Shown: positions 1-64,000 of the stretch, piece by piece
Position numbering within the stretch: position 1 is the stretch's first letter
How the letters are laid out: the number at the start of each line of letters is the position of its first letter
Source of the DNA: Dyella marensis
GTDB taxonomy: Bacteria; Pseudomonadota; Gammaproteobacteria; Xanthomonadales; Rhodanobacteraceae
Length of the DNA: 64,000 nt
Reading direction: 5' to 3'
Assembly (NCBI RefSeq): GCF_900112865.1
Contig: NZ_FONH01000006.1
Coordinates: forward strand, 62,001 to 126,000
Notes under the pieces: model-generated
Database searches by the model: none
What the model was told of the DNA's origin: nothing
Seen by the model: the letters and a program-made list of their open reading frames with translations, nothing else
Position numbers and translations under genes: made by a program

Positions 1-31
1 CTTGCTTTGTTCCGGACCCGCGCTGTCGCCG

Positions 32-688
32 ATGACCGATCACGTAATCCTGCTGCACGGCCTGTGGATGCGCGGCTTCGCGCTGCTGATGCTGCATCGC
101 CGCCTGATGGAAGCGGGTTTCCGCGTGCATCGCTTCGACTACATGAGCGTGGCGGCGACGCAGGAGCAGACCGTTGCCCGCCTGCACGCGCGCATGCGCG
201 AGGCGGCGCCGGAGGGCGGGGCGGTGCACCTGGTCGGCCACAGCCTGGGCGGCCTGCTCGCCCTGCGCGCCTGCCTGGACGACCGCGACCTGCCGGCGGG
301 ACGCATCGTCTGCCTGGGCTCCCCGCTCAAGGGCAGCGCGACGGCGCGCTCCTTCGCCAGCCTGGGCGGGCGCGGCGGCGGCGTGCTGCTGGGGCATAAC
401 CGCGCCTTGCTGGAAAACGGCTTCGAGCAGTGGACCGGCACGCGTGAGGTGGGCGTGATCGCCGGCCGCACCCCGTTCGGCCTGGGCCACGTGCTGGGCC
501 AGCTGGACGGCGAGCACGACGGCACCGTGGCGGTCGACGAGACGCGCCTGCCCGGCATTGCCGATCATTGCGTGGTGGAAGCCAACCACACCGGCCTGCT
601 GTTTTCGGTGGAGACCGGGCGCCTGATCGCCGGCTTCCTGCGCGAGGGGCGCTTCGGACGCGACATGGCGGGTCGCGAAACGGCCTGA
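32..688 (+). CDS. alpha/beta-fold hydrolase (esterase/lipase-like)
   Basis: A 218-residue protein starting at the ATG that opens MTDHVILLHGLWM. The strand-helix start VILLHG and the nucleophile elbow GHSLGG (about residue 72) place it in the alpha/beta-hydrolase superfamily. The rest of the triad is plausibly Asp in EHDGTV and His in EANHTG near the C-terminus. There is no signal peptide or membrane segment, so it should act in the cytoplasm; the substrate cannot be read from the sequence. Upstream in-frame codons exist, but the family consensus begins at this ATG. It precedes yebC by about 115 bases. Confidence 0.8.
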   Translation: MTDHVILLHGLWMRGFALLMLHRRLMEAGFRVHRFDYMSVAATQEQTVARLHARMREAAPEGGAVHLVGHSLGGLLALRACLDDRDLPAGRIVCLGSPLKGSATARSFASLGGRGGGVLLGHNRALLENGFEQWTGTREVGVIAGRTPFGLGHVLGQLDGEHDGTVAVDETRLPGIADHCVVEANHTGLLFSVETGRLIAGFLREGRFGRDMAGRETA

Positions 689-802
689 GAAGCCGCGCCA
701 CGGCGGGCTTTGCGCGGCATCGCGGGACGCCCGGTTGCCAGTCCGCCATGCGGAAGGGATAAAATTCGCGCTTTCCGCACGCAGCACGCCAGGGAACACG
801 CC

Positions 803-1543
803 ATGGGTAGAGGCCCGTCCATCGAAGGTCGCAAGAACGCCGAAGACGCCAAGCGCGCCAAGGTGTTCACCAAGCTGATCCGCGAGATCACCATCGCCAC
901 CCGCGGCGGCGCGCCCGACCCGGCGGCCAATCCGCGCCTGCGCGCGGCGGTCGACAAGGCGCTGGCGGCCAACATGACCAAGGACACCATCGAGCGCGCG
1001 ATCAAGCGCGGCTCCGGTGCCGAGGGCGGCGCCGACATGCACGAGGTGCGCTATGAAGGCTACGGCCCCGCCGGCACCGCGCTGATCATCGACTGCGTCA
1101 CCGACAACCAGACCCGCACCGTCGCCGACGTGCGCGCCGCGCTCAACAAGAACGGCGGCAACATGGGCACCTCCAACTCGGTGGCGTTCCAGTTCACCCG
1201 CGTGGGCCAGGTGCTGGTGCATACCGGCGGCGACGCCGAGGTCGAGGCGAAGCTGGAGGAATCGGCGATCGAGCACAACGCCGAGGACATCGTGATCGAG
1301 AACGGCATCGGCAGCGTGCTGCTGGCGGCCGACCCGATCGCGGTGGAAGCCATGCGCAAGGCGCTGGTCGCGGCCGGCTTCGAGGTCGACGGTTCCGACG
1401 TGGTGATGCGCCCGAACGGCCCGCTGGTCACCCCGTCCGGCGAAGCGCTGGAGCAGTTCGAGAAACTGCTGGAGCGCCTGAACGGCCTGGACGACGTCGA
1501 CGAGGTCTATCACAACGCCGTGCTGCCGGCCGGGGATGCGTAA
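803..1543 (+). CDS. yebC: YebC/PmpR (TACO1) family regulatory protein
   Basis: A 246-residue protein of the YebC/TACO1 family, whose members act as DNA-binding regulators or as factors that help ribosomes through difficult nascent peptides. The N-terminus MGRGPSIEGRKNAEDAKRAK matches the conserved family opening. NMTKDTIERAIKRG and YEGYGPAGTA are further family signatures. The reading frame is open further upstream, but the ATG at 803 is the conserved start. It lies just upstream of ruvC, a common arrangement in proteobacteria. Confidence 0.93.
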   Translation: MGRGPSIEGRKNAEDAKRAKVFTKLIREITIATRGGAPDPAANPRLRAAVDKALAANMTKDTIERAIKRGSGAEGGADMHEVRYEGYGPAGTALIIDCVTDNQTRTVADVRAALNKNGGNMGTSNSVAFQFTRVGQVLVHTGGDAEVEAKLEESAIEHNAEDIVIENGIGSVLLAADPIAVEAMRKALVAAGFEVDGSDVVMRPNGPLVTPSGEALEQFEKLLERLNGLDDVDEVYHNAVLPAGDA

Positions 1544-1594
1544 GGCCCATCCGGGCTTTATGCAACCACGCCTTGCTTCGGTAGCGCCGCGGTC

Positions 1595-2113
1595 ATGACA
1601 CGCATCATCGGCATCGATCCCGGCAGCCAGCGCACCGGCATAGGCATCATCGACGTGGATGGCACGGGCAAGCTTGCGCATGTTTTCCACGGCGCGCTGG
1701 CAGTGGCCGGCGAGGCCAGTTTCCCGTTGCGCCTGAAACGCATCTTTGACGAGCTGTGTGACATCATCGCCGAGCATCGGCCGGAGGAATGCGGCATCGA
1801 ACGCGTATTCATGGCGCGCAACGCCGATTCGGCGCTGAAGCTTGGGCAGGCAAGGGGTGCCGCGATCTGCGCGGTGGTCAGCCGGGGAATCGCGGTGCAC
1901 GAATATGCGGCGACGGAAGTGAAGCAATCGGTGGTCGGCAGCGGCCGTGGCGACAAGACCCAGGTGCAGCACATGATCGGCGTATTGCTCGGCCTGAAGG
2001 GCCCCCTGCAGGCGGATGCGGCCGACGCGCTGGCGATCGCCGTGACCCACGCGCACACGCGCGCCAGCCTTGCCCGCGTGGGCATTCCGCGCACCGCCTG
2101 GAGGCGCCGATGA
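1595..2113 (+). CDS. ruvC: crossover junction endodeoxyribonuclease RuvC
   Basis: A 172-residue Holliday-junction resolvase of normal length. It nicks four-way junctions symmetrically together with the RuvAB branch-migration motor. Acidic catalytic residues are visible: Asp8 in IGIDPGS, the Glu in CGIERVF near residue 69, and the Asp residues of [11 protein letters not shown] near 143-146. The stop codon overlaps the ruvA start (ATGA), indicating translational coupling. Confidence 0.96.
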
Positions 2114-2703
2114 TCGGCCGCCTGCGCGGAATCCTGGTTTCCAAGCAGCCGCCGTGGCTGCTGGTGGAGGTCGGCGGCGTCGGCTACGAGCTCGAGGCGC
2201 CGATGTCGACCATCTACGACCTGCCGCCGACCGGCAAGGAAGTGATCCTGCTCACGCACTATGCCGTGAAAGAAGACAGCGTCGCGCTGTACGGCTTCCT
2301 GCACGAGGCGGAGCGCGCGCTGTTCCGCAATCTGCAGAAAGTCAGCGGCATCGGCGCGAAGATCGCGCTGTCGGTGCTGTCCGGCGTGTCGACCAACGAT
2401 TTCGCGCGTCTGGTGCAGGCCGGCGACGTGGTCGCGCTGACCAAGATTCCCGGCATCGGCAAGAAGACCGCCGAGCGCATGGTGGTGGAGCTGCGCGACC
2501 GCGTGGACGGCCTGGCGGTGAGCCTGCCCGGCGCCGCCGGCAAGGGCGCGCCGCTGGATCCCGCCGGCGAAGCCACCGTGGCCCTGCAGCAGCTCGGCTA
2601 CAAACCCGCCGAAGTGACGCGCCTGGTGCAGAAAGTCGCCGCCGACGGCGACAGCGCCGAAGCCATCATCCGCAAGGCGCTGCGCGCCGCATTAGGAGCT
2701 TGA
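2110..2703 (+). CDS. ruvA: Holliday junction branch migration protein RuvA
   Basis: A 197-residue junction-binding subunit. It begins [15 protein letters not shown], has an N-terminal OB fold, the tandem helix-hairpin-helix motifs [11 protein letters not shown] and [13 protein letters not shown], and a C-terminal RuvB-contacting domain ([11 protein letters not shown]). The start overlaps ruvC by four bases. The RuvB partner is about 2 kb downstream, separated by kup. Confidence 0.96.
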
Positions 2704-2707
2704 GCCC

Positions 2708-4609
2708 GTGAGCCAGGACAACCTGCACGGCGCCGATGCCGACACCAAGCGCCGCCTCGCCGCGCTCGCGCTGGGCGCGATCGGCGTGGTCTACGGCGAC
2801 ATCGGCACCAGCCCGCTGTACACGCTGCAGACCACCTTGAGCCATGACGGCATGAAGCCCACGCCGGAGAGCATCTTCGGCGTGCTGTCGCTGATCTTCT
2901 GGGCGCAGATCATCGTGGTCTCGCTGAAGTACGTGGTCTTCATCATGCGCGCGGACAACAAGGGCGAGGGCGGCATCATGGCCCTGCTCGCGCTGGCCCT
3001 GCGCAGCGCGCGCGGCGACGCGCGCATGCGCTGGATCCTGGCCATCCTCGGCATTTTCGGCGCGGCGCTGTTCTACGGCGACGGCGTGATCACCCCGGCC
3101 ATTTCGGTGCTGTCGGCGGTGGAGGGCATGAAAGTGGCCGTGCCCGACCTGCCGCACTGGGTGGTGCCGGTGACCTCGGTGGTGATCCTGTTCTTCCTGT
3201 TCGCCCTGCAGCGGCACGGCACCGAGCGGGTGGGCAGGCTGTTCGGCCCGGTGATGGTGATCTGGTTCATCGTGATCGCCGCGCTGGGCGTGCAGATGAT
3301 TGCGCAGAACCCGCACGTGCTGCTGGCGCTGAACCCGATGTACGGCGTGAAGTTCTTCATGAGTCACGGCATGCAGGCCTTCATCGCCCTGGGCGGCGTG
3401 GTGCTGGCGCTGACCGGCGCCGAGGCGCTGTACGCGGACATGGGCCACTTCGGCAAGAAGCCGATCCGCCTGGCCTGGTTCGGCTTCGTGCTGCCGGCGC
3501 TGGTGCTCAATTATTTCGGCCAGGGCGCGCTGCTGCTCAACCATCCGGAAGCGATCGACAACCCGTTCTTCAAGCTGGTGCCCAAGGTCCTGCTGTACCC
3601 GATGATCGGCCTGGCCACCATCGCCACCGTGATCGCCTCGCAGGCGGTGATCTCCGGCGCGTTCTCGATGACCCGCGAGGCGATGTCGCTGGGTTATTCG
3701 ATGCGCATGCCGATCGTGCACACCTCGCGCGAGATGTCCGGCCAGATCTTCGTGCCGTGGGTCAACACCTTCCTGCTGGTGATGGTGCTGATCGCGGTGC
3801 TGGGCTTCCGCAGCTCCGAGAACCTGAGCGCGGCCTACGGCATCGCGGTGACCGGCACCATGACGGTGACCACCATCCTGGCCCTGGTGGTGGCGCGCTA
3901 CCAGTGGCACTGGAGCCGGCCGACGGTGATCTTCGCCGGCGTGCTGCTGCTGACCATCGACCTGTCCTTCCTCAGCGCCAACGTGATCAAGATCGAGTAC
4001 GGCGGCTGGTTCCCGCTGGTGCTGGGCGTGGCGGTCTTCGTGGTGATGACCACCTGGCGCCGCGGGCGCGAGCTGGTGGTGCGCGAGATCAAGCAGTCCG
4101 GCCTGGCGCTGGAACCGTTCATCGAGAACGTCGGCGAGCATCCGCCGCTGCGCGTGCCCGGCACGGCGGTGTTCCTCACCGCCAACCAGCACGCCGTGCC
4201 GCATGCGCTGCTGCACAACCTCAAGCACAACAAGGTGCTGCACGAGCGCAACGTGCTGCTGACGGTGGAAATGCTGGAGACGCCGGTGGCCGAGGCCGAC
4301 GAGCGCATCCAGATCACGCCGCTGGGCGGCGACTTCTACGGCCTGGCCCTGCGCTTCGGCTTCGCCGAGGACCCGAACATCCCGCAGGCCCTGCTGCGCT
4401 GCTCGAAGGCCGGCCTGCCGTTCGACATGATGGACACCACGTTCTTCCTGTCGCGCGAAACCATCATCGCCGACGAGCGCCGTCCGGGCATGGCGCTGTG
4501 GCGCGACAAGCTGTTCGCCTTCATGGCCCGCAACGCGCTGCCGGCCACCGCGTTCTTCCAGATCCCGGGCAACCGGCTGATCGAGCTGGGCGCGCAGGTC
4601 GAGATCTGA
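2708..4609 (+). CDS. kup: Kup-type low-affinity potassium transporter
   Basis: A 633-residue KUP/HAK/KT potassium/proton symporter with about twelve hydrophobic segments in the first 440 residues and a cytoplasmic C-terminal domain. The signature GVVYGDIGTSPLYTL lies near residue 30, and FYGDGVITPAISVL and GAEALYADMGHFG are further family motifs. The start is a GTG four bases after the ruvA stop, so it is probably cotranscribed with ruvCA. It sits between ruvA and ruvB. An R1 palindromic repeat begins 16 bases after its stop. Confidence 0.94.
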   Translation: MSQDNLHGADADTKRRLAALALGAIGVVYGDIGTSPLYTLQTTLSHDGMKPTPESIFGVLSLIFWAQIIVVSLKYVVFIMRADNKGEGGIMALLALALRSARGDARMRWILAILGIFGAALFYGDGVITPAISVLSAVEGMKVAVPDLPHWVVPVTSVVILFFLFALQRHGTERVGRLFGPVMVIWFIVIAALGVQMIAQNPHVLLALNPMYGVKFFMSHGMQAFIALGGVVLALTGAEALYADMGHFGKKPIRLAWFGFVLPALVLNYFGQGALLLNHPEAIDNPFFKLVPKVLLYPMIGLATIATVIASQAVISGAFSMTREAMSLGYSMRMPIVHTSREMSGQIFVPWVNTFLLVMVLIAVLGFRSSENLSAAYGIAVTGTMTVTTILALVVARYQWHWSRPTVIFAGVLLLTIDLSFLSANVIKIEYGGWFPLVLGVAVFVVMTTWRRGRELVVREIKQSGLALEPFIENVGEHPPLRVPGTAVFLTANQHAVPHALLHNLKHNKVLHERNVLLTVEMLETPVAEADERIQITPLGGDFYGLALRFGFAEDPNIPQALLRCSKAGLPFDMMDTTFFLSRETIIADERRPGMALWRDKLFAFMARNALPATAFFQIPGNRLIELGAQVEI

Positions 4610-4625
4610 GCCCCTCGGCGTAGGG

Positions 4626-4714
4626 CGTAGGTTGGGGTGAGCTGCAGGCGAACCCCAACAGGCCTCGCCCCATGGCCGCCCTGTTGGGGTTCGCTTCGCT
4701 CACCCCAACCTACG
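4626..4714. repeat. R1 palindromic repeat, copy 1 (kup-ruvB)
   Basis: A long inverted repeat whose left arm begins CGTAGGTTGGGGTGAGC and whose right arm ends GCTCACCCCAACCTACG, with an unpaired centre of about 15-20 bases. It begins 16 bases after the kup stop codon. The same arms occur at 21105, 39797 and 62187. It could act as a transcript 3'-end hairpin or as a REP-like mobile palindrome. Confidence 0.85.
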
Positions 4715-4773
4715 TCCGGTAGAATGCCCGGCGAATCGCGCACGCCGCCTGTTCCCGGACCTATTCCCACCCC

Positions 4774-5820
4774 ATGGCCGATCACCGCATCATCACGTCC
4801 GCCGCGCAGCTGGACGACGAGGCCCTGGAAGCCTCGATCCGCCCCAAGCGCCTGGCGGAATACCTCGGCCAGCAGGCGGTGCGCGAGCAGCTCTCGATCT
4901 ATATCGAGGCCGCCCGCAAACGTGGCGGCGCACTGGACCATGTGCTGATCTTCGGCCCGCCGGGCCTGGGCAAGACCACCTTGTCGCACGTGATCGCCAA
5001 CGAGCTGGGCGTCAACCTGCGTTCCACCTCCGGCCCGGTGCTGGAGCGCGCCGGCGACCTGGCCGCGTTGCTGACCAACCTCGAGCCGCACGACGTGCTG
5101 TTCGTCGACGAGATCCATCGCCTCTCGCCCGTGGTGGAGGAGGTGCTGTATCCGGCGATGGAAGACTTCCAGATCGACATCATGATCGGCGAAGGCCCCG
5201 CGGCCCGCTCGATCAAGCTGGACCTGCCGCCGTTCACCCTGATCGGCGCCACCACCCGCGCCGGCCTGCTGACCGCGCCGCTGCGCGACCGCTTCGGCAT
5301 CGTGCAGCGCCTGGAGTTCTATTCGCCGGAGGAGCTCACCGCGATCGTGCGCCGCTCGGCGCGCATCATGGGCATCCCCTGCGAAGTGGAAGGCGCGCAG
5401 GAAATCGCCCGCCGTTCGCGCGGCACCCCGCGCATCGCCAACCGCCTGCTGCGCCGCGTGCGCGACTATGCCGAAGTGCGCGCAGGCGGCCAGATCACCT
5501 GCGCCGCGGCGCAGGCCGCGATGGACATGCTCAAGGTCGACGCCGAGGGCTTCGACGAGCTGGACCGGCGCCTGCTGGCCACCATCATCGAGAACTTCGA
5601 CGGCGGCCCGGTCGGGGTCGAGTCCCTGGCCGCCGCGCTCAGCGAGGACCGCGGCACCCTCGAGGACGTGGTCGAGCCTTACCTGATCCAGCAGGGCTTC
5701 CTGGTGCGCACCGCGCGCGGCCGCATGGCCAGCGCCAAGGGCTGGCGCCACCTGGGCCTGAACCCGCCGCCGCGCCAGCCGCAGCCGGCCGACCTGTTCC
5801 CGGGCGAACCCGATGTCTGA
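4774..5820 (+). CDS. ruvB: Holliday junction branch migration helicase RuvB
   Basis: A 348-residue AAA+ motor that pumps DNA through the RuvA tetramer. It shows Walker [10 protein letters not shown] (about residue 63), Walker [10 protein letters not shown] (about 110), sensor 1 GATTRAG and the arginine-finger region APLRDRFG, followed by a winged-helix C-terminal domain. The length is normal. It overlaps ybgC by eight bases, linking the ruv genes to the tol-pal operon. Confidence 0.97.
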
Positions 5821-6247
5821 TACCGCGCCGCATCCCGCCCCGGACAGCTTTCGCTGGCCGGTCCGCGTCTATTGGGAAGACACCGACGCCGGCGGCGTGG
5901 TGTACCACGCCAGCTACCTGCGCTTCATGGAGCGCGCCCGCACCGAATGGCTGCGCGGGCAGGGCGTGGACCAGTCGGCGGTGCGGGCGGCCACCGGCCT
6001 GGCCTTCCTGGTGCGGGACCTGAGCATCGAGTTCCTCAAGGCCGCCATGCTGGACGATGAACTGAGCGTAACGGTCGAAGTCAAAGAACGGCGCGCTGCC
6101 AGTATCCTTTTCGGCCAGACCATCAGCCGGGCGGACGGCATGGCGTTGATCCGCGCGCAGGTGCGCGTGGCCTGCGTGGACCTCGAACGCATGCGCCCGG
6201 CGCAGATTCCTTCCGGCCTGATCCCCGGCCTACCCCCAATCAAGTAA
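5813..6247 (+). CDS. ybgC: tol-pal system-associated acyl-CoA thioesterase YbgC
   Basis: A 144-residue hotdog-fold thioesterase of the 4-hydroxybenzoyl-CoA thioesterase type. The catalytic Asp lies in [11 protein letters not shown] (about residue 23), followed by the helix [13 protein letters not shown]. YbgC is the usual first gene of tol-pal operons and hydrolyses acyl-CoA in connection with phospholipid metabolism. The start overlaps the 3' end of ruvB, and tolQ follows after 24 bases. Confidence 0.93.
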
Positions 6248-6271
6248 CCCGCGGCGGAGAACGCTCAAGCA

Positions 6272-6958
6272 ATGAACGGTGGATTGAACATTTTCAAGCT
6301 CGTCGCGGAAGCGAGCATCCTGGTGCAGGCCGTGATGCTGGTCTTGCTGGTGTTCTCCTTCCTCTCGTGGGTGATCATCATCCGCAAGCACCAGCAGCTG
6401 AAGGCCGCGATGGACGAGGCGGAGACCTTCGAGGAGCGCTTCTGGTCCGGCGCCGACCTGGCCCAGCTGTTCCGCGAAGTGAACGGCCGCGGCGCCGGCA
6501 ACGGCGGCCTGGAGACGGTGTTCGAATCGGGCTTCCGCGAATTCGCCCGCCAGCGCCAGCGCCGCACGCATGACCTGCGCATCGTGATCGAGGGCACCGA
6601 GCGCGCGATGCGCGTGACCGGTACCCGCGAGATCGGCCGCCTGGAGCGCAACCTGGAATTCCTCGCCAATGTCGGCTCGATCAGCCCCTACGTCGGCCTG
6701 TTCGGCACGGTGATCGGCATCATGGGCGCGTTCCAGGGCCTGGGCGAAATGAAGGACGTGACCATCGCCGTGGTTGCGCCGCACATCTCCGAGGCGCTGA
6801 TCGCCACCGCCATGGGCCTGTTCGCGGCGATCCCCGCGGTGTGGGCCTACAACCGCTACGCCAACAAGGTCGATCGCGTGGCTTCGCGCTACGAGGTGTT
6901 CCAGGAGGAGTTCTCCTCGGTCCTGCAGCGCCAGATCCAGACCGACGACGCGGCCTGA
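6272..6958 (+). CDS. tolQ: Tol-Pal system protein TolQ
   Basis: A 228-residue inner-membrane proton-channel subunit of the Tol-Pal machine, homologous to ExbB and MotA. It has one N-terminal membrane helix (about residues 14-36) and two more (about 135-160 and 170-192) separated by a large cytoplasmic region. The conserved motif SPYVGLFGTVIGIMGAF precedes the second helix. It forms a stator with TolR that energises TolA during outer-membrane constriction. The gene is in the ybgC-tolQRAB-pal-cpoB order. Confidence 0.95.
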   Translation: MNGGLNIFKLVAEASILVQAVMLVLLVFSFLSWVIIIRKHQQLKAAMDEAETFEERFWSGADLAQLFREVNGRGAGNGGLETVFESGFREFARQRQRRTHDLRIVIEGTERAMRVTGTREIGRLERNLEFLANVGSISPYVGLFGTVIGIMGAFQGLGEMKDVTIAVVAPHISEALIATAMGLFAAIPAVWAYNRYANKVDRVASRYEVFQEEFSSVLQRQIQTDDAA

Positions 6959-6973
6959 GCGGAGGACTTCCTC

Positions 6974-7406
<433 letters not shown>

Positions 7407-7420
<14 letters not shown>

Positions 7421-8348
7421 AGGCACGCCGAAGGCGGTCATCCTTTCCGCCATCCTGCATGTGGGCATCGTCGGCTTCCTGGCCCTGGCGATCGTGCCCT
7501 GCTCGTTTTACGAAAGCGTGTTCGAGACCCTGCACCTGCCGCCGGGCTGGAACCCGATCGCCTGCGCCAAGCCGATCGACCTGCCGGGCCAGATCATCGA
7601 GGCCACCCTGGTCGGCCCCACCGGCGCGCCGCCGCCGAAGTCAGTGAAGACCAAGCCGGTGCCGGACTCCACGCCGCCGCCGCCCACGGTGACGCCGCCG
7701 GTCCCGCAGGAACAGGCCCCGGTGGTGAAGACCCTGCCGCCGCCGCCCCAGCGCCCGGACATCAAGGACCAGGAAAAAGTGGTCGCCGATGCCCTGCAGA
7801 AGGCCGAGGACGCCAAGCGCGAGCAGGAGCAGCGCGAGCGCCAGCGGCAGTCCGAGCTGGACGCACAGGCGGCCAAGCAGAAGGAAGAAAAGAAGAAGCT
7901 GGACGAGCTGTTCGCCCAGATGGACAAGGCCGACCAGACGCGCAAGAAGGCCGAAGACCGGGCCAAGCAGGCCAACCAGCAGCTCCAGGACATCAAGGAC
8001 GCCAAGGACAACGGCCTGGCCGACGTGCCCAAGGCCGACCAGCGCCAGACCGGCAACAACGGGCCGGACACCGGCCTGCTGGGCCAGTATCTGGCCGCAG
8101 TTCAGAACGCGGTCACGCAGAATTGGCTACGTCCCGATAACATGCCGAACGTTCCTTGTGTCGTGCACATCGTGCAGCTGCCGGGCGGAAACGTCATGAG
8201 CGCCAAGGTCGACCCCAGCTGCCCGTACGACGACGCCGGCAAGCGCTCGGTCGAGAACGCCGTGCTGCGAGCGCAGCCCTTGCCCTACCAGGGCTTCGAG
8301 ACCGTGTTCCAGCGCAACCTAACCTTTACCTTCAGGCCGCAGCAGTGA
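7407..8348 (+). CDS. tolA: cell envelope integrity protein TolA
   Basis: A 313-residue protein that spans the periplasm. An N-terminal membrane anchor (about residues 10-30) is followed by a proline-rich stretch (about 75-118), a long charged Lys/Glu/Ala/Gln coiled coil (about 118-205) and a compact C-terminal TonB-like domain with two cysteines (VPCVVH and PSCPYD). TolA couples the TolQR motor to TolB and Pal. It is shorter than the E. coli protein because of a shorter helical domain. It overlaps tolR at its 5' end. Confidence 0.93.
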
Positions 8349-8356
8349 CCAGCCCT

Positions 8357-9676
8357 ATGCGCACATTGAGTATCGCCTTCGCATCCGCCCTGCTGTCCGT
8401 CGCGGCGTTGTTCGCCGGTTCGGCGGCAGCCCAGCAGTCACTCAACGTCGACATCGTGCAGGGCATCAAGACCGCCACGCCGATCGCCGTGGTGCCGTTC
8501 GCCCAGGCCGGCGGCGCGCCGCTGCCGACCGACGTGGCCGACGTGATCCGCAACGATTTCAACCGCTCGGGCAAGTTCCGCTCGCTGGCCAAGAGCGAAA
8601 TCGTCGAGACGCCGTCCAAGGGCGCGGACATCAAGTTCCCGACCTGGCGCCTGCTCAAGCAGGACTTCATCACCATCGGCCGCATCAGCGATGCCGGCGG
8701 CGGCATGCTGCGCGTCGAGTACGAGCTGTGGGACGTCAACAAGCAGCAGAGCCTGCTGGCCCAGGCCTTCACCGCCCCGGCCGGCGACCTGCGCGGCGTG
8801 GCCCACCAGATCGCCGACCAGATCTACGAAAAGATCACCGGCGTGCGCGGCGCGTTCTGGACCCGCATCGCCTACATCACTGCCGTGGGCCTGGGCAACA
8901 ACACCACGTATTCGCTGATCGTGGCCGATTCGGATGGCTTCAATCCGCAGGTGGTGGCGCGCTCGCGCGAATCGCTGCTGTCGCCGCACTGGTCGCCGGA
9001 CGGCAAGAAGATCGCCTACGTGTCCTTCGAGAGCGGCAACTCGGCCATCTACGTGCAGGACATCACCACCGGCCAGCGCCAGCTGGTCTCGGCCCGTCCC
9101 CGCGGCATCAACAGCGCCCCGGCCTGGTCGCCGGACGGCAGCAAGCTGGCGGTGTCGCTGTCCTACTCGGGCAACCCCGAGATCTACGTGATGGACGTGG
9201 CCAGCCGCCAGGAGACCCGCCTGACCAAGACCCTGGCCATCAATACCGAGCCGGTGTGGTCGCCGGACGGCCAGAGCATCTACTTCACCTCGGACCGCTC
9301 GGGCCGGCCGCAGATCTACCAGATGCCCGCCTCCGGCGGCGGCGCCAACCGCATCAGCTTCCAGGGGCAGAACAACCTGAGCGCCGACGTCAGCTACGAC
9401 GGCAAGCAGGTCGCCATGGTGCAGGGCAACGGGAACGTGTATCGTATTGCGGTCATGGACCGCAGTCTGGGTGGGCAGGTGCGTCCTCTCTCGCCGGGCC
9501 CGATCGATGAGTCCCCGAGCTTCGCGCCCAACGCCAGCATGCTGCTGTATGCCGCTACCGAAGGACGGCGCGGCGTGCTTTATGCCGTTTCGGCCGATGG
9601 TCAGGTTCGCCAGCGCCTCGTGCTTGCCGATGGCGACGTGCGCGAACCGTCCTGGGGACCGTACCGGCAGCGTTGA
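8357..9676 (+). CDS. tolB: Tol-Pal system beta-propeller protein TolB
   Basis: A 439-residue periplasmic protein with a signal peptide ending near AGSAAAQQ (about residue 24), an N-terminal alpha/beta domain, and a six-bladed beta-propeller with repeated WSPDG motifs (HWSPDGKKI, AWSPDGSKL, VWSPDGQSI). It shuttles between TolA and Pal. The chosen ATG gives the usual signal peptide; an in-frame GTG four codons upstream is an alternative. It follows tolA by 8 bases. Confidence 0.95.
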   Translation: MRTLSIAFASALLSVAALFAGSAAAQQSLNVDIVQGIKTATPIAVVPFAQAGGAPLPTDVADVIRNDFNRSGKFRSLAKSEIVETPSKGADIKFPTWRLLKQDFITIGRISDAGGGMLRVEYELWDVNKQQSLLAQAFTAPAGDLRGVAHQIADQIYEKITGVRGAFWTRIAYITAVGLGNNTTYSLIVADSDGFNPQVVARSRESLLSPHWSPDGKKIAYVSFESGNSAIYVQDITTGQRQLVSARPRGINSAPAWSPDGSKLAVSLSYSGNPEIYVMDVASRQETRLTKTLAINTEPVWSPDGQSIYFTSDRSGRPQIYQMPASGGGANRISFQGQNNLSADVSYDGKQVAMVQGNGNVYRIAVMDRSLGGQVRPLSPGPIDESPSFAPNASMLLYAATEGRRGVLYAVSADGQVRQRLVLADGDVREPSWGPYRQR

Positions 9677-9920
9677 ATGAGCGGCCGCGCGCCCAAGGGT
9701 GCTGCGGCCTGGAGGATCAGGGGTGGTGGTGGGACGCGAGTCCTGCCGCCGGCCCGGTCGCCCGCCGGGCCCGCGCCCGGATGGGTGGCCGGCGCAGCGG
9801 CCAGCCGCGGCGCCGGTACCAAGGTGTCACAACAACAGCCGGTCCACCGGCGATCACTGTCCTGTAACCGCAATCGCTATTGACTGTCGGAACTCAAACC
9901 CGTTTGAAGGAACGTTCACC

Positions 9921-10430
9921 ATGAATAAGACCGTTCGCGTCGCCCTGGTCGCCCTGCTCTGCGTTGGCGCGGCCGCATGCTCGAAGAAGGCTGAAGTGAA
10001 GCCGCAGCAGCCGGTTGACAACAACCAGGTGGCCACCAGCCAGCCGCAGACCTCGGGCAAGTACACCCCGGAAGATCTCGACCGTGACGCTTGCCTGCGT
10101 CAGCGCGTCGTGTACTTCGACTTCGACAAGGATGAGATCAAGCCGGAGTTCCAGCAGATCATGGCGTGCCACGCCAAGTACCTGCAGGATCGCCCGACCG
10201 CCCAGATCCGTCTGGAAGGCAACACCGACGAGCGCGGCACCCGCGAGTACAACCTGGGCCTCGGCGAGCGCCGCGGCAACGCCGTTTCCGGCGCCCTGAC
10301 CGCCGCCGGCGGTTCGGCCAGCCAGCTGAACGTGATCAGCTACGGCAAGGAAAAGCCGGTGTGCCGCGAGCACAACGAAGACTGCTGGGGCAAGAACCGC
10401 CGCGTCGAGATCGTCTACACGGCGAAGTAA
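9921..10430 (+). CDS. pal: peptidoglycan-associated lipoprotein Pal
   Basis: A 169-residue lipoprotein. The signal peptide ends in GAAAC, with the acylated Cys at about residue 20, followed by a flexible Gln/Pro linker and an OmpA-like peptidoglycan-binding domain (YFDFDKDEIKPEF, then GNTDERGTREYNLGLGERR). It tethers the outer membrane to peptidoglycan. The 244-base gap from tolB is larger than elsewhere in the operon and may hold a separate promoter. A 14-base palindrome TCAAACCCGTTTGA (9894-9907) touches the ribosome-binding region. Confidence 0.95.
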   Translation: MNKTVRVALVALLCVGAAACSKKAEVKPQQPVDNNQVATSQPQTSGKYTPEDLDRDACLRQRVVYFDFDKDEIKPEFQQIMACHAKYLQDRPTAQIRLEGNTDERGTREYNLGLGERRGNAVSGALTAAGGSASQLNVISYGKEKPVCREHNEDCWGKNRRVEIVYTAK

Positions 10431-10432
10431 GC

Positions 10433-11323
10433 ATGAAGCGACTGGCTAACAGCTTCACGGCCAGGCTAGGCATGGCGGGCGCGATCGCGTCCGCCATGCT
10501 TTTTGCCGTTCCCGCACTGGCGCAGGATTCCCGCCTCAGCCTTGCCGACCGCGTCACGCGGCTCGAGCAGCAGGCGCAGAACCAGGACCAGGGCGGCGTC
10601 GGCATGGTCAACCAGATGCAGGCCATGCAGGCGCAGCTGCGGCAGATGCAGGGCCAGATCGAAGAGCTGCAGCACCAGCTGCAGGAAGCCAAGGATTCCA
10701 GCAAGGCGCAGTACGTGGATCTCGATTCGCGTATCGGCCGCCTTGAAAACGGCGCGGGCGGCAATGCCGGCGCCGGCAATGCGAACGCCGCTCCGGCGAG
10801 CGCCGGCAGTGCGCATGGCGCGGCCGCGTCCGCCGCCGCGACGGAAACGAAGAACCCCGCTGTCGCGAATCCCGCGGACGGCAAGGGCAGGAACGGCGAC
10901 GCCAAGGCGCCGGCCGCCGCGCCGGGCGACCAGGCCGCGGCGCAGACCTCCTACGACACGGCCTTCAAGGCGCTGCGCGGCGGCGACTACGTGCAGGCCT
11001 CGCGCGGCTTCCGCACGTTCATCCAGCAGTACCCGGACAGCCCGCTCACGCCCAACGCCTATTACTGGCTGGGCGAGTCCTACTACGTGACCATGAACTA
11101 CCCGGTCGCGGCCGAGGCCTTCCAGCGGCTGCTCGCGCAGTATCCGCAGAGCGACAAGGCGGCCGATGCGATGCTCAAGCTCGGCTACAGCCAGCTGGAG
11201 CTCAAGCAGGCCGACCAGGGCAAGGCCACGCTGAAGTCGGTGACCACCAAGTATCCGGGCTCCAAGGCCGCCGGCCTGGCCCAGGAGCGCCTGCGCCGCC
11301 TGCAATCGCAGCCGGCCAACTGA
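10433..11323 (+). CDS. cpoB: cell division coordinator CpoB (YbgF)
   Basis: A 296-residue periplasmic protein with a signal peptide (cleavage near PALAQDS), an N-terminal trimerising coiled coil rich in Gln/Met (about residues 35-95), a low-complexity Ala/Gly/Asn linker (about 100-160), and a C-terminal TPR domain (about 170-290). CpoB links PBP1B peptidoglycan synthesis to Tol-Pal constriction. It starts two bases after the pal stop codon. Confidence 0.92.
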   Translation: MKRLANSFTARLGMAGAIASAMLFAVPALAQDSRLSLADRVTRLEQQAQNQDQGGVGMVNQMQAMQAQLRQMQGQIEELQHQLQEAKDSSKAQYVDLDSRIGRLENGAGGNAGAGNANAAPASAGSAHGAAASAAATETKNPAVANPADGKGRNGDAKAPAAAPGDQAAAQTSYDTAFKALRGGDYVQASRGFRTFIQQYPDSPLTPNAYYWLGESYYVTMNYPVAAEAFQRLLAQYPQSDKAADAMLKLGYSQLELKQADQGKATLKSVTTKYPGSKAAGLAQERLRRLQSQPAN

Positions 11324-11333
11324 GGTTCCGGCG

Positions 11334-12026
11334 GTGAGCGAGGGCAACGCGACCGTGGCGTCCACCACGTCGGCGCCGGCCACCGCCGAGCGCCTGCGCA
11401 TCACCGAGATCTTCCATTCGATCCAGGGCGAGGCCGACGCGATCGGCTGGCGCACCGTGTTCGTGCGCCTCACCGGCTGCCCGCTGCGCTGCGTGTGGTG
11501 CGATACCGAGTATTCGTTCTACGGCGGCGGCTGGCGCGACATCGACGACATCCTCGCCGAAGTCGCTTCGCATGGCGCGCGGCATGTCTGCGTGACCGGC
11601 GGCGAGCCGCTGGCGCAGAAGCGCTGCCTGATCCTGCTGCAGCGCCTGTGCGACGCCGGCTACGACGTGTCGCTGGAGACCTCCGGCGCACTCGATGTGG
11701 CGGCGGTCGATCCGCGCGTGCGCAAGGTGATGGACCTGAAGGCGCCCGGCTCCGGCGAGAGCGCGCGCAACCTGTGGTCCAACCTGCAGCACCTGCTGCC
11801 GCACGACCAGGTGAAGTTCGTTCTGGCCAGCCGCGCCGACTACGAATGGGCGCGCGAGGCAGTTGCCGGGCACGCCATCGACCGGCGCTGCATGGTGCTG
11901 TTCTCGCCGGTGCACGGCAAGGTGAATCCGCGCGAACTCGCCGAATGGATCATCGAGGACAAGCTGCCGGTGCGCTTCCAGCTGCAGCTGCACAAGCTGC
12001 TGTGGAACGACGCGCCGGGCCATTGA
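11334..12026 (+). CDS. queE: 7-carboxy-7-deazaguanine synthase QueE
   Basis: A 230-residue radical-SAM enzyme that contracts 6-carboxytetrahydropterin to 7-carboxy-7-deazaguanine in queuosine synthesis. The iron-sulfur motif CX3CX2C is visible as GCPLRCVWCDT (about residues 47-54), followed by the SAM-binding motif TGGEPL. The start is a GTG 10 bases after cpoB; the first 20 residues are poorly conserved, so a later start is possible. queC follows 101 bases downstream. Confidence 0.92.
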   Translation: MSEGNATVASTTSAPATAERLRITEIFHSIQGEADAIGWRTVFVRLTGCPLRCVWCDTEYSFYGGGWRDIDDILAEVASHGARHVCVTGGEPLAQKRCLILLQRLCDAGYDVSLETSGALDVAAVDPRVRKVMDLKAPGSGESARNLWSNLQHLLPHDQVKFVLASRADYEWAREAVAGHAIDRRCMVLFSPVHGKVNPRELAEWIIEDKLPVRFQLQLHKLLWNDAPGH

Positions 12027-12127
12027 GCGGCGGCGCGCGGCGTCGCCCGTGTGTAGCGGTTTCCGCGCGCCGGCCTGTGTCGCCGGTGGCGCTTTCCGGC
12101 CGGTGACCGGCCTGACCCAGGAAGTGG

Positions 12128-12832
12128 ATGTCACCCATGTCTCAAACCTCTCTCCCCAGGGCCGTCGTGCTCGTTTCCGGCGGCATGGACTCCGCCGTCA
12201 CCATCGCCATCGCGCGCGAGCAGGGCTATCAGGTGCATGCGCTGAGCGTGGCCTACGGCCAGCGCCACAGTTCCGAGCTGGAAGCGTCGGCGCGCGTGTC
12301 GCGCCTGCTCGGTGCGGTGGAGCACAAGACGGTGCAGGTCGACCTGCGCTCGATCGGCGGCTCGGCGCTCACCGCCGACATCGACGTGCCGCTCGACGCC
12401 GACCTGCATGGCGACTCCGGCGGCATCCCGATCACCTATGTGCCGGCGCGCAACACCATCATGCTGTCGATCGCGCTGGGCTGGGCCGAAGTGCTCGGCT
12501 CCAGCGATATCTGGTGCGGTGTCAACGCGGTCGATTATTCGGGCTATCCGGATTGCCGCCCGGCCTTTATCGAAGCCTTCGAGAGCCTGGCCAACGTCGC
12601 CACCAAGGCCGGCGTGGAAGGCGCGGGCATCCGCGTGCATGCGCCGCTGATGCGCATGAGCAAGGCGGACATCGCACGCGAAGGCGCGCGCCTGGGCGTG
12701 GATTTCTCGGAAACGGTGAGCTGCTACCAGGCCGATGCGCAGGGCCGCGCCTGCGGCCATTGCGATGCCTGCCGCCTGCGCGCGCAGGGTTTCCGCGACG
12801 CCGGCCTGGCCGATCCCACGCGCTACGCCTGA
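12128..12832 (+). CDS. queC: 7-cyano-7-deazaguanine synthase QueC
   Basis: A 234-residue ATP-dependent enzyme that converts 7-carboxy-7-deazaguanine to preQ0, the step after QueE. The PP-loop SGGMDSAV lies near residue 18. A zinc site of four cysteines is seen in [18 protein letters not shown] near residues 198-215. A second in-frame ATG three codons downstream (12137) is an alternative start. Confidence 0.95.
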
Positions 12833-12904
12833 GCTGTTTGCTTGTGCCTCAGGCGCGCTGACCTTAAAATCGCCCGCTTGGCTTGCGCCATGCTTGAACG
12901 ATAC

Positions 12905-12980
12905 GGGCCGTTAGCTCAGCCGGTAGAGCAGCGGACTTTTAATCCGTTGGTCGACAGTTCGAATCTGTCACGGCCCACCA
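12905..12980 (+). tRNA. tRNA-Lys (anticodon UUU)
   Basis: A 76-base cloverleaf with acceptor arms GGGCCGT and ACGGCCC and a genomically encoded CCA end. The D arm is TTAGCTCAGCCGGTAGAGC and the T arm contains GTTCGAATC. The anticodon stem GCGGA/TCCGT encloses the loop CTTTTAA, giving anticodon TTT at 12938-12940. It is followed by a strong rho-independent terminator. Confidence 0.98.
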
Positions 12981-12984
12981 ATCG

Positions 12985-13017
12985 AAGGACCCGCGGCGAC
13001 GCGGGTCCTTATTTTTT
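12985..13017 (+). terminator. rho-independent terminator of tRNA-Lys
   Basis: A perfect 10-bp stem (AAGGACCCGC/GCGGGTCCTT) with a six-base loop is followed by ATTTTTT. It begins five bases after the tRNA CCA end. Confidence 0.93.
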
Positions 13018-13159
13018 GCCAACGGGCGTACCGGTTCAGCCGCCATTGCGCGCGGCGGCCGCTTTTCCGCCGGGGAATTCAGCTTGCGGGCATTAGCATC
13101 GTTTCCGGCTGCCCACGCGGCAGCCGCATCCATCAATGCCCTTCGGGGATGGAGTCGCC

Positions 13160-13522
13160 ATGAAACGTCTACTGAGTCTGACCGTCAGCATCGTGCTGCT
13201 CGCCATGAGCGCCGCTTCCTGGGCTGCACCGCAGGACCACGACTGGGATCATGACCGAGGCAACGACCGCGGCCACAATCCCAAGGACGAGGGGCGCCAC
13301 GACAATGGCCGGCATCGCGGCTGGGAAAAGCATGCGTATCGCCGCGGCGAACGCCTGCCGGATCGCTACTACACGCACACCTATTACGTCACCGACTACG
13401 AGCGTTACCACCTGCGCCGCCCCGAGCGGGGCTACCGCTATGTTCGCGACGACGAGGGGCAGATCTTTCTCACCGCGGTTGCCACGGGCCTGATCGTGGA
13501 CATCGTGGTCAACGGCCACTGA
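13160..13522 (+). CDS. RcnB-family periplasmic protein
   Basis: A 120-residue secreted protein with a signal peptide (cleavage near ASWAAPQ), a His/Asp/Arg/Asn-rich mature N-terminus (DHDWDHDRGNDRGH) and the RcnB-like core RRGERLPDRYY, RPERGYRYVR and IFLTAVATGLI. RcnB of E. coli affects nickel/cobalt homeostasis, but the family is widespread and often of unknown role; metal binding through the His/Asp tract is inference. A two-sided terminator follows the stop. Confidence 0.75.
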   Translation: MKRLLSLTVSIVLLAMSAASWAAPQDHDWDHDRGNDRGHNPKDEGRHDNGRHRGWEKHAYRRGERLPDRYYTHTYYVTDYERYHLRRPERGYRYVRDDEGQIFLTAVATGLIVDIVVNGH

Positions 13523-13536
13523 CATTTCCGCTCCCG

Positions 13537-13576
13537 CCAACAAAAAGCCCGCTCCAAGGAGCGGGCTTTTTGTTGG
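13537..13576. terminator. bidirectional terminator
   Basis: A perfect inverted repeat with arms of about 19 bp: CCAACAAAAAGCCCGCTCC, a two-base loop (AA), and the mirror arm. It has A-runs on one side and T-runs on the other, so it can end both the RcnB-like gene (+) and the XRE regulator (-), which converge here. Confidence 0.93.
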
Positions 13577-13592
13577 CGGAGGCATCCGGCTT

Positions 13593-13970
13593 TCAATCCT
13601 TCTTCACCATCTGCTCCAGGATCACCAGCAGCGCGCGGCGCTGATCCCGCGTCAGGCGTCCGATCAGTCCGAATAAACGTGCCTGTTCGCGATGGTCCAC
13701 CCGGTATGGCGCCGCCGCATCCTGCACTTTCATGAAGCCTTTCGGCTCGCCGCGCCCGGTGGCCAGCCATTCGAAGCTGACGCCGAAGCGCCCGGCGATC
13801 TCGGTCAGGCGCTTGGTTTCCGGCCGCGCCATGTCGCTGAGCCATTTGCGCGCCGTTTCGCGCGATACGCCGAACATGTCGGCCAGCCGGGTGGTGCGGC
13901 CGCGGCCCTTGGTCATGCCGATCAGGTCCATGGCCAGGTGTAGTCGCTGGGAAAACCCGTTTATTGCCAA
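13593..13970 (-). CDS. XRE-family HTH transcriptional regulator
   Basis: A 125-residue regulator with a lambda-repressor-type helix-turn-helix near residues 25-60 (RLADMFGVSRETARKWLSD, then RLTEIAGRFGVSFEWLATG), typical of XRE/Cro-like proteins. There is no peptidase domain. The C-terminal half is charged and helical and might dimerise. The start is TTG: GAAGGAG lies seven bases before it, and no ATG is nearby. It is divergent from the unknown gene at 14122 and shares an AT-rich intergenic region with it. Confidence 0.78.
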   Translation of the reverse strand: MAINGFSQRLHLAMDLIGMTKGRGRTTRLADMFGVSRETARKWLSDMARPETKRLTEIAGRFGVSFEWLATGRGEPKGFMKVQDAAAPYRVDHREQARLFGLIGRLTRDQRRALLVILEQMVKKD

Positions 13971-14121
13971 AGGGAGACTCCTTCTCGCTGCGCGGCGGAC
14001 GACTGGGCCGCCCGCCGCTTAGGTCAAAAACAATGGAATCGAACTACGAAACGTCGAGTCCGCATTGTTGATGATCTGATCCGTTGATTAGGCAATTTCT
14101 AATTGTTTATAAAGGCAACAT
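13971..14121. promoter_or_regulatory. AT-rich divergent promoter/operator region
   Basis: This gap is clearly AT-richer than its surroundings from about 14025. For the rightward gene a candidate promoter is TTGATT (14084-14089), 16 bases, then TTTATA (14106-14111). The spacer contains CAATTTCTAATTG (14093-14105), a palindrome with 5-bp arms that would suit repressor binding. A transcript from this -10 would start close to the ATG at 14122, so the -10 assignment is uncertain. Confidence 0.5.
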
Positions 14122-14625
14122 ATGGTTGCATTTCTTTGTCTTTATTGGATTTTTTCGCTAATGAGAGATTACAAGAAATGCAAGACCGAAGCGGACTTTT
14201 TCGGACTGGAGAGCAGTCCTGAGGCGGCGGCCACCTGGATCTATCCGAATACCCAGCTCGACCGTCTGTTGAACGACCTGCAGGGCAATAGCTTGCTGAT
14301 GCTGGAAGACGAAGGCCTGGCGCGATTTCATCCGGCCCGGCTGCGCGAAATCCGCGCCAACGCGCTGGCGCAGGCGGCGGCCGCCTGGAGCGCGGCGGTG
14401 ACGCTGCGTCAGTTCATCCGCGAATGGGCGGGTGCGGGGTGGCTGGGCACGCCGGCGGGGCGGCTGTTGCGCGAGCACATGATGCAGTTGCGGCGGGATG
14501 CGCACCGCTGGCGCCACCTGGCCGAGTTCGCGGCGCGCTACATGGCCTACCCACGGCTGGCCCGGCTGCATGCGCACAGCTGGGCCAGGGAGAGCCGGGC
14601 GAAGGGCGAGTATCCGGATGGCTGA
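14122..14625 (+). CDS. hypothetical protein, divergent from XRE regulator
   Basis: I do not recognise this 167-residue protein. The first 14 residues are hydrophobic (MVAFLCLYWIFSLM), possibly a short membrane anchor. The rest is soluble and rich in Ala, Arg and Trp, with helix-forming stretches between residues 75 and 160. An AAAGG lies six bases before the ATG. A second ATG at 14161 would remove the hydrophobic part. The 5' end is AT-rich, unlike its 3' half. It converges on the NTF2-like gene with only 15 bases between stops. Confidence 0.6.
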   Translation: MVAFLCLYWIFSLMRDYKKCKTEADFFGLESSPEAAATWIYPNTQLDRLLNDLQGNSLLMLEDEGLARFHPARLREIRANALAQAAAAWSAAVTLRQFIREWAGAGWLGTPAGRLLREHMMQLRRDAHRWRHLAEFAARYMAYPRLARLHAHSWARESRAKGEYPDG

Positions 14626-14640
14626 TGATGCAGCGGCGCG

Positions 14641-15102
14641 TCAGCGCACCGCCTCGTGATAGGCCTCCAGCAGCGCCGGATCCTCGAACGAGCCATGGTG
14701 GTGGAACTGCCGCCATTGCCCCTCGATGCGCCGGTACAGGCGCGAGGTGCGGATCGCCAGTTCCAGCTTGGTGTTGCCGCGTTCCAGCACGCCGCGTTCG
14801 CGCCCGACGGCCAGGAAGGCATCGCCGAATTCGTGCAGGGTGTAGGCGTGGAACGCCACGCTCACCCGCGCCTCGCCGAGGAAGATGCGCGCATAGACCG
14901 CGCGGATCCGCGTCCAGCCGCGCTCGATCCCGCCCAGCGGATTGCTCATCGATGCCCCTTCGTCGTGCGACCAGTTGCGCGCCATCGCCTCCAGGTCGCG
15001 CTGGTTGAAGGCGCGGTAGAAGCCGCTCAACGCGGCGAGCGGATGCCCCGGCGCGAAATGCGTGTCGAGGCCGTCGATGGCTTCAGGGAGCGAGGCGGAC
15101 AT
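14641..15102 (-). CDS. NTF2/SnoaL-like family protein
   Basis: A 153-residue protein with the pattern of the nuclear-transport-factor-2 fold: an N-terminal helix with FYRAFNQRDLEAMARNWSHDEGASM, then LGGIERGWTRIRAVYARIF, and beta strands ending in QWRQFHHHGSF. Members are small hydrolases, isomerases or ligand-binding proteins; no specific activity can be assigned. There is no signal peptide. It is transcribed opposite to the neighbouring genes. Confidence 0.7.
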   Translation of the reverse strand: MSASLPEAIDGLDTHFAPGHPLAALSGFYRAFNQRDLEAMARNWSHDEGASMSNPLGGIERGWTRIRAVYARIFLGEARVSVAFHAYTLHEFGDAFLAVGRERGVLERGNTKLELAIRTSRLYRRIEGQWRQFHHHGSFEDPALLEAYHEAVR

Positions 15103-15391
15103 GGGAGGCTCGGGTCGGTGGGGAGCCGCGAGTATGGAGCGGCGCCTGCCAAGGGAGAATCAAGTTTTCCGGCAGGCAGCTTCCGAATTTTCCGCACGAT
15201 CGGGCTTTTCGCCGGGGCCGCAGCGCGGGACGCCGCAGCCCTTTGCCGCACACGCTCTTTGCTCCTGGGCGAAAATGTGGCAAATCTAGGACGATTCAGG
15301 TCATCGATCGGCGAGCGGCCGCCGTTTCATTCCAATGCCGCCTGGAACCTAAGCCAATGGGGAGAGCTTCAATCATGAAAGGAATGCACTC

Positions 15392-17377
15392 GTGAGCGCG
15401 CAACCCGCGTCCGGCGCCGACGTGCGCAAGGAACTGACCTTACGCGGCGTGATCCTGGGCGTGCTGATCACGCTGGTGTTCACCGCCGCCAACGTGTTCT
15501 TCGGCCTCAAGGCCGGCCTCACCTTCGCCACCTCGATTCCGGCGGCGGTGATCTCGATGGCGATCCTGCGCGCGATGCGCGGATCCACCATCCAGGAAAA
15601 CAACGTGGTGCAGACCATCGCCTCGGCGGCCGGCACCTTGTCCTCGATCATCTTCGTGCTGCCCGGCATGATCATGATCGGCTGGTGGACCGGCTTCCCG
15701 TTCTGGACCTCGTTCGCCGTGTGCGCGCTCGGCGGCGTGCTCGGCGTGATGTATTCGATCCCGTTGCGCCGCGCGCTGGTCACCAATTCCGACCTGCCGT
15801 ATCCGGAAGGCATCGCCTGCGCCGAAGTGCTCAAGGTCGGCAGCGGCGAGCACGAGGAAGGCGGCAGCGTGGAAGAGGGCAAGGCCGGGCTGGCCGCGGT
15901 GATGTGGGGTTCGATCACCTCGGCGGTGTTCGCCGTGGTGGTGGCCACCCAGGTGTTCGCCTCGGACGTGATCAGCTATTTCCGCGTCGGCAGCAAGGGC
16001 TCGGTCAGCGGCTTCGACTTCAATCTTTCCTTCGCGCTGTTCGCGATCGGCCACCTGGTCGGTCTCTCGGTCGGCATCGCCATGCTGGTCGGCGCGCTGA
16101 TCGGCTGGGGCTGGGGCGTGCCGTTCTATTCGCTGGTCGAGCACAGCACCGGCGGCGTCGCCGAGCTGGCCCAGGCCACCTGGAGCCACAAGGTGCGCTT
16201 CGTCGGCGCCGGCGCCATCGGCGTCTCCGCCATCTGGACCCTGGCCAAGCTGGTCAGGCCGGTGATCAGCGGCCTCACTTCGGCGATGGCCGCCTCGCGC
16301 GTGCGCAAGGCCGGCAACGCCGCCACGCTGCCGCGCACCGAGCAGGACATCCCGATCGGCATCGTCGGCCTGATCACCCTGGTCTGCTTCGTGCCGATCG
16401 CCTGGCTGCTCGGCTACTTCGCCAACAGCAGCGGCCTGGGCGACCACCTCGCCGTGCTGGCGGTGGGCGGCGTGGCCTATGTGGTGCTGATGGGCTTCTT
16501 CGTCTCCACCGTGTGCGGCTACATGGCCGGCCTGATCGGTTCGTCCAACAGCCCGCTGTCGGGCGTGGGCATCCTGGTGGTGATCGGCGCCGCGCTGCTG
16601 CTGGTGGCGGGCGTGAAGCCCTATGTGCCGGCCGAGGCCGGCAAGGCGTTGGTAGCGTTTGCGCTGTTCACCACGGCGGTGATCTTCACCGTGGCCGCCA
16701 TCGCCAACAACAACCTGCAGGATCTCAAGACCGGCCAGCTGGTCGACGCCACGCCGTGGCGCCAGCAGGTGGCCCTGGTGATCGGCGTGATCGCCGGTGC
16801 CGCGGTGATCCCGCCGGTGCTGGACCTGCTCAACAAGGCTTATGGCTTCGCCGGCGTGCCGGGCGCCGGTCCCGCCGCGCTGCCCGCGCCGCAGGCCGGC
16901 CTGATCTCGGCGCTGGCGCAGGGCGTGATCACCAACAACATCGACTGGGGCCTGATCATCACCGGCATCTGGATCGGCGTCGGCGTGATCGTGGTCGACG
17001 CGATCCTCGCGCGCACGACCAGGATGCGCATTCCGCCGCTGGCGGTGGGCCTGGGCATCTACCTGCCGACGGCCAGCACGCTGATGGTGGTGGTGGGCTC
17101 GGTGGTCGGCTGGTTGTTCGACCGCCGCGCGGATCGCGGCCCGAAGCCGGAAGCCACCAAGCAGCTCGGTGTGCTGCTGGCCTCCGGCCTGATCGTCGGC
17201 GAGAGCATCGTCGGCGTGCTGGTCGCGGCGGTCGTGGCAGTTTTCGGCGGTTCCCCGCTGGCCCTGGTGCCGCCGGCGTTCGCCAATATCGCCGAAGTCC
17301 TGGGCGGCCTGGTCTTTGTGGCCGTGGTCGCGGTGCTGTACCGCTGGATCGCCCGCCTGGCGCGTCGCGGAGCGTAA
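15392..17377 (+). CDS. OPT family oligopeptide/metal-chelate transporter
   Basis: A 661-residue integral membrane protein with about 14-16 hydrophobic segments. The opening ELTLRGVILGVLITLVFTAA, the motif LKAGLTFATSIPAAVISMAI and the loop SDLPYPEGIACAEVL are characteristic of the bacterial OPT/YSL family. Members import oligopeptides or metal complexes, probably with protons. The start is a GTG with AAAGGA nine bases upstream. It appears monocistronic. Confidence 0.88.
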   Translation: MSAQPASGADVRKELTLRGVILGVLITLVFTAANVFFGLKAGLTFATSIPAAVISMAILRAMRGSTIQENNVVQTIASAAGTLSSIIFVLPGMIMIGWWTGFPFWTSFAVCALGGVLGVMYSIPLRRALVTNSDLPYPEGIACAEVLKVGSGEHEEGGSVEEGKAGLAAVMWGSITSAVFAVVVATQVFASDVISYFRVGSKGSVSGFDFNLSFALFAIGHLVGLSVGIAMLVGALIGWGWGVPFYSLVEHSTGGVAELAQATWSHKVRFVGAGAIGVSAIWTLAKLVRPVISGLTSAMAASRVRKAGNAATLPRTEQDIPIGIVGLITLVCFVPIAWLLGYFANSSGLGDHLAVLAVGGVAYVVLMGFFVSTVCGYMAGLIGSSNSPLSGVGILVVIGAALLLVAGVKPYVPAEAGKALVAFALFTTAVIFTVAAIANNNLQDLKTGQLVDATPWRQQVALVIGVIAGAAVIPPVLDLLNKAYGFAGVPGAGPAALPAPQAGLISALAQGVITNNIDWGLIITGIWIGVGVIVVDAILARTTRMRIPPLAVGLGIYLPTASTLMVVVGSVVGWLFDRRADRGPKPEATKQLGVLLASGLIVGESIVGVLVAAVVAVFGGSPLALVPPAFANIAEVLGGLVFVAVVAVLYRWIARLARRGA

Positions 17378-17714
17378 GTTCCTGTCATGGCCGCCGGCGA
17401 GGTCGGCGGCCATCGATAGCGGCCGACCTTAGCCGGCCGTTGTCATTTTCCGCTCCCTTGTTCGTCTTACACTGGCGCGACCGCTCCCGCGGCCGCGCAC
17501 CCGCATGTTCTCCATGCCTGCGCCCCGCGCGGCGGCCAGGGGGACAGCCGGGAAACGACGGACCTGAGACAGGTTCGACACGCTATGCTTGCCGACCGTG
17601 GCGGACCAGCACTCGTGCTCGCGCCCGCCCGGCGCACATGGCGCGCGGATCGGTTGCAGCAACACCCGGCGTGCAGGCGCATGCCTTGAATCATTCGTGG
17701 AGGCCTTGGGTCGA
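17378..17714. other. gap between OPT transporter and mprF
   Basis: About 340 bases hold no convincing gene. A 9-bp hairpin (ATGGCCGCC at 17387-17395 with GGCGGCCAT at 17405-17413) follows the transporter stop but has no T-run. The mprF frame stays open back to a TTG at 17589, so part of this gap could be coding. Confidence 0.5.
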
Positions 17715-20318
17715 GTGGTGGAGCAGAGAGGGGCGGACGCTCCGGAGACGGAAGAAGCCCTGACGCGCCCTCGCGGGGCGTGGCTGCGCCGGCTCGCCGG
17801 TCCGCTGCTTTCCGTCGGCATGCTCTGCCTGGCGCTGTGGGCGCTGCGCTCGCTGGCCAGCCAGGTGAGCTACCGCGAGGTCGCGCGCTATGTGCACGGC
17901 CTGGAAAACCACCGCATCGTGCTGGCCGTGCTGCTCACCGCGGCCAGCTACGGCGTGATGACGCTGTACGACTGGTTCGGCCTGGCCTCGATCGGGCGCA
18001 AGCTGCCGCGCGCCCAGGTCACCCTGATCTCCTTCATCAGCTACGCCTTCAGCAATGCGCTGGGCATGGCGCTGCTGATCTCCGGCTCGATCCGCTACCG
18101 CTTCTATATCCAGGCCGGCCTGTCCACCGCCGAGGTGGCCAAGGTGGTGCTGTACTGCACGGCCAGCTTCTGGCTCGGCCTGTTCGCACTCACCGGCGTC
18201 ACCTTGCTGCTGGTGCCGGTGCCGCCGACGGTGCCGCTCGCCGGCTGGCGCATCCCGGTGGCGATCGTGCTGACCCTGATTCCCGTGCTGTGGCTGGCCG
18301 GCAGCCACGTGCTGCGCCAGCCGCTGCGGCTATGGCGCTGGCGCGTGAGCTGGCCGTCCACGTCCACGGCGGCGCGGCAGATCCTTACCGGCGCAGTGGA
18401 TTGGGGCCTGGCGGCGTGGGTGCTGTACCTGCTGATGCCGAACGCGGTGGACACCGGCTTCGGCCATTTCATGGCGATCTTCGTGCTGGCGCAGATCGCC
18501 GGCCTGGTCAGCCATGTCCCCGGCGGCCTGGGCGTGTTCGAGGCGGTGATGCTGGCCGGCTTCGGCGCCACCGGCAACGAAGGCCTGGAGGCGCCGATCC
18601 TCGGCGCGCTGGCGGCGTACCGCCTGATCTACTACTTCCTGCCGCTGTGCGCGGCCACCGTGGTGGTGCTGGCGCGCGAGGCGCGCGGCGTGGCCGGCAA
18701 GGTGCCGCTGGCGCCGTGGTTCACCGGCCTGCTGCCGCCGTTCTTCGCCGGCCTCACCCTGGTCTCCGGCGCGGTGCTGCTGTTCTCCGGTGCGACGTCG
18801 GCGCTGCCGGGACGCATGGAAATCCTGCGCCACGTGCTGCCGCTGCCGGTGCTGGAGTTCTCGCACTTCTTCGCCAGCATGGTCGGCATGCTGCTGCTGA
18901 TCCTGGCGCGCGGCCTGCAGCGGCGGCTGGACGCGGCCTATGTGCTGACCCTGGTGCTGCTGCTGCTCGGCGCGGTGCTGTCGCTGCTCAAGGGCATCGA
19001 CTACGAAGAAGCCACGCTGCTGTCGCTGCTGGCGCTGGGCCTGGCGCCGGCGCATCGATTGTTCTATCGCCGCGCCTCGCTGTTCAGCGCGACCTTCTCG
19101 GTGGGCTGGATCATCGCCATCCTCGCCGTGCTCGGCTGCGCGGGCTGGCTGGTCTCCTTCAGCTACAAGCACGTGGAGTACAGCACCAACCTGTGGTGGG
19201 AATTCAGCTTCTACCACGGCGGCGCGCCGCGCGCGCTGCGCGCCCTGGTCGGCGCCACCGCGGTGGGCATGCTGTTCGCGCTGGCCAACCTGATCCGTCC
19301 GGCGCGCCCGCAGCTGCGGCTGCCCGGCGAAGAAGAACTGGCGCGCGCGTTGCCGCTGATCAAGCACTATTCCTCGGCGCAGGCGCACCTCGCCTTGATG
19401 AGCGACAAGACCTTGCTGTTCGACAGCGAGAGCAAGGCCTTCATCATGTATGACGTGGAAGGCCGCAGCTGGGTGGCGATGGGCGATCCGGTCGGCGAGG
19501 ACGAGGATGCGCGCCGCGAGCTGGTGTGGACCTTCCGCGAGCAGTGCGAGCGCGCCGGTGGCTGGCCGCTGTTCTACCAGGTGCGTCCGCAGGACCTGGA
19601 CCTGTATCTGGAAGTAGGCATGAACCTGCTGAAGATCGGCGAGGAAGCGCGCGTGAAGCTGGACGGCTTCAATCTCGACGGCAAGTCCAAGAAGGTGCTG
19701 CGCAACACCATCAACAAACTCACCCGCGACGGCATGCGCCTGGAGATCGTGGCGGCCGACCGCGTGCCCGCCTTGATCCCGCAGCTCAAGACCATCTCGG
19801 ATGCGTGGATGCGCGACAAGGGTGTGCGCGAGAAAGGCTTCTCGCTGGGCACCTTCGATCCGGCCTATCTGGCGCGCACGCCGATGGCGCTGGTGTGGAA
19901 GGGCGAGGAACTGGTGGCCTTCGCCAACCTGTTCCTCACCGACAGCAAGGAAGAGGCCTCGGTCGACCTGATGCGCCACCTGCCCGACGGCACCTCCGGC
20001 GTGATGGATTTCATGTTCATCGAACTGATGCAGTGGGCGCGCGGCGAAGGCTACGTCTGGTTCAACCTTGGCATGGCGCCGTTCTCCGGTCTGCAGAACC
20101 GGCGCACCGCGCCGCTGTGGAGCCGCCTGGGCGCGCTGGTATTCGGCCGCGGCGAGCGCTTCTACAACTTCCGCGGCCTGCACAAATACAAGGACAAGTT
20201 CGATCCCGAGTGGGAGCCGCGCTATCTCGCCGTTCCCGCGGGCATCGCCTTGCCGCTGGTGCTGGCCAACATCGCCAGCCTGATCTCGGGCGGCCTATCG
20301 GGTATGGTGCGTCGATGA
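17715..20318 (+). CDS. mprF: MprF/LpiA-like phosphatidylglycerol lysyltransferase-flippase
   Basis: A large two-part membrane protein (867 residues from this start). The N-terminal part has about 12-14 membrane helices, including the flippase signature HVPGGLGVFEAVML. The cytoplasmic C-terminal third (from about residue 560) is a DUF2156/GNAT-like aminoacyltransferase domain (KHYSSAQAHLALMSDKTLLF, FNLGMAPFSGL, FRGLHKYKDKFDP). Family members transfer lysine or alanine from tRNA to phosphatidylglycerol and move it to the outer leaflet, giving resistance to cationic peptides. The start is uncertain: GTG at 17715 has GGAGG 11 bases upstream, and the frame extends to TTG 17589. The stop overlaps acvB by ATGA. 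Confidence 0.9.
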   Translation: MVEQRGADAPETEEALTRPRGAWLRRLAGPLLSVGMLCLALWALRSLASQVSYREVARYVHGLENHRIVLAVLLTAASYGVMTLYDWFGLASIGRKLPRAQVTLISFISYAFSNALGMALLISGSIRYRFYIQAGLSTAEVAKVVLYCTASFWLGLFALTGVTLLLVPVPPTVPLAGWRIPVAIVLTLIPVLWLAGSHVLRQPLRLWRWRVSWPSTSTAARQILTGAVDWGLAAWVLYLLMPNAVDTGFGHFMAIFVLAQIAGLVSHVPGGLGVFEAVMLAGFGATGNEGLEAPILGALAAYRLIYYFLPLCAATVVVLAREARGVAGKVPLAPWFTGLLPPFFAGLTLVSGAVLLFSGATSALPGRMEILRHVLPLPVLEFSHFFASMVGMLLLILARGLQRRLDAAYVLTLVLLLLGAVLSLLKGIDYEEATLLSLLALGLAPAHRLFYRRASLFSATFSVGWIIAILAVLGCAGWLVSFSYKHVEYSTNLWWEFSFYHGGAPRALRALVGATAVGMLFALANLIRPARPQLRLPGEEELARALPLIKHYSSAQAHLALMSDKTLLFDSESKAFIMYDVEGRSWVAMGDPVGEDEDARRELVWTFREQCERAGGWPLFYQVRPQDLDLYLEVGMNLLKIGEEARVKLDGFNLDGKSKKVLRNTINKLTRDGMRLEIVAADRVPALIPQLKTISDAWMRDKGVREKGFSLGTFDPAYLARTPMALVWKGEELVAFANLFLTDSKEEASVDLMRHLPDGTSGVMDFMFIELMQWARGEGYVWFNLGMAPFSGLQNRRTAPLWSRLGALVFGRGERFYNFRGLHKYKDKFDPEWEPRYLAVPAGIALPLVLANIASLISGGLSGMVRR

Positions 20319-21100
20319 AGCGAATCACCAAGATCATCGGCGGCATCGTGCTCGCCGCCGCGGCCATCGGCGTGCTCGTGTGGCAGCCGTGGCATCACGC
20401 CAGCATGGCCGAGTCGCTGGTCGACCTGCCTGCCGCGCCGGGCGCGACGCCATTGGCCGGACGCGGCGACGTGGTCGCCATCTTCTATTCCGGCGACGGC
20501 GGCTGGCGCGACCTGGACAAGCAGCTCGGCGGCATCCTCGCCCAGCATGGCGTGCCGGTGCTGGGCGTGAGCCTGCTGAAGTACTACTGGCGGCAGAGCA
20601 ATGCCGAGGCCTCGGCGGCCGACCTGGATGCGCTGATCGAGCAGTCCACCGCGCGCCTGCACAAGCAGCGCGTGTGGCTGATCGGTTTCTCCTTCGGCGC
20701 GGACGTGCTGCCTTCGATCATCGAGAAGCTGAAGCCGGAGAACCGCGCGCGCGTGGCCCAACTGGTGCTGCTGTCGCCGAGCAAGGACGTCAGCTACGAG
20801 ATCGAGATGCAGGGTTACATGGTCGAGGGCTGGTTCAAGACGCAGACGCAGAACCTGTTCCAGTCGCTCAACCCGGTGAAGCACTACGACGCCCGCGCCC
20901 CGCTGCTGGCCCTGGACGGCCATCCGCCGGTGATGTGCTACTACGGCAAGGATGACGAGGACGACACCATCTGCGCGACGGCGGGTTTGCCGGCGTGGAT
21001 CAAGGTGTATCGCAAGACCGGCGACCATCATTTCGACTACGACTATGAAGGGCTGGCGCGGCAGATGATTGCGGATTTGCCGGCGGCGGCTGGCCAATAA
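20315..21100 (+). CDS. acvB: AcvB/VirJ-like lysyl-phosphatidylglycerol hydrolase
   Basis: A 261-residue protein with an N-terminal membrane anchor or signal (about residues 5-24) and an alpha/beta-hydrolase-like domain. The nucleophile motif is GFSFGAD (about residue 127), the strand before it begins IFYSGDGGWRDLD, and His lies in KTGDHHFDYDY near the end. AcvB of Agrobacterium is a periplasmic hydrolase of lysyl-phosphatidylglycerol, and acvB homologues are often cotranscribed with lpiA/mprF. The ATGA overlap with mprF fits that pairing closely. This is a single-domain, VirJ-length version, shorter than two-domain AcvB. Confidence 0.82.
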   Translation: MKRITKIIGGIVLAAAAIGVLVWQPWHHASMAESLVDLPAAPGATPLAGRGDVVAIFYSGDGGWRDLDKQLGGILAQHGVPVLGVSLLKYYWRQSNAEASAADLDALIEQSTARLHKQRVWLIGFSFGADVLPSIIEKLKPENRARVAQLVLLSPSKDVSYEIEMQGYMVEGWFKTQTQNLFQSLNPVKHYDARAPLLALDGHPPVMCYYGKDDEDDTICATAGLPAWIKVYRKTGDHHFDYDYEGLARQMIADLPAAAGQ

Positions 21101-21104
21101 CGCG

Positions 21105-21196
21105 CCGGCGTAGGTTGGGGTGAGCGCAGCGAACCCCAACATCTCCAGGCGTGTCGCATTGTTGGGGTTCGCTGCGCTCACCCCAACCTACGCCGG
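21105..21196. repeat. R1 palindromic repeat, copy 2 (after acvB)
   Basis: Perfect arms of 36 bp (21105-21140 and 21161-21196) around a 20-base centre. The left arm starts CCGGCGTAGGTTGGGG and the right arm ends CCCCAACCTACGCCGG. It begins four bases after the acvB stop. It has the same core as the copies at 4626, 39797 and 62187. Confidence 0.92.
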
Positions 21197-21292
21197 ACGT
21201 GCCGCTTGGATGGCGGGCATGACCTTCGGCCGATAGGCCCTCCCGCTTCCAGTGCTACGGTGCGCCGGACAACCAGCCAAGGGGAGCGCGTC

Positions 21293-22453
21293 ATGGACCG
21301 TCGGGACTTTCTCCGTTCGTCGTTTGCCGCAGGCTCGCTCGCCGCGCTGGGCGCGGGCGTCGCGCCCGCCGCCTGGGCCGCTGCCTCGCCGAGGAGCCCG
21401 CAGGACCCTCAGCACATCAACCGCAGCGTCATCCTGATGGGCGACGACGTGCCGCATTACGGCCGCGACGTGCTGGCGCGGATGGACGCCATCCTGCAGA
21501 CCCGCGACAAGGCCGGCGATTTCTATCTGAAGCGCGGCGCGGTGGACGAACTCGAACAGCGCTTCGCCCAGCTGCTCGGCAAGGAAGACGCCGCCTTCAT
21601 GCCCACCGGCACGCTCGCCAACCACGTCGCGCTGCGCCTGCTGTGCGGCGAGAAGAAGCGCGCCCTGGTGCAGCAGGAAAGCCACGTCTACTGCGACGAG
21701 AGCGACGCGGTGACCACGCTGAGCGCGATCAACCTGGTGCCGCTGGCACCGGGCCGCGCGGCGCCGACGCTGGAGGAAGTGAATGCGGCGATCGTGGTGT
21801 CGGAGAAGGCCGCCTATCCCTTGCCGATCGGCGCGATCTCGCTGGAAAGCCCGGTGCGCCGCGCCGACGGCGCGATGGTGCCGTTCGAGATCGTGCAGGC
21901 CATCGCCGAGCGTGCTCGCGCGAAGGGCATCGGGATGCACCTGGATGGTGCGCGCCTGCTGTTGAACAGCGGCGCCGACGGCTTCACCGCCACGGCGTAC
22001 GCGGCGCCGTTCGATACGGTCTATGTCTCGCTGTACAAATACCTGGGCGCGCCGTTCGGCGCGATCCTCGCCGGCAGCAAGACCGTGATCGCCAAGGCGC
22101 GCGATGCGCGGCATATCTTCGGCGGCACCATCTTCCACGGCTGGCAGCCGGCACTGCTGGCGCTGGATACGCTCAACGGCTTCGAGGAGCGCTTTGCGAA
22201 AGTGCGCGGGGCCGGCGGCCGCCTGCTCGACGGGCTGGCGAAGCTGGACGGCTATACGGTGCGGCGCGTGGAGCACGGCACCAATATCCATTTCCTGGAC
22301 ATTGCCGAAGGCCGGCGGCAAGGCCTGCAGGAGCGGCTGGCCAAGGCCGATGTGATGATCGGCGAGCCGCACGAGGGCCGCCTGATGCTAACGTTCAACG
22401 AATCCCTCCTGCGCAAGCCCGTCGATGCCATCGTCCAAGCCTTCGCCCGTTGA
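21293..22453 (+). CDS. Tat-exported threonine aldolase-like PLP enzyme
   Basis: A 386-residue fold-type-I PLP enzyme of the low-specificity L-threonine aldolase/beta-eliminating lyase group. The mature domain shows AAFMPTGTLANHVAL (cofactor region), ESHVYCDES, GIGMHLDGARLL and the Schiff-base Lys in VSLYKYLGAPFG. It begins with a twin-arginine signal, RRDFLRSSFAAGSLAALGAG, cleaved near WAAAS. Threonine aldolases are normally cytoplasmic, so a Tat signal is unusual. GGGGAG lies upstream of the ATG. The 3' end overlaps the acyltransferase by 29 bases. Confidence 0.85.
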   Translation: MDRRDFLRSSFAAGSLAALGAGVAPAAWAAASPRSPQDPQHINRSVILMGDDVPHYGRDVLARMDAILQTRDKAGDFYLKRGAVDELEQRFAQLLGKEDAAFMPTGTLANHVALRLLCGEKKRALVQQESHVYCDESDAVTTLSAINLVPLAPGRAAPTLEEVNAAIVVSEKAAYPLPIGAISLESPVRRADGAMVPFEIVQAIAERARAKGIGMHLDGARLLLNSGADGFTATAYAAPFDTVYVSLYKYLGAPFGAILAGSKTVIAKARDARHIFGGTIFHGWQPALLALDTLNGFEERFAKVRGAGGRLLDGLAKLDGYTVRRVEHGTNIHFLDIAEGRRQGLQERLAKADVMIGEPHEGRLMLTFNESLLRKPVDAIVQAFAR

Positions 22454-23594
22454 ACGCAATCCCGGCATCGACCTGCTGCGCGGCATCGCCATCCTGCTGG
22501 TGGTGCTGCACCATCTGGGCCTGCGCATACCGCTGAAGAAAACCGCGTTGGCCGACGTGCTGCCGACGCGCCTGCTGAGTGCGCTGAACTTCAACGGCTA
22601 TGAAGCGGTGTTCGTGTTCTTCGTGATCTCCGGCTTCCTGATCGCCGGCAATGCGATCCGCCGCTGGGGCGCGCTGGAGCGCATCGACCTGCGCGATTTC
22701 TATGCGCGCCGCTTCGCCCGCATCATGCCCTGCCTGCTCGCGCTGGTCGGCGTGCTGAGCCTGCTGCACCTGCTCGGCGCGCAGGACTACGTGATCGGCC
22801 GCGAAGGGCAGTCGCTGCCGCGCGCGATCATTGCGGCGCTGGGCCTGCACTTGAACTGGTACGAAGGCCAGACCGGCTACCTGCCGGGCAACTGGGACGT
22901 GCTGTGGTCGCTGTCGATCGAAGAGATGTTCTACCTCGGCTTCCCGCTGGCCTGCCTGCTGCTGCGCCGCGATGCGCTGATGGCGCTGCTGCTGTGCGCC
23001 TTTGCCATGGCGCTGCCGTGGCTGCTGGCCTCGCTCGACGACGCCAGCGAGATCTGGAAGGAGAAGGCCTACCTGCCGGGCATGTCGGCGATCGGCACCG
23101 GTGTGCTCGGTGCGCTGGCGGTGGCGCATTGGCGCGCGCCGCGCTGGGCCACGCGGACGCTGGGTATCGCCGGCGCCATCGGCCTGTTCGCCGTGTTCAT
23201 CGGCATGCCGTGGTGGTGGCCGCTGCTGCAGGACGGCGTGATGCTGCTGCTCACCTTCTCGACGCTGTGCGTGCTGGTCGCCTGCCGTCAGCGCGAGGCA
23301 GCCGGCGGCGCGCGCCCGCTGTCCGGCTTCGGCTGGCTGCGTCGCTGGGGGCAGCTGAGCTACGAGATCTACCTGACCCACATGTTCGTGGTGTACGGCG
23401 CGGTGCGCCTGTTCCGCGCCAGCGGCGGCGATATCTCGCACGGATGGTTGTGGTATCTGCCGGCGGTGCTGCTGTGCTGGTTGCTCGGCGCGACGGTGGA
23501 GCGCTATCTGTCCGCGCCGTGCGAGCGCTGGCTGCGCGCGCGGCTGCAGCGTGCGCAGCCGGTGCCGGCGATCGCCGTGGCGGCTGCCGAATAG
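22425..23594 (+). CDS. acyltransferase 3 (OafA/YrhL) family membrane protein
   Basis: A 389-residue polytopic membrane protein with about ten hydrophobic segments. PGIDLLRGIAILLVVLHH carries the conserved R-x10-H of acyltransferase-3 proteins (about residues 20-32). VFFVISGFLI, WSLSIEEMFYLGFP and YEIYLTHMFVVYG are further family features. Members O-acylate exported carbohydrates or other envelope molecules; the acceptor is unknown here. It overlaps the aldolase-like gene by 29 bases and is probably translationally coupled to it. Confidence 0.88.
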   Translation: MPSSKPSPVERNPGIDLLRGIAILLVVLHHLGLRIPLKKTALADVLPTRLLSALNFNGYEAVFVFFVISGFLIAGNAIRRWGALERIDLRDFYARRFARIMPCLLALVGVLSLLHLLGAQDYVIGREGQSLPRAIIAALGLHLNWYEGQTGYLPGNWDVLWSLSIEEMFYLGFPLACLLLRRDALMALLLCAFAMALPWLLASLDDASEIWKEKAYLPGMSAIGTGVLGALAVAHWRAPRWATRTLGIAGAIGLFAVFIGMPWWWPLLQDGVMLLLTFSTLCVLVACRQREAAGGARPLSGFGWLRRWGQLSYEIYLTHMFVVYGAVRLFRASGGDISHGWLWYLPAVLLCWLLGATVERYLSAPCERWLRARLQRAQPVPAIAVAAAE

Positions 23595-23682
23595 CTCACG
23601 GCTCCATCAGGTCGCGGCCGATCGCCAGTCCACCCATGGAATGCGGCGCCACCGCGTCGCGCCAGGGCCGCGGGAAAAGCGC

Positions 23683-24495
23683 TCAGCGGTAGCGGTTGAT
23701 GCTGTCGCGCAGTTCCTGCGCGGCGATGCGCGCCGCTGCGGCGAAATCCTCGCCCTGGCCGGCATACAGAATGGCGCGGGAGGAGCTGATCATCAGGCCA
23801 TTGCCGTCGGCGGTGCGGCCATTGCGGACCACCGCCTCCACGTCGCCGCCCTGCGCGCCGATGCCCGGCACCAGCAGCGGCACGTCGCCGACCAGCGCAC
23901 GCACTTCGGCCAGCTGCTCCGGCCAGGTGGCGCCGGTGACCAGGGCGCAGTTGCCGTGCGTATTCCAGTCGCGCGCGATCATCTCGGCCACGCGCTGGTA
24001 CAGCGGCCGGCCGCCGACGTCGAGGTCCTGCAGATCCGCGGCGCCCGGGTTGGAGGTATGGCAGAGCAGGATCACGCCCTTGTCGGCGCGGTCCAGGAAG
24101 GGTTGCGCGGAGTCGCGGCCCATATACGGATTGATCGTCACCGCATCGGCGCCGTAGCGCTCGAACGCTTCGGTGACGTAGTGCTGCGCGGTGCTGCCGA
24201 TATCGCCGCGCTTGGCGTCGAGGATCACCGGCACGGTGGGGTGGTGTTCGTGGATGTGCGCGATCAGCCGCTCCAGCGCGCCTTCCGCCCGCAGCGCGGC
24301 GAAGTGCGCGATCTGCGGCTTGTAGGCGCAGACCAGGTCGGCGGTGGCGTCGACGATGGCGGCGCAGAACTTGAAGACGGCGTCGGCGTCATTGCGCAGA
24401 TGGGCGGGGAATTTCGCTGGCTCTGGGTCGAGGCCGACGCAGACCAGGGAGTGGTGGCGCTGCCATGCGGCTTGCAGGGATTGCATGAAGTGCAT
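23683..24495 (-). CDS. pyrF: orotidine 5'-phosphate decarboxylase (type 2)
   Basis: A 270-residue enzyme making UMP from OMP. The catalytic motif is [12 protein letters not shown] (about residue 95). Other features are [12 protein letters not shown] near the N-terminus, [10 protein letters not shown] and [12 protein letters not shown]. Its length and the DAKRGDIG motif fit the longer type-2 subfamily rather than E. coli-type PyrF. The ATG at 24495 gives the family N-terminus; a second ATG three codons downstream is an alternative. It is downstream of ettA on the same strand with an R2 repeat between. Confidence 0.94.
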
Positions 24496-24533
24496 GGATG
24501 TCTCCGTGATCAATGAGGGCGGCAGATGTGCAA

Positions 24534-24694
24534 TCCCTCTCCCTCCGGCGACCCGAAGGTAGTCCCCGTGGGAGAGAGGGTGCCGGCAGGCGGGTGAGGG
24601 TACGGGCGGAGCGCAACGCGCCACTCCGCCCGTACCCTCACCCCAACCCCTCTCTCCCACGGGGACTACCTTCGGGTCGCCGGAAGGAGAGGGG
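24534..24694. repeat. R2 three-hairpin repeat, copy 1 (ettA-pyrF)
   Basis: Read on the minus strand, it starts AGCCCCTCTCC 15 bases after the ettA stop, continues with GGGGTTGGGGTGAGGGT and a CGGGCGGAG/CTCCGCCCG hairpin, and ends in GGGAGAGGG. This copy carries an extra block (CGGCGACCCGAAGGTAGTCC and its complement) in both outer arms, so the whole element can fold on itself. The same block occurs in the copy at 32711. Confidence 0.88.
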
Positions 24695-24709
24695 CTAGAA
24701 GCGAAGCGC

Positions 24710-26371
24710 TTACGCCAGCTTCTTGTACTTCACCCGATGCGGCTTCGCCGCCTCATCACCCAGGCGACGCTTCTTGTCCGCCTCGTACTCGTTGTAGTTG
24801 CCGGGGAAGAACTCCACATGCGAGTCGCCCTCGAACGCCAGGATGTGCGTGGCGATGCGGTCCAGGAACCAGCGGTCATGCGAGATCACCATCGCGCAGC
24901 CGGGGAATTCCAGCAGCGCGTCTTCCAGCGCGCGCAGGGTTTCCACGTCCAGGTCGTTGGACGGCTCGTCGAGCAGCAGCATGTTGCCGCCCTGCAGCAG
25001 GGTCTTGGCCAGGTGCAGGCGGCCGCGTTCGCCGCCCGAGAGATTGCCGACGATCTTCTGCTGGTCGGTGCCCTTGAAGTTGAAGCGGCCGATGTAGGCG
25101 CGCGACTGGATCTCGAAGTTGCCGATGGTGAGGATGTCCAGGCCGCCGGAGATTTCCTGCCACACGTTGTTCTTCGCATCGAGCATGCCGCGCGACTGGT
25201 CGACATAGGCCAGCTTGACCGTGTGGCCCAGCTTCACCTCGCCGGAATCGGGCTGCTCCTTGCCGGTGATCAGCTTCATCAGCGTGGACTTGCCGGCGCC
25301 GTTCGGGCCGATCACGCCGACGATCGCGCCCGGCGGCACCTTGAACGACAGGTCGTCGATGAGCAGGCGGTCGCCGAAGGCCTTGGACACGTTCTTGAAC
25401 TCGATCACTTCCTGGCCCAGGCGCTCGCCCGGCGGGATGAAGATCTCGTTGGTCTCGTTGCGATGCTGGTATTCGACCGAGTTCAGCTCCTCGAAGCGGT
25501 TCAGGCGCGCCTTGCCCTTGGACTGGCGGCCCTTGGCGGCCGAGCGCACCCACTCCAGTTCCTTCTCGATCGCCTTCTGGCGCGACTTCTCCTGGCTGGC
25601 TTCCTGCTTCAGGCGCGCGTCCTTCTGCTCCAGCCACTCGGTGTAGTTGCCCTTCCACGGGATGCCGCGGCCGCGGTCCAGCTCGAGGATCCACTCGGCG
25701 GCGTTGTCCAGGAAGTAGCGGTCATGGGTGACCGCCACCACGGTGCCGGGGTAGTTCTGCAGGAACTGCTCCAGCCAGTCCACCGACTCGGCGTCCAGGT
25801 GGTTGGTGGGCTCGTCCAGCAGCAGCATGTCCGGCTTGGACAGCAGCAGGCGGCACAGCGCGACGCGGCGCTTCTCGCCGCCCGAGAGCGGACCGATCTT
25901 GGCGTCCCACGGCGGCAGGCGCAGCGCGTCGGCGGCCACTTCGAGCTGGCGTTCCAGCGCGTGGGCGTCGTTCACCGCCAGGATGTTCTCTAGCTCCTGC
26001 TGCTCGGCGGCCAGCTTGTCGAAGTCGGCGCCTTCCTCGGCGTAGGCGGCGTACACCTCTTCCAGGCGCTTCTGCGCGTCCAGGACCACCGACACGCCTT
26101 CTTCCACCGCCTCGCGCACGGTCTTCTCCGCATCCAGCTGCGGCTCCTGCGCCAGGTAGCCGACCTTGATGCCGGGCTGGGGGCGGGCCTCGCCCTGAAA
26201 ATCGGTGTCGACGCCGGCCATGATGCGCAGCACCGTGGACTTGCCCGCGCCGTTGAGGCCCAGCAGGCCGATCTTGGCGCCGGGGAAGAACGAGAGGGAG
26301 ATGTCCTTGATGATCTGGCGCTTCGGGGGAACGATCTTGCTGACCCCGTTCATGGTGTAGATGTACTGCAT
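24710..26371 (-). CDS. ettA: energy-dependent translational throttle protein EttA
   Basis: A 553-residue soluble ABC-F ATPase. It has two nucleotide-binding domains, each with Walker A (GLNGAGKST about residue 40; GPNGAGKST about 355) and signature ([22 protein letters not shown]). They are separated by the Arg/Lys-rich P-site tRNA-interaction linker (about 240-310). EttA binds the ribosomal E site and gates the first elongation steps according to ATP/ADP ratio. The N-terminus [12 protein letters not shown] and the length match the family. It is divergent from the DUF817 gene. Confidence 0.96.
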
Positions 26372-26572
26372 GGAGCCTCCGGAGGCGTGCGCCGCCGGCC
26401 CGCAAGGAGGACGGAGGCGCTAGGGCGTTGGGTTAAACCCGAGATTATAGCGGGTCGGCGCGTCGTCCCGGTGACGGCCAGCGCCGCGCCCGGGCTGCGC
26501 CATGCCTTGGCGCACCAGGGCCATGCCCGGCCTCCAGGCTGGCGCACTACCACCGGCAAGGAGCGCGCCCGC

Positions 26573-27466
26573 ATGGATTCCCTGGTTTCCGCCGCACCGG
26601 CATCGGTATCGACGTCAGGCGGCCTGGGACGCCTGGACGCCTGGGCGCAGGGCTGGGCCGCGCCGCGCGGGCGCTGGGCCCTGGTGCTGCACGAGTTCGT
26701 CTGCTTCGGTCTCAAGCAGGCCTGGGCCTGCCTGTTCGGCGCCTGCATGCTGGCCCTGCTGCTGCTGACCTGGGCGTGCTACCCGTCCGGCGCCTGGCTG
26801 GCGCGCTACGACTTCCTGGTGCTGGCCGCGTTCGCCCTGCAATGCCTGCTGCTGGCGCTGCGCCTGGAGACGCGCGAGGAGGCCATGGTGATCCTGCTGT
26901 TCCACCTCACCGGCACGGCGATGGAGGTGTTCAAGACCGCGATGGGCTCATGGGAATACCCGGAGCCGTCGGTGCTGCGCATCGGCGGCGTGCCGCTGTT
27001 CACCGGTTTCATGTATGCGGCGGTCGGCAGCTATATCGCGCGGGCCTGGCGGCTGTTCGAGTTCCGCTTCGTGCGGCATCCCCCGTTCGCGGCGACAGCG
27101 TGGCTGGCGCTGGCGATCTACGTCAATTTCTTTACCCATCACTTCGTGGCGGATGCGCGCTGGCTGCTGTTTGCCGCGGTGGCCGTGCTGTTCGGGCGCA
27201 GCTGGGTGCATTTCCGCGTGCGCCGCGAGCATCGCCGCATGCCGCTGCTGCTCGGCTTCGTGCTGGTGGCCAGCTTCATCTGGCTGGCCGAGAACGTGGG
27301 CACCTTCGCCGCGGCCTGGCGCTATCCGGCGCAGCGGGACGGCTGGAGCGTGGTCCCGCTGAGCAAGCTCGGCTCCTGGCTGCTGCTGATGATCATCAGC
27401 TACGTGATGGTGTCGGCGGTGGCGCGCCGTAAAGCCCCTCTCCCCCTGGGAGAGGGGTTGGGGTGA
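26573..27466 (+). CDS. DUF817 family membrane protein
   Basis: A 297-residue integral membrane protein with about seven or eight hydrophobic segments. It matches the DUF817 family by motifs such as [32 protein letters not shown] and [14 protein letters not shown]; function is unknown. The last eleven or so codons ([10 protein letters not shown] and stop) are encoded by an R2 repeat that begins at 27433, so the native stop seems to have been lost or replaced by the insertion. AAGGAG precedes the ATG. Confidence 0.85.
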
Positions 27467-27552
27467 GGGTGCGGGCGGAGCGCAAGAGTGATGTGCTCCG
27501 CTCCGCCCGTACCCTCATCCGGCTGCCGCCACCTTCTCCCGACGGGAGAAGG
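27433..27552. repeat. R2 three-hairpin repeat, copy 2 (DUF817-glyA)
   Basis: A compact copy showing the architecture clearly: hairpin 1 CCCCTCTCCC/GGGAGAGGGG, core TTGGGGTGAGGGT, hairpin 2 CGGGCGGAGCG with CGCTCCGCCCG, spacer TCCGGCTGCCGCCACC, and hairpin 3 TTCTCCC/GGGAGAA. It overlaps the end of the DUF817 gene and lies upstream of glyA. Confidence 0.9.
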
Positions 27553-27684
27553 ATTCCCGGGCAGGAACAGAGGCCCGGACACGCGCCGGTATGCGGTTTC
27601 CGACCCTTCCTAAGGTGGCCCCCAAACCCCCCGGGCGCTACAATTTCCGGCTTCCACTCCCCGCCGCCACCCGCAGAGGTCAGG

Positions 27685-28938
27685 ATGTTTGCCAAGAACG
27701 AGACGATCGCCGGCTTCGACGACGAGCTGGCCCAGGCCATGGCCGACGAGGCGCGCCGGCAGGAAGACCACGTCGAGCTGATCGCCTCCGAGAACTACGC
27801 CAGCCCGCGCGTGCTGGAGGCCCAGGGCAGCGTGCTGACCAACAAGTACGCCGAAGGCTACCCGGGCAAGCGCTACTACGGCGGCTGCGAATACGTGGAC
27901 GTGGCCGAGCGCCTCGCCATCGAGCGCCTGAAGGAGCTGTTCGGGGCCACCTATGCCAACGTGCAGCCGCATTCCGGCTCGCAGGCCAACCAGGCGGTGT
28001 ACTTCGCCCTGCTCAATCCGGGCGACACCATCCTGGGCATGAGCCTGGCCCACGGCGGCCACCTCACCCACGGCGCCAAGGTCAATCTCTCCGGCAAGAT
28101 CCTCAACGCCGTGCAGTACGGCGTGAACGAGCAGGGCCTGGTCGACTACGACGAAGTCGAGCGCATGGCCCTGGAGCACAAGCCGAAGATGATCGTGGCC
28201 GGCTTCAGCGCCTACTCGCAGGTGATGGACTGGGCGCGCTTCCGCGCCATCGCCGACAAGGTCGGTGCCTACCTGTTCGTCGACATGGCGCACGTCGCCG
28301 GCCTGATTGCCGCGGGCGTGTATCCCAGCCCGCTGCCGCACGCGCACGTGGTCACCTCGACCACCCACAAGACCCTGCGCGGCCCGCGCGGCGGCATCAT
28401 CGTCGCAAAGGACGCCGGCGAAGAGATCGAAAAGAAGCTGCAGTCGATCGTGTTCCCCGGCATCCAGGGCGGCCCGCTGATGCACGTGATCGCCGCCAAG
28501 GCGGTGGCCTTCAAGGAGGCGCTGGACCCGTCGTTCAAGAGCTACCAGCAGCAGGTGGTGAAGAACGCCAAGGCGATGGCGAAGACCTTCATCGAGCGCG
28601 GCTACAAGATCGTCTCCGGCGGCACCGAGAACCACCTGATGCTGGTCGACCTGATCGGCCGCGAGGTCACCGGCAAGGACGCGGAAGAGGCGCTGGGCAA
28701 GGCGCATATCACGGTCAACAAGAACGCCGTGCCGAACGATCCGCGCAAGCCGTTTGTCACTTCGGGCCTGCGCATCGGCACGCCGGCGGTCACCACGCGA
28801 GGCTACCAGGAGGCCGACGTGGTCGCGCTGGCCGGCTGGATCTGCGATGTGCTGGACGCGCCGAACGACGAGGCCGTGCTGGCCAAGGTGCGCGAGCAGG
28901 TCACCGCGCAGTGCCATAAGTTCCCGGTCTACGGCTGA
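27685..28938 (+). CDS. glyA: serine hydroxymethyltransferase
   Basis: A 417-residue PLP enzyme interconverting serine and glycine with tetrahydrofolate. Motifs are LIASENYAS (about residue 36), [24 protein letters not shown], the Schiff-base Lys in [13 protein letters not shown] (about 229), and the C-terminal folate region. The length is standard. The ATG is preceded by a weak AGAGG, and the frame is open further upstream through an R2 repeat, which argues against an earlier start. nrdR follows. Confidence 0.97.
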
Positions 28939-28970
28939 TCCATCGCCGCTGCTGGCGGTCGCGCGACGAT

Positions 28971-29023
28971 CCGGAAAAGGGGCCGGTCGTTGCGCGCAGC
29001 CTCGCCATCCTGGCCCCTTCCGG
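28971..29023. other. imperfect hairpin between glyA and nrdR
   Basis: CCGGAAAAGGGGCCGG (28971-28986) can pair imperfectly with the CTGGCCCCTTCCGG that ends at 29023. There is no T-run, so a rho-independent terminator is not certain; it could instead be an mRNA processing or stability structure. Confidence 0.45.
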
Positions 29024-29081
29024 CTCTGTCGGAAGGGCGCCGGGTTGTATGGCGGCCCAACTGAACGTCTAATGGCGCCCC

Positions 29082-29600
29082 ATGCATTGCCCCTTTTGTC
29101 AGCATGAAGACACCCGTGTGATCGATTCGCGTCTGGCCGACGACGGCACCACGGTGCGCCGGCGACGCGAATGCCCCCAGTGCGGCGAACGCTTCAACAC
29201 CTTCGAGACCGCCGAGCTCAAGCTGCCGGCCATCGTCAAGAGCGGCGAGCGCCGCGAGACCTTCGACGAGCGCAAGCTGCGCGTGAGCTTCGAGCGCGCC
29301 CTGCAGAAGCGGCCGGTGGCCAGCGACGCGGTGGACGTGGCGGTGCGCACCATCGTCAACGACCTGCGCAAGAGCGGCGAGCGTGAAGTGCCGTCGCGCC
29401 AGGTCGGCGAGCTGGTGATGCGCGAGCTCAAGAAGCTCGACCAGGTCGCCTATGTGCGCTTCGCCTCGGTCTACCGCAAGTTCGAGGACGTGCAGGCCTT
29501 CCGCGAGGAAATCGAAAAGCTCGAACGCGACCTGCCGGGCCTGGAGAGCCTGCAGCTGTCGCTGCTGGGCGAGGCGGGCGCGCGGCGCGGCAAGAAATAA
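29082..29600 (+). CDS. nrdR: transcriptional repressor NrdR
   Basis: A 172-residue regulator of ribonucleotide reductase genes. It has an N-terminal zinc ribbon with two Cys pairs (MHCPFCQH and CPQCGERF) and an ATP-cone domain (about residues 49-139, VVKR-type start [16 protein letters not shown]). It binds ATP/dATP and represses nrd promoters. The nrdR-ribD neighbourhood is widely conserved. Confidence 0.97.
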
Positions 29601-29674
29601 CGGCGCGGCGTCGGCGCCGCTTCGCATAGACTGTTTCGTCCCAGCACGCCGCTCTCATCCATCGACGGGACGCC

Positions 29675-30760
29675 ATGTCCAGTTTCACTCCGACCGATCA
29701 CGTCCTGATGGCGCAGGCCCTGCGCCTGGCCGAGCGCGGCCTGTTCACCACGCAGCCGAATCCGCGCGTCGGTTGCGTGATCGCGCATGGCGACGAGGTG
29801 GTAGGCGAAGGCTTCCACCCCCGCGCCGGCGAACCGCATGCCGAAGTGTTCGCGCTGCGCGCGGCCGGCGAACGCGCCCGCGGCGCCACCGCCTACGTCA
29901 CCCTTGAACCTTGCGCCCACCACGGCCGCACGCCGCCCTGCGCGGATGCGCTGGTGGCCGCGGGCGTGTCGCGCGTGGTGGTGGCCGCCGAGGATCCGTT
30001 CCCGCAGGTGGCGGGCCGGGGCCTCGGCAAGCTGCGCGACGCCGGCATCGCCGTCGACATCGGCCTGATGCGCGAGGCCTCGCGCGCCTTGAACGTCGGC
30101 TTCTTCAGCCGCATCGAGCGCAACCGGCCCTGGGTGCGCGTCAAGCTGGCGATGAGCCTGGACGGCCGCACGGCGCTGGCCAACGGCGAATCCAAGTGGA
30201 TCACCGGCGAGGCCGCGCGCGCCGATGTGCAGCGCTGGCGTGCGCGCAGCTCGGCGATCCTGGCCGGCAGCGGCACGGTGCTGGCCGACGATCCCCGGCT
30301 TACCGCACGCATCGACCAGCCGTTCGCGCCGCCGCTGCGCGTGGTGCTCGACCGCCAGCTGCGCACGCCGGCCGGCAGCCATGTGCTGGATGGCAGCGCG
30401 CCGACCTTGCTGCTGCATGCGGAGGGCGCGGCGGTGCCTGCGCATCTGCAGGACGTCGATCGCGCCGTCGTGCCGGCAGCGGACGGCGGCCTCGACCTCG
30501 CCGCCACGCTGACCCTGCTGGCGGCGCGCGGCTGCAATGAACTGCACGTCGAAGCCGGCCCCACCCTGTGCGGCGCGCTGCTGGCGGCAGGCCTGGCGGA
30601 CGAGCTGCTGCTCTACGTCGCGCCGCTGCTGCTGGGCGATGCCGCGCGGCCGCTGCTGCAGCTGCCGCTGTTGCAGGACATGGGCGCGCGCTGGAACCTG
30701 CGCGTGCTCGACCAGCGCATGCTGGGCCAGGACCTGCGGCTGATCCTGCGTCCCGCCTGA
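29675..30760 (+). CDS. ribD: bifunctional riboflavin deaminase/reductase RibD
   Basis: A 361-residue enzyme catalysing the second and third pyrimidine steps of riboflavin synthesis. The N-terminal deaminase has zinc motifs PHAEVFAL (about residue 54) and LEPCAHHGRTPPC (about 77-90). The C-terminal reductase begins RPWVRVKLAMSLDGRTA, followed by GSGTVLADDPRLT and VEAGPTLCGALL. It lies upstream of the FMN riboswitch and four foreign-looking genes, so it should not be under that riboswitch. Confidence 0.96.
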   Translation: MSSFTPTDHVLMAQALRLAERGLFTTQPNPRVGCVIAHGDEVVGEGFHPRAGEPHAEVFALRAAGERARGATAYVTLEPCAHHGRTPPCADALVAAGVSRVVVAAEDPFPQVAGRGLGKLRDAGIAVDIGLMREASRALNVGFFSRIERNRPWVRVKLAMSLDGRTALANGESKWITGEAARADVQRWRARSSAILAGSGTVLADDPRLTARIDQPFAPPLRVVLDRQLRTPAGSHVLDGSAPTLLLHAEGAAVPAHLQDVDRAVVPAADGGLDLAATLTLLAARGCNELHVEAGPTLCGALLAAGLADELLLYVAPLLLGDAARPLLQLPLLQDMGARWNLRVLDQRMLGQDLRLILRPA

Positions 30761-30842
30761 GATTGACCGCCCGCGAGGCGGCGCCCAGAATCGCCGGCCA
30801 ATGCGGCGTTCCAGCGCCGATGGCACACCAGGAGTGCGCTGC

Positions 30843-31685
30843 ATGCTTACCGCGGCGGAGCGCGAACAGTTCCGTACCCAAGGCTATGTGATCCGCGATG
30901 CGCTGGACGCGGACACGGTCGCGCGCTACGCCGACGCCGTGGAGCGTGCACGCAGCGAGCGCGGCGAGCGCGGCCGCATGATGAACCTGCAGTTCCTGCA
31001 GCCGGGCAAGGACGTGCGCACGATCCAGGAGGTGATCTGCCAGCCGGCGCTGCGCGCCATCGCGGCGGACCTGCTAGGCGAAGGCATCGTGATCGACGGC
31101 GCCTCGCTGTTCTATGCCGATGCCGGCGTGGACTATCGCCAGGGCTGGCACCGCGACCTGATGCAGGTGCCGGACGAGCAGATCGACCCGCACTGGTTCA
31201 GCGACGACTATCGCTACAACTATGTGCAGGTGAACATCCCGCTGACCGACGATCCCTGCCTGTGGATCGTGCCGGGCAGCCACCGCCGTCCGTACGACGA
31301 GGCCGAGCGGCGCATCTTCGGCACCGACCCGCGCATCGCGCCGGTCGATGCGCAACCGGAACTCGCCAACGGCATCCAGCTGGTGCTCAGGCCAGGCCAG
31401 GCGGTGTTCTACAACAACTATGCGGTGCACCGCGGCTATGCCGGCGTGCTGGCGCAGCGGCGCATCACCATCCACCTGGGCTTCCATTCGCGGCTGCATG
31501 CGCCGACCTGCCACTTCGGCGTGCTGGACCATCGCGAGTACACGCCGGAGTATCTGGCGAGCCTGGCGCCCGCGGTGCGCACGGCGCTGGAAGAACACAT
31601 CGCCGAGCGCGCGCGCCATCCGGAAGTGGACCAGTACCACGCCTGGCACCAGCAATTCATCAGCAAGGAATTCGAGATCCGATGA
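30843..31685 (+). CDS. phytanoyl-CoA dioxygenase (PhyH) family protein
   Basis: A 280-residue Fe(II)/2-oxoglutarate oxygenase. The metal ligands are visible as the H-x-D of GWHRDLM (about residue 102) and the distal His in NNYAVHRGYAG (about 197), followed by the Arg of QRRITIHLGF that would bind 2-oxoglutarate. The substrate is unknown. The ATG at 30843 is preferred; another in-frame ATG is 14 codons upstream. It overlaps the next oxidoreductase by ATGA, so the two probably act in one pathway. Confidence 0.85.
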   Translation: MLTAAEREQFRTQGYVIRDALDADTVARYADAVERARSERGERGRMMNLQFLQPGKDVRTIQEVICQPALRAIAADLLGEGIVIDGASLFYADAGVDYRQGWHRDLMQVPDEQIDPHWFSDDYRYNYVQVNIPLTDDPCLWIVPGSHRRPYDEAERRIFGTDPRIAPVDAQPELANGIQLVLRPGQAVFYNNYAVHRGYAGVLAQRRITIHLGFHSRLHAPTCHFGVLDHREYTPEYLASLAPAVRTALEEHIAERARHPEVDQYHAWHQQFISKEFEIR

Positions 31686-32704
31686 GCGGCGAAGCGAAAC
31701 CGATCCGTTGGGGCATCATCGGCTGCGGCAACGTCACCGAGGTGAAGAGCGGCCCCGGCTTCCAGCAGGCCCCGCATTCCGCGCTGGTGGCGGTGATGCG
31801 GCGCGACGGCGCCAAGGCGAAGGATTACGCGCAGCGCCACGGTGTGCCGCGCTGGTATGACGATGCGGCCGCCTTGATCGCCGATGCCGAGGTGGATGCG
31901 GTCTATGTCGCCACGCCGCCGTCGACGCACAAGCAGTACGCGCTGATGAGCATCGCCGCCGGCAAGCCGGTATACGTGGAAAAGCCGATGGCGCTGGATC
32001 ACGCCGAATGCGAGGCGATCCTGCGCGCGGGCCGCGAGGCGAACGTGCCGGTGTTCGTCGCCTATTACCGGCGCATGCTGCCGCGCTTCCACCGGGTGCG
32101 CGAGCTGCTGTTCGGCGAGCAGGCGATCGGCAACCCGCGGGTGGTCAACACGGTGCTGTACGAGCCGCATCATCCGCGCTATCACGATCGCGCGAAGCTG
32201 CCCTGGCATGTGCTGCCGGAGATCTCCGGCGGCGGCGTGTTCATGGATATCGGCTGCCACACGCTGGATATCCTCGACTGGCTGTTCGGGCCGATCGTTT
32301 CGGCGGAAGGGCGAGCCGGCAACCAGCTCGGCGCGTATCCGCCGGAGGATACGGTGGCGATGTCGTTCGCCTTCGACAGCGGGGTGCTGGGGACGGGGTT
32401 GTGGAATTTCGATGCGTACAGGCATCACGACTGCATCGAAGTGATCGGCGACAAGGGCAACATGCGCTTCGCCACGTTTGGCGATGGGCCGATCGTGGTG
32501 GAGACGAAGGAGGGCGTGCGCGAGCATCGCGTGGCCAATCCTGCGCATATCCAACAGCCGTTGATCGAGACGATCGTGCGGGAGTTGCGCGGCGAGAAGG
32601 GTGTGTGTCCGTCGACGGCGGAGAGCGGCGCGCGCACTACGTGGGTGATGGATCAGGTGTTGCGGGCGTATCGGCGCAAGACGGGGCAGACGATCGGTGC
32701 ATGA
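31682..32704 (+). CDS. Gfo/Idh/MocA family oxidoreductase
   Basis: A 340-residue NAD(P)-dependent dehydrogenase. A Rossmann fold opens at WGIIGCGNVTEVKSGPGF, YVATPPSTHKQYALM follows, and VYVEKPMAL (about residue 98) contains the EKP motif with the catalytic Lys. The C-terminal alpha/beta domain holds SGGGVFMDIGCHTLDILDWL. Members oxidise or reduce sugars, inositols and related compounds. It overlaps the PhyH gene start-to-stop. An R2 repeat begins six bases after its stop. Confidence 0.9.
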   Translation: MSGEAKPIRWGIIGCGNVTEVKSGPGFQQAPHSALVAVMRRDGAKAKDYAQRHGVPRWYDDAAALIADAEVDAVYVATPPSTHKQYALMSIAAGKPVYVEKPMALDHAECEAILRAGREANVPVFVAYYRRMLPRFHRVRELLFGEQAIGNPRVVNTVLYEPHHPRYHDRAKLPWHVLPEISGGGVFMDIGCHTLDILDWLFGPIVSAEGRAGNQLGAYPPEDTVAMSFAFDSGVLGTGLWNFDAYRHHDCIEVIGDKGNMRFATFGDGPIVVETKEGVREHRVANPAHIQQPLIETIVRELRGEKGVCPSTAESGARTTWVMDQVLRAYRRKTGQTIGA

Positions 32705-32710
32705 GCCCGA

Positions 32711-32928
32711 AGCCCCTCTCCCACCGGCGACCCGAAGGTAGTCCCCGTGGGAGAGAGGGGTTGGGGTGAGGGTACGGCCGGAGCGCAAGGGTGATGTGCA
32801 CCGCTCCGGCCGTACCCTCATCCGGCTGCCGCCACCTTCCTCGCTCCTCAGAGCCGCGCACATCCATGGGCGCTCCCCGCGTGCTCTCCCACGGGGACTA
32901 CCTTCGGGTCGCCGGAGGGAGAAGGATT
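32711..32928. repeat. R2 repeat, copy 3, long form (convergent gap)
   Basis: Starts AGCCCCTCTCCC six bases after the Gfo/Idh stop. It contains the extra block CGGCGACCCGAAGGTAGTCC, the core GGGGTTGGGGTGAGGGT and the CGGAGCG/CGCTCCG hairpin. About 60 bases of unrelated sequence separate it from the closing arm (CTCTCCCACGGGGACTACC... to GGGAGAAGG). It lies between two convergent genes. Confidence 0.85.
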
Positions 32929-32947
32929 CCACGTCGTGCGTTGAGGG

Positions 32948-33958
32948 TTACTTGCCGAAATCGATCGCAATCTTGCCGAACTGCTTCCCGCCCGCCATCT
33001 CCGCAAACGCCTCGCGCAACTCCCCAAATCCGTACACCGCATCGATCACCGGCTCCAGCCGGATTGCCTCCAGCGCCCGCACCATCCGCTCGTGCTCTTC
33101 CAGCGAGGCGACCGAGATGCCCTGCAGCCGTACGCGCTTGAGAATGGCCGGCACCAGCGGCAGCGCGGCTTCGCGGCCGCCCATGAAGCCGACGATGCCG
33201 ATAAAGCCGTGCATCGCCACCGCCTCCACCGACTGCGCGAAGGTTGACGCGCCCACCGTCTCGATCACTGCATCGACGCCGCGCCCGCCGTTCGCTTCGC
33301 GCACCGCCGCGCCCCACTCGGGCAACTTGGCGTAATTAATGCCGACGTCGGCACCCAGCGCCTTGGCCCGCGCCAGCTTCTCGTCGCTGGACGACAGCAG
33401 GATCGCTTTCGCCCCGCGCGCCTTCGCCAACTGCAAGGCGAACAGCGACACGCCGCCGGTGCCCAGCAACAGCACGCTCTGGCCGGTGCTGAGATGGGCC
33501 TGCTCCAGCGCGGTCCATGCGGTGAGCGCGGCGATCGGCAGGGTCGCCGCCTGCAGCGCGTTCATATGCGAGGGCGCACGGGCCAGCGCATAGGCGTCGT
33601 AGCAGGCCAGCTCGCGCATCGCGCCCGGCCCGGGGCCGCCCAGGTCCGCACCTTCCCACTCGGGACGCATGCCGCCGGCCAGCCAGCGCGCCTTGTAGAA
33701 GGTGCTGACACGATCGCCGGGCTTGAAGCGGGTGACGCCTTCGCCGACCTCCAGCACCGTGCCGGCGCCGTCGGACACCGGCGTCATCGGCAGCGGCACG
33801 TCGCGATAGAGCTGTCCGTTGACCATCAGGTGGTCGCGGAAGTTGAGCGAGGCCGCTTCCATCTTCACCAGCACCTGGCCGGGGCCGGGGCGGGGAGCGG
33901 GCTGCTCGACGAGGGACAGGTGTTCGGGGCCGAACTGGGTGAGCTGGTAGGTGCGCAT
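32948..33958 (-). CDS. MDR-family NAD(P)-dependent alcohol dehydrogenase/quinone reductase
   Basis: A 336-residue medium-chain dehydrogenase. The N-terminal GroES-like domain holds SLNFRDHLMVNG and GDRVSTFYKARW. The Rossmann domain has LLLGTGGVSLFALQLAKARGA (about residue 165). The position that carries the catalytic zinc Cys in true alcohol dehydrogenases is not Cys here, so it resembles zinc-independent quinone oxidoreductases. It is divergent from a LysR regulator, with a matching operator between them, and is probably its target. Confidence 0.87.
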   Translation of the reverse strand: MRTYQLTQFGPEHLSLVEQPAPRPGPGQVLVKMEAASLNFRDHLMVNGQLYRDVPLPMTPVSDGAGTVLEVGEGVTRFKPGDRVSTFYKARWLAGGMRPEWEGADLGGPGPGAMRELACYDAYALARAPSHMNALQAATLPIAALTAWTALEQAHLSTGQSVLLLGTGGVSLFALQLAKARGAKAILLSSSDEKLARAKALGADVGINYAKLPEWGAAVREANGGRGVDAVIETVGASTFAQSVEAVAMHGFIGIVGFMGGREAALPLVPAILKRVRLQGISVASLEEHERMVRALEAIRLEPVIDAVYGFGELREAFAEMAGGKQFGKIAIDFGK

Positions 33959-34003
33959 GGCGGGCTCCTGGGTGGTCGATGGGCGCCATGGTGGCTCTGG
34001 GAG

Positions 34004-34028
34004 GATGTGGCGATAATCCGTCCACATC
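34004..34028. promoter_or_regulatory. candidate LysR-type operator (inverted repeat)
   Basis: GATGTGG (34004-34010), an 11-base spacer, then CCACATC (34022-34028). This 7-bp inverted repeat has the T-N11-A geometry typical of LysR-type binding boxes. It lies in the 90-base gap between the divergent MDR dehydrogenase and LysR genes. Confidence 0.65.
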
Positions 34029-34048
34029 GCATATCTTTTATTCGCTCC

Positions 34049-34951
34049 ATGAATCAATCCTTCGAGCTCACCCCCAATCGCCTGCGCGAGCTGCGTGGCT
34101 TCGCCATCGCGGCGCGGCTGCTGAATTTCTCGCGCGCGGCGCACGAAGCCGGCTGCACGCCATCAGTGCTGAGCCGGCGCATCGCCGCGCTGGAGGAAGC
34201 CGTCGGCGGCAAGCTGTTCCTGCGCACCACCCGGCGGGTGACGCTGACGCCGCGCGGCGAGCAGCTGCTGGCGCATTGCGAGCGGCTGGACGCGGTGATG
34301 CTGGCGATGGCGGCGGAGCTGCGGCCGCAGGGCGGCGAGCCGGCGGGGCGGCTGTGCGTGCATCTGCCGGGTGCGTACGGGCGCCTGTGCGTGGCGCCGG
34401 TGCTGGCGCGCTTCCTGGCCGGGCACCCGCAGATCCGCATCGAGGCGGTATACGACGACGCCTATGTCGACCTGGTCGCCGGCCGCATCGACCTGGCCCT
34501 GCGCGTGGGCCGGCTGGCCGATTCGCAGCTGGTGGCGCGGCAGGTGGGCAGCATGCGGCGTTATCTGTGCGCGGCGCCGTCCTATCTCGCCGCGGCGCCG
34601 GCCTTGCACGATCCGGCCGAACTGAAGGCGCACCGCTGCGTCGCCTTCAGCGGCCTGCGCACCGGCACGCTGTGGCAGTTCAGCCAGGGCCGGCGGCGGC
34701 GCTCGGTGCGCATCGATCCGGTGCTGAGCTGCAACGACTCGATGGCCACGCGTGAGGCGCTGCTGGCCGGCGTGGGCATCGGCATCCAGGGCGACTACAT
34801 GGCCGATCCGCTGGTGGCGGCCGGGCAACTGGCGCGGGTGTTGCCGGAGTGGGAACTGAGCACGTCGCCCATCCAGCTGGTCTGGCTGCCGGGCGCGGAC
34901 CGGGCGCCTGCCCTGCGTGCGCTGATCGATTTCCTCTCCTCCGAGCTTTAG
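34049..34951 (+). CDS. LysR-family transcriptional regulator
   Basis: A 300-residue regulator with an N-terminal winged helix-turn-helix (about residues 10-66: FAIAARLLNFSRAAHEAGC, then LSRRIAALEEAVGGKLFLRTTRRVTLTPRG) and a substrate-binding domain (PGAYGRLCVAPVLARFL, then DLALRVGRLADSQLVAR). It is divergent from the MDR dehydrogenase; the inverted repeat between them suggests auto- and cross-regulation. The frame is open upstream, but the ATG at 34049 gives the family N-terminus. Confidence 0.92.
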   Translation: MNQSFELTPNRLRELRGFAIAARLLNFSRAAHEAGCTPSVLSRRIAALEEAVGGKLFLRTTRRVTLTPRGEQLLAHCERLDAVMLAMAAELRPQGGEPAGRLCVHLPGAYGRLCVAPVLARFLAGHPQIRIEAVYDDAYVDLVAGRIDLALRVGRLADSQLVARQVGSMRRYLCAAPSYLAAAPALHDPAELKAHRCVAFSGLRTGTLWQFSQGRRRRSVRIDPVLSCNDSMATREALLAGVGIGIQGDYMADPLVAAGQLARVLPEWELSTSPIQLVWLPGADRAPALRALIDFLSSEL

Positions 34952-35046
34952 GTTGCGTCTGCAAGGCGCACGCAGCGTCCGTCCCGGGAAACGCCGGCCG
35001 GTGCTAGACTCCCGCGGCCGGGGCGACCCGGCGACAACCACTACGA

Positions 35047-35228
35047 CGTCTTCAGGGCGGGGTGCGATTCCCCACCGGCGGTAGGTGGACGAGGCCCGCA
35101 AGGGTCTCCGACACAAGCCCGCGAGCGCTTTCGCTCTCTGAGCGGAAGGTCAGCAGATCCGGTCCGATGCCGGAGCCGACGGTCGGCAACCTTCACCCGT
35201 TGCCGGAAAGTCCGGATGAGAGAAGACG
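35047..35228 (+). promoter_or_regulatory. FMN riboswitch (RFN element)
   Basis: A canonical aptamer. P1 pairs CGTCTT (35047-35052) with AAGACG (35223-35228). The conserved segments TTCAGGGCGGGGTGCGATTC, CCCCACCGGCGGTAGG, AGCCCGCGAGCG, AGGTCAGCAGATCCGGT and GTCCGGATGAGAGAAG are in order. It should repress the downstream ribE-ribBX genes when FMN is abundant. Confidence 0.97.
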
Positions 35229-35237
35229 GTACGGCGG

Positions 35238-35281
35238 ACGCCCTCGCGGTGTGCGCCTGCCATGCGCCTTGGGGCGTTTTT
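35238..35281 (+). terminator. riboswitch expression-platform terminator
   Basis: ACGCCC (35238-35243) pairs with GGGCGT (35272-35277), enclosing a second GC-rich hairpin, and is followed by a run of five T. It sits 10 bases after the FMN aptamer, where a transcription attenuator is expected. Confidence 0.75.
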
Positions 35282-35359
35282 CGCTGACCTTTGATGCGGG
35301 AAACGTTTCATGAAACACATCGACAGCCCGACCGCCGCCTCCGTGCAGGAGGTGCGCTG

Positions 35360-36004
35360 ATGTTCACCGGAATCATCCAGAGCGTGGGCCGCATCGCGCG
35401 GCTCGAACCGCGCGGCGGCGACGTGCGTCTGTACGTCGATACCGCCGATCTCGACCTGGCCGACGTGAAGCTCGGCGACAGCATCGCCGTCTCCGGCGTC
35501 TGCCTCACCGCGGTGACGCTGGAAGCGCGCGGCTTCAGCGCCGACGTCTCCAACGAAACCCTGGCGCTCACCACCCTGGGCAAGCTCAAGGCCGGCGACC
35601 CGGTGAACCTGGAGAAAGCCCTGCGCCTGGCCGACCGCCTGGGCGGGCACCTGGTATCCGGCCACGTCGACGGCGTCGGCAAGGTGGTCTCGATCGCGCC
35701 GGACGGCCGCTCGCAGCGCTGGACCTTCGAGGTACCGGCCAACCTGGCGCGCTACATCGCCGCCAAGGGCTCGATCTGCATCGAGGGCACCAGCCTCACC
35801 GTGAACGAGGTCAACGGCCTGCGCTTCGGCGTGAACCTTATCCCCCACACGGTGGAACACACGGTATTCCACGCGCGCCGCCCGGGCGATGCGGTGAACC
35901 TGGAGGTGGATGTGGTGGCGCGCTATGTGGAGCGGCTGATCGGCGGGGGCGAAGGGTCGCCGCGGCTGGATGAGGATTTCTTGAAGAAGCACGGCTTCGC
36001 GTGA
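35360..36004 (+). CDS. ribE: riboflavin synthase subunit alpha
   Basis: A 214-residue enzyme that dismutates two 6,7-dimethyl-8-ribityllumazines to riboflavin. It has two lumazine-binding repeats: MFTGIIQSVGRI with DSIAVSGVCLTAV, and HLVSGHVDGVGKV with SICIEGTSLTVNEV. The ATG overlaps a TGA that closes a 16-codon ORF beginning at 35310 (TGATG). It is preceded by the FMN riboswitch and followed by an R2 repeat and ribBX. Confidence 0.95.
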   Translation: MFTGIIQSVGRIARLEPRGGDVRLYVDTADLDLADVKLGDSIAVSGVCLTAVTLEARGFSADVSNETLALTTLGKLKAGDPVNLEKALRLADRLGGHLVSGHVDGVGKVVSIAPDGRSQRWTFEVPANLARYIAAKGSICIEGTSLTVNEVNGLRFGVNLIPHTVEHTVFHARRPGDAVNLEVDVVARYVERLIGGGEGSPRLDEDFLKKHGFA

Positions 36005-36013
36005 GGCTTTTGA

Positions 36014-36135
36014 AAGCCCCTCTCCCTCCGGGAGAGGGGTTGGGGTGAGGGTTCGGGCGGAGCGCGGAAGTGATGTGCACCGCTCCGCCCGCACCCTCAT
36101 CCGGCTGCCGCCACCTTCTCCCGGAGGGAGAAGGA
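36014..36135. repeat. R2 three-hairpin repeat, copy 4 (ribE-ribBX)
   Basis: A compact copy starting AGCCCCTCTCCC nine bases after the ribE stop. It has the core GGGGTTGGGGTGAGGGT, the CGGGCGGAGCG/CGCTCCGCCCG hairpin and a closing TTCTCCC/GGGAGAA hairpin. It lies inside the apparent riboswitch-controlled ribE-ribBX transcript. Confidence 0.9.
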
Positions 36136-36182
36136 TTCCACCTTGCAGGTTGGCGTACTAACGAATTTCACTGAGATCCCCT

Positions 36183-37274
36183 ATGGCTTTCAACACCATC
36201 CCCGAAATCCTCGAAGACATCCGCGCCGGCCGCATGGTCGTGATCCTTGACGACGAGGACCGTGAGAACGAAGGCGATCTGATCATGGCTGCGCAGATGG
36301 TGCGGCCGGAGGACATCAACTTCATGGTGCGCGAGGCGCGCGGCCTGGTCTGCCTGACGCTGACCGAGCAGCGCACGCGCCAGCTGGGCCTGCGCCCGAT
36401 GGTCAGCGACAACACCTCGCCGTACCACACCAACTTCACCGTCTCGATCGAGGCGGCCGAAGGCGTCACCACCGGCATCTCCGCGCACGACCGCGCGCGC
36501 ACCATCCAGGTGGCGGTCAAGTCCGACGCCAGGCCGCAGGATCTCTCGCAGCCCGGCCACATCTTCCCGCTCACCGCGCAGCCGGGCGGCGTGCTGACCC
36601 GCGCCGGCCATACCGAAGCCGGCTGCGACCTCGCCGCGCTGGCGGGGCTGGAGCCGTCGGCGGTGCTGATCGAGATCCTGCACGAGGACGGCTCGATGGC
36701 GCGCCGGCCGGAGCTGGAGATCTTCGCGCGCAAGCATGGACTGAAGATCGGCAGCATCGCCGACCTGATCCGCTATCGCCTGGAAACCGAGAAGACCGTC
36801 GAACGCGTGCACGAAGAACAGGTCGAGACCGAATTCGGTCCGTTCCATCTGGTGGCCTACCGCGATGCGATCCGCCGCGGCCTGCATTTCGCCCTGGTGC
36901 GCGGCGCGGTGGACGATGGCGCGCCGGTGCTGACCCGCGTGCACGTGCGCAACACGCTGTCGGACGTGCTGCATCTGCAGCGCGAGGATCTCGGCCTCAC
37001 GGTGACCTCCGCGCTGCGCCGCATCGCCGACGAAGGCCGCGGCGTGCTGCTGGTGCTGTCCGGCGAGGACACGCCCGAAGCACTGCTGCGCCGCCTCAAC
37101 CGCCAGCCCGCCGCGCAGGAGCCGGAAGAAGCGCAGCAGCAGGAATGGCGCCAGCTGGGTCTCGGCGCGCAGATGCTGGCGGACCTGGGCGTGCAGCGCC
37201 TGCGCGTGCTGGGCACGCCGCGCAAGCTGGTCGGCCTGGGCGGCTTCGGCCTGGAGGTGGTCGAGCACGTGTGA
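36183..37274 (+). CDS. ribB: 3,4-dihydroxy-2-butanone-4-phosphate synthase with degenerate RibA-like domain (RibBX)
   Basis: A 363-residue fusion. The N-terminal RibB domain (about residues 1-200) is complete: LDDEDRENEGDLIMAA and QPGGVLTRAGHTEAGCDL carry the metal and substrate ligands. The C-terminal part aligns with GTP cyclohydrolase II (TEFGPFHLVAYRD, VLTRVHV) but lacks the three zinc cysteines: the place of the SECLTGD and RCDCG motifs is taken by VRNTLSD and residues without Cys. GTP cyclohydrolase activity is therefore unlikely, and a separate ribA is expected elsewhere. This matches the RibBX variant known in proteobacteria. Confidence 0.92.
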   Translation: MAFNTIPEILEDIRAGRMVVILDDEDRENEGDLIMAAQMVRPEDINFMVREARGLVCLTLTEQRTRQLGLRPMVSDNTSPYHTNFTVSIEAAEGVTTGISAHDRARTIQVAVKSDARPQDLSQPGHIFPLTAQPGGVLTRAGHTEAGCDLAALAGLEPSAVLIEILHEDGSMARRPELEIFARKHGLKIGSIADLIRYRLETEKTVERVHEEQVETEFGPFHLVAYRDAIRRGLHFALVRGAVDDGAPVLTRVHVRNTLSDVLHLQREDLGLTVTSALRRIADEGRGVLLVLSGEDTPEALLRRLNRQPAAQEPEEAQQQEWRQLGLGAQMLADLGVQRLRVLGTPRKLVGLGGFGLEVVEHV

Positions 37275-37356
37275 TCCGGCCCGCGCCCGTGCGCCGCCAC
37301 CTGGCGGCCAGGGCGCGCGCGGCATACTGCCCGCTTCGCCAACGACCGCTGACGCC

Positions 37357-38316
37357 ATGACCTCGATCCGCCTGATCGCTCCCTCCGGCTATCCCCACGA
37401 CCGCGCCGCCATGCAGCGCGCGGTGGCGCGGCTGCAGGCCGCCGGCTGCACGCTGGAAGGCCTGGACGTACTCGAGCGCACCGAGCTGCGCTATGCCGGT
37501 TCGGACGAGCAGCGCGTGGCCGATCTCAACGCGCTGGCCAGCGCGGAGCACCTGCCGGACATCGTGCTGGCCATCCGCGGCGGCTATGGCGCCACGCGCC
37601 TGCTGGAGCAGCTCGACTACGGCGCGCTGCGCGAGCGCCTGGCCGGCACCGCCACCGTGCTGGTCGGGCACAGCGACTTCACCGCGATCCAGCTGGCCCT
37701 GCACGCGCAGAGCGGGCTGGTCACTTTCGGCGGCCCCATGCTCGGCGCCGATTTCGGCGCGCCGGAACTGCATCCGCTGATGTGGGAGCATTTCTGGCGC
37801 ACCGTGGCCGCGCCGCAGTCCACCGCGATCTGGACCACGCCCACGCCGGGCGAGCTGGACGTGGAAGGTCCGCTGTGGGGCGGCAACCTCGCCGTGCTGT
37901 GCAGCCTGCTCGGCACGCCGTATTTCCCGCGGATCGACGGCGGCATCCTGTTCGTCGAGGACGTGGGCGAGCCGCCGTACCGGATCGAGCGGCTGCTGTA
38001 CCAACTGCACCTGTCCGGCGTGCTGGACCGCCAGCGCGCGCTGGTGCTGGGCCATTTCAGCCATTGCCGGCCGGCCGCCTACGACAACGGCTACGACGTC
38101 CCCGCCGCGTTCGAGCAGATCGGCCGGGTGGCGCGGGTGCCGGTGGTGCGCGGGCTGCCGTTCGGCCACGAGACCGACAAGTTCACCCTGCCGTTCGGCG
38201 CCGCGGCCCGCCTGCGCGTGGCCGGCGGCGAAGCCGTGCTGTCGTTCGGCGGCTACCCCCACCTGACCGGACCCGAGTCCCGGCCCGATCCGGGCACGCT
38301 GCCCCAAATTCCGTAA
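37357..38316 (+). CDS. ldcA: muramoyltetrapeptide L,D-carboxypeptidase (LdcA-like)
   Basis: A 319-residue serine peptidase of family S66. It removes the terminal D-Ala from cytoplasmic murein tetrapeptides during recycling. The nucleophile Ser is in [11 protein letters not shown] (about residue 107), the Glu in [12 protein letters not shown] (about 206) and the His in [14 protein letters not shown] (about 272). There is no signal peptide. It sits between ribBX and ribH, an unusual place in the riboflavin cluster. Confidence 0.9.
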
Positions 38317-38360
38317 AATACCTGGCCCACACGGGCCTTACGCCCAGGAAACGCATACCC

Positions 38361-38822
38361 ATGAACATCATCGAAGGCGATTTCTCCACGCCCAAGGGCC
38401 GCTTTGCCATCGTCGCCGGCCGCTTCAACGGCTTCGTGGTCGAGGCCCTGGTGGCCGGCGCGCGCGACGCCCTGGTGCGCCACGGCGTGCAGGACGAGGC
38501 GATCGACCTGGTCCGCGTGCCGGGCGCCTGGGAGATCGCGCTGGCCGGCCACAAGCTGGCCCATTCCGGCAAGTACGCCGCCGTCATCGCGCTGGGCGCG
38601 GTGATCCGCGGTTCCACCCCGCATTTCGACTTCGTCGCCGGCGAATGCGCCAAGGGCCTGGCCGGTGCGGCCTATGGCTCCGGCGTGCCGGTGTCGTTCG
38701 GCGTGCTGACCACCGACAGCATCGAGCAGGCGATCGAACGTTCCGGCACCAAGGCCGGCAACAAGGGCGCCGACGCCGCCATCGCCGCGCTGGAGATGGT
38801 CAACCTGTACGGGAAGCTGTGA
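38361..38822 (+). CDS. ribH: 6,7-dimethyl-8-ribityllumazine synthase
   Basis: A 153-residue enzyme that joins the RibD and RibB products. Motifs are [41 protein letters not shown] (with the active-site His) and [18 protein letters not shown]. The stop overlaps the nusB start (TGATG). Confidence 0.96.
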
Positions 38823-39268
38823 TGAGCCCGCGTCCGGACGGCATCGACCTGGCCGCGCGCTCGCGCGCCCGCCGCCGCGCGCTGCAGGCGCTGTACGCCT
38901 GGCAGATCGGCGGCAGCGCCATGAAGGCGGTGATCGAACAGTTCCAGCACGAGCAGGACATGGAAGTGGCCGACCTCGATTACTTCGAGGACCTGCTGCA
39001 CGGCGTGGAGAAGAACCTCGCCGCCATCGACGAAAGCCTCAAGCCCTACGTCGATCGCGAGATCGAGCAGATCGACCCGATCGAGCGCGCCGCGCTGCGC
39101 ATGGCCGCCTACGAGCTGAAGTACCGACCTGACGTGCCGTACCGCGTGATCATCAACGAGGCGATCGAGGTCACCAAGCGCTTCGGCGCCGACCACGGCC
39201 ACAGCTACGTCAACGGCGTGCTGGACAAGCTCGCCATGCAGCTGCGCCAGGTGGAGAAACGCGGCTGA
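38822..39268 (+). CDS. nusB: transcription antitermination factor NusB
   Basis: A 148-residue all-helical RNA-binding protein that works with NusE/S10 on boxA of rRNA operons. Signatures are RARRRALQALYAWQIGG at the N-terminus, IDPIERAALRMAAYEL and VIINEAIEVTKRFG, ending with SYVNGVLDKLA. ribH-nusB is a conserved pair. The stop overlaps the next gene's ATG. Confidence 0.96.
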   Translation: MSPRPDGIDLAARSRARRRALQALYAWQIGGSAMKAVIEQFQHEQDMEVADLDYFEDLLHGVEKNLAAIDESLKPYVDREIEQIDPIERAALRMAAYELKYRPDVPYRVIINEAIEVTKRFGADHGHSYVNGVLDKLAMQLRQVEKRG

Positions 39269-39801
39269 TGGCCGTCGCGCCGGCCAGCGACGTGCCGGTG
39301 CTGGAAACCGCGCGGCTGCGGTTGCGCGGGCACCGTCCGGAAGACCACGCCGCCTGCGCGGCGGTGTGGGGCGATGCCGAAGTCACACGCTTCCTCGGTG
39401 GCCGCGCGTTCACCAGCGAAGAAGTCTGGCGCCGGATGCTGTCCTGGCGCGGGCTGTGGAGCATGCTCGGCTACGGCTTCTGGGCCGTGGAGGAGAAGGA
39501 CGGCGGCCGCTATGTGGGCGATATCGGCTTCGCCGATTTCCGCCGCGAGCTCGATCCTTCGCTGGCCGGAATGCTGGAGTTCGGCTGGATTCTGTCGCCG
39601 GCCGTGCATGGCAAGGGCTATGCGAGCGAGGCGGTGGCTGCGGCGACGGCGTGGGCTGCTGAAAAGCTGCCGCAGATGCGCGCGGTGTGCATTATCGCGC
39701 CGGAGAATCTGGCGTCGATCCGCGTCGCTGAGCGCGCGGGTTTCCGCGAGTGGCGGCGCAGCGTTTATCACGGCGCGCCGACCATCGTTTTCACAAGGTA
39801 G
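39268..39801 (+). CDS. GNAT family N-acetyltransferase (RimJ/RimL-like)
   Basis: A 177-residue GNAT protein. The N-terminus LETARLRLRGHRPEDHAACAA and the acetyl-CoA motif HGKGYASEAVAAATAWA (about residue 112) place it in the RimJ/RimL subgroup, which acetylates protein N-termini or small molecules. It overlaps the nusB stop (TGATG). Its TAG stop codon is part of a short R1 repeat. Confidence 0.9.
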   Translation: MAVAPASDVPVLETARLRLRGHRPEDHAACAAVWGDAEVTRFLGGRAFTSEEVWRRMLSWRGLWSMLGYGFWAVEEKDGGRYVGDIGFADFRRELDPSLAGMLEFGWILSPAVHGKGYASEAVAAATAWAAEKLPQMRAVCIIAPENLASIRVAERAGFREWRRSVYHGAPTIVFTR

Positions 39802-39834
39802 GTTGGGGTGAGCCGCAGGCTCGCCCCAACCTGC
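39797..39834. repeat. R1 palindromic repeat, short copy 3 (GNAT stop)
   Basis: A short hairpin in which AGGTTGGGGTGAGCC (39800-39814) faces GGCTCGCCCCAACCT (39818-39832) across three bases. It overlaps the GNAT stop codon and lies in the gap between two convergent genes. It lacks the second half of the longer R1 copies. Confidence 0.8.
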
Positions 39835-39840
39835 GCCGGA

Positions 39841-40314
39841 CTATTTTGCGGGTGCGCAGTCCTTGCGGCCGTTATCGGCAATCCCCGCGATCAACCACTT
39901 CCCATTCTGCTTCACCAGATGCGCGATATCCGTGCCGCAGTGATCGACCTTGCCGTCGACCAGGAACTCGTACGGCGCCCAGATCACCGCGATGTTGTCG
40001 TCGATCTTCACCAGCGGATCGTGGATGCGTTCTTCCAGCTTCTGCGTGCCGGTGGCGGGGATGTGCTCGATAAACGCGTCGTAATGCAGCTGCTGGGTCT
40101 TGTCGGCGCGGGTGAGCGTGATCATGCCGCCGGGCAGCAGGGCGGAGCGCATCATCTCGTGATCGCGCTTGCCGATGCCGTCGAGCAGGGTCTGGAACGG
40201 GGTGAGTACTGCCTGCTTCTCCGAAGCATGGTCTTCGGGCGTAGCGGCGTGTAGCGGAGCGATCGCCAGCACGGCGCAGGCGGCGAGCGGCAGCGAAGAA
40301 CGACGGACGTGCAT
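39841..40314 (-). CDS. secreted NTF2/lumazine-binding-like protein
   Basis: A 157-residue exported protein with a signal peptide (cleavage near LHAATPE). The mature domain resembles the NTF2-like/putative lumazine-binding fold: AVLTPFQTLLDGIGKRDHEMM, LTRADKTQQLHYDAFIEHI, VIWAPYEFLVDGKVDHCGTD and GKWLIAGIADNGRKDC. Function is unknown. It is divergent from thiL. Confidence 0.72.
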   Translation of the reverse strand: MHVRRSSLPLAACAVLAIAPLHAATPEDHASEKQAVLTPFQTLLDGIGKRDHEMMRSALLPGGMITLTRADKTQQLHYDAFIEHIPATGTQKLEERIHDPLVKIDDNIAVIWAPYEFLVDGKVDHCGTDIAHLVKQNGKWLIAGIADNGRKDCAPAK

Positions 40315-40457
40315 GGGCGGACCTCCGTGACGGTAGTCCGGCCGATTCTAGCGACGCGCCCGGCAGCCGCCCGCATGACTAAGGGCAGGGTCGGCGCTTG
40401 CATGCGCGGGGTGCGGATGGTCTGCTTGCCGCTGTTGCCGGCTGCTGCAGGATCGCC

Positions 40458-41432
40458 ATGGAGTTCCGCCTGATCGACCGCATCCGCGAGCGCACCGCGC
40501 AGGGGCGCGACGACGTGCGCTTAGGTATAGGCGACGATGCCGCCCTGCTGGCCGTGCCGGAAGGGCAGGAGCTGGCGGTGGCGATCGACACCATGGTCGA
40601 AGGCGTGCACTTCCTGCGCGACACCGCCCCGGCTGACCTGGGCTGGAAGGCGCTGGCGGTGAACCTGTCCGACCTCGCCGCGATGGGCGCCACGCCGGCC
40701 TGGGCGCTGCTGGCGCTGACCATGCCGCGCGGCGGCGACGCGCAGGCGCGGCAGCGTTTCGTCGACGAGTTTGCCGAAGGCTTCGCGCGGCTGGCGCAGC
40801 CGCATCGGCTGGCGCTGGTCGGCGGCGACACCACCAGCGGTCCGCTCGCCGTCAGCGTGGCGGTGCATGGCTTCGTGCCGCCAGGCAAAGCGCTGCGCCG
40901 GGCCGGGGCGAAGCCGGGCGATGTGGTGATGGTCACCGGCACGCTGGGCGATGCGGCGGCGGGATTGCATCTGCTGCAGCACGGCGGCGCGGACGGCATG
41001 CTGGCCGACTATCTGGTGGAGCGCCTGCAGCGCCCGACGCCGCGCGTGGCCGCGGGCCTGGCCTTGCGCGAGCGCGCCAGCGCCTGCCTCGACGTGTCGG
41101 ACGGACTCGTCGCCGATCTCGGCCATATCTGCACGGCCAGCGGCGTCGGCGCGGAGATCGAAAGCGCGCTGCTGCCGCGTTCGTCGGCCTTGCTGGGTCT
41201 GTTCGACGATGGCTCGGCGCGCGATTTCGCGTTGGGCGGCGGCGACGACTACGAGCTGTGCTTCACCGTACCCGCCGCGCGCGCCGCGGAAGTACAGGCG
41301 GACCTGGCGCGCCTGGGCTGCGGCGCCGCGCGCATCGGCCGCATCGTCGAAGGCGAGGGCGTGCGGGTGCGCGGCGAAGACGGCGCATGGCTGGAGCCGG
41401 CGCGCCAGGGCTGGGATCATTTCGCCGCATGA
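40458..41432 (+). CDS. thiL: thiamine-monophosphate kinase
   Basis: A 324-residue ATP-dependent kinase making thiamine diphosphate. Motifs are LGIGDDAALL (about residue 24), AIDTMVEGVHFL, NLSDLAAMGATP, LVGGDTTSGP and CLDVSDGLVADLGH, with GGGDDYELCF near the C-terminus. thiL-pgpA after nusB is a standard gammaproteobacterial order. The 3' end overlaps pgpA. Confidence 0.95.
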   Translation: MEFRLIDRIRERTAQGRDDVRLGIGDDAALLAVPEGQELAVAIDTMVEGVHFLRDTAPADLGWKALAVNLSDLAAMGATPAWALLALTMPRGGDAQARQRFVDEFAEGFARLAQPHRLALVGGDTTSGPLAVSVAVHGFVPPGKALRRAGAKPGDVVMVTGTLGDAAAGLHLLQHGGADGMLADYLVERLQRPTPRVAAGLALRERASACLDVSDGLVADLGHICTASGVGAEIESALLPRSSALLGLFDDGSARDFALGGGDDYELCFTVPAARAAEVQADLARLGCGAARIGRIVEGEGVRVRGEDGAWLEPARQGWDHFAA

Positions 41433-41929
41433 GTGACAAGAAAATCCTTACTCCCGAACAGCGCGGCCGCCTCACGTCATCGCTGGCCGGCTGGATCGCC
41501 TGCGGCTTCGGTTCCGGTCTCGCGCCCAAGGCGCAGGGCACCTTCGGTTCGCTCGCGGCGCTGCTGCCATGGCTGCTGCTGCGCCAGCTGCCGCTGCCGT
41601 TGTATGCGCTGGCGGCGGTGCTGGCCTTCGCGCTGGGCGTATGGGCCTGCAACGTCGCCGGCCGCGCGCTGGGCGTGGACGATCACCGCAGCCTGGTCTG
41701 GGACGAGTTCGTCGGCCAGTGGATCGCGCTGGTGCCGGCGCTGCTGGCGCCGTGGTGGGCGGTGCTGGCCGGCTTCGCGCTCTTTCGCCTGTTCGATGTC
41801 GGCAAGCCCTGGCCGATCGGCTGGCTGGACCGGCACCTGAAGGGCGGCCTCGGCGTGATGGTGGACGACGTGGTGGCGGGCGTGTTCGCCGCGGTGGTGC
41901 TGGGCGTCGGGCTGGCGTTGCTGCGTTAG
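41429..41929 (+). CDS. pgpA: phosphatidylglycerophosphatase A
   Basis: A 166-residue inner-membrane phosphatase forming phosphatidylglycerol. GFGSGLAPKAQGTFGSL (about residue 26), WDEFVGQWIAL and LFRLFDVGKPWPI are diagnostic, with three or four membrane segments. It overlaps thiL by four bases. It makes the substrate lipid for the mprF product found elsewhere in this window. Confidence 0.95.
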   Translation: MSDKKILTPEQRGRLTSSLAGWIACGFGSGLAPKAQGTFGSLAALLPWLLLRQLPLPLYALAAVLAFALGVWACNVAGRALGVDDHRSLVWDEFVGQWIALVPALLAPWWAVLAGFALFRLFDVGKPWPIGWLDRHLKGGLGVMVDDVVAGVFAAVVLGVGLALLR

Positions 41930-42012
41930 CGTTGCCGATCTTCGCCGGGTTGGACGCCTCGCCGGCGAGTTGGCATGCTCGCCGCGATAGCCATCCTGGA
42001 AGGAGCTTCCCC

Positions 42013-42981
42013 ATGCAATACCGTCGTCTCGGCAAGAGCGGCCTGCAGCTCTCGGCATTGTCCTTCGGCGCCTGGGTCACGTTCGGCCAGCAGGTGGGTC
42101 GTTCGCTGGCGCGCGACATGCTGGCCATGGCGCACGACCATGGCGTGAATTACTTCGACAACGCCGAGGTGTACAACCACGGCGTGGCGGAGACGCTGAT
42201 GGGCGACGTGCTGGCCGACCTGCGTTTCCCGCGCGACAGCTACTGCGTGTCGAGCAAGGTGTTCTTCGGCGCGCGGCCGAATCCGCTGCCGACCCAGCGC
42301 GGCCTGTCCCGCAAGCATGTGCTCGAGGCCTGCCACCAGGCGCTGCAGCGCCTGCGCGTGGATCACCTGGACCTGTATTTCTGCCATCGCCCCGATCCGG
42401 ATACGCCGGTGGAGGAGACCGTCGCGGCGATGGATCTGCTGGTGCGCCAGGGCAAGGTGCTGTACTGGGGTACCAGCGAATGGCCGGCCGGACTGATCGG
42501 CGAGGCGCATCGCGTGGCGCGCGAGAACCATCTGTATGCGCCCAGCATGGAACAGCCCGAATACAACCTGCTGCATCGTGAGCGGGTCGAGCAGGAATAC
42601 GCGCCGCTGTACCGCGACTACGGCATGGGCACCACGATCTGGTCGCCGCTGGCTTCGGGCCTGCTTACCGGCAAGTACAACGACGGCGTGCCGAACGACG
42701 CGCGCCTGGCCCAGCCCGGCTACGAATGGCTGCGCCAGGCGGTGCTGGAGCAGGGCGGCGAACGCATCGCCAAGGTACGGCGGCTGGCGCCGATCGCGGC
42801 CGAGCTCGGCGTGAGCCAGGCGCAGCTGGCGATCGCCTGGTGCCTGGTCAACCCGCATGTGTCCACGGTGATGCTGGGCGCCAGTCGCCTGGAGCAGCTG
42901 GAACACAACCTCGACGTGCTGCGCCTGCTGCCCCGCTTGACGCCGGACGTGCTGGCGCGGGTGGAGCAGGCCGTCGCCTGA
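42013..42981 (+). CDS. aldo/keto reductase (potassium-channel beta-subunit type)
   Basis: A 322-residue NADPH-dependent oxidoreductase. The catalytic tetrad is visible: Asp and Tyr in YFDNAEVYNHG (about residues 45-50), Lys in VSSKVFFG (about 80) and His in LYFCHRPDPDTP (about 117). The closest family is the Kv-channel beta-subunit/YghZ-like AKRs. GGAAGGAG precedes the ATG. It appears monocistronic. Confidence 0.9.
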   Translation: MQYRRLGKSGLQLSALSFGAWVTFGQQVGRSLARDMLAMAHDHGVNYFDNAEVYNHGVAETLMGDVLADLRFPRDSYCVSSKVFFGARPNPLPTQRGLSRKHVLEACHQALQRLRVDHLDLYFCHRPDPDTPVEETVAAMDLLVRQGKVLYWGTSEWPAGLIGEAHRVARENHLYAPSMEQPEYNLLHRERVEQEYAPLYRDYGMGTTIWSPLASGLLTGKYNDGVPNDARLAQPGYEWLRQAVLEQGGERIAKVRRLAPIAAELGVSQAQLAIAWCLVNPHVSTVMLGASRLEQLEHNLDVLRLLPRLTPDVLARVEQAVA

Positions 42982-43042
42982 CCGTTCGACGGCGCCGGGG
43001 CAGGGCGCGGCGTTCTGCCCCGGCATGTTCACGATCTGGCCG

Positions 43043-43071
43043 TTGACAGGTAAATGAGAACGATTATCATC
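43043..43071 (+). promoter_or_regulatory. hemP promoter with overlapping Fur box
   Basis: TTGACA (43043-43048), 16 bases, then TATCAT (43065-43070) make a strong sigma-70 promoter. A Fur-like operator AATGAGAACGATTATCATC (43053-43071) covers the spacer and the -10, so iron-loaded Fur should block transcription. Confidence 0.85.
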
Positions 43072-43103
43072 AACTCCGCCTCTGACCACAGCGGAGCCTG
43101 CTC

Positions 43104-43319
43104 ATGTCCAACCCTGCCGTCCTTTCCACCCCGGCCGACCTGCTGTCGCGACCCCTCGGCCTGCTGCGCCTGAAAGCCCAGGCCGCCGACGAGCCCGGTG
43201 CGCGCCGCATCTCCAGCCAGTCCCTGCTCGCCGGCGAGCGCGAACTGGTGATCACCCACCAGGGCAGCGAGTACCACCTGCGGCTGACCCGCAACGACAA
43301 GCTGATCCTGACCAAGTAA
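43104..43319 (+). CDS. hemP: hemin uptake protein HemP
   Basis: A 71-residue protein whose C-terminal half, RRISSQSLLAGERELVI followed by HQGSEYHLRLTRNDKLILTK, matches the HemP/HmuP family. These small proteins help express hemin receptors and uptake genes under iron limitation. A Fur box overlies its promoter. No hemin receptor is in the window; the next gene is uncharacterised. Confidence 0.92.
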   Translation: MSNPAVLSTPADLLSRPLGLLRLKAQAADEPGARRISSQSLLAGERELVITHQGSEYHLRLTRNDKLILTK

Positions 43320-43432
43320 GTCCGTCGTCGTCCGGCCCCGCGCCGGCATCGTTCTCAATCCAGGCCTATCGCCAGCACCGCGCTGCCCTCCCGCATCGCG
43401 CCAGCCGGGTCTCCTCCGCCAAGGAGCGCGCC

Positions 43433-44005
43433 ATGTTCGGCTGGCTGGCCCATACCCTCGCCGCGGTCTGTCCGCATTCCCGTGCACCCTCCTGCGAGCC
43501 GCGCTGGCTGCGCGTGGCGCCGTCCGCGCTCGCCGCGCGGCTGCCATTGCTCGGCACGGTGCTGTACCTGCCGATGCGCGGCGAAGCCTCGCCGGAGCAT
43601 CCCGCGCGCGGCTGGCTCGCCGAAAGCGAGGACCTGGCGCCGCTGCTGCACACCGAATGGCTGCTGGCGTCCTGCCTGATCGGCGCGGACGGCCCGCGCG
43701 AATGGCTGGAATGCGTGGACGCGAGCGGCCGCCTGCGCGCGCGGCTGCATCTGCTGCCGGACACCGACTACCTGGCCTGGGACGTGCTGCTCAGCGCCGG
43801 CACCCTTGCCGGCGCGCCCGCCTTCCGCCGCGTGCAGCGGCCGTTCCGCGCCGCCGACGCGCGCCTGCTGCATTTCACCCAGCGGCGCCTGGGCAATATG
43901 GACGTGCTCGGCGGCAGGGACGCCGCACATCTTTCGGTGCTGGGAGAAGGCATCGCGCGCGAAGTGGTGCGCGCCGAGGCGTTGGAGATCGGCCGCCTCG
44001 CGTAA
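43433..44005 (+). CDS. uncharacterised protein downstream of hemP
   Basis: A 190-residue protein I cannot assign to a named family. The first 80 residues are Ala/Leu/Arg/Pro-rich, and the second half contains LHLLPDTDYLAWDVLLSAGT, FRRVQRPFRAADARLLHFTQ and GNMDVLGG, which suggest a mixed alpha/beta fold. AAGGAG lies before the ATG. It is 113 bases after hemP on the same strand and may share its Fur-controlled transcript, which suggests, but does not show, a role in heme or iron use. It ends three bases before the enhancer-like palindromes of the ABC operon. Confidence 0.65.
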   Translation: MFGWLAHTLAAVCPHSRAPSCEPRWLRVAPSALAARLPLLGTVLYLPMRGEASPEHPARGWLAESEDLAPLLHTEWLLASCLIGADGPREWLECVDASGRLRARLHLLPDTDYLAWDVLLSAGTLAGAPAFRRVQRPFRAADARLLHFTQRRLGNMDVLGGRDAAHLSVLGEGIAREVVRAEALEIGRLA

Positions 44006-44007
44006 GC

Positions 44008-44053
44008 GTGTCCGGACACTTGTCCGCCTGTCCGTCGGTCTGTCCGCGGACAG
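44008..44053 (+). promoter_or_regulatory. TGTCCG palindromes, candidate enhancer (UAS)
   Basis: GTGTCCGGACAC (44008-44019) and CTGTCCGCGGACAG (44040-44053) are perfect palindromes built on TGTCCG. Two further TGTCCG copies (44021 and 44029) lie between them. Their centres are about 100-130 bases upstream of the predicted sigma-54 start, the usual distance for activator sites. The downstream sigma-54 response regulator is the likely ligand. Confidence 0.7.
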
Positions 44054-44118
44054 CGCGCCCCTCCCGGGTGCCCACGCCAACTCGCTGAAAAACAAGCCGA
44101 ATCGATCGTCCTGGCGGT

Positions 44119-44135
44119 TGGCACAGCGCTTGCTG
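44119..44135 (+). promoter_or_regulatory. sigma-54 (RpoN) promoter of the ABC operon
   Basis: TTGGCACAGCGCTTGCT matches the -24/-12 consensus, with GG (44121-44122) and GC (44133-44134) exactly 12 bases apart. Transcription should start near 44146, giving a leader of about 34 bases before the adaptor ATG at 44180. Confidence 0.85.
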
Positions 44136-44179
44136 ATACCGGTCCAGGGGCCACACATGTCCGTGGCCAGGGACCGATC

Positions 44180-45451
44180 ATGATTCGCGATACTTCTGCT
44201 CAAGACCGCCTGGTCGAGGTCAAGCCCAGCCGCAAGCGCAAGCTCATCTTCATTGGAGCCGGCGTTGCCGCGGTGGCCGTGCTGGCGCTCGTGCTGCCGC
44301 AGGCCAGCCGCCTGTTCTCCGCCGATGCCTCGGTCAGCGGCTCGCGTCTTGCCTTCGGCACGGTCGAGCGCGGCCTGTTCGTGCGCGACATCGCCGCCGA
44401 GGGCAAGGTGGTCGCGGCGGTCAGCCCGACCCTGTACGCCACCTACGGCGGCGCGGTCACGCTGAAGGTGCACGCCGGCGACGTGGTCAAGAAGGGCCAG
44501 GTGCTGGCCAGCATCGACAGCCCCGAGCTGATGAACAAGCTGGCGCAGGAGCAGAGCGCCGCCGACGCGATGGAAGTCGACTACCTGCGCTCGCAGATCG
44601 ACGCCAAGAAGAAGCGCGGCGAACTGCAGAAGTCCTACGACAACGCGCAGATCGACCAGACCAGCGCGCAGCGCGACCTGCAGCGCTACCAGAAGGCCTT
44701 CGGCCAGGGCGCCGTGCCCAGCATGAACGTGGACAAGGCCAAGGACGACGTCGAGAAGGCGCGCATCACCCTGGAGCATGCCAAGGCCGATCTCTCCAAC
44801 GACGGCGCCAGCCTCGACTTCGACATCAAGTCGAAGAAGCTCGCCCACGACCGCCAGGTGCTGCTGGTAAAGGACCTGCAGCGACAGGTCGACGAACTCG
44901 ACGTGAAGTCGCCGGTGGACGGCCAGGTCGGCCAGCTGTTCATCGCCGAACGCGCCACCGTGGCCAAGGATGCACAGCTGCTCAGCGTGATCGACCTGAG
45001 CAAGCTCGAAGTGGAAATGAAGGTGCCGGAAAGCTTCGCCCGCGACCTGGGCATCGGCATGGGCGGCGAGATCAGCGGCAACGGCAATACCTGGAAGGGC
45101 CTGGTCAGCGCCATCTCGCCCGAAGTGGTGAACGGCGAAGTGGCCGCCCGCCTGCGCTTCGAGGGCGACACGCCCAAGCAGCTGCGCCAGAACCAGCGCC
45201 TGTCCGTGCGCATCCTGCTGGACCGTCGCGACAACGTGCTGGCCGTGCAGCGCGGTTCCTTCGTCGACGAATCCGGCGGCGCCTACGCCTACATCGTGCG
45301 CGACGGCATCGCCGAGAAGCACCCGATCCGCGTCGGCGCCAGCAGCATCGACAAGGTGGAGATCCTGGACGGCCTGAAGGAAGGCGACCGCATCGTGATC
45401 TCCGGCACCGACAGCTTCAAGAATGCGGCGCGCGTCGCCATCAGCCGCTGA
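44180..45451 (+). CDS. HlyD/MacA-type periplasmic adaptor subunit
   Basis: A 423-residue membrane-fusion protein with one N-terminal membrane helix (about residues 22-42), a lipoyl-like half-motif (GGAVTLKVHAGDVVKKGQVLA, about 90-110), a long alpha-helical hairpin (about 115-235) and beta-barrel/membrane-proximal domains ending in GLKEGDRIVISGTD. It would link the inner-membrane ABC permeases to an outer-membrane channel; no TolC gene is visible here. It is first in the sigma-54-type operon and is followed after 39 bases by the ATPase. Confidence 0.9.
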   Translation: MIRDTSAQDRLVEVKPSRKRKLIFIGAGVAAVAVLALVLPQASRLFSADASVSGSRLAFGTVERGLFVRDIAAEGKVVAAVSPTLYATYGGAVTLKVHAGDVVKKGQVLASIDSPELMNKLAQEQSAADAMEVDYLRSQIDAKKKRGELQKSYDNAQIDQTSAQRDLQRYQKAFGQGAVPSMNVDKAKDDVEKARITLEHAKADLSNDGASLDFDIKSKKLAHDRQVLLVKDLQRQVDELDVKSPVDGQVGQLFIAERATVAKDAQLLSVIDLSKLEVEMKVPESFARDLGIGMGGEISGNGNTWKGLVSAISPEVVNGEVAARLRFEGDTPKQLRQNQRLSVRILLDRRDNVLAVQRGSFVDESGGAYAYIVRDGIAEKHPIRVGASSIDKVEILDGLKEGDRIVISGTDSFKNAARVAISR

Positions 45452-45490
45452 CCTACCACCACTGCACCCTTACCGAAGGACGACACAACC

Positions 45491-46207
45491 ATGCTCAAGA
45501 TGACCCACCTGTCCAAGGTCTACCGCACCGAAGTGGTGGAGACCTACGCGCTGCGCGATTTCAACATCGACGTGAAGGAAGGCGAGTTCGTCGCCGTGAC
45601 CGGCCCGTCCGGCTCCGGCAAGACCACCTTCCTCACCATCGCGGGCCTGCTGGAAACCTTCACCGGCGGCGAATACCACCTGGACGGCGTGGAGGTGAGC
45701 AACCTCAACGACAACGCCCGCTCCAAGATCCGCAACGAGAAGATCGGCTTCATCTTCCAGGCCTTCAACCTGATCCCCGATCTCAACGTGTACGACAACG
45801 TCGAAGTGCCGCTGCGCTATCGCGGCATGAAGGCGCTGGAGCGCAAGCAGCGCATCATGGACGCGCTGGAGCGCGTGGGCCTGGCCTCGCGCGCCAAGCA
45901 CTACCCGGCGGAACTGTCCGGCGGCCAGCAGCAGCGCGTGGCGATCGCCCGCGCACTGGCCGGCTCGCCGCGCCTGCTGCTCGCCGACGAACCGACCGGC
46001 AACCTGGACACCCAGATGGCCCGCGGCGTGATGGAGCTGCTGGAGGAGATCCACCGCGAGGGCGCCACCATCGTGATGGTCACCCACGATCCGGAACTGG
46101 CCACGCGCGCGCAGCGCAACGTGCACGTCATCGACGGCCAGGTGGTCGACCTGGCGGAAGACCCGCGCTTTCACCAGCAGCAGGCGCGCGCCGGCGCGCC
46201 TGCATAA
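45491..46207 (+). CDS. MacB/LolD-type ABC transporter ATP-binding protein
   Basis: A 238-residue ATPase with Walker A GPSGSGKTT (about residue 38), Q-loop FQAFNLIPD, signature LSGGQQQRVAIARAL (about 142), Walker B LLLADEPTGNLD and H-loop MVTHDPE. The LolD/MacB/FtsE subgroup partners FtsX-like permeases. It is the only ATPase for the eight permeases that follow. An R2 repeat begins seven bases after its stop and separates it from the first permease. Confidence 0.94.
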   Translation: MLKMTHLSKVYRTEVVETYALRDFNIDVKEGEFVAVTGPSGSGKTTFLTIAGLLETFTGGEYHLDGVEVSNLNDNARSKIRNEKIGFIFQAFNLIPDLNVYDNVEVPLRYRGMKALERKQRIMDALERVGLASRAKHYPAELSGGQQQRVAIARALAGSPRLLLADEPTGNLDTQMARGVMELLEEIHREGATIVMVTHDPELATRAQRNVHVIDGQVVDLAEDPRFHQQQARAGAPA

Positions 46208-46214
46208 AGCTTTA

Positions 46215-46347
46215 AAGCCCCTCTCCCACCGGGAGAGGGGTTGGGGTGAGGGTACGGGCGGAGTGGAGCGTTGCGCTTCACCCGAACCCTCATCCGGCTG
46301 CCGCCACCTTCTCCCCGTACACAAAATTTGTGAACGGGGAGAAGGAT
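46215..46347. repeat. R2 three-hairpin repeat, copy 5 (within ABC operon)
   Basis: Begins AGCCCCTCTCCC seven bases after the ATPase stop, then GGGGTTGGGGTGAGGGT. The third hairpin differs from the other copies: between CTCCCC and GGGGAG it carries GTACACAAAATTTGTGAAC, with a CACAAA/TTTGTG inverted repeat. It could separate expression of adaptor plus ATPase from that of the permeases. Confidence 0.9.
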
Positions 46348-46384
46348 TCGGAATTGGGAACTGATCTACTCATCGGACGCCTCC

Positions 46385-47698
46385 ATGTTCGCCTACTACT
46401 TCCAGCTCGGCCTGCGCAGTCTCCGCAAGAATCCGTTGCTCACCGCCTTGATGGTGATGGCGATCGGCTTCGGCGTGGCGGCGTCGATGACTACCTATTC
46501 GGTGTTCCGCGCCACCTCCAACAACCCGATCCCGCAGAAGTCCTCGCAGCTGTTCGTGCCGCAGATCGACAACTGGGGCCCGGAAGACGCGCAGCAGAAC
46601 CAGGGTGAGCCGCCGCGCGCGATGAGCTACACCGACGCGATCGGCCTGATGCGCGACCACAAGGCGAAGCGCCAGACCGCGCTGTATCCGGCCGGCCTGT
46701 CCATCGTGCCGGCGGACGCCAGCCAGCTGCCGTTCCGCGAGAACACCTACGGCGTGTACGCCGATGCGTTCCCGATGTTCGACATCCCGTTCAAGTACGG
46801 CCGCGGCTGGACCCAGGCGGACGACGACGCGCACGCCCAGGTCGCCGTGATCGGCCAGCAGCTCAACGAGAAGCTGTTCCGCGGCGAGAACAGCGTCGGC
46901 CGCGAGATCAACCTGGACGGCCGCAGCTACCGCATCGTCGGCGTGATGGACCACTGGGACCCGCAGCCGCTGTTCTTCGACGCGGTGAATACCGGCGGTT
47001 TCGACGATCCGACCCAGCTGTTCGTGCCGTTCACCCGCATGATCGAGCTGAAGGTGTCGACCAACGGCAACAACAACTGCAACAAGGATCCCGGCACCGG
47101 CTGGGACAACTGGCTGCATTCGGAATGCGTGTGGCTGGGCTTCTGGGCCGAGCTGCCGAGCAAGGCCGAAGCCGACGCCTACCGCAGCTATCTCAACGGC
47201 TATGCGGCCGAACAACAGCGCGCCGGCCGCTTCAAGTGGGCGCCGAATACCCGCCTGCGCAATGTGGTCGAGTGGCTGGACTACCAGAAGGTGGTGCCGC
47301 CGGAGGCGAAGATCTCGCTGCTGGTCGCACTGGGCTTCCTGGTGATCTGCCTGGTCAACACCATCGGCCTGCTGCTGGCCAAGTTCATGCGCCGCTCCTC
47401 CGAGATCGGCGTGCGCCGCGCCCTGGGCGCCTCGCGCAGGGAGATCTACACGCAGTTCCTGATCGAGGCGAGCGCGGTCGGCCTGGCCGGCGGCCTGCTC
47501 GGCCTGCTGCTGACCGGCGTGGGCGTATACGGCATCTCGCTGATCTTCGATCCGCAGGTGGCGCGCCTGGCCAAGCTCGACGTTCCGCTGGTGCTGCTGA
47601 CCTTGCTGGTGGCGATCCTGGCCACGGTGATCGCGGCGTTCTACCCGACCTGGCGCGCCGCTCAGGTGCAGCCGGCCTGGCAGCTCAAGTCCAATTAA
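46385..47698 (+). CDS. FtsX-type ABC permease, pair 1 A-type
   Basis: A 437-residue permease: an N-terminal membrane helix (about residues 18-42), a periplasmic MacB-like domain (about 45-300), then three C-terminal FtsX helices (about 310-330, 360-385 and 395-420) and the tail QPAWQLKSN. The motif EIGVRRALGASRREIY contacts the ATPase. The periplasmic domain has a Cys pair in NNCNKD and SECVWLGFW (15 residues between). It is most like the A-type copy at 48987. The substrate is unknown. Confidence 0.9.
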   Translation: MFAYYFQLGLRSLRKNPLLTALMVMAIGFGVAASMTTYSVFRATSNNPIPQKSSQLFVPQIDNWGPEDAQQNQGEPPRAMSYTDAIGLMRDHKAKRQTALYPAGLSIVPADASQLPFRENTYGVYADAFPMFDIPFKYGRGWTQADDDAHAQVAVIGQQLNEKLFRGENSVGREINLDGRSYRIVGVMDHWDPQPLFFDAVNTGGFDDPTQLFVPFTRMIELKVSTNGNNNCNKDPGTGWDNWLHSECVWLGFWAELPSKAEADAYRSYLNGYAAEQQRAGRFKWAPNTRLRNVVEWLDYQKVVPPEAKISLLVALGFLVICLVNTIGLLLAKFMRRSSEIGVRRALGASRREIYTQFLIEASAVGLAGGLLGLLLTGVGVYGISLIFDPQVARLAKLDVPLVLLTLLVAILATVIAAFYPTWRAAQVQPAWQLKSN

Positions 47699-47713
47699 CC
47701 CGAGGCGACGACC

Positions 47714-48952
47714 ATGCTGCAGATCAAGCCCATTCTCGCCGCCCTCAAGCGCCACAAGGCCGGCACTATCCTGATCGCGATGCAGATCGCGCTGACCCTG
47801 GCGATCGTGTGCAACGCGCTGTTCATCATCCAGCAGCGCGTGGACCGCCTGTCGCGGCCCACCGGCATGGACGAGAACAACGTGCTGGCGATCCAGAACC
47901 GCTGGGTCTCGGTGGACGGCAAGGACACCGCCCCGCTGATCAAGGCCGACGTGCAGGCGCTGCGCCAGACACCCGGCGTGCAGGACGCCTTCGCCACCAA
48001 CTCGTTCCCGCTGCGCGGCGGCGGCTGGTCGACCGGCGTCAACCTGGTGCCGAAGAACGAAGGCAAGTCGACCGCGCAGACCACGCTGTACTTCGTCGAC
48101 GACCATGCGCTGGCCGTATACGGCGCCCAGCTCATCGCCGGCCGCAACTTCACCGCGGACGAGGTGATCACCGCCGACCCGAAGGACATCAAGTCCACCG
48201 CGCAGGTGATCGTCACCAAGGCGCTGGCCGACAAGCTGTATCCGAAGGGCGACGCGCTGGGCAAGCAGCTGTACCTGGGCGGCAAGGACATCCCGCCGAG
48301 CACTATCATCGGCATCGTCGCGCGGCTGCAGGTGCCGTGGAACGGCACCTGGTCGGACAACTTCAACGACAACGCCATGCTGTTGCCGGTGCAGCTGACC
48401 AGCAACTACACGATCTACCTGATCCGCGCCAAACCGGGCCAGCTGGCCGACGTGGTCAATAGCGCGCCGGCGGCTCTGCTCAAGACCAGCCGCATGCGCG
48501 TGATCTCCGGCGACCGCGCGGTGCGCACCTATGAGCAAGTGCGCGGCGACGCCTACAAGAACGACCGCGGCATGGCCATCCTGATGGGCGTGATCTGCGT
48601 GATCCTGCTGGCCATTACCGCTGCCGGCATCGTCGGCCTGACCAGCTTCTGGGTCGGCCAGCGCCGCAAGCAGATCGGCGTGCGCCGCGCGCTGGGCGCG
48701 ACCAAGCGCGACATCCTCAGCTATTTCCTTACCGAGAACCTGATGATCGGCGTGGCCGGCGTGGTGATCGGCGTGGGCCTGGCGATCGGCATGAACCTGT
48801 GGATGGTCTCGCAGTTCGAGATGGCCCGCCTGTCGATCGTCTACGTGGTGGTCGGCGTGGTGGCGCTGCTCCTGCTCGGCCAGGCGGCGGTGCTGGCGCC
48901 GGCCATGCGCGCGGCGAAAGTGCCTCCGGTGGAAGCCACGCGCTCGGTGTGA
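47714..48952 (+). CDS. FtsX-type ABC permease, pair 1 B-type
   Basis: A 412-residue permease of the second type. It opens MLQIKPILAALKRHKAGTIL, has one helix near residues 20-40, a periplasmic domain with TNSFPLRGGGWSTGVNL, and three C-terminal helices with QIGVRRALGATKRDIL. It ends VEATRSV. It starts 15 bases after its A-type partner, with which it probably forms a heterodimer. It lacks the A-type Cys-bounded loop. Confidence 0.9.
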   Translation: MLQIKPILAALKRHKAGTILIAMQIALTLAIVCNALFIIQQRVDRLSRPTGMDENNVLAIQNRWVSVDGKDTAPLIKADVQALRQTPGVQDAFATNSFPLRGGGWSTGVNLVPKNEGKSTAQTTLYFVDDHALAVYGAQLIAGRNFTADEVITADPKDIKSTAQVIVTKALADKLYPKGDALGKQLYLGGKDIPPSTIIGIVARLQVPWNGTWSDNFNDNAMLLPVQLTSNYTIYLIRAKPGQLADVVNSAPAALLKTSRMRVISGDRAVRTYEQVRGDAYKNDRGMAILMGVICVILLAITAAGIVGLTSFWVGQRRKQIGVRRALGATKRDILSYFLTENLMIGVAGVVIGVGLAIGMNLWMVSQFEMARLSIVYVVVGVVALLLLGQAAVLAPAMRAAKVPPVEATRSV

Positions 48953-48986
48953 GCGTGCGGCGATCCCCTTCCAACCAGAGAGAATC

Positions 48987-50309
48987 ATGAGCGGAATGTT
49001 TGTCCACAACCTGCGGCTCGGCGCGCGCAGCCTGCGCAAGAACCCGGTGCTGACCGCGCTGATGGTGATGGCGATCGGCTTCGGCGTGGCGGCGTCGATG
49101 ATTACCTACGCGGTGTTCCGCGCGGTGTCGGGCGATCCGATCCCGCAGAAGTCCTCGCAGCTGTTCGTGCCGCAGATCGACAACCGCGGGCCGCAGTACA
49201 ACAACGGCGGCGAGCCGCCGGACGCGCTGAACTACACCGACGCCGTCGCCTTGATGAAGGCGCACCAGGCCAGGCGCCAGACCGTGCTGTTCGCGGTGCG
49301 CCTGTCGGTGCTGCCGGAGGACGCGCGGAAGGCGCCATTCAAGGTGCCGGGCTATGCGGCGACCGGCGATTTCTTCCCGATGTTCGACGTGCCGTTCCAG
49401 TACGGTTCCGGCTGGAGCGCCGCGGACGACGACGCGCACGCCCCGGTCATCGTGATCAGCCGCAGCCTCAACCAGAAACTGTTCGGCGGCGCCAACAGCG
49501 TGGGCAAGGAGATCGTGCTGGACGACCAGCAGTACCGCGTCGTCGGCGTCACCGAGACCTGGGATCCGAAGCCGCGCTTCTTCGACATGTTCAGCGGCCA
49601 CGCCTACTCCGAGCCCTCGCAGGTCTACATCCCGTTCAACCGCGCGATGGATCTGAAGATCGAGACGGCGGGCAACAACAACTGCGGCGGTGGCGGCAAG
49701 CGCGGCGACGACCGCGAAAGCTGGCTGCGCGGCCAGTGCGTGTGGATCAGTCCCTGGGTCGAGCTGAGCAGCGCGACCGAGGTGGAGCGCTACCGGCAGT
49801 TCCTGGCCTCCTATGCGGATGACCAGCGCCGCGCCGGCCGCTTCAACTGGGCGCCGAACGTCCGTCTGCGCGATGTGCCCGGCTGGCTCGAATACAAGCA
49901 CGCGGTGCCGCCGGAAAGCCGCATCGCGCTGGTGGTGGCGGTGGGCTTCTTCGTGATCTGCCTGGTCAACACCATCGGCCTGCTGCTGGCGAAGTTCATG
50001 CGCCGCGCATCGGAGATCGGCGTGCGCCGCGCGCTGGGCGCATCGCGCGCGGACATCTACCGCCAGTTCCTCGCCGAGGCGGGCATGGTCGGCCTGGCCG
50101 GCGGCCTGCTGGGCGTGGTGCTGACCGGCGTCGGCATGCTCGGCGTGGGCCTGGTGTTCGAGCCGGAGATCGCGCACCTGGCACGGCTGGACCTGTCGCT
50201 GGTGTCGCTGGCCCTGCTGGTGGCGATCGCCGCGACGGTGCTGGCGGCGTTCTATCCGACCTGGCGGGCGGCGCAGGTGCAGCCCGCCTGGCAGCTCAAG
50301 TCCAACTGA
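48987..50309 (+). CDS. FtsX-type ABC permease, pair 2 A-type
   Basis: A 440-residue paralogue of the permease at 46385. The first 60 residues are nearly identical (SLRKNPVLTALMVMAIGFG, IPQKSSQLFVPQIDN), and it keeps the FtsX domain with EIGVRRALGASRADIY and the tail QPAWQLKSN. The Cys-bounded loop is longer and Gly/Arg/Asp-rich (NNNCGGGGKRGDD to GQCVWISPW, 17 residues between). The strong similarity suggests a recent tandem duplication. Confidence 0.9.
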   Translation: MSGMFVHNLRLGARSLRKNPVLTALMVMAIGFGVAASMITYAVFRAVSGDPIPQKSSQLFVPQIDNRGPQYNNGGEPPDALNYTDAVALMKAHQARRQTVLFAVRLSVLPEDARKAPFKVPGYAATGDFFPMFDVPFQYGSGWSAADDDAHAPVIVISRSLNQKLFGGANSVGKEIVLDDQQYRVVGVTETWDPKPRFFDMFSGHAYSEPSQVYIPFNRAMDLKIETAGNNNCGGGGKRGDDRESWLRGQCVWISPWVELSSATEVERYRQFLASYADDQRRAGRFNWAPNVRLRDVPGWLEYKHAVPPESRIALVVAVGFFVICLVNTIGLLLAKFMRRASEIGVRRALGASRADIYRQFLAEAGMVGLAGGLLGVVLTGVGMLGVGLVFEPEIAHLARLDLSLVSLALLVAIAATVLAAFYPTWRAAQVQPAWQLKSN

Positions 50310-50327
50310 GGCGAGGAGATCAAGGCC

Positions 50328-51557
50328 ATGGAAATCAAGCCCATTCTCGCCGCGCTGCGCCAGCACAAGGCCGGCACCATCCTGATCGCCATGCAGATCG
50401 CGCTGACCCTGGCGATCGTATGCAACGCCCTGTTCATCATCCAACAGCGCGTGGCGCATCTGTCGGAGCCCACCGGCATCGACGAGCCGAACATCTTCGT
50501 GATCCAGAACGAATGGATCGGCCAGACCAGCAGCGCCCAGGCGGATGCGAAGCTGCGCAGCGACCTGGACGTGCTGCGTCGCGTGCCCGGCGTGAAAGAT
50601 GTCACCACCAGCAACTCGTATCCGCTGCGCGGCGGCGGCTGGGACGATGGCGTGCGGCTGAGCGCCGAACAGATCGAGGACAGCTCCGACGCGACGATCT
50701 ATTTCGCCGACGAGCACTTCCTCGACACGCTGGACCTGAAGCTGGTCGGCGGCCGCAATTTCCGCGCCGACGAGATCCAGCCCATGAGCATGCGCGACCG
50801 CCTGGCGCCGCCGGTGATCATGGTCACGCGGGCGCTGGCCGAGAAACTGTTTCCCGGCGGCAGCGCCCTGGGCAAAACGGTGTACCTGGTCGGCGGCCCG
50901 GCCACCATCGTCGGCGTGGTGGACCTGCTGCAGGCGCAGAGCGTCGCGCGCTGGGCGTCGAACTTCGCGTATCGATCGGTGATCGTGCCGCGCCGCATGG
51001 CGATCGCGGAAGGCGCCTTCTACATCGTGCGCACCCAGCCCGGCCAGCTGGAGCCGGCCATGATCGCCGCGCGCAAGGCGTTGTTCGCGGACAACCCGCG
51101 ACGGGTGTGGGACGACAAGGAGGGCATCCTCAGCTTCGCCGAGGTGCGCTCGATGGCCTACGAAAGCGACCGCGGCATGGCCGTGCTGATGGGCGTCATC
51201 AGCCTGGTGCTGCTGGCGATCACCGCCGCGGGCATCGTCGGCCTGACCAGCTTCTGGGTGGGCCAGCGGCGCCGGCAGATCGGCGTGCGCCGCGCGCTGG
51301 GCGCCACGCGCGGCGACATCCTCAGCTATTTCATGACCGAGAACCTGTTGATCAGCGTGGGCGGCGCCGTCGCCGGCGCGGTGCTGGCGATCGCCATGAA
51401 TCTCTGGCTGGTCACGCGCTTCGAGATGCACCGGCTGTCGCTGTTCTACGTGCTGGCGGGCGTGCTGATGCTGTTGCTGCTGGGTCAAGGGGCGGTGCTG
51501 GCGCCAGCGATCCGCGCGTCGAAGGTATCGCCGGTGGAGGCGACGCGCTCGGTGTGA
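50328..51557 (+). CDS. FtsX-type ABC permease, pair 2 B-type
   Basis: A 409-residue paralogue of the permease at 47714. It shares the opening MEIKPILAALRQHKAGTILI, the next helix (QIALTLAIVCNALFIIQQRV), the periplasmic motif TSNSYPLRGGGWDDGVRL and the ending VEATRSV. QIGVRRALGATRGDILSYF precedes the last helices. It starts 18 bases after its A-type partner. Confidence 0.9.
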   Translation: MEIKPILAALRQHKAGTILIAMQIALTLAIVCNALFIIQQRVAHLSEPTGIDEPNIFVIQNEWIGQTSSAQADAKLRSDLDVLRRVPGVKDVTTSNSYPLRGGGWDDGVRLSAEQIEDSSDATIYFADEHFLDTLDLKLVGGRNFRADEIQPMSMRDRLAPPVIMVTRALAEKLFPGGSALGKTVYLVGGPATIVGVVDLLQAQSVARWASNFAYRSVIVPRRMAIAEGAFYIVRTQPGQLEPAMIAARKALFADNPRRVWDDKEGILSFAEVRSMAYESDRGMAVLMGVISLVLLAITAAGIVGLTSFWVGQRRRQIGVRRALGATRGDILSYFMTENLLISVGGAVAGAVLAIAMNLWLVTRFEMHRLSLFYVLAGVLMLLLLGQGAVLAPAIRASKVSPVEATRSV

Positions 51558-51598
51558 CCGCGCGCATCGCTCATCAGGGACAAAAGAGGGGAGAGGGC

Positions 51599-52906
51599 AT
51601 GTTCACGTATTACCTGGAGCTCGCGCTGCGCAGCCTCCGGCGCAACAAGGTGCTCACCGGACTGATGGTGGTGGCCATCGCGCTGGGCATCGGCGCCTGC
51701 ATGACCACGCTGACCGTGCTGCACGTGCTGTCGGGCGACCCGATCCCGGCCAAGAGCGCGCGGCTGTTCTATCCGCAGCTCGACCCGCAGGACATGGACG
51801 GCTACCGGGAGGGCGAGGAGCCGCCGGAGCAGGTGACCTGGATCGACGGCCAGAACCTGCTCAAGGCCAGGCGCGCCCAGCGCCAGGCGCTGATGACCGG
51901 CGGCGCGGTGCCGGTGCAGCCGGCGCAGGCCGACGTCGAGCCGTTCTTCAGTGACGCGCGCTACACCACCGCGGATTTCTTCCCGATGTTCGAGGTGCCG
52001 TTCCTGTACGGCCAGGGCTGGAGCGGCGGCGACGACGACGCCAAGGCACGCGTGGCGGTGATCACGCGCAAGCTCAACGACAAGCTGTTCGGCGGCAAGG
52101 ACAGCCGCGGCCAGATCGTGCGGCTGAAGGACACCGCCTTCCGCGTGGTCGGTGTACTCGATGACTGGCGGCCGAATCCGCATTTCTACGATCTCAACAT
52201 GGGCAACTACTCCGAGTCGGAGGAAGTGTTCTTGCCGCTCTCCACCTCGCGCGACCTGGTCCTGCCACGCAACGGCAGCACCAACTGCTGGGGCAGGGGC
52301 GGCGGCAACGACGGCGATCAGGTGGAGAACGCCACCTGCGTGTGGATGCAGTTCTGGGTGGAGCTGGCGAGCCCGGCGGACGCCGCGGCGTACAAGACGT
52401 TCCTGGAGAACTACTCGCGCGAGCAGAAGGCGCTGGGTCGCTTCGAGCGCCCGGTGAACGTGCGCCTGCGCAACGTGATGCAATGGCTGGACCAGGAAAA
52501 AGTGGTGCCCAGCGACGTGCGCCTGCAGAGCTGGCTGGCGATCGGCTTCCTGATCGTATGCCTGGTCAACACCGTCGGCCTGATGCTGGCCAAGTTCCTG
52601 CGCCGCGCCGGCGAGCTCGGCGTGCGCCGCGCGCTGGGCGCGTCCAAGCGCGAGATCTTCAAGCAGCTGCTGATCGAGGCCGGCGTGGTCGGCCTGGCCG
52701 GCGGGGTATGCGGCCTGCTGCTGGCCTTCATCGGCCTGTGGCTGGTGCGCCAGCAACCGGCGGACTACGCCTCGCTGGCGCGGCTGGACCTGGTCATGCT
52801 CGGCGCCACCTTCGCGCTCGCGGTCGGCTCCAGCATCGCGGCAGGCCTGCTGCCCGCCTGGCGCGCCTGCCAGGTCGCGCCCGCGCTGCAACTGAAGAGC
52901 CAATAA
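51599..52906 (+). CDS. FtsX-type ABC permease, pair 3 A-type
   Basis: A 435-residue A-type permease starting MFTYYLELALRSLRRNKVLTG. The frame is open upstream across the previous gene, but this ATG has AGAGG before it and aligns with the other A-type starts. It has the periplasmic motif TADFFPMFEVPFLYGQGW and a Cys-bounded loop (NCWGRGG to ATCVWMQFW, 16 residues between). The FtsX domain has ELGVRRALGASKREIF and ends PALQLKSQ. It is closer to the copy at 54162 than to pairs 1 and 2. Confidence 0.9.
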   Translation: MFTYYLELALRSLRRNKVLTGLMVVAIALGIGACMTTLTVLHVLSGDPIPAKSARLFYPQLDPQDMDGYREGEEPPEQVTWIDGQNLLKARRAQRQALMTGGAVPVQPAQADVEPFFSDARYTTADFFPMFEVPFLYGQGWSGGDDDAKARVAVITRKLNDKLFGGKDSRGQIVRLKDTAFRVVGVLDDWRPNPHFYDLNMGNYSESEEVFLPLSTSRDLVLPRNGSTNCWGRGGGNDGDQVENATCVWMQFWVELASPADAAAYKTFLENYSREQKALGRFERPVNVRLRNVMQWLDQEKVVPSDVRLQSWLAIGFLIVCLVNTVGLMLAKFLRRAGELGVRRALGASKREIFKQLLIEAGVVGLAGGVCGLLLAFIGLWLVRQQPADYASLARLDLVMLGATFALAVGSSIAAGLLPAWRACQVAPALQLKSQ

Positions 52907-52916
52907 GGGAGACACC

Positions 52917-54140
52917 ATGGCCATCCGTCCCATTCTGTCCACCCTGCGCCGCCACAAGACCACGGCCTTGCTGGTGGTGCTGGAGATCGCGCTGACCTGC
53001 GCCATCGTGTGCAACGCGGTGTTTCTGGTCACCCAGCGCATCGACCGCATCCACATGCCCAGCGGCGTGGCCGAGCACGAGCTGATCCAGATCGGCCTGG
53101 CCGACATCGGCAAGACGCCCGACGAGCATGCCCGCACGCTGACCGACCTGGCCGCACTGCGCGCCATCCCTGGCGTGACGGAAGTGGCCTCGGTGAACCA
53201 GATACCTTTCGGCCGTTCGTCGAACAATAGCGGCATCAAGCTCGATCCCAAGCAGAACAAGCCCACCGTCAACGCCACCAACTATTACGGCGAGAACATC
53301 GGCCAGACCCTGGGCGTGCAGCTGGTCGCCGGGCGCCTGCTGCAGCCGGAGGACCATGTCAGCCTCAAGGAGGCGGGCCAGGCCTTCAAGGAAGGCAAGA
53401 CCGAGGGATTGCCGCGCATCGTGGTGATCACCCAGCCGATGGCGGAGCGCCTGTTCCCGGGCCAGTCGGCGCTGGGCAAGACGATCTGGCTGGGTTCGGA
53501 AGTGCCGTTGCAGGTGGTCGGCGTGGTGAAGAACCTGGTACGCCCGTCGATCTGGAACGACGCCGAGGCGCAGTACAGCATGATGCTGCCGATGCGGGTG
53601 GAGGATAACCAGTACCTGATCCGCACCGCGCCGGGCCAGCGCGAGCGCGTGCTGGCCGCCGCGATCGAGGTGCTGAAGAAGAACAACCCGCATCGCATCT
53701 TCTGGCAGAAGCGCACCTGGGACGAGGTGCGCCAGAAGTTCTTCGACAGCGACCGCTCCATGACCGGCCTGCTGATCGGCGTGTGCGTGGCGCTGCTGGT
53801 GGTCACCGCGCTGGGCATCGTCGGCCTGGGCAGTTTCTGGGTGGCGCAGCGGCGCCGGCAGATCGGTGTGCGCCGCGCGCTGGGCGCCACCCGCGGGCAC
53901 ATCCTGCGCTACTTCCAGACCGAGAATTTCCTGCTCGCCACCATCGGCATCGCGATCGGCATGGTGCTGGCCTACGGCATCAACCTGTTCCTGATGGTGC
54001 ATTACGAATTGCCGCGCCTGCCGGCGATCTATTTTCCGGTCGGCGCGCTGGCGCTGTGGCTGATCGGTCAGGCCGCGGTGCTGGGGCCGGCGATGCGCGC
54101 GGCGGCGGTGCCGCCGGTGGTGGCGACGCGCTCGGTGTAA
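52917..54140 (+). CDS. FtsX-type ABC permease, pair 3 B-type
   Basis: A 407-residue B-type permease: MAIRPILSTLRRHKTTALLV, a periplasmic domain with VASVNQIPFGRSSNNSG, and a C-terminal domain with QIGVRRALGATRGHILRYFQ and the ending VVATRSV. Its start is 10 bases after the A-type stop. With pair 4 it forms the second sub-group, marked by NQIPFG/NSIPFG in place of the PLRGGGW motif of pairs 1-2. Confidence 0.9.
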   Translation: MAIRPILSTLRRHKTTALLVVLEIALTCAIVCNAVFLVTQRIDRIHMPSGVAEHELIQIGLADIGKTPDEHARTLTDLAALRAIPGVTEVASVNQIPFGRSSNNSGIKLDPKQNKPTVNATNYYGENIGQTLGVQLVAGRLLQPEDHVSLKEAGQAFKEGKTEGLPRIVVITQPMAERLFPGQSALGKTIWLGSEVPLQVVGVVKNLVRPSIWNDAEAQYSMMLPMRVEDNQYLIRTAPGQRERVLAAAIEVLKKNNPHRIFWQKRTWDEVRQKFFDSDRSMTGLLIGVCVALLVVTALGIVGLGSFWVAQRRRQIGVRRALGATRGHILRYFQTENFLLATIGIAIGMVLAYGINLFLMVHYELPRLPAIYFPVGALALWLIGQAAVLGPAMRAAAVPPVVATRSV

Positions 54141-54161
54141 GCGTTTTTCAGGAGAAAACGG

Positions 54162-55478
54162 ATGTTCGGCTACTACCTCGATCTCGCCCTGCGCAGCCTC
54201 AGGCGCAACATGGTGCTGACGGCGCTGATGGTGCTGGCCATCGCCGTGGGCATCGGCGCCAGCATGACCACGCTGACGGTGATGCACCTGCTGTCGGGCG
54301 ACCCGCTGCCGGGGCGCAGCGACAAGCTGTTCTACGCACAGGTGGACGACAACCTCTCCGCCGGCGACTACAAGGAGCCGCTGGACAAGCAGGGCTATCA
54401 GTCCACCATCGACCTGTGGAACGCCCGCCAGGCCGATCGCCAGGCGATCGTGGTGGAAAGCCCGGTGAAGCTGCGCGCACCGCAGACCACGCTGCCGCCG
54501 CTGATGCTGTCGATGCTGTCCACCACGGCGGATTTCTTCCCGATGTTCGACGTGCCGTTCCGCTATGGCGCTCCCTGGCGCGCCGAGGACGACGCGTCGC
54601 GCGCACGCGTCGCGGTGATTTCGTCCGACCTCAACGACAAGCTGTTCGGCGGCGCCGACAGCGTCGGCCGCACGCTGCGCTTGCGCGATACCGACGTGCG
54701 CATCGTCGGCGTGCTGGGGCGCTGGCGGCCGTCGCCGCAGTTCTACACCGTGGCCGGTGGCCGCTTCGCGGCCGGCAAGACCGCCGACTTCTACAGCAAG
54801 CCGCAGGACATCTTCACGCCGTTCTCCAGCGCGCTGGAATTCAACGACGGCAACTTCTACCAATACACCTGCTCGCAGCCGCCGGCGACGCCAGGCCATC
54901 TGCAGAACGCGCCGTGCGCGTGGCTGGGCCTGTGGGTGCAGTTGAACAGCCCGGACAGGGCCGCGGCATACAAGCGCTTTCTGGATGGCTACGCGGCGCA
55001 GCAGCAGGGGCGCATCCTGCGCCCGCAGAACACGCGGCTGCGCAGCCTGATGGAGTGGCTGGATTTCCAGGGCGTGGTGCCCAGCGACGTACGCCTGCAG
55101 ACCTGGCTGGCGTTCGGCTTCCTGGCGATCTGCCTGTTCAACACGATCGGCCTGCTGCTGGCGAAGTTCCTGCGGCGCGGCGGCGAGATCGGCGTGCGCC
55201 GCGCGCTCGGCGCCAGCCGCGGCGCGATCTTCTGCCAGTGCCTGGTCGAAGCCGGGATGATCGGCCTGGTCGGCGGCCTCGGCGGCCTGCTGCTGACCCT
55301 GCTGGGGCTGGGCCTGGTGCGGAGGCAGCCGGTCGCATTCGCCGACATGGTGCACCTGGATGCGCGCATGTTCGCCTTGACCTTCGTGCTGGCGATCGTG
55401 ACCAGCCTGCTGGCCGGTTTCCTGCCGGCGCTGCGGGCGAGCCGGGTGGCACCCGGCCTCCAATTGAAGACGCTCTGA
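54162..55478 (+). CDS. FtsX-type ABC permease, pair 4 A-type
   Basis: A 438-residue A-type permease starting MFGYYLDLALRSLRRNMVLT. The Cys-bounded loop is YTCSQPPATPGHLQNAPCAW (14 residues between cysteines), the most divergent of the four. It has TADFFPMFDVPFRYGAPW and EIGVRRALGASRGAIF and ends APGLQLKTL. The next gene starts a few bases later. Confidence 0.9.
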   Translation: MFGYYLDLALRSLRRNMVLTALMVLAIAVGIGASMTTLTVMHLLSGDPLPGRSDKLFYAQVDDNLSAGDYKEPLDKQGYQSTIDLWNARQADRQAIVVESPVKLRAPQTTLPPLMLSMLSTTADFFPMFDVPFRYGAPWRAEDDASRARVAVISSDLNDKLFGGADSVGRTLRLRDTDVRIVGVLGRWRPSPQFYTVAGGRFAAGKTADFYSKPQDIFTPFSSALEFNDGNFYQYTCSQPPATPGHLQNAPCAWLGLWVQLNSPDRAAAYKRFLDGYAAQQQGRILRPQNTRLRSLMEWLDFQGVVPSDVRLQTWLAFGFLAICLFNTIGLLLAKFLRRGGEIGVRRALGASRGAIFCQCLVEAGMIGLVGGLGGLLLTLLGLGLVRRQPVAFADMVHLDARMFALTFVLAIVTSLLAGFLPALRASRVAPGLQLKTL

Positions 55479-55485
55479 GGTGTGC

Positions 55486-56700
55486 ATGGAAATCCAACCC
55501 ATCCTGGCGGCGCTGCGCAAACATCGTCTGGCCACCTTGCTGATCGCACTGGAGATCGCGCTGGCCTGCGCGGTGCTGTGCAACGCCTGCTTCCTGATCG
55601 CCAACCGCCTGCAGGCCATGCAGGTGCGCAGCGGCGTGGACGAGGCCGCGCTGGCGACCTTGCAGATCAGCGGCTTCGAGAACAGCCAGGCCAACGACAT
55701 CAACGCGCGCATCCTCGCCGGCCTGCGCGCCATTTCCGGCGTGCAGTCGGCCAGCGTGCTCAACTCGATTCCCTTCGGCGAGCACCGCGGCCGCGTAGGC
55801 ATCATGACCGACGCCGAAGGCAAGCATTTCGGCGGCGTGGTCGAGCTCTATATGGGCGGGCCGGGCAGCCTGGAAGCGCTGGGGCTGCACGTGGTGGCGG
55901 GGCGGCCCCTGCAAGCGGACGATTACCAGCCGTTCGAGGGTGTGTTCCCCACCTCCGCCTCGGTGCTGATGGCGCGGGAGCTCTCCGATCACCTGTGGCC
56001 GGGCGCCGATCCGTTGGGCAAGACCTTCTGGGTGGACAAGTGGTCGTACCGGGTGGTCGGCATTGTCGATTACCTGGTCACGCCCTACCCAAGCTATGCC
56101 GGGCGCAGCGCGCCGGGCTGGTCGGCGTTCGTGCCGGCGCAGCCTGGGCCGATGATGGCCGGCAGCTACCTGATCAAGGCCGCGCCGGCGGATATCGGCC
56201 GCGTACTGCGCGATGCGCGCGAGATGGTGGCCAAGGTCGCGCCCGACGCGGTGCTCGACCAGGAAGGCTCGCAGACCATCAGCGACCTGCGCAATCAGTT
56301 CTTCCAGCAGGATCGCATCATGGCCTTCATGCTGGTCGGCGTGATCGTCGCCCTGCTGCTGGTCACCGCGCTGGGCATCGTGGGCCTGGCCAGCTTCTGG
56401 GTGCAGCAGCGGCGCAAGCAGATCGGCATCCGCCGCGCCATCGGCGCAACGCGCGGCGACATCCTGCGCTACTTCCAGACCGAGAACTTCCTGATCGTCA
56501 GCGGCGGCATCGCGCTGGGCATGGTGATGGCCTTCGCGCTCAATCTGGCCCTGATGAAGTTCTACGAGCTGCCGCACCTGCCGCTGTACTACCTGCCGGT
56601 AGGCGCCATCGCGCTGTGGGCGCTCGGCCAGCTGGCCGTGCTGGGCCCTGCGCTGCGCGCCGCGGCGGTGCCGCCGGTGGTGGCGACGCGCTCCGGCTGA
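55486..56700 (+). CDS. FtsX-type ABC permease, pair 4 B-type
   Basis: A 404-residue B-type permease: MEIQPILAALRKHRLATLLIA, periplasmic motif LNSIPFGEHRGRVG, and a C-terminal domain with QIGIRRAIGATRGDILRYFQ ending VVATRSG. An in-frame GTG two codons upstream is an alternative start; the ATG matches the paralogues. It is the last permease, and a hairpin terminator follows eight bases after its stop. Confidence 0.9.
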   Translation: MEIQPILAALRKHRLATLLIALEIALACAVLCNACFLIANRLQAMQVRSGVDEAALATLQISGFENSQANDINARILAGLRAISGVQSASVLNSIPFGEHRGRVGIMTDAEGKHFGGVVELYMGGPGSLEALGLHVVAGRPLQADDYQPFEGVFPTSASVLMARELSDHLWPGADPLGKTFWVDKWSYRVVGIVDYLVTPYPSYAGRSAPGWSAFVPAQPGPMMAGSYLIKAAPADIGRVLRDAREMVAKVAPDAVLDQEGSQTISDLRNQFFQQDRIMAFMLVGVIVALLLVTALGIVGLASFWVQQRRKQIGIRRAIGATRGDILRYFQTENFLIVSGGIALGMVMAFALNLALMKFYELPHLPLYYLPVGAIALWALGQLAVLGPALRAAAVPPVVATRSG

Positions 56701-56708
56701 GGCGAAAA

Positions 56709-56739
56709 GCAAAGAGCCTGCGCAAGGCAGGCTCTTTGC
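56709..56739. terminator. terminator of the permease array
   Basis: GCAAAGAGCCTGC (56709-56721) and GCAGGCTCTTTGC (56727-56739) form a perfect 13-bp stem with a five-base loop. The T and A runs lie within the stem. It lies between the last permease and the convergent DUF3857 gene. Confidence 0.85.
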
Positions 56740-56794
56740 TGCGATCGCGCAGCCGGTGTTGCGCCGCGCGCGCGACGAGCTGGTTGGGCGACAA

Positions 56795-58675
56795 TCAATG
56801 GCCGGCCGGCTGCGCAGGTAACTCGGTGGTGTAGGAATACCCGAGACCTTCGAAACAAGCCTCGGCATCGGCCAGAAATTTTCCGAACGCCGCGCTGCTC
56901 AGTTCGTCGTGGGGAATCCAGGCTACTTTCTCGACAGCGCGAAGCGTATACGAGATATCGTTCGACTCATGGCGAAACTCGGCGTTGTAATCGAACCAGC
57001 GGGAACTTACATGGCAGGCCTTCAGCGGCTGCCGCAGCTTGATGCCGCTGACCTTGCCGGACAACTGGCGGCTCGTGGGAATGCCGGTGTTGTAGTCGCC
57101 TATGCCGCCGGTTTTTCGATAGTTCTTGAGTGCATTCAGGGCGGGCAGGAGGAAGCTCCCGAGCTCACCTTTGTAATATCCCTCATACTTAGGGGCAGCG
57201 GGCAGGTCTGAGGTACGGACTTGCAACAGATATGGCGGCTTCATCTGCTCCATGGCAAGCCGGCTCACGCTGCATTTTTGATCGTCCTCGCAGATGAGGC
57301 GATCGGCAGCATTCCTGCCGTTGCTGTGCTCGTATCTCATGAGTCCCAGTAGTTTTTCGCCGTCGAGCCATGTGCTGGCGTCCATTTCCGAAGTTCCATC
57401 GAAGTTGAATCGCGTGGTCTGCGAAATGTTTTGCGCCATCGCGGTTTCCGCCGGAGGAATGGTGTCCAGCCTCGGTTTCCCGTCATTGCCGGCCACGATT
57501 GCCCAGCGATCCTGCAGGTCCGCGGGCGTATATCCAGGCAGCAAAACCGGGCTCGTCGCGTCGATCCACCAGACCTTGCCCTCGACGACTGCGCGCACGA
57601 TCGCGTGATTCGGTGCGCGCAGGCTCGGTATGAGCAGCTTGGGGGCATAGTCGCCGCGCACGACAAAGGCTGGTTCGGCGTCCATGCCAAGACGGCGGAT
57701 CATCGCCGTGAGCAGCATGGTCAGGTCCTTGCAGTCGCCGTAGCCGTTCTGCTCGACCTGGGCGAGATCCAGGGGGATGAATTCACGGCTGTCCAGGCGA
57801 TAGTCGGCCAGGTAGCGATAATGCTCTCCTACGAACCTGACCAGCGATTTGACCTGTTCGTCGCGCGGCTTGCCCTTCAGCTTCTCGACCTCCATGCGCG
57901 CCCGGGGAGGCAATGGCGAAGACAGAATCTTGTTATAGATGCCGACGAGCTTCCCGTAGTGGTCTTCCACCTTGTCGCTGGCGTACAGCTCGATGCGCGG
58001 AATCTTGCGGACCGTGAAGCCGTCTTCATTCACGACATTGAAGTAATAGGGCTTGATGAGATCGATGGTGATTTTTTTCCCATCTTCCGATGTCTTCACG
58101 GCGAATGCATCCAGGTTTTCGCCGCGCCATTCGATCGGTCTGTCCGCAGCATATTCGATATGAAGACTGTCATAGCGCTGCGGCGCGGGCTCGAAACTCA
58201 TCGACTCATGAAATTCGGCGACGCCTTTCAAGGCCTTGATATGTTCCTTGGTGCTGTATTCGATGCCTCCACCCACCTCCAGCCCCTGGAACAGCAATGT
58301 AGTGGTCGTGCCGTTGTCAATCCCTTGATCGGTACCCGAGCCGGCCCTCCGGACGATCTGGCTTTCCGGTAGCCGAACGCGTGTGCCATCACGTTTGATG
58401 ACGTGGGCCGCCGTGACGGACATCGTCTCGTTGGCAGATGAGGGAAGGCTGAGCTGGGAGAGCCGGTCCCTGCCGGCGGGTGTCAGGATGTCTTGGCGTG
58501 CTGTACCGATGCAGTCTTTGCTCAGGTCGGCGTTGACCCGGCAGGAGGCCTGAAATTTGAGCGCCATCAGCGCGTCATTCGCAGACTCCAATGATGCAAA
58601 GCAGGGCGATGCGACCAGGCATGCCGCGACGCAGGCCGTGCGCTTGGCTATGAGGATGGCTGTATATCCGGACAT
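56795..58675 (-). CDS. DUF3857/transglutaminase-like exported protein
   Basis: A 626-residue protein with a signal peptide (cleavage near SPCFASLE), an N-terminal DUF3857 beta domain (about residues 50-230) and a transglutaminase-like domain. The catalytic Cys is in NGYGDCKDLTMLL (about 317), the His in PNHAIVRAVV and the Asp in WWIDATSP (about 375). A C-terminal beta region follows. Members are periplasmic and may be peptidases or acyltransferases. Base composition is visibly lower in GC than its neighbours. It points into the permease array from the opposite strand. Confidence 0.82.
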   Translation of the reverse strand: MSGYTAILIAKRTACVAACLVASPCFASLESANDALMALKFQASCRVNADLSKDCIGTARQDILTPAGRDRLSQLSLPSSANETMSVTAAHVIKRDGTRVRLPESQIVRRAGSGTDQGIDNGTTTTLLFQGLEVGGGIEYSTKEHIKALKGVAEFHESMSFEPAPQRYDSLHIEYAADRPIEWRGENLDAFAVKTSEDGKKITIDLIKPYYFNVVNEDGFTVRKIPRIELYASDKVEDHYGKLVGIYNKILSSPLPPRARMEVEKLKGKPRDEQVKSLVRFVGEHYRYLADYRLDSREFIPLDLAQVEQNGYGDCKDLTMLLTAMIRRLGMDAEPAFVVRGDYAPKLLIPSLRAPNHAIVRAVVEGKVWWIDATSPVLLPGYTPADLQDRWAIVAGNDGKPRLDTIPPAETAMAQNISQTTRFNFDGTSEMDASTWLDGEKLLGLMRYEHSNGRNAADRLICEDDQKCSVSRLAMEQMKPPYLLQVRTSDLPAAPKYEGYYKGELGSFLLPALNALKNYRKTGGIGDYNTGIPTSRQLSGKVSGIKLRQPLKACHVSSRWFDYNAEFRHESNDISYTLRAVEKVAWIPHDELSSAAFGKFLADAEACFEGLGYSYTTELPAQPAGH

Positions 58676-58927
58676 CGGCGAATCCTTGGTTTCCCGGCGC
58701 TCAAAGAGGGCGGCCGGAGGTTTGGTTTATCGGCGGTCGATGAGGTCTGAACGCTGCGTCGGCTCGCAGGAGGCGACCGCCGACGATATGGATCATGGCC
58801 GTGGCAGTGAACTCGAATTTTCCGGGCGCGGCGTCGCGATCGTGGCGTGGCGCCGTCAGCGATGGCTGCAAAGCGAGGCTCAAGCCAGCTACAGTGCGCG
58901 GATCGCTTTAGTACCCGGAGGTCGGCA

Positions 58928-60754
58928 ATGAAGTTGGTGTCCTGGATGATCTGCGCGAGCCTGCTCGGCTCGGTCACCGTGGCCGGGCCGGTGGCCGCGG
59001 CGCCCCCCGCCGCGCCGGCCGCCGGCGTCGCCGCGCGGGTCAAGACGCTCAATGCGCTGCTGGCCGAGCAGTGGCAGCACAACCTGCAGAACTCGCCGGA
59101 GTTCGCCACCATCCTGGGCGACCTGCGCTACAACGAGCGCTGGAGCGACGTCTCGCTCGCGCACCAGGCGGCCGAGCGCAAGGTCAATGCGGAATTCCTC
59201 AAGCGCTTCGAGGCGATCGACACCACCGGCTTCGCCGACGAGGACAAGCTCAACCAGCAGCTGATGGTGCGCCAGCTCAAGGAAGCGCTGAAGAGCTACG
59301 ACCTGAAGCTCAACGAGATGCCGCTGGACCAGATGAACGGCATGCACCTGCAACTGCCGGGCTTCGTCAGCTCGATCCCGTTCGACAGCGCCAGGCAATA
59401 CGAGGACTACCTCGCGCGCCTGCACGCCGTGCCGCGCGTGCTGGAACAGGTCTCCGAAGTGGCTCGCCAGGGCCTGAAGGACGGCATGATGCCGCCGCGC
59501 TATCTGCTGGAGAAAGTGGTCGGGCAGATCGACAGCATCGCCAGGCCGGCGGGCGAGGAGAACTCCTTCGCCGAGCCGCTGAAGCATTTTCCCAAGTCGA
59601 TCCCGGCCGCCGAGCAGAAGCGGCTGCACGATGCCATCGTCGCGGCCATCGACAACGAGGTGCGCCCGGCTTATCGCAAGCTCGGCCAGTTCGTCGCCAA
59701 GGATTACGCGCCGCACGGCCGCAGCGAGCCGGGTGTGTGGCAGCTGGCCAACGGCGATGCGATCTACCGCTTCGACGTCGAGCAGATGACCACCACCAGG
59801 GAGACCCCGCAGCGCATCCACGAGATCGGCCTGGCCGAGGTGAAGCGCATCGAGGACGAGATGACGGTGATCGCCAAGGGGCAGGGCTACCAGGACCTGG
59901 CCAGCTTCCGCGAGGCGCTCAAGCACGATGCCAAGCTCAATCCGACCTCGCGCGAGGACATCCTCAACCGCTACCGCGGCTTCATCGCGCAGATGCAGCC
60001 GGAGCTGCCCAAGCTGTTCGGCCTGCTGCCGAGAACTAAGGTGCAGGTGATGCCGGTCGAGGCCTACCGCGAGAAGGAAGCTCCCGGCGCCGAATACCAC
60101 CAGGGCACGCCGGACGGCTCGCGTCCCGGCCAGGTCTACGTGAACACCGGCGACTATGCCGACCGCACCACGCTGACCATCGAATCGACCGCGTACCACG
60201 AGGCGATTCCCGGCCATCACATGCAGATCTCGATCGCGCAGGCGCTGCCCGGCCTGCCGCCGTTCCGCCAGCAGGCCGGCTACAACGCCTATGTCGAGGG
60301 CTGGGCGCTGTACGCCGAGCGGCTGGGCAAGGACATCGGTTTCTACAAGGATCCGCTGTCCGATTACGGCCGCCTGTCCGACGAGCTGCTGCGCGCCGAT
60401 CGCCTGGTGCTGGATACCGGCGTGCACTACAAGCACTGGACGCGCCAGCAGATGGTCGATTTCTTCCACGCCCATTCCAGCCAGGACGAGCCCGATATCC
60501 AGGCCGAGACCGACCGCTACATCACCTGGCCGGGCCAGGCGCTGGGCTACAAGATGGGCCAGCTGAAGATCCTGGAGCTGCGCGAGCGGGCCAGGAAGGA
60601 ACTCGGCGAGCGCTTCGATATCCGTGCCTTCCACGACCGGATCCTCGGCGGCGGCGCGCTGCCGCTGGACGTGCTGGAGGCGCGCACCGACGCCTGGATC
60701 GCCGACGTGAAGGCCGGCAAGGCGCCGGCGCATCCCGTCGTTGCCGCCCCGTAA
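58928..60754 (+). CDS. DUF885 family exported metallopeptidase-like protein
   Basis: A 608-residue DUF885 protein with a signal peptide (cleavage near PVAAAPP). A zinc-binding helix STAYHEAIPGHHMQISIAQ (about residue 421) has the H-E-x3-H-H pattern, and VEGWALYAERLGKD supplies a downstream Glu. The fold resembles M32-type carboxypeptidases, and activity on peptides is likely but unproven. The ATG at 58928 gives a normal signal peptide. The response regulator follows 74 bases after its stop. Confidence 0.85.
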   Translation: MKLVSWMICASLLGSVTVAGPVAAAPPAAPAAGVAARVKTLNALLAEQWQHNLQNSPEFATILGDLRYNERWSDVSLAHQAAERKVNAEFLKRFEAIDTTGFADEDKLNQQLMVRQLKEALKSYDLKLNEMPLDQMNGMHLQLPGFVSSIPFDSARQYEDYLARLHAVPRVLEQVSEVARQGLKDGMMPPRYLLEKVVGQIDSIARPAGEENSFAEPLKHFPKSIPAAEQKRLHDAIVAAIDNEVRPAYRKLGQFVAKDYAPHGRSEPGVWQLANGDAIYRFDVEQMTTTRETPQRIHEIGLAEVKRIEDEMTVIAKGQGYQDLASFREALKHDAKLNPTSREDILNRYRGFIAQMQPELPKLFGLLPRTKVQVMPVEAYREKEAPGAEYHQGTPDGSRPGQVYVNTGDYADRTTLTIESTAYHEAIPGHHMQISIAQALPGLPPFRQQAGYNAYVEGWALYAERLGKDIGFYKDPLSDYGRLSDELLRADRLVLDTGVHYKHWTRQQMVDFFHAHSSQDEPDIQAETDRYITWPGQALGYKMGQLKILELRERARKELGERFDIRAFHDRILGGGALPLDVLEARTDAWIADVKAGKAPAHPVVAAP

Positions 60755-60828
60755 CGGCTGAATAGGCCAATGGTCATTACAACGTTTTGCCGGCAGGATG
60801 CATCTGTTCCGGCATGCCCAAGAGCCAC

Positions 60829-62172
60829 ATGCGTACCGTCCTGATCATCGACGACAACCCCGCCGTGGGGGAGGCGCTCTCGCTGGCGCTGTCCCTGCAC
60901 GAAATCCGTCCGCTGACCGCGCTGACGCCGGAGCACGGCCTGGAGCTGCTCGAGCGCGAGCGCATCGACGTGGTCATCCAGGACATGAACTTCACCGCGG
61001 ATACCACCTCGGGCGAGGAAGGCATCGCGCTGTTCCGCGCGATCCGCCAGCGCCACACCGACCTGCCGGTGATCCTGCTGACCGCCTGGACCCACCTGGA
61101 AACCGCGGTGGAGCTGGTCAAGGCCGGCGCCGCCGACTATCTCGCCAAGCCCTGGGACGACGCCAAGCTGCTGGCCACGGTGGAGAACCTGCTGGAGCTG
61201 TCCGAATCCACCCGCGAGGTGAACCGGGCCCGCAACGAGCGCCGCCGCCGCCGCGAGGACCTGGAGCGCCGCTACGACCTCACCGGCCTGGTGTTCTCTT
61301 CCGAGGCGATGGCCCGCACACTGGAACTGGCCTGCCAGGTGGCCCGATCGGAAGTGCCGGTGCTGATCACCGGCCCCAACGGCGCGGGCAAGGAGCGCAT
61401 CGCGGCGATCGTGCATGCCAATTCGGCGGTCAAGCGCGGCGCCTTCGTCGCGGTCAACTGCGGCGCGCTGCCGGGCGAGCTGATCGAAGCCGAGCTGTTC
61501 GGCGCCGAGGCCGGCGCCTACACCGGCGCGAACAAGGCGCGCGAGGGCCGTTTCGAGCTGGCCGACGGCGGCACGCTGTTCCTGGACGAGATCGGCAACC
61601 TGCCGTTGTCCGGCCAGGTGAAGCTGCTGCGCGTGCTGGAGACCGGGCAGTTCGAGCGCCTGGGGTCGGGCCGTACGCGCCAGGTGAAGGTACGCGTGCT
61701 GAGCGCGACCAATGCGGACCTGAAGGCGATGATCCGCGCCGGCAGCTTTCGCGAAGACCTTTACTACCGCCTCAACGTGATCGAGGTGAACCTGCCGCCG
61801 CTGGCCGAACGCATCGACGACATCCTGCCGCTGGCCGAGTATTTCCTCGATGGCCGCGCGGAGCTGACCGACGCGGCGCGCGAGGCGCTGCTGTCGTATC
61901 CGTGGCCGGGCAATGTGCGCGAGTTGAAGAACGCGATCGAGCGCGCCGCGCTGCTGGCAGCCGACGGCCGCGTGCAGCCCGAGCTGCTGAACCTGCCGCA
62001 GACCGCGCCGGCCGCGAACCGCAACCTGGACGAGCCGAGCCGCGAGGCGGTGGAGGCGGCGCTGGACAAGGCGGATGGCGTGGTCAGCCGCGCTGCGCAG
62101 GCGCTGGGCTTGTCGCGGCAGGCGTTGTATCGGCGAATGGAGCGGTACGGGTTGGCGACGCAGGCAAGTTGA
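60829..62172 (+). CDS. sigma-54-dependent response regulator (NtrC type)
   Basis: A 447-residue regulator with a receiver domain ([11 protein letters not shown]; phospho-acceptor Asp in VVIQDMNF, about residue 49; Lys in YLAKPW), an AAA+ domain with Walker A GPNGAGKE, the sigma-54 contact loop [15 protein letters not shown] and [14 protein letters not shown], and a C-terminal Fis-type HTH ([19 protein letters not shown]). It should activate sigma-54 promoters, most simply the one at 44119. In-frame ATG 60814 and TTG 60787 are alternative starts. The partner kinase is 0.5 kb downstream. Confidence 0.93.
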
Positions 62173-62186
62173 GCCCGCACAGCTTG

Positions 62187-62282
62187 GCGTAGGTTGGGGT
62201 GAGCCGCAGGCGAACCCCAACGTGGCGAAGTGCATGACCGTGCCGATGTTGGGGTTCGCCTGCGGCTCACCCCAACCTACGC
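62187..62282. repeat. R1 palindromic repeat, copy 4 (after response regulator)
   Basis: Arms of about 35 bp: GCGTAGGTTGGGGTGAGCCG at the left and its complement ending CCCCAACCTACGC at the right, around a centre of about 26 bases. It begins 14 bases after the response-regulator stop. Confidence 0.92.
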
Positions 62283-62366
62283 GGCGAGGCCATGCCTAAA
62301 GATGGTTGCCCGCCGTGCCTGCCGCATATCAAGATGCCGCGATCCAGGCTCCCCGGGGAAACGATC

Positions 62367-62681
62367 ATGCGTCGATGGATGATGTTGGGAATCACGGCCG
62401 CCTTCGCGACGGCAACGGCCCATGCGCAATCCGCCCAGCAGGCCAGCGACAGCTGGGAGCGCCCCGCGGCTGCATCCAGTGCCAGCTACGGCAGCAGTCC
62501 TGCCACGACCTCGCGCGACGGCCACAGCGCGTTCCGCTTCAAGGGCGACGACAAGACCGCCGAGCCGCGCTTCCGTGTCGGCGGGACGACGCAGCGCGGC
62601 AGTGGCCGTCCGCAGGCGAACTGCGACCCTGCCAACGCCGCCTGCCGGCAGGCGCAGACGCGTCCCGGCCAGGGTTCCTGA
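62367..62681 (+). CDS. small secreted protein between regulator and kinase
   Basis: A 104-residue protein with a signal peptide (MRRWMMLGITAAFATATAHA, cleavage before QSAQQ). The mature part is Ser/Gln/Arg-rich and ends with a Cys pair (NCDPANAACRQ). I do not recognise a family. Its stop is directly followed by the GTG of the histidine kinase (TGAGTG), so the two are almost certainly translated from one mRNA. A role as a periplasmic accessory of the kinase is only inference. Confidence 0.65.
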   Translation: MRRWMMLGITAAFATATAHAQSAQQASDSWERPAAASSASYGSSPATTSRDGHSAFRFKGDDKTAEPRFRVGGTTQRGSGRPQANCDPANAACRQAQTRPGQGS

Positions 62682-64000
62682 GTGCTGCGACGCCTCAACA
62701 GCCTGCAGGCGCGCCTGGCGCTGCTGCTGTGCGTGGCCTACATGCTGGGCGCGCTGATCTATATCGGCATCACGCTGTGGCCCTTGCCGCAGCTGCTGCA
62801 ATGGATGAAGCACGACCTCGGCGTGACCGTGCAGGCGCCGTCGCGGCTGGGCGTGTGGGGCGGGCTGGCGGTGAGCGCGGGCGTGGCGATTCCGCTGTCG
62901 ATCTGGCTGGCCGGGCAGGTAATGCATCCGCTCAGCCGCCTGCTGCGCGCGCTGGAGGGCGCGGTAGCCAGTTATCGCGATGGCGACTTCAGCTTTTCGA
63001 TCGCGGCCCGGCGCAATGACGAACTGGGCGAGCTGATCCGCATGCACAACGCGCTGGGCCAGACCTTGCGCGAGCAGCGCCAGAACCTGGCGCAGCGCGA
63101 GCTGCTGCTGGACACGGTGGTGCAGAACACGCCGGTGGCGCTGGTGCTCACCGACGCCAGCGGCCGCGTCACCTACGCCAATATCGCCGCGCGCCATCTG
63201 TTCAACGAAGGGCGCACCCTGCACGGCTTGGATTTCCTCGAACTGCTGGCGGATGCGCCCGATGCGCTGCGCCGTGCGGTGGAAGGCGGCGAGGACGCCT
63301 TGCTGACGGTGGAAATGGACGGCAGCGAGGAGACCTTCCATCTCTCGCAGCGCAGCTTCCGCCTGCAGGGACGGCCGCATCGCCTGCAGCTGTTCCGCCG
63401 CATGACGCGCGAACTGTCGCGGCAGGAAGTGGCGACCTGGAAGCGCGTGATCCGCGTGATCAGCCACGAATTGAACAACTCGCTGGCGCCGATCTCCTCG
63501 CTGGCCCATTCCGGCGCGGAGCTGGCGCGCCGCGGCCAGACCGAGCGCTTGCCCGGCGTGTTCGCCACCATCGGCGAGCGCGCGCGGCACCTGCATGGCT
63601 TCATCGCCGGCTATGCCAACTTCGCCAAGCTGCCGGCGCCGCAGCCGGTGCCGATCCAGTGGCGCCCGTTCCTGGACAGCCTGGCCCTGCACTGCCAGTT
63701 CGGCCTGCAGGGCAGCCTGCCGGAGCAGCCGGGCTGGTTCGACGCGGCGCAGATCGAGCAGGTGCTGATCAACCTGGTGAAGAACGCGCACGAATCCGGC
63801 AGCGCGGAAGACGGCGTGACACTGTCGCTGGCGATCATCGGCCGCGACGTGCGCATCGAAGTGGCCGATCGCGGCCCCGGCATGAGCGAGACCGTGCTGG
63901 CGCAGGCGCTGCTGCCGTTCTATTCGACCAAGCGCTCCGGCACGGGCCTGGGCCTGGCCCTGGCACGCGAGATCGTCGAGGCGCACGGCGGCCGCATCAC
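62682..64000 (+). CDS. sensor histidine kinase (partial, runs off window)
   Basis: An open frame from a GTG immediately after the small secreted gene to the window end, about 439 residues so far. Two membrane helices (about residues 14-35 and 58-80) enclose a very short periplasmic loop. They are followed by a HAMP-like segment (MHPLSRLLRALEGAV), a PAS-like domain (LLDTVVQNTPVALVLTDASG), the H-box VISHELNNSLAPISS (about 263), the N-box LINLVKNAHESG, DRGPGMS and SGTGLGLALARE. The HELNNSLAP box is of the NtrY-like group. It is the natural partner of the response regulator at 60829. Confidence 0.92.
   Translation, partial: MLRRLNSLQARLALLLCVAYMLGALIYIGITLWPLPQLLQWMKHDLGVTVQAPSRLGVWGGLAVSAGVAIPLSIWLAGQVMHPLSRLLRALEGAVASYRDGDFSFSIAARRNDELGELIRMHNALGQTLREQRQNLAQRELLLDTVVQNTPVALVLTDASGRVTYANIAARHLFNEGRTLHGLDFLELLADAPDALRRAVEGGEDALLTVEMDGSEETFHLSQRSFRLQGRPHRLQLFRRMTRELSRQEVATWKRVIRVISHELNNSLAPISSLAHSGAELARRGQTERLPGVFATIGERARHLHGFIAGYANFAKLPAPQPVPIQWRPFLDSLALHCQFGLQGSLPEQPGWFDAAQIEQVLINLVKNAHESGSAEDGVTLSLAIIGRDVRIEVADRGPGMSETVLAQALLPFYSTKRSGTGLGLALAREIVEAHGGRI

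Follow-up and report, generated by a model that had tools for sequence, protein, structure and literature searches.

In the soil bacterium Dyella marensis, a dedicated NtrC-type two-component regulon very probably controls a complete MacB-like tripartite exporter together with accessory membrane peptides. The window (the whole stretch of DNA that was analysed, 64 000 nucleotides) holds the exporter operon, its promoter, the candidate regulator and most of the kinase gene. The earlier note on this DNA had proposed a dedicated circuit for this operon, which might sense envelope stress or the substrate of the transporter. Its sigma-54 control, its TGTCCG enhancers and its cognate NtrC-type regulator were strongly supported by comparative genomics. 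Confinement to the operon was not upheld, as microprotein genes also have the element in front of them, and so do tolC and separate permease pairs in other species. The predicted circuit is thus larger than first guessed. Coordinates are given in Table 1.

The enhancer and promoter element upstream of hlyD

The sigma-54 promoter that had been noted is real: TTGGCACAGCGCTTGCT lies at 44118–44134, with GG at 44120–21 and GC at 44132–33, 12 bases apart. TGGCAC-N5-TTGC was searched on both strands of the 64 kb window and gave a single full match (44119–44134). Transcription is predicted to start at about 44145, and the genome encodes rpoN. The two palindromes and the two TGTCCG half-sites described upstream were all recovered at 44008–44053, which places the array at about −98 relative to the predicted start. 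It has the layout of an enhancer, with conserved candidate activator sites that lie about 80–150 bp upstream and face the same side of the helix. One TGTCCG(N0-2)CGGACA palindrome was observed against 0.03 expected per window from dinucleotide shuffles. An extra TGTCCG is present at 44158, inside the hlyD leader.

A scan of the genome (5.0 Mb), as the earlier note had advised, returned five TGTCCG(N0-2)CGGACA palindromes and 15 full sigma-54 promoters. All five palindromes are identical (TGTCCGCGGACA) and none with a one-base spacer was found in this search. Four of the five lie 77–79 nt upstream of a perfect sigma-54 promoter (probability that four or more would do so by chance, about 3e-16). 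TGTCCG arrays of four to six half-sites were found at exactly those four promoters, and the remaining eleven have none or one. From these four pairs with their arrays, the regulon of this genome is predicted to include, as a minimum, the hlyD operon, a pair of microprotein loci on contig C9 and a microprotein gene on contig C31. Binding of the regulator is predicted at C23:106041, C9:4249, C9:8026 and C31:103646, and perhaps at C32:12217. The fifth palindrome (C32:12217), before pcm–tolC, has no recognisable sigma-54 promoter, which counts against the main reading. In other genomes, tolC is preceded by the complete enhancer–promoter element at four loci (L212, L219, L224 and L225).

The pattern TGTCCGCGGACA-N52..80-TGGCAYN5TTGC was then searched in 114 genomes of the family. 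It was found in 89 of them, covering 23 of 26 genera, with at most seven copies per genome; the reversed control pattern had no match in the same 114 genomes. The promoter is present in all 131 distinct hlyD upstream regions (129 with TTGC, two with CTGC), as are at least two TGTCCG half-sites, and the exact core is found in 108. Genera without the exact core retain TGTCCG half-sites at different spacings, which also counts against the main reading. Named relatives belong to Dyella, Frateuria, Rhodanobacter, Luteibacter, Fulvimonas and Pinirhizobacter. Among named HlyD proteins, that of Dyella sp. SG609 comes closest (96% identity). Six more distant HlyD relatives from outside the family were considered: three have TGTCCG sites and a sigma-54-like promoter, which is inexact in one of them. 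In a fourth, half-sites occur with a partial promoter.

Start-to-start distances between enhancer and promoter were taken from 192 distinct pairs which, like the other family counts, come from related sequences and hence are not independent events. They fall at 56–57 (2 pairs), 65–69 (22), 75–81 (164) and 87–96 (4). Among these pairs, no distance of 58–64, 70–74 or 82–86 was found. The gaps lie at half turns, as a looping activator would impose.

A conserved hairpin was recognized in the 5′ leader of the operon. In 38 sequences, two-sided changes are seen at four of its six pairs and 92% of cells are paired. Folded as a single sequence, the window leader is no stronger than shuffles (z 0.83), so the case for the hairpin is its covariation. 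It was also considered as merely another TGTCCG site; this was rejected, as covariation is seen in the stem but the sequence of the loop drifts. Given the predicted transcription start, the hairpin would lie near the RNA 5′ end, where it may act in RNA stability or translation.

Table 1. Features of the regulon in the window and elsewhere. Positions are those of the window unless a contig or locus is named.
Feature	Position	Strand	Basis or remark
Distal palindrome GTGTCCGGACAC, predicted upstream enhancer site	44008..44019	+	Kept in close Dyella relatives, variable farther away
Two direct TGTCCG half-sites (44021, 44029)	44021..44034	+	Kept in many Dyella and Frateuria
Proximal palindrome CTGTCCGCGGACAG, predicted core enhancer	44040..44053	+	Core TGTCCGCGGACA in 108/131 hlyD upstream regions; helical phasing to promoter
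Sigma-54 promoter TGGCACAGCGCTTGCT	44119..44134	+	Sole full consensus match in window; found in 131/131 hlyD upstream regions
5′ leader hairpin GGCCAC-loop-GTGGCC	44149..44168	+	Between promoter and hlyD ribosome-binding site, just before the latter
HlyD/MacA-like periplasmic adaptor	44180..45451	+	Pfam HlyD_D23; MacA closest in sequence among solved structures
ABC ATPase, LolD/MacB/DarD-like	45491..46207	+	Profile matches
Eight MacB/FtsX-type permeases, four alternating A/B pairs	46385..56700	+	Pfam MacB_PCD and FtsX
Permease starts	46385, 47714, 48987, 50328, 51599, 52917, 54162, 55480	+	
DUF885 protein, regulon-linked in relatives	58928..60754	+	Pfam DUF885; operon member in several genera
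NtrC-type response regulator, predicted activator of TGTCCG sites	60814..62172	+	Receiver, Sigma54_activat, HTH_8; linkage; invariant helix
Membrane histidine kinase	62682..64000, running beyond window	+	Two helices, short periplasmic loop, HAMP, PAS, HATPase
Own-genome site, hlyD operon	Window		Palindrome and promoter
Own-genome site, microprotein locus 1	C9		NlpC/P60 gene next
Own-genome site, microprotein locus 2	C9		Then second microprotein gene and beta-lactamase-fold gene
Own-genome site, microprotein gene	C31		Ahead of SpoU-family (trmL-like) methylase gene
Microprotein genes	L062 from 4389, 8165, 8369; L063; sites in L072–L227	minus (L063)	

The exporter operon and its probable regulator and kinase

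The operon encodes the components of a MacB-type exporter, namely permeases with MacB_PCD and FtsX domains, a HlyD/MacA-type adaptor and a LolD/MacB-like ATPase. Permeases of the same type are 43–64% (A–A) or 37–56% (B–B) identical and those of different types about 20%. Four pairs are present in the window and one to four in the operons of relatives, and solitary pairs occur elsewhere under the same element. The permeases do not belong to the ADOP family (TIGR03434), for which a single long permease scores above 622.3: the A-type matches profile positions 7–401 and the B-type 411–801, each with about 172–190 bits, as split halves. The scores also fall below the cut-offs of the darobactin exporter (DarD/DarC/DarB), with 254.9 against 375 for the ATPase and 79.5 against 450 for the adaptor. 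Judged by sequence, the regulon targets (adaptor, ATPase, permeases and TolC) form a coherent exporter set. The minus strand encodes a DUF3857/transglutaminase-like protein (56795–58675) in the interval from the permease array to the DUF885 gene. A paralogous HlyD–permease system is found elsewhere in the genome (C28:14850–15200), with its own sigma-54 promoter, its own activator and a different palindrome, GGCGTCCGTTCGCGGACGCC.

As had been noted, a regulator gene lies beyond the permeases; it begins 4.1 kb past the last one. The kinase is also present; its gene, from 62682 to about 64064, extends beyond the window. The regulator has the domains of the NtrC type (receiver, sigma-54 AAA+ and Fis-type HTH). 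Its sigma-54 contact loop is GAYTGA; among 63 orthologs, 56 have GAYTGA and six have GAFTGA. The phospho-Asp motif is invariant. The 11-residue recognition helix is identical in all 63 orthologs and differs in the other seven of the eight clear sigma-54 activators encoded by the genome. Assignment to the AtoC, NtrC, PEP-CTERM, GlrR or ZraR families was rejected, all scores being below the curated cut-offs. One of the best NCBIfam matches (341 bits) was to PrsR, a PEP-CTERM-box response regulator (TIGR02915) with the same domain order, but the window regulator is under its curated cut-off (341.4 against 502.6 bits).

Of the 114 genomes, 108 have both hlyD and the regulator gene and four have neither. 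The remaining two genomes (G079 and G107, fragmented assemblies) have hlyD without a close regulator ortholog, which counts against the main reading. In G099, a reduced genome that lacks both genes, the promoter with its TGTCCG sites is still intact. Behind this promoter (L316), an apparent deletion scar fusing a HlyD-like to a kinase-like fragment was seen by eye. Many genera have a one-strand operon of the form hlyD–ABC–permease A–permease B–(DUF885)–regulator. Adjacency in the operon, co-occurrence with hlyD and the invariant recognition helix make the linked NtrC-type regulator the likely cognate activator.

Hydropathy and inspection by eye gave a loop of about 20–25 residues between the two helices of the kinase, conserved in relatives. 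With almost no periplasmic domain, the kinase may detect its signal inside the membrane or via the exporter, as analogy with the Bce modules suggests. A short secreted-looking open reading frame without Pfam match lies between regulator and kinase (62306–62680).

Other explanations of the element were weighed. The enhancers could be real and serve mainly another of the eight clear sigma-54 activators of the genome, such as the C28 paralog, with the linked regulator governing other targets. The C28 activator, the nearest of the other seven, resembles the linked regulator in its recognition helix (ITRQSLYRRL), and the operon that it serves encodes another HlyD exporter. However, the promoter of that operon carries its own palindrome, and the linked regulator follows hlyD in presence and position throughout the family, so that we consider this explanation unlikely. 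It is still less probable that a repressor or some other regulator type occupies the TGTCCG array while sigma-54 activation uses a different enhancer. Regulators of many types can bind inverted repeats of such a size, but the distance of about −98 and the helical phasing match a sigma-54 enhancer, a gene linked to the operon encodes a sigma-54 activator and no other conserved upstream element stood out in the aligned hlyD upstream regions that were read. Finally, a GC-rich genome could yield GG-N10-GC matches and palindromes by accident, and imperfect GG-N10-GC matches are indeed frequent in the 64 kb window. Chance is already refuted by the empty reversed control, the probability computed for the own genome and the conservation in every hlyD upstream region.

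Microproteins and other targets of the element

The genes downstream of 89 distinct sites were read, in a sample picked to omit most hlyD promoters. The targets were microprotein genes (58), hlyD (10), permeases (about 10), tolC (four) and pcm (one). Unrelated genes lie downstream of some sites, which counts against the main reading. In one genome (L317), enhancer and sigma-54 promoter lie right before a gene of the DUF885 family, which is represented in the operon here.

Besides hlyD, the most frequent targets are single-helix membrane microproteins of 27–73 residues. They have in common a core of about 26 residues, of the kind MKFETLMLRSLFVACLLVCGLILGAM, and some have a tail ending in CALPPDGVVCPR. 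An MK..E-like start was demanded in the search, which fixed those positions in advance; among positions not demanded, Met26 is found in 61/61 and Cys19 in 59/61. A Shine-Dalgarno-like sequence precedes 74 of 78 microprotein open reading frames. Codon differences are more numerous at the third position (9082) than at the others (7025 and 4146). Together, the third-position bias and the Shine-Dalgarno-like sequences give moderate support for coding. No Pfam family was matched above threshold. The genes often lie directly before a trmL-like methylase gene and occur as tandem copies at 20 of the 58 sites.

The microproteins were also considered as precursors of peptides exported by the ABC system. 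This was rejected: the forms of 27–29 residues are almost nothing but helix, which makes the membrane helix the conserved part. With slightly less than even confidence, we suggest that the microproteins may be regulated partners that act with the exporter, or may regulate its kinase by feedback, in which case the main output of the circuit would tune the exporter.

The proposed circuit and related systems

In the proposed circuit, the membrane kinase (62682 onward) would phosphorylate the response regulator (60814–62172). The regulator would then oligomerise on the tandem TGTCCG sites (44008–44053) and reach sigma-54 RNA polymerase at 44119–44134 through looping. Transcription from about 44145 would run into the hlyD–ABC–permease operon. 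Through the same element, in fixed helical phase, the same activator would also drive the microprotein genes; in other species it would further reach tolC and the separate permease pairs. The products would be the MacA/MacB-like adaptor, the ATPase, the permeases, the TolC channel (in several species) and the microproteins. Dependence on sigma-54 in the cell and export by this machinery are likewise predicted.

According to the consulted part of a 2025 promoter survey (PMC12316311), sigma-54 promoters are enriched before FtsX-like/COG0577 ABC permeases, gamma-Proteobacteria included, as a predicted link. Sigma-54 promoters thus precede ABC antimicrobial-peptide-type permeases there as here, but that part of the survey gives no activator, enhancer motif, regulon or microproteins for such a system. 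In the Bce modules (BceAB–BceRS; PMC10314905), a permease of the FtsX/MacB superfamily is also linked to a two-component system, and the kinase resembles that of the window in having two helices joined by a very short loop on the outside. Unlike the OmpR-type Bce partner, the activator here is of the NtrC type and predicted to be sigma-54 dependent; because of this regulator, the window system is not a Bce member. It also differs in its Gram-negative tripartite layout with adaptor and TolC, as predicted, like the whole circuit, by sequence comparison. With MacA–MacB–TolC it shares the adaptor, the ATPase, the MacB-type permease domains and, in the regulon of some species, the outer-membrane channel. 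In contrast to that system, ATPase and permeases are encoded by separate genes, the permeases form multiplied A/B pairs, and control is predicted to be exerted by sigma-54 and a linked regulator.

The one paper returned by a literature search for TGTCCGCGGACA concerns the CD164 gene and is unrelated. No description of the regulon, the motif or the microproteins was found in the literature searched, which covered a minority of the subscription journals. MacB/FtsX-type exporters are widespread and, to our knowledge, their control is little understood. The present analysis gives a testable cis-element, an activator and a target list for one bacterial family, and in several species it links the outer-membrane channel with this control. 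It reveals a previously unnoticed, unnamed microprotein family on the same switch. With four A/B pairs behind a single promoter, against one pair in simpler relatives, the permease array would be a good system for the study of diversification of exporter specificity.
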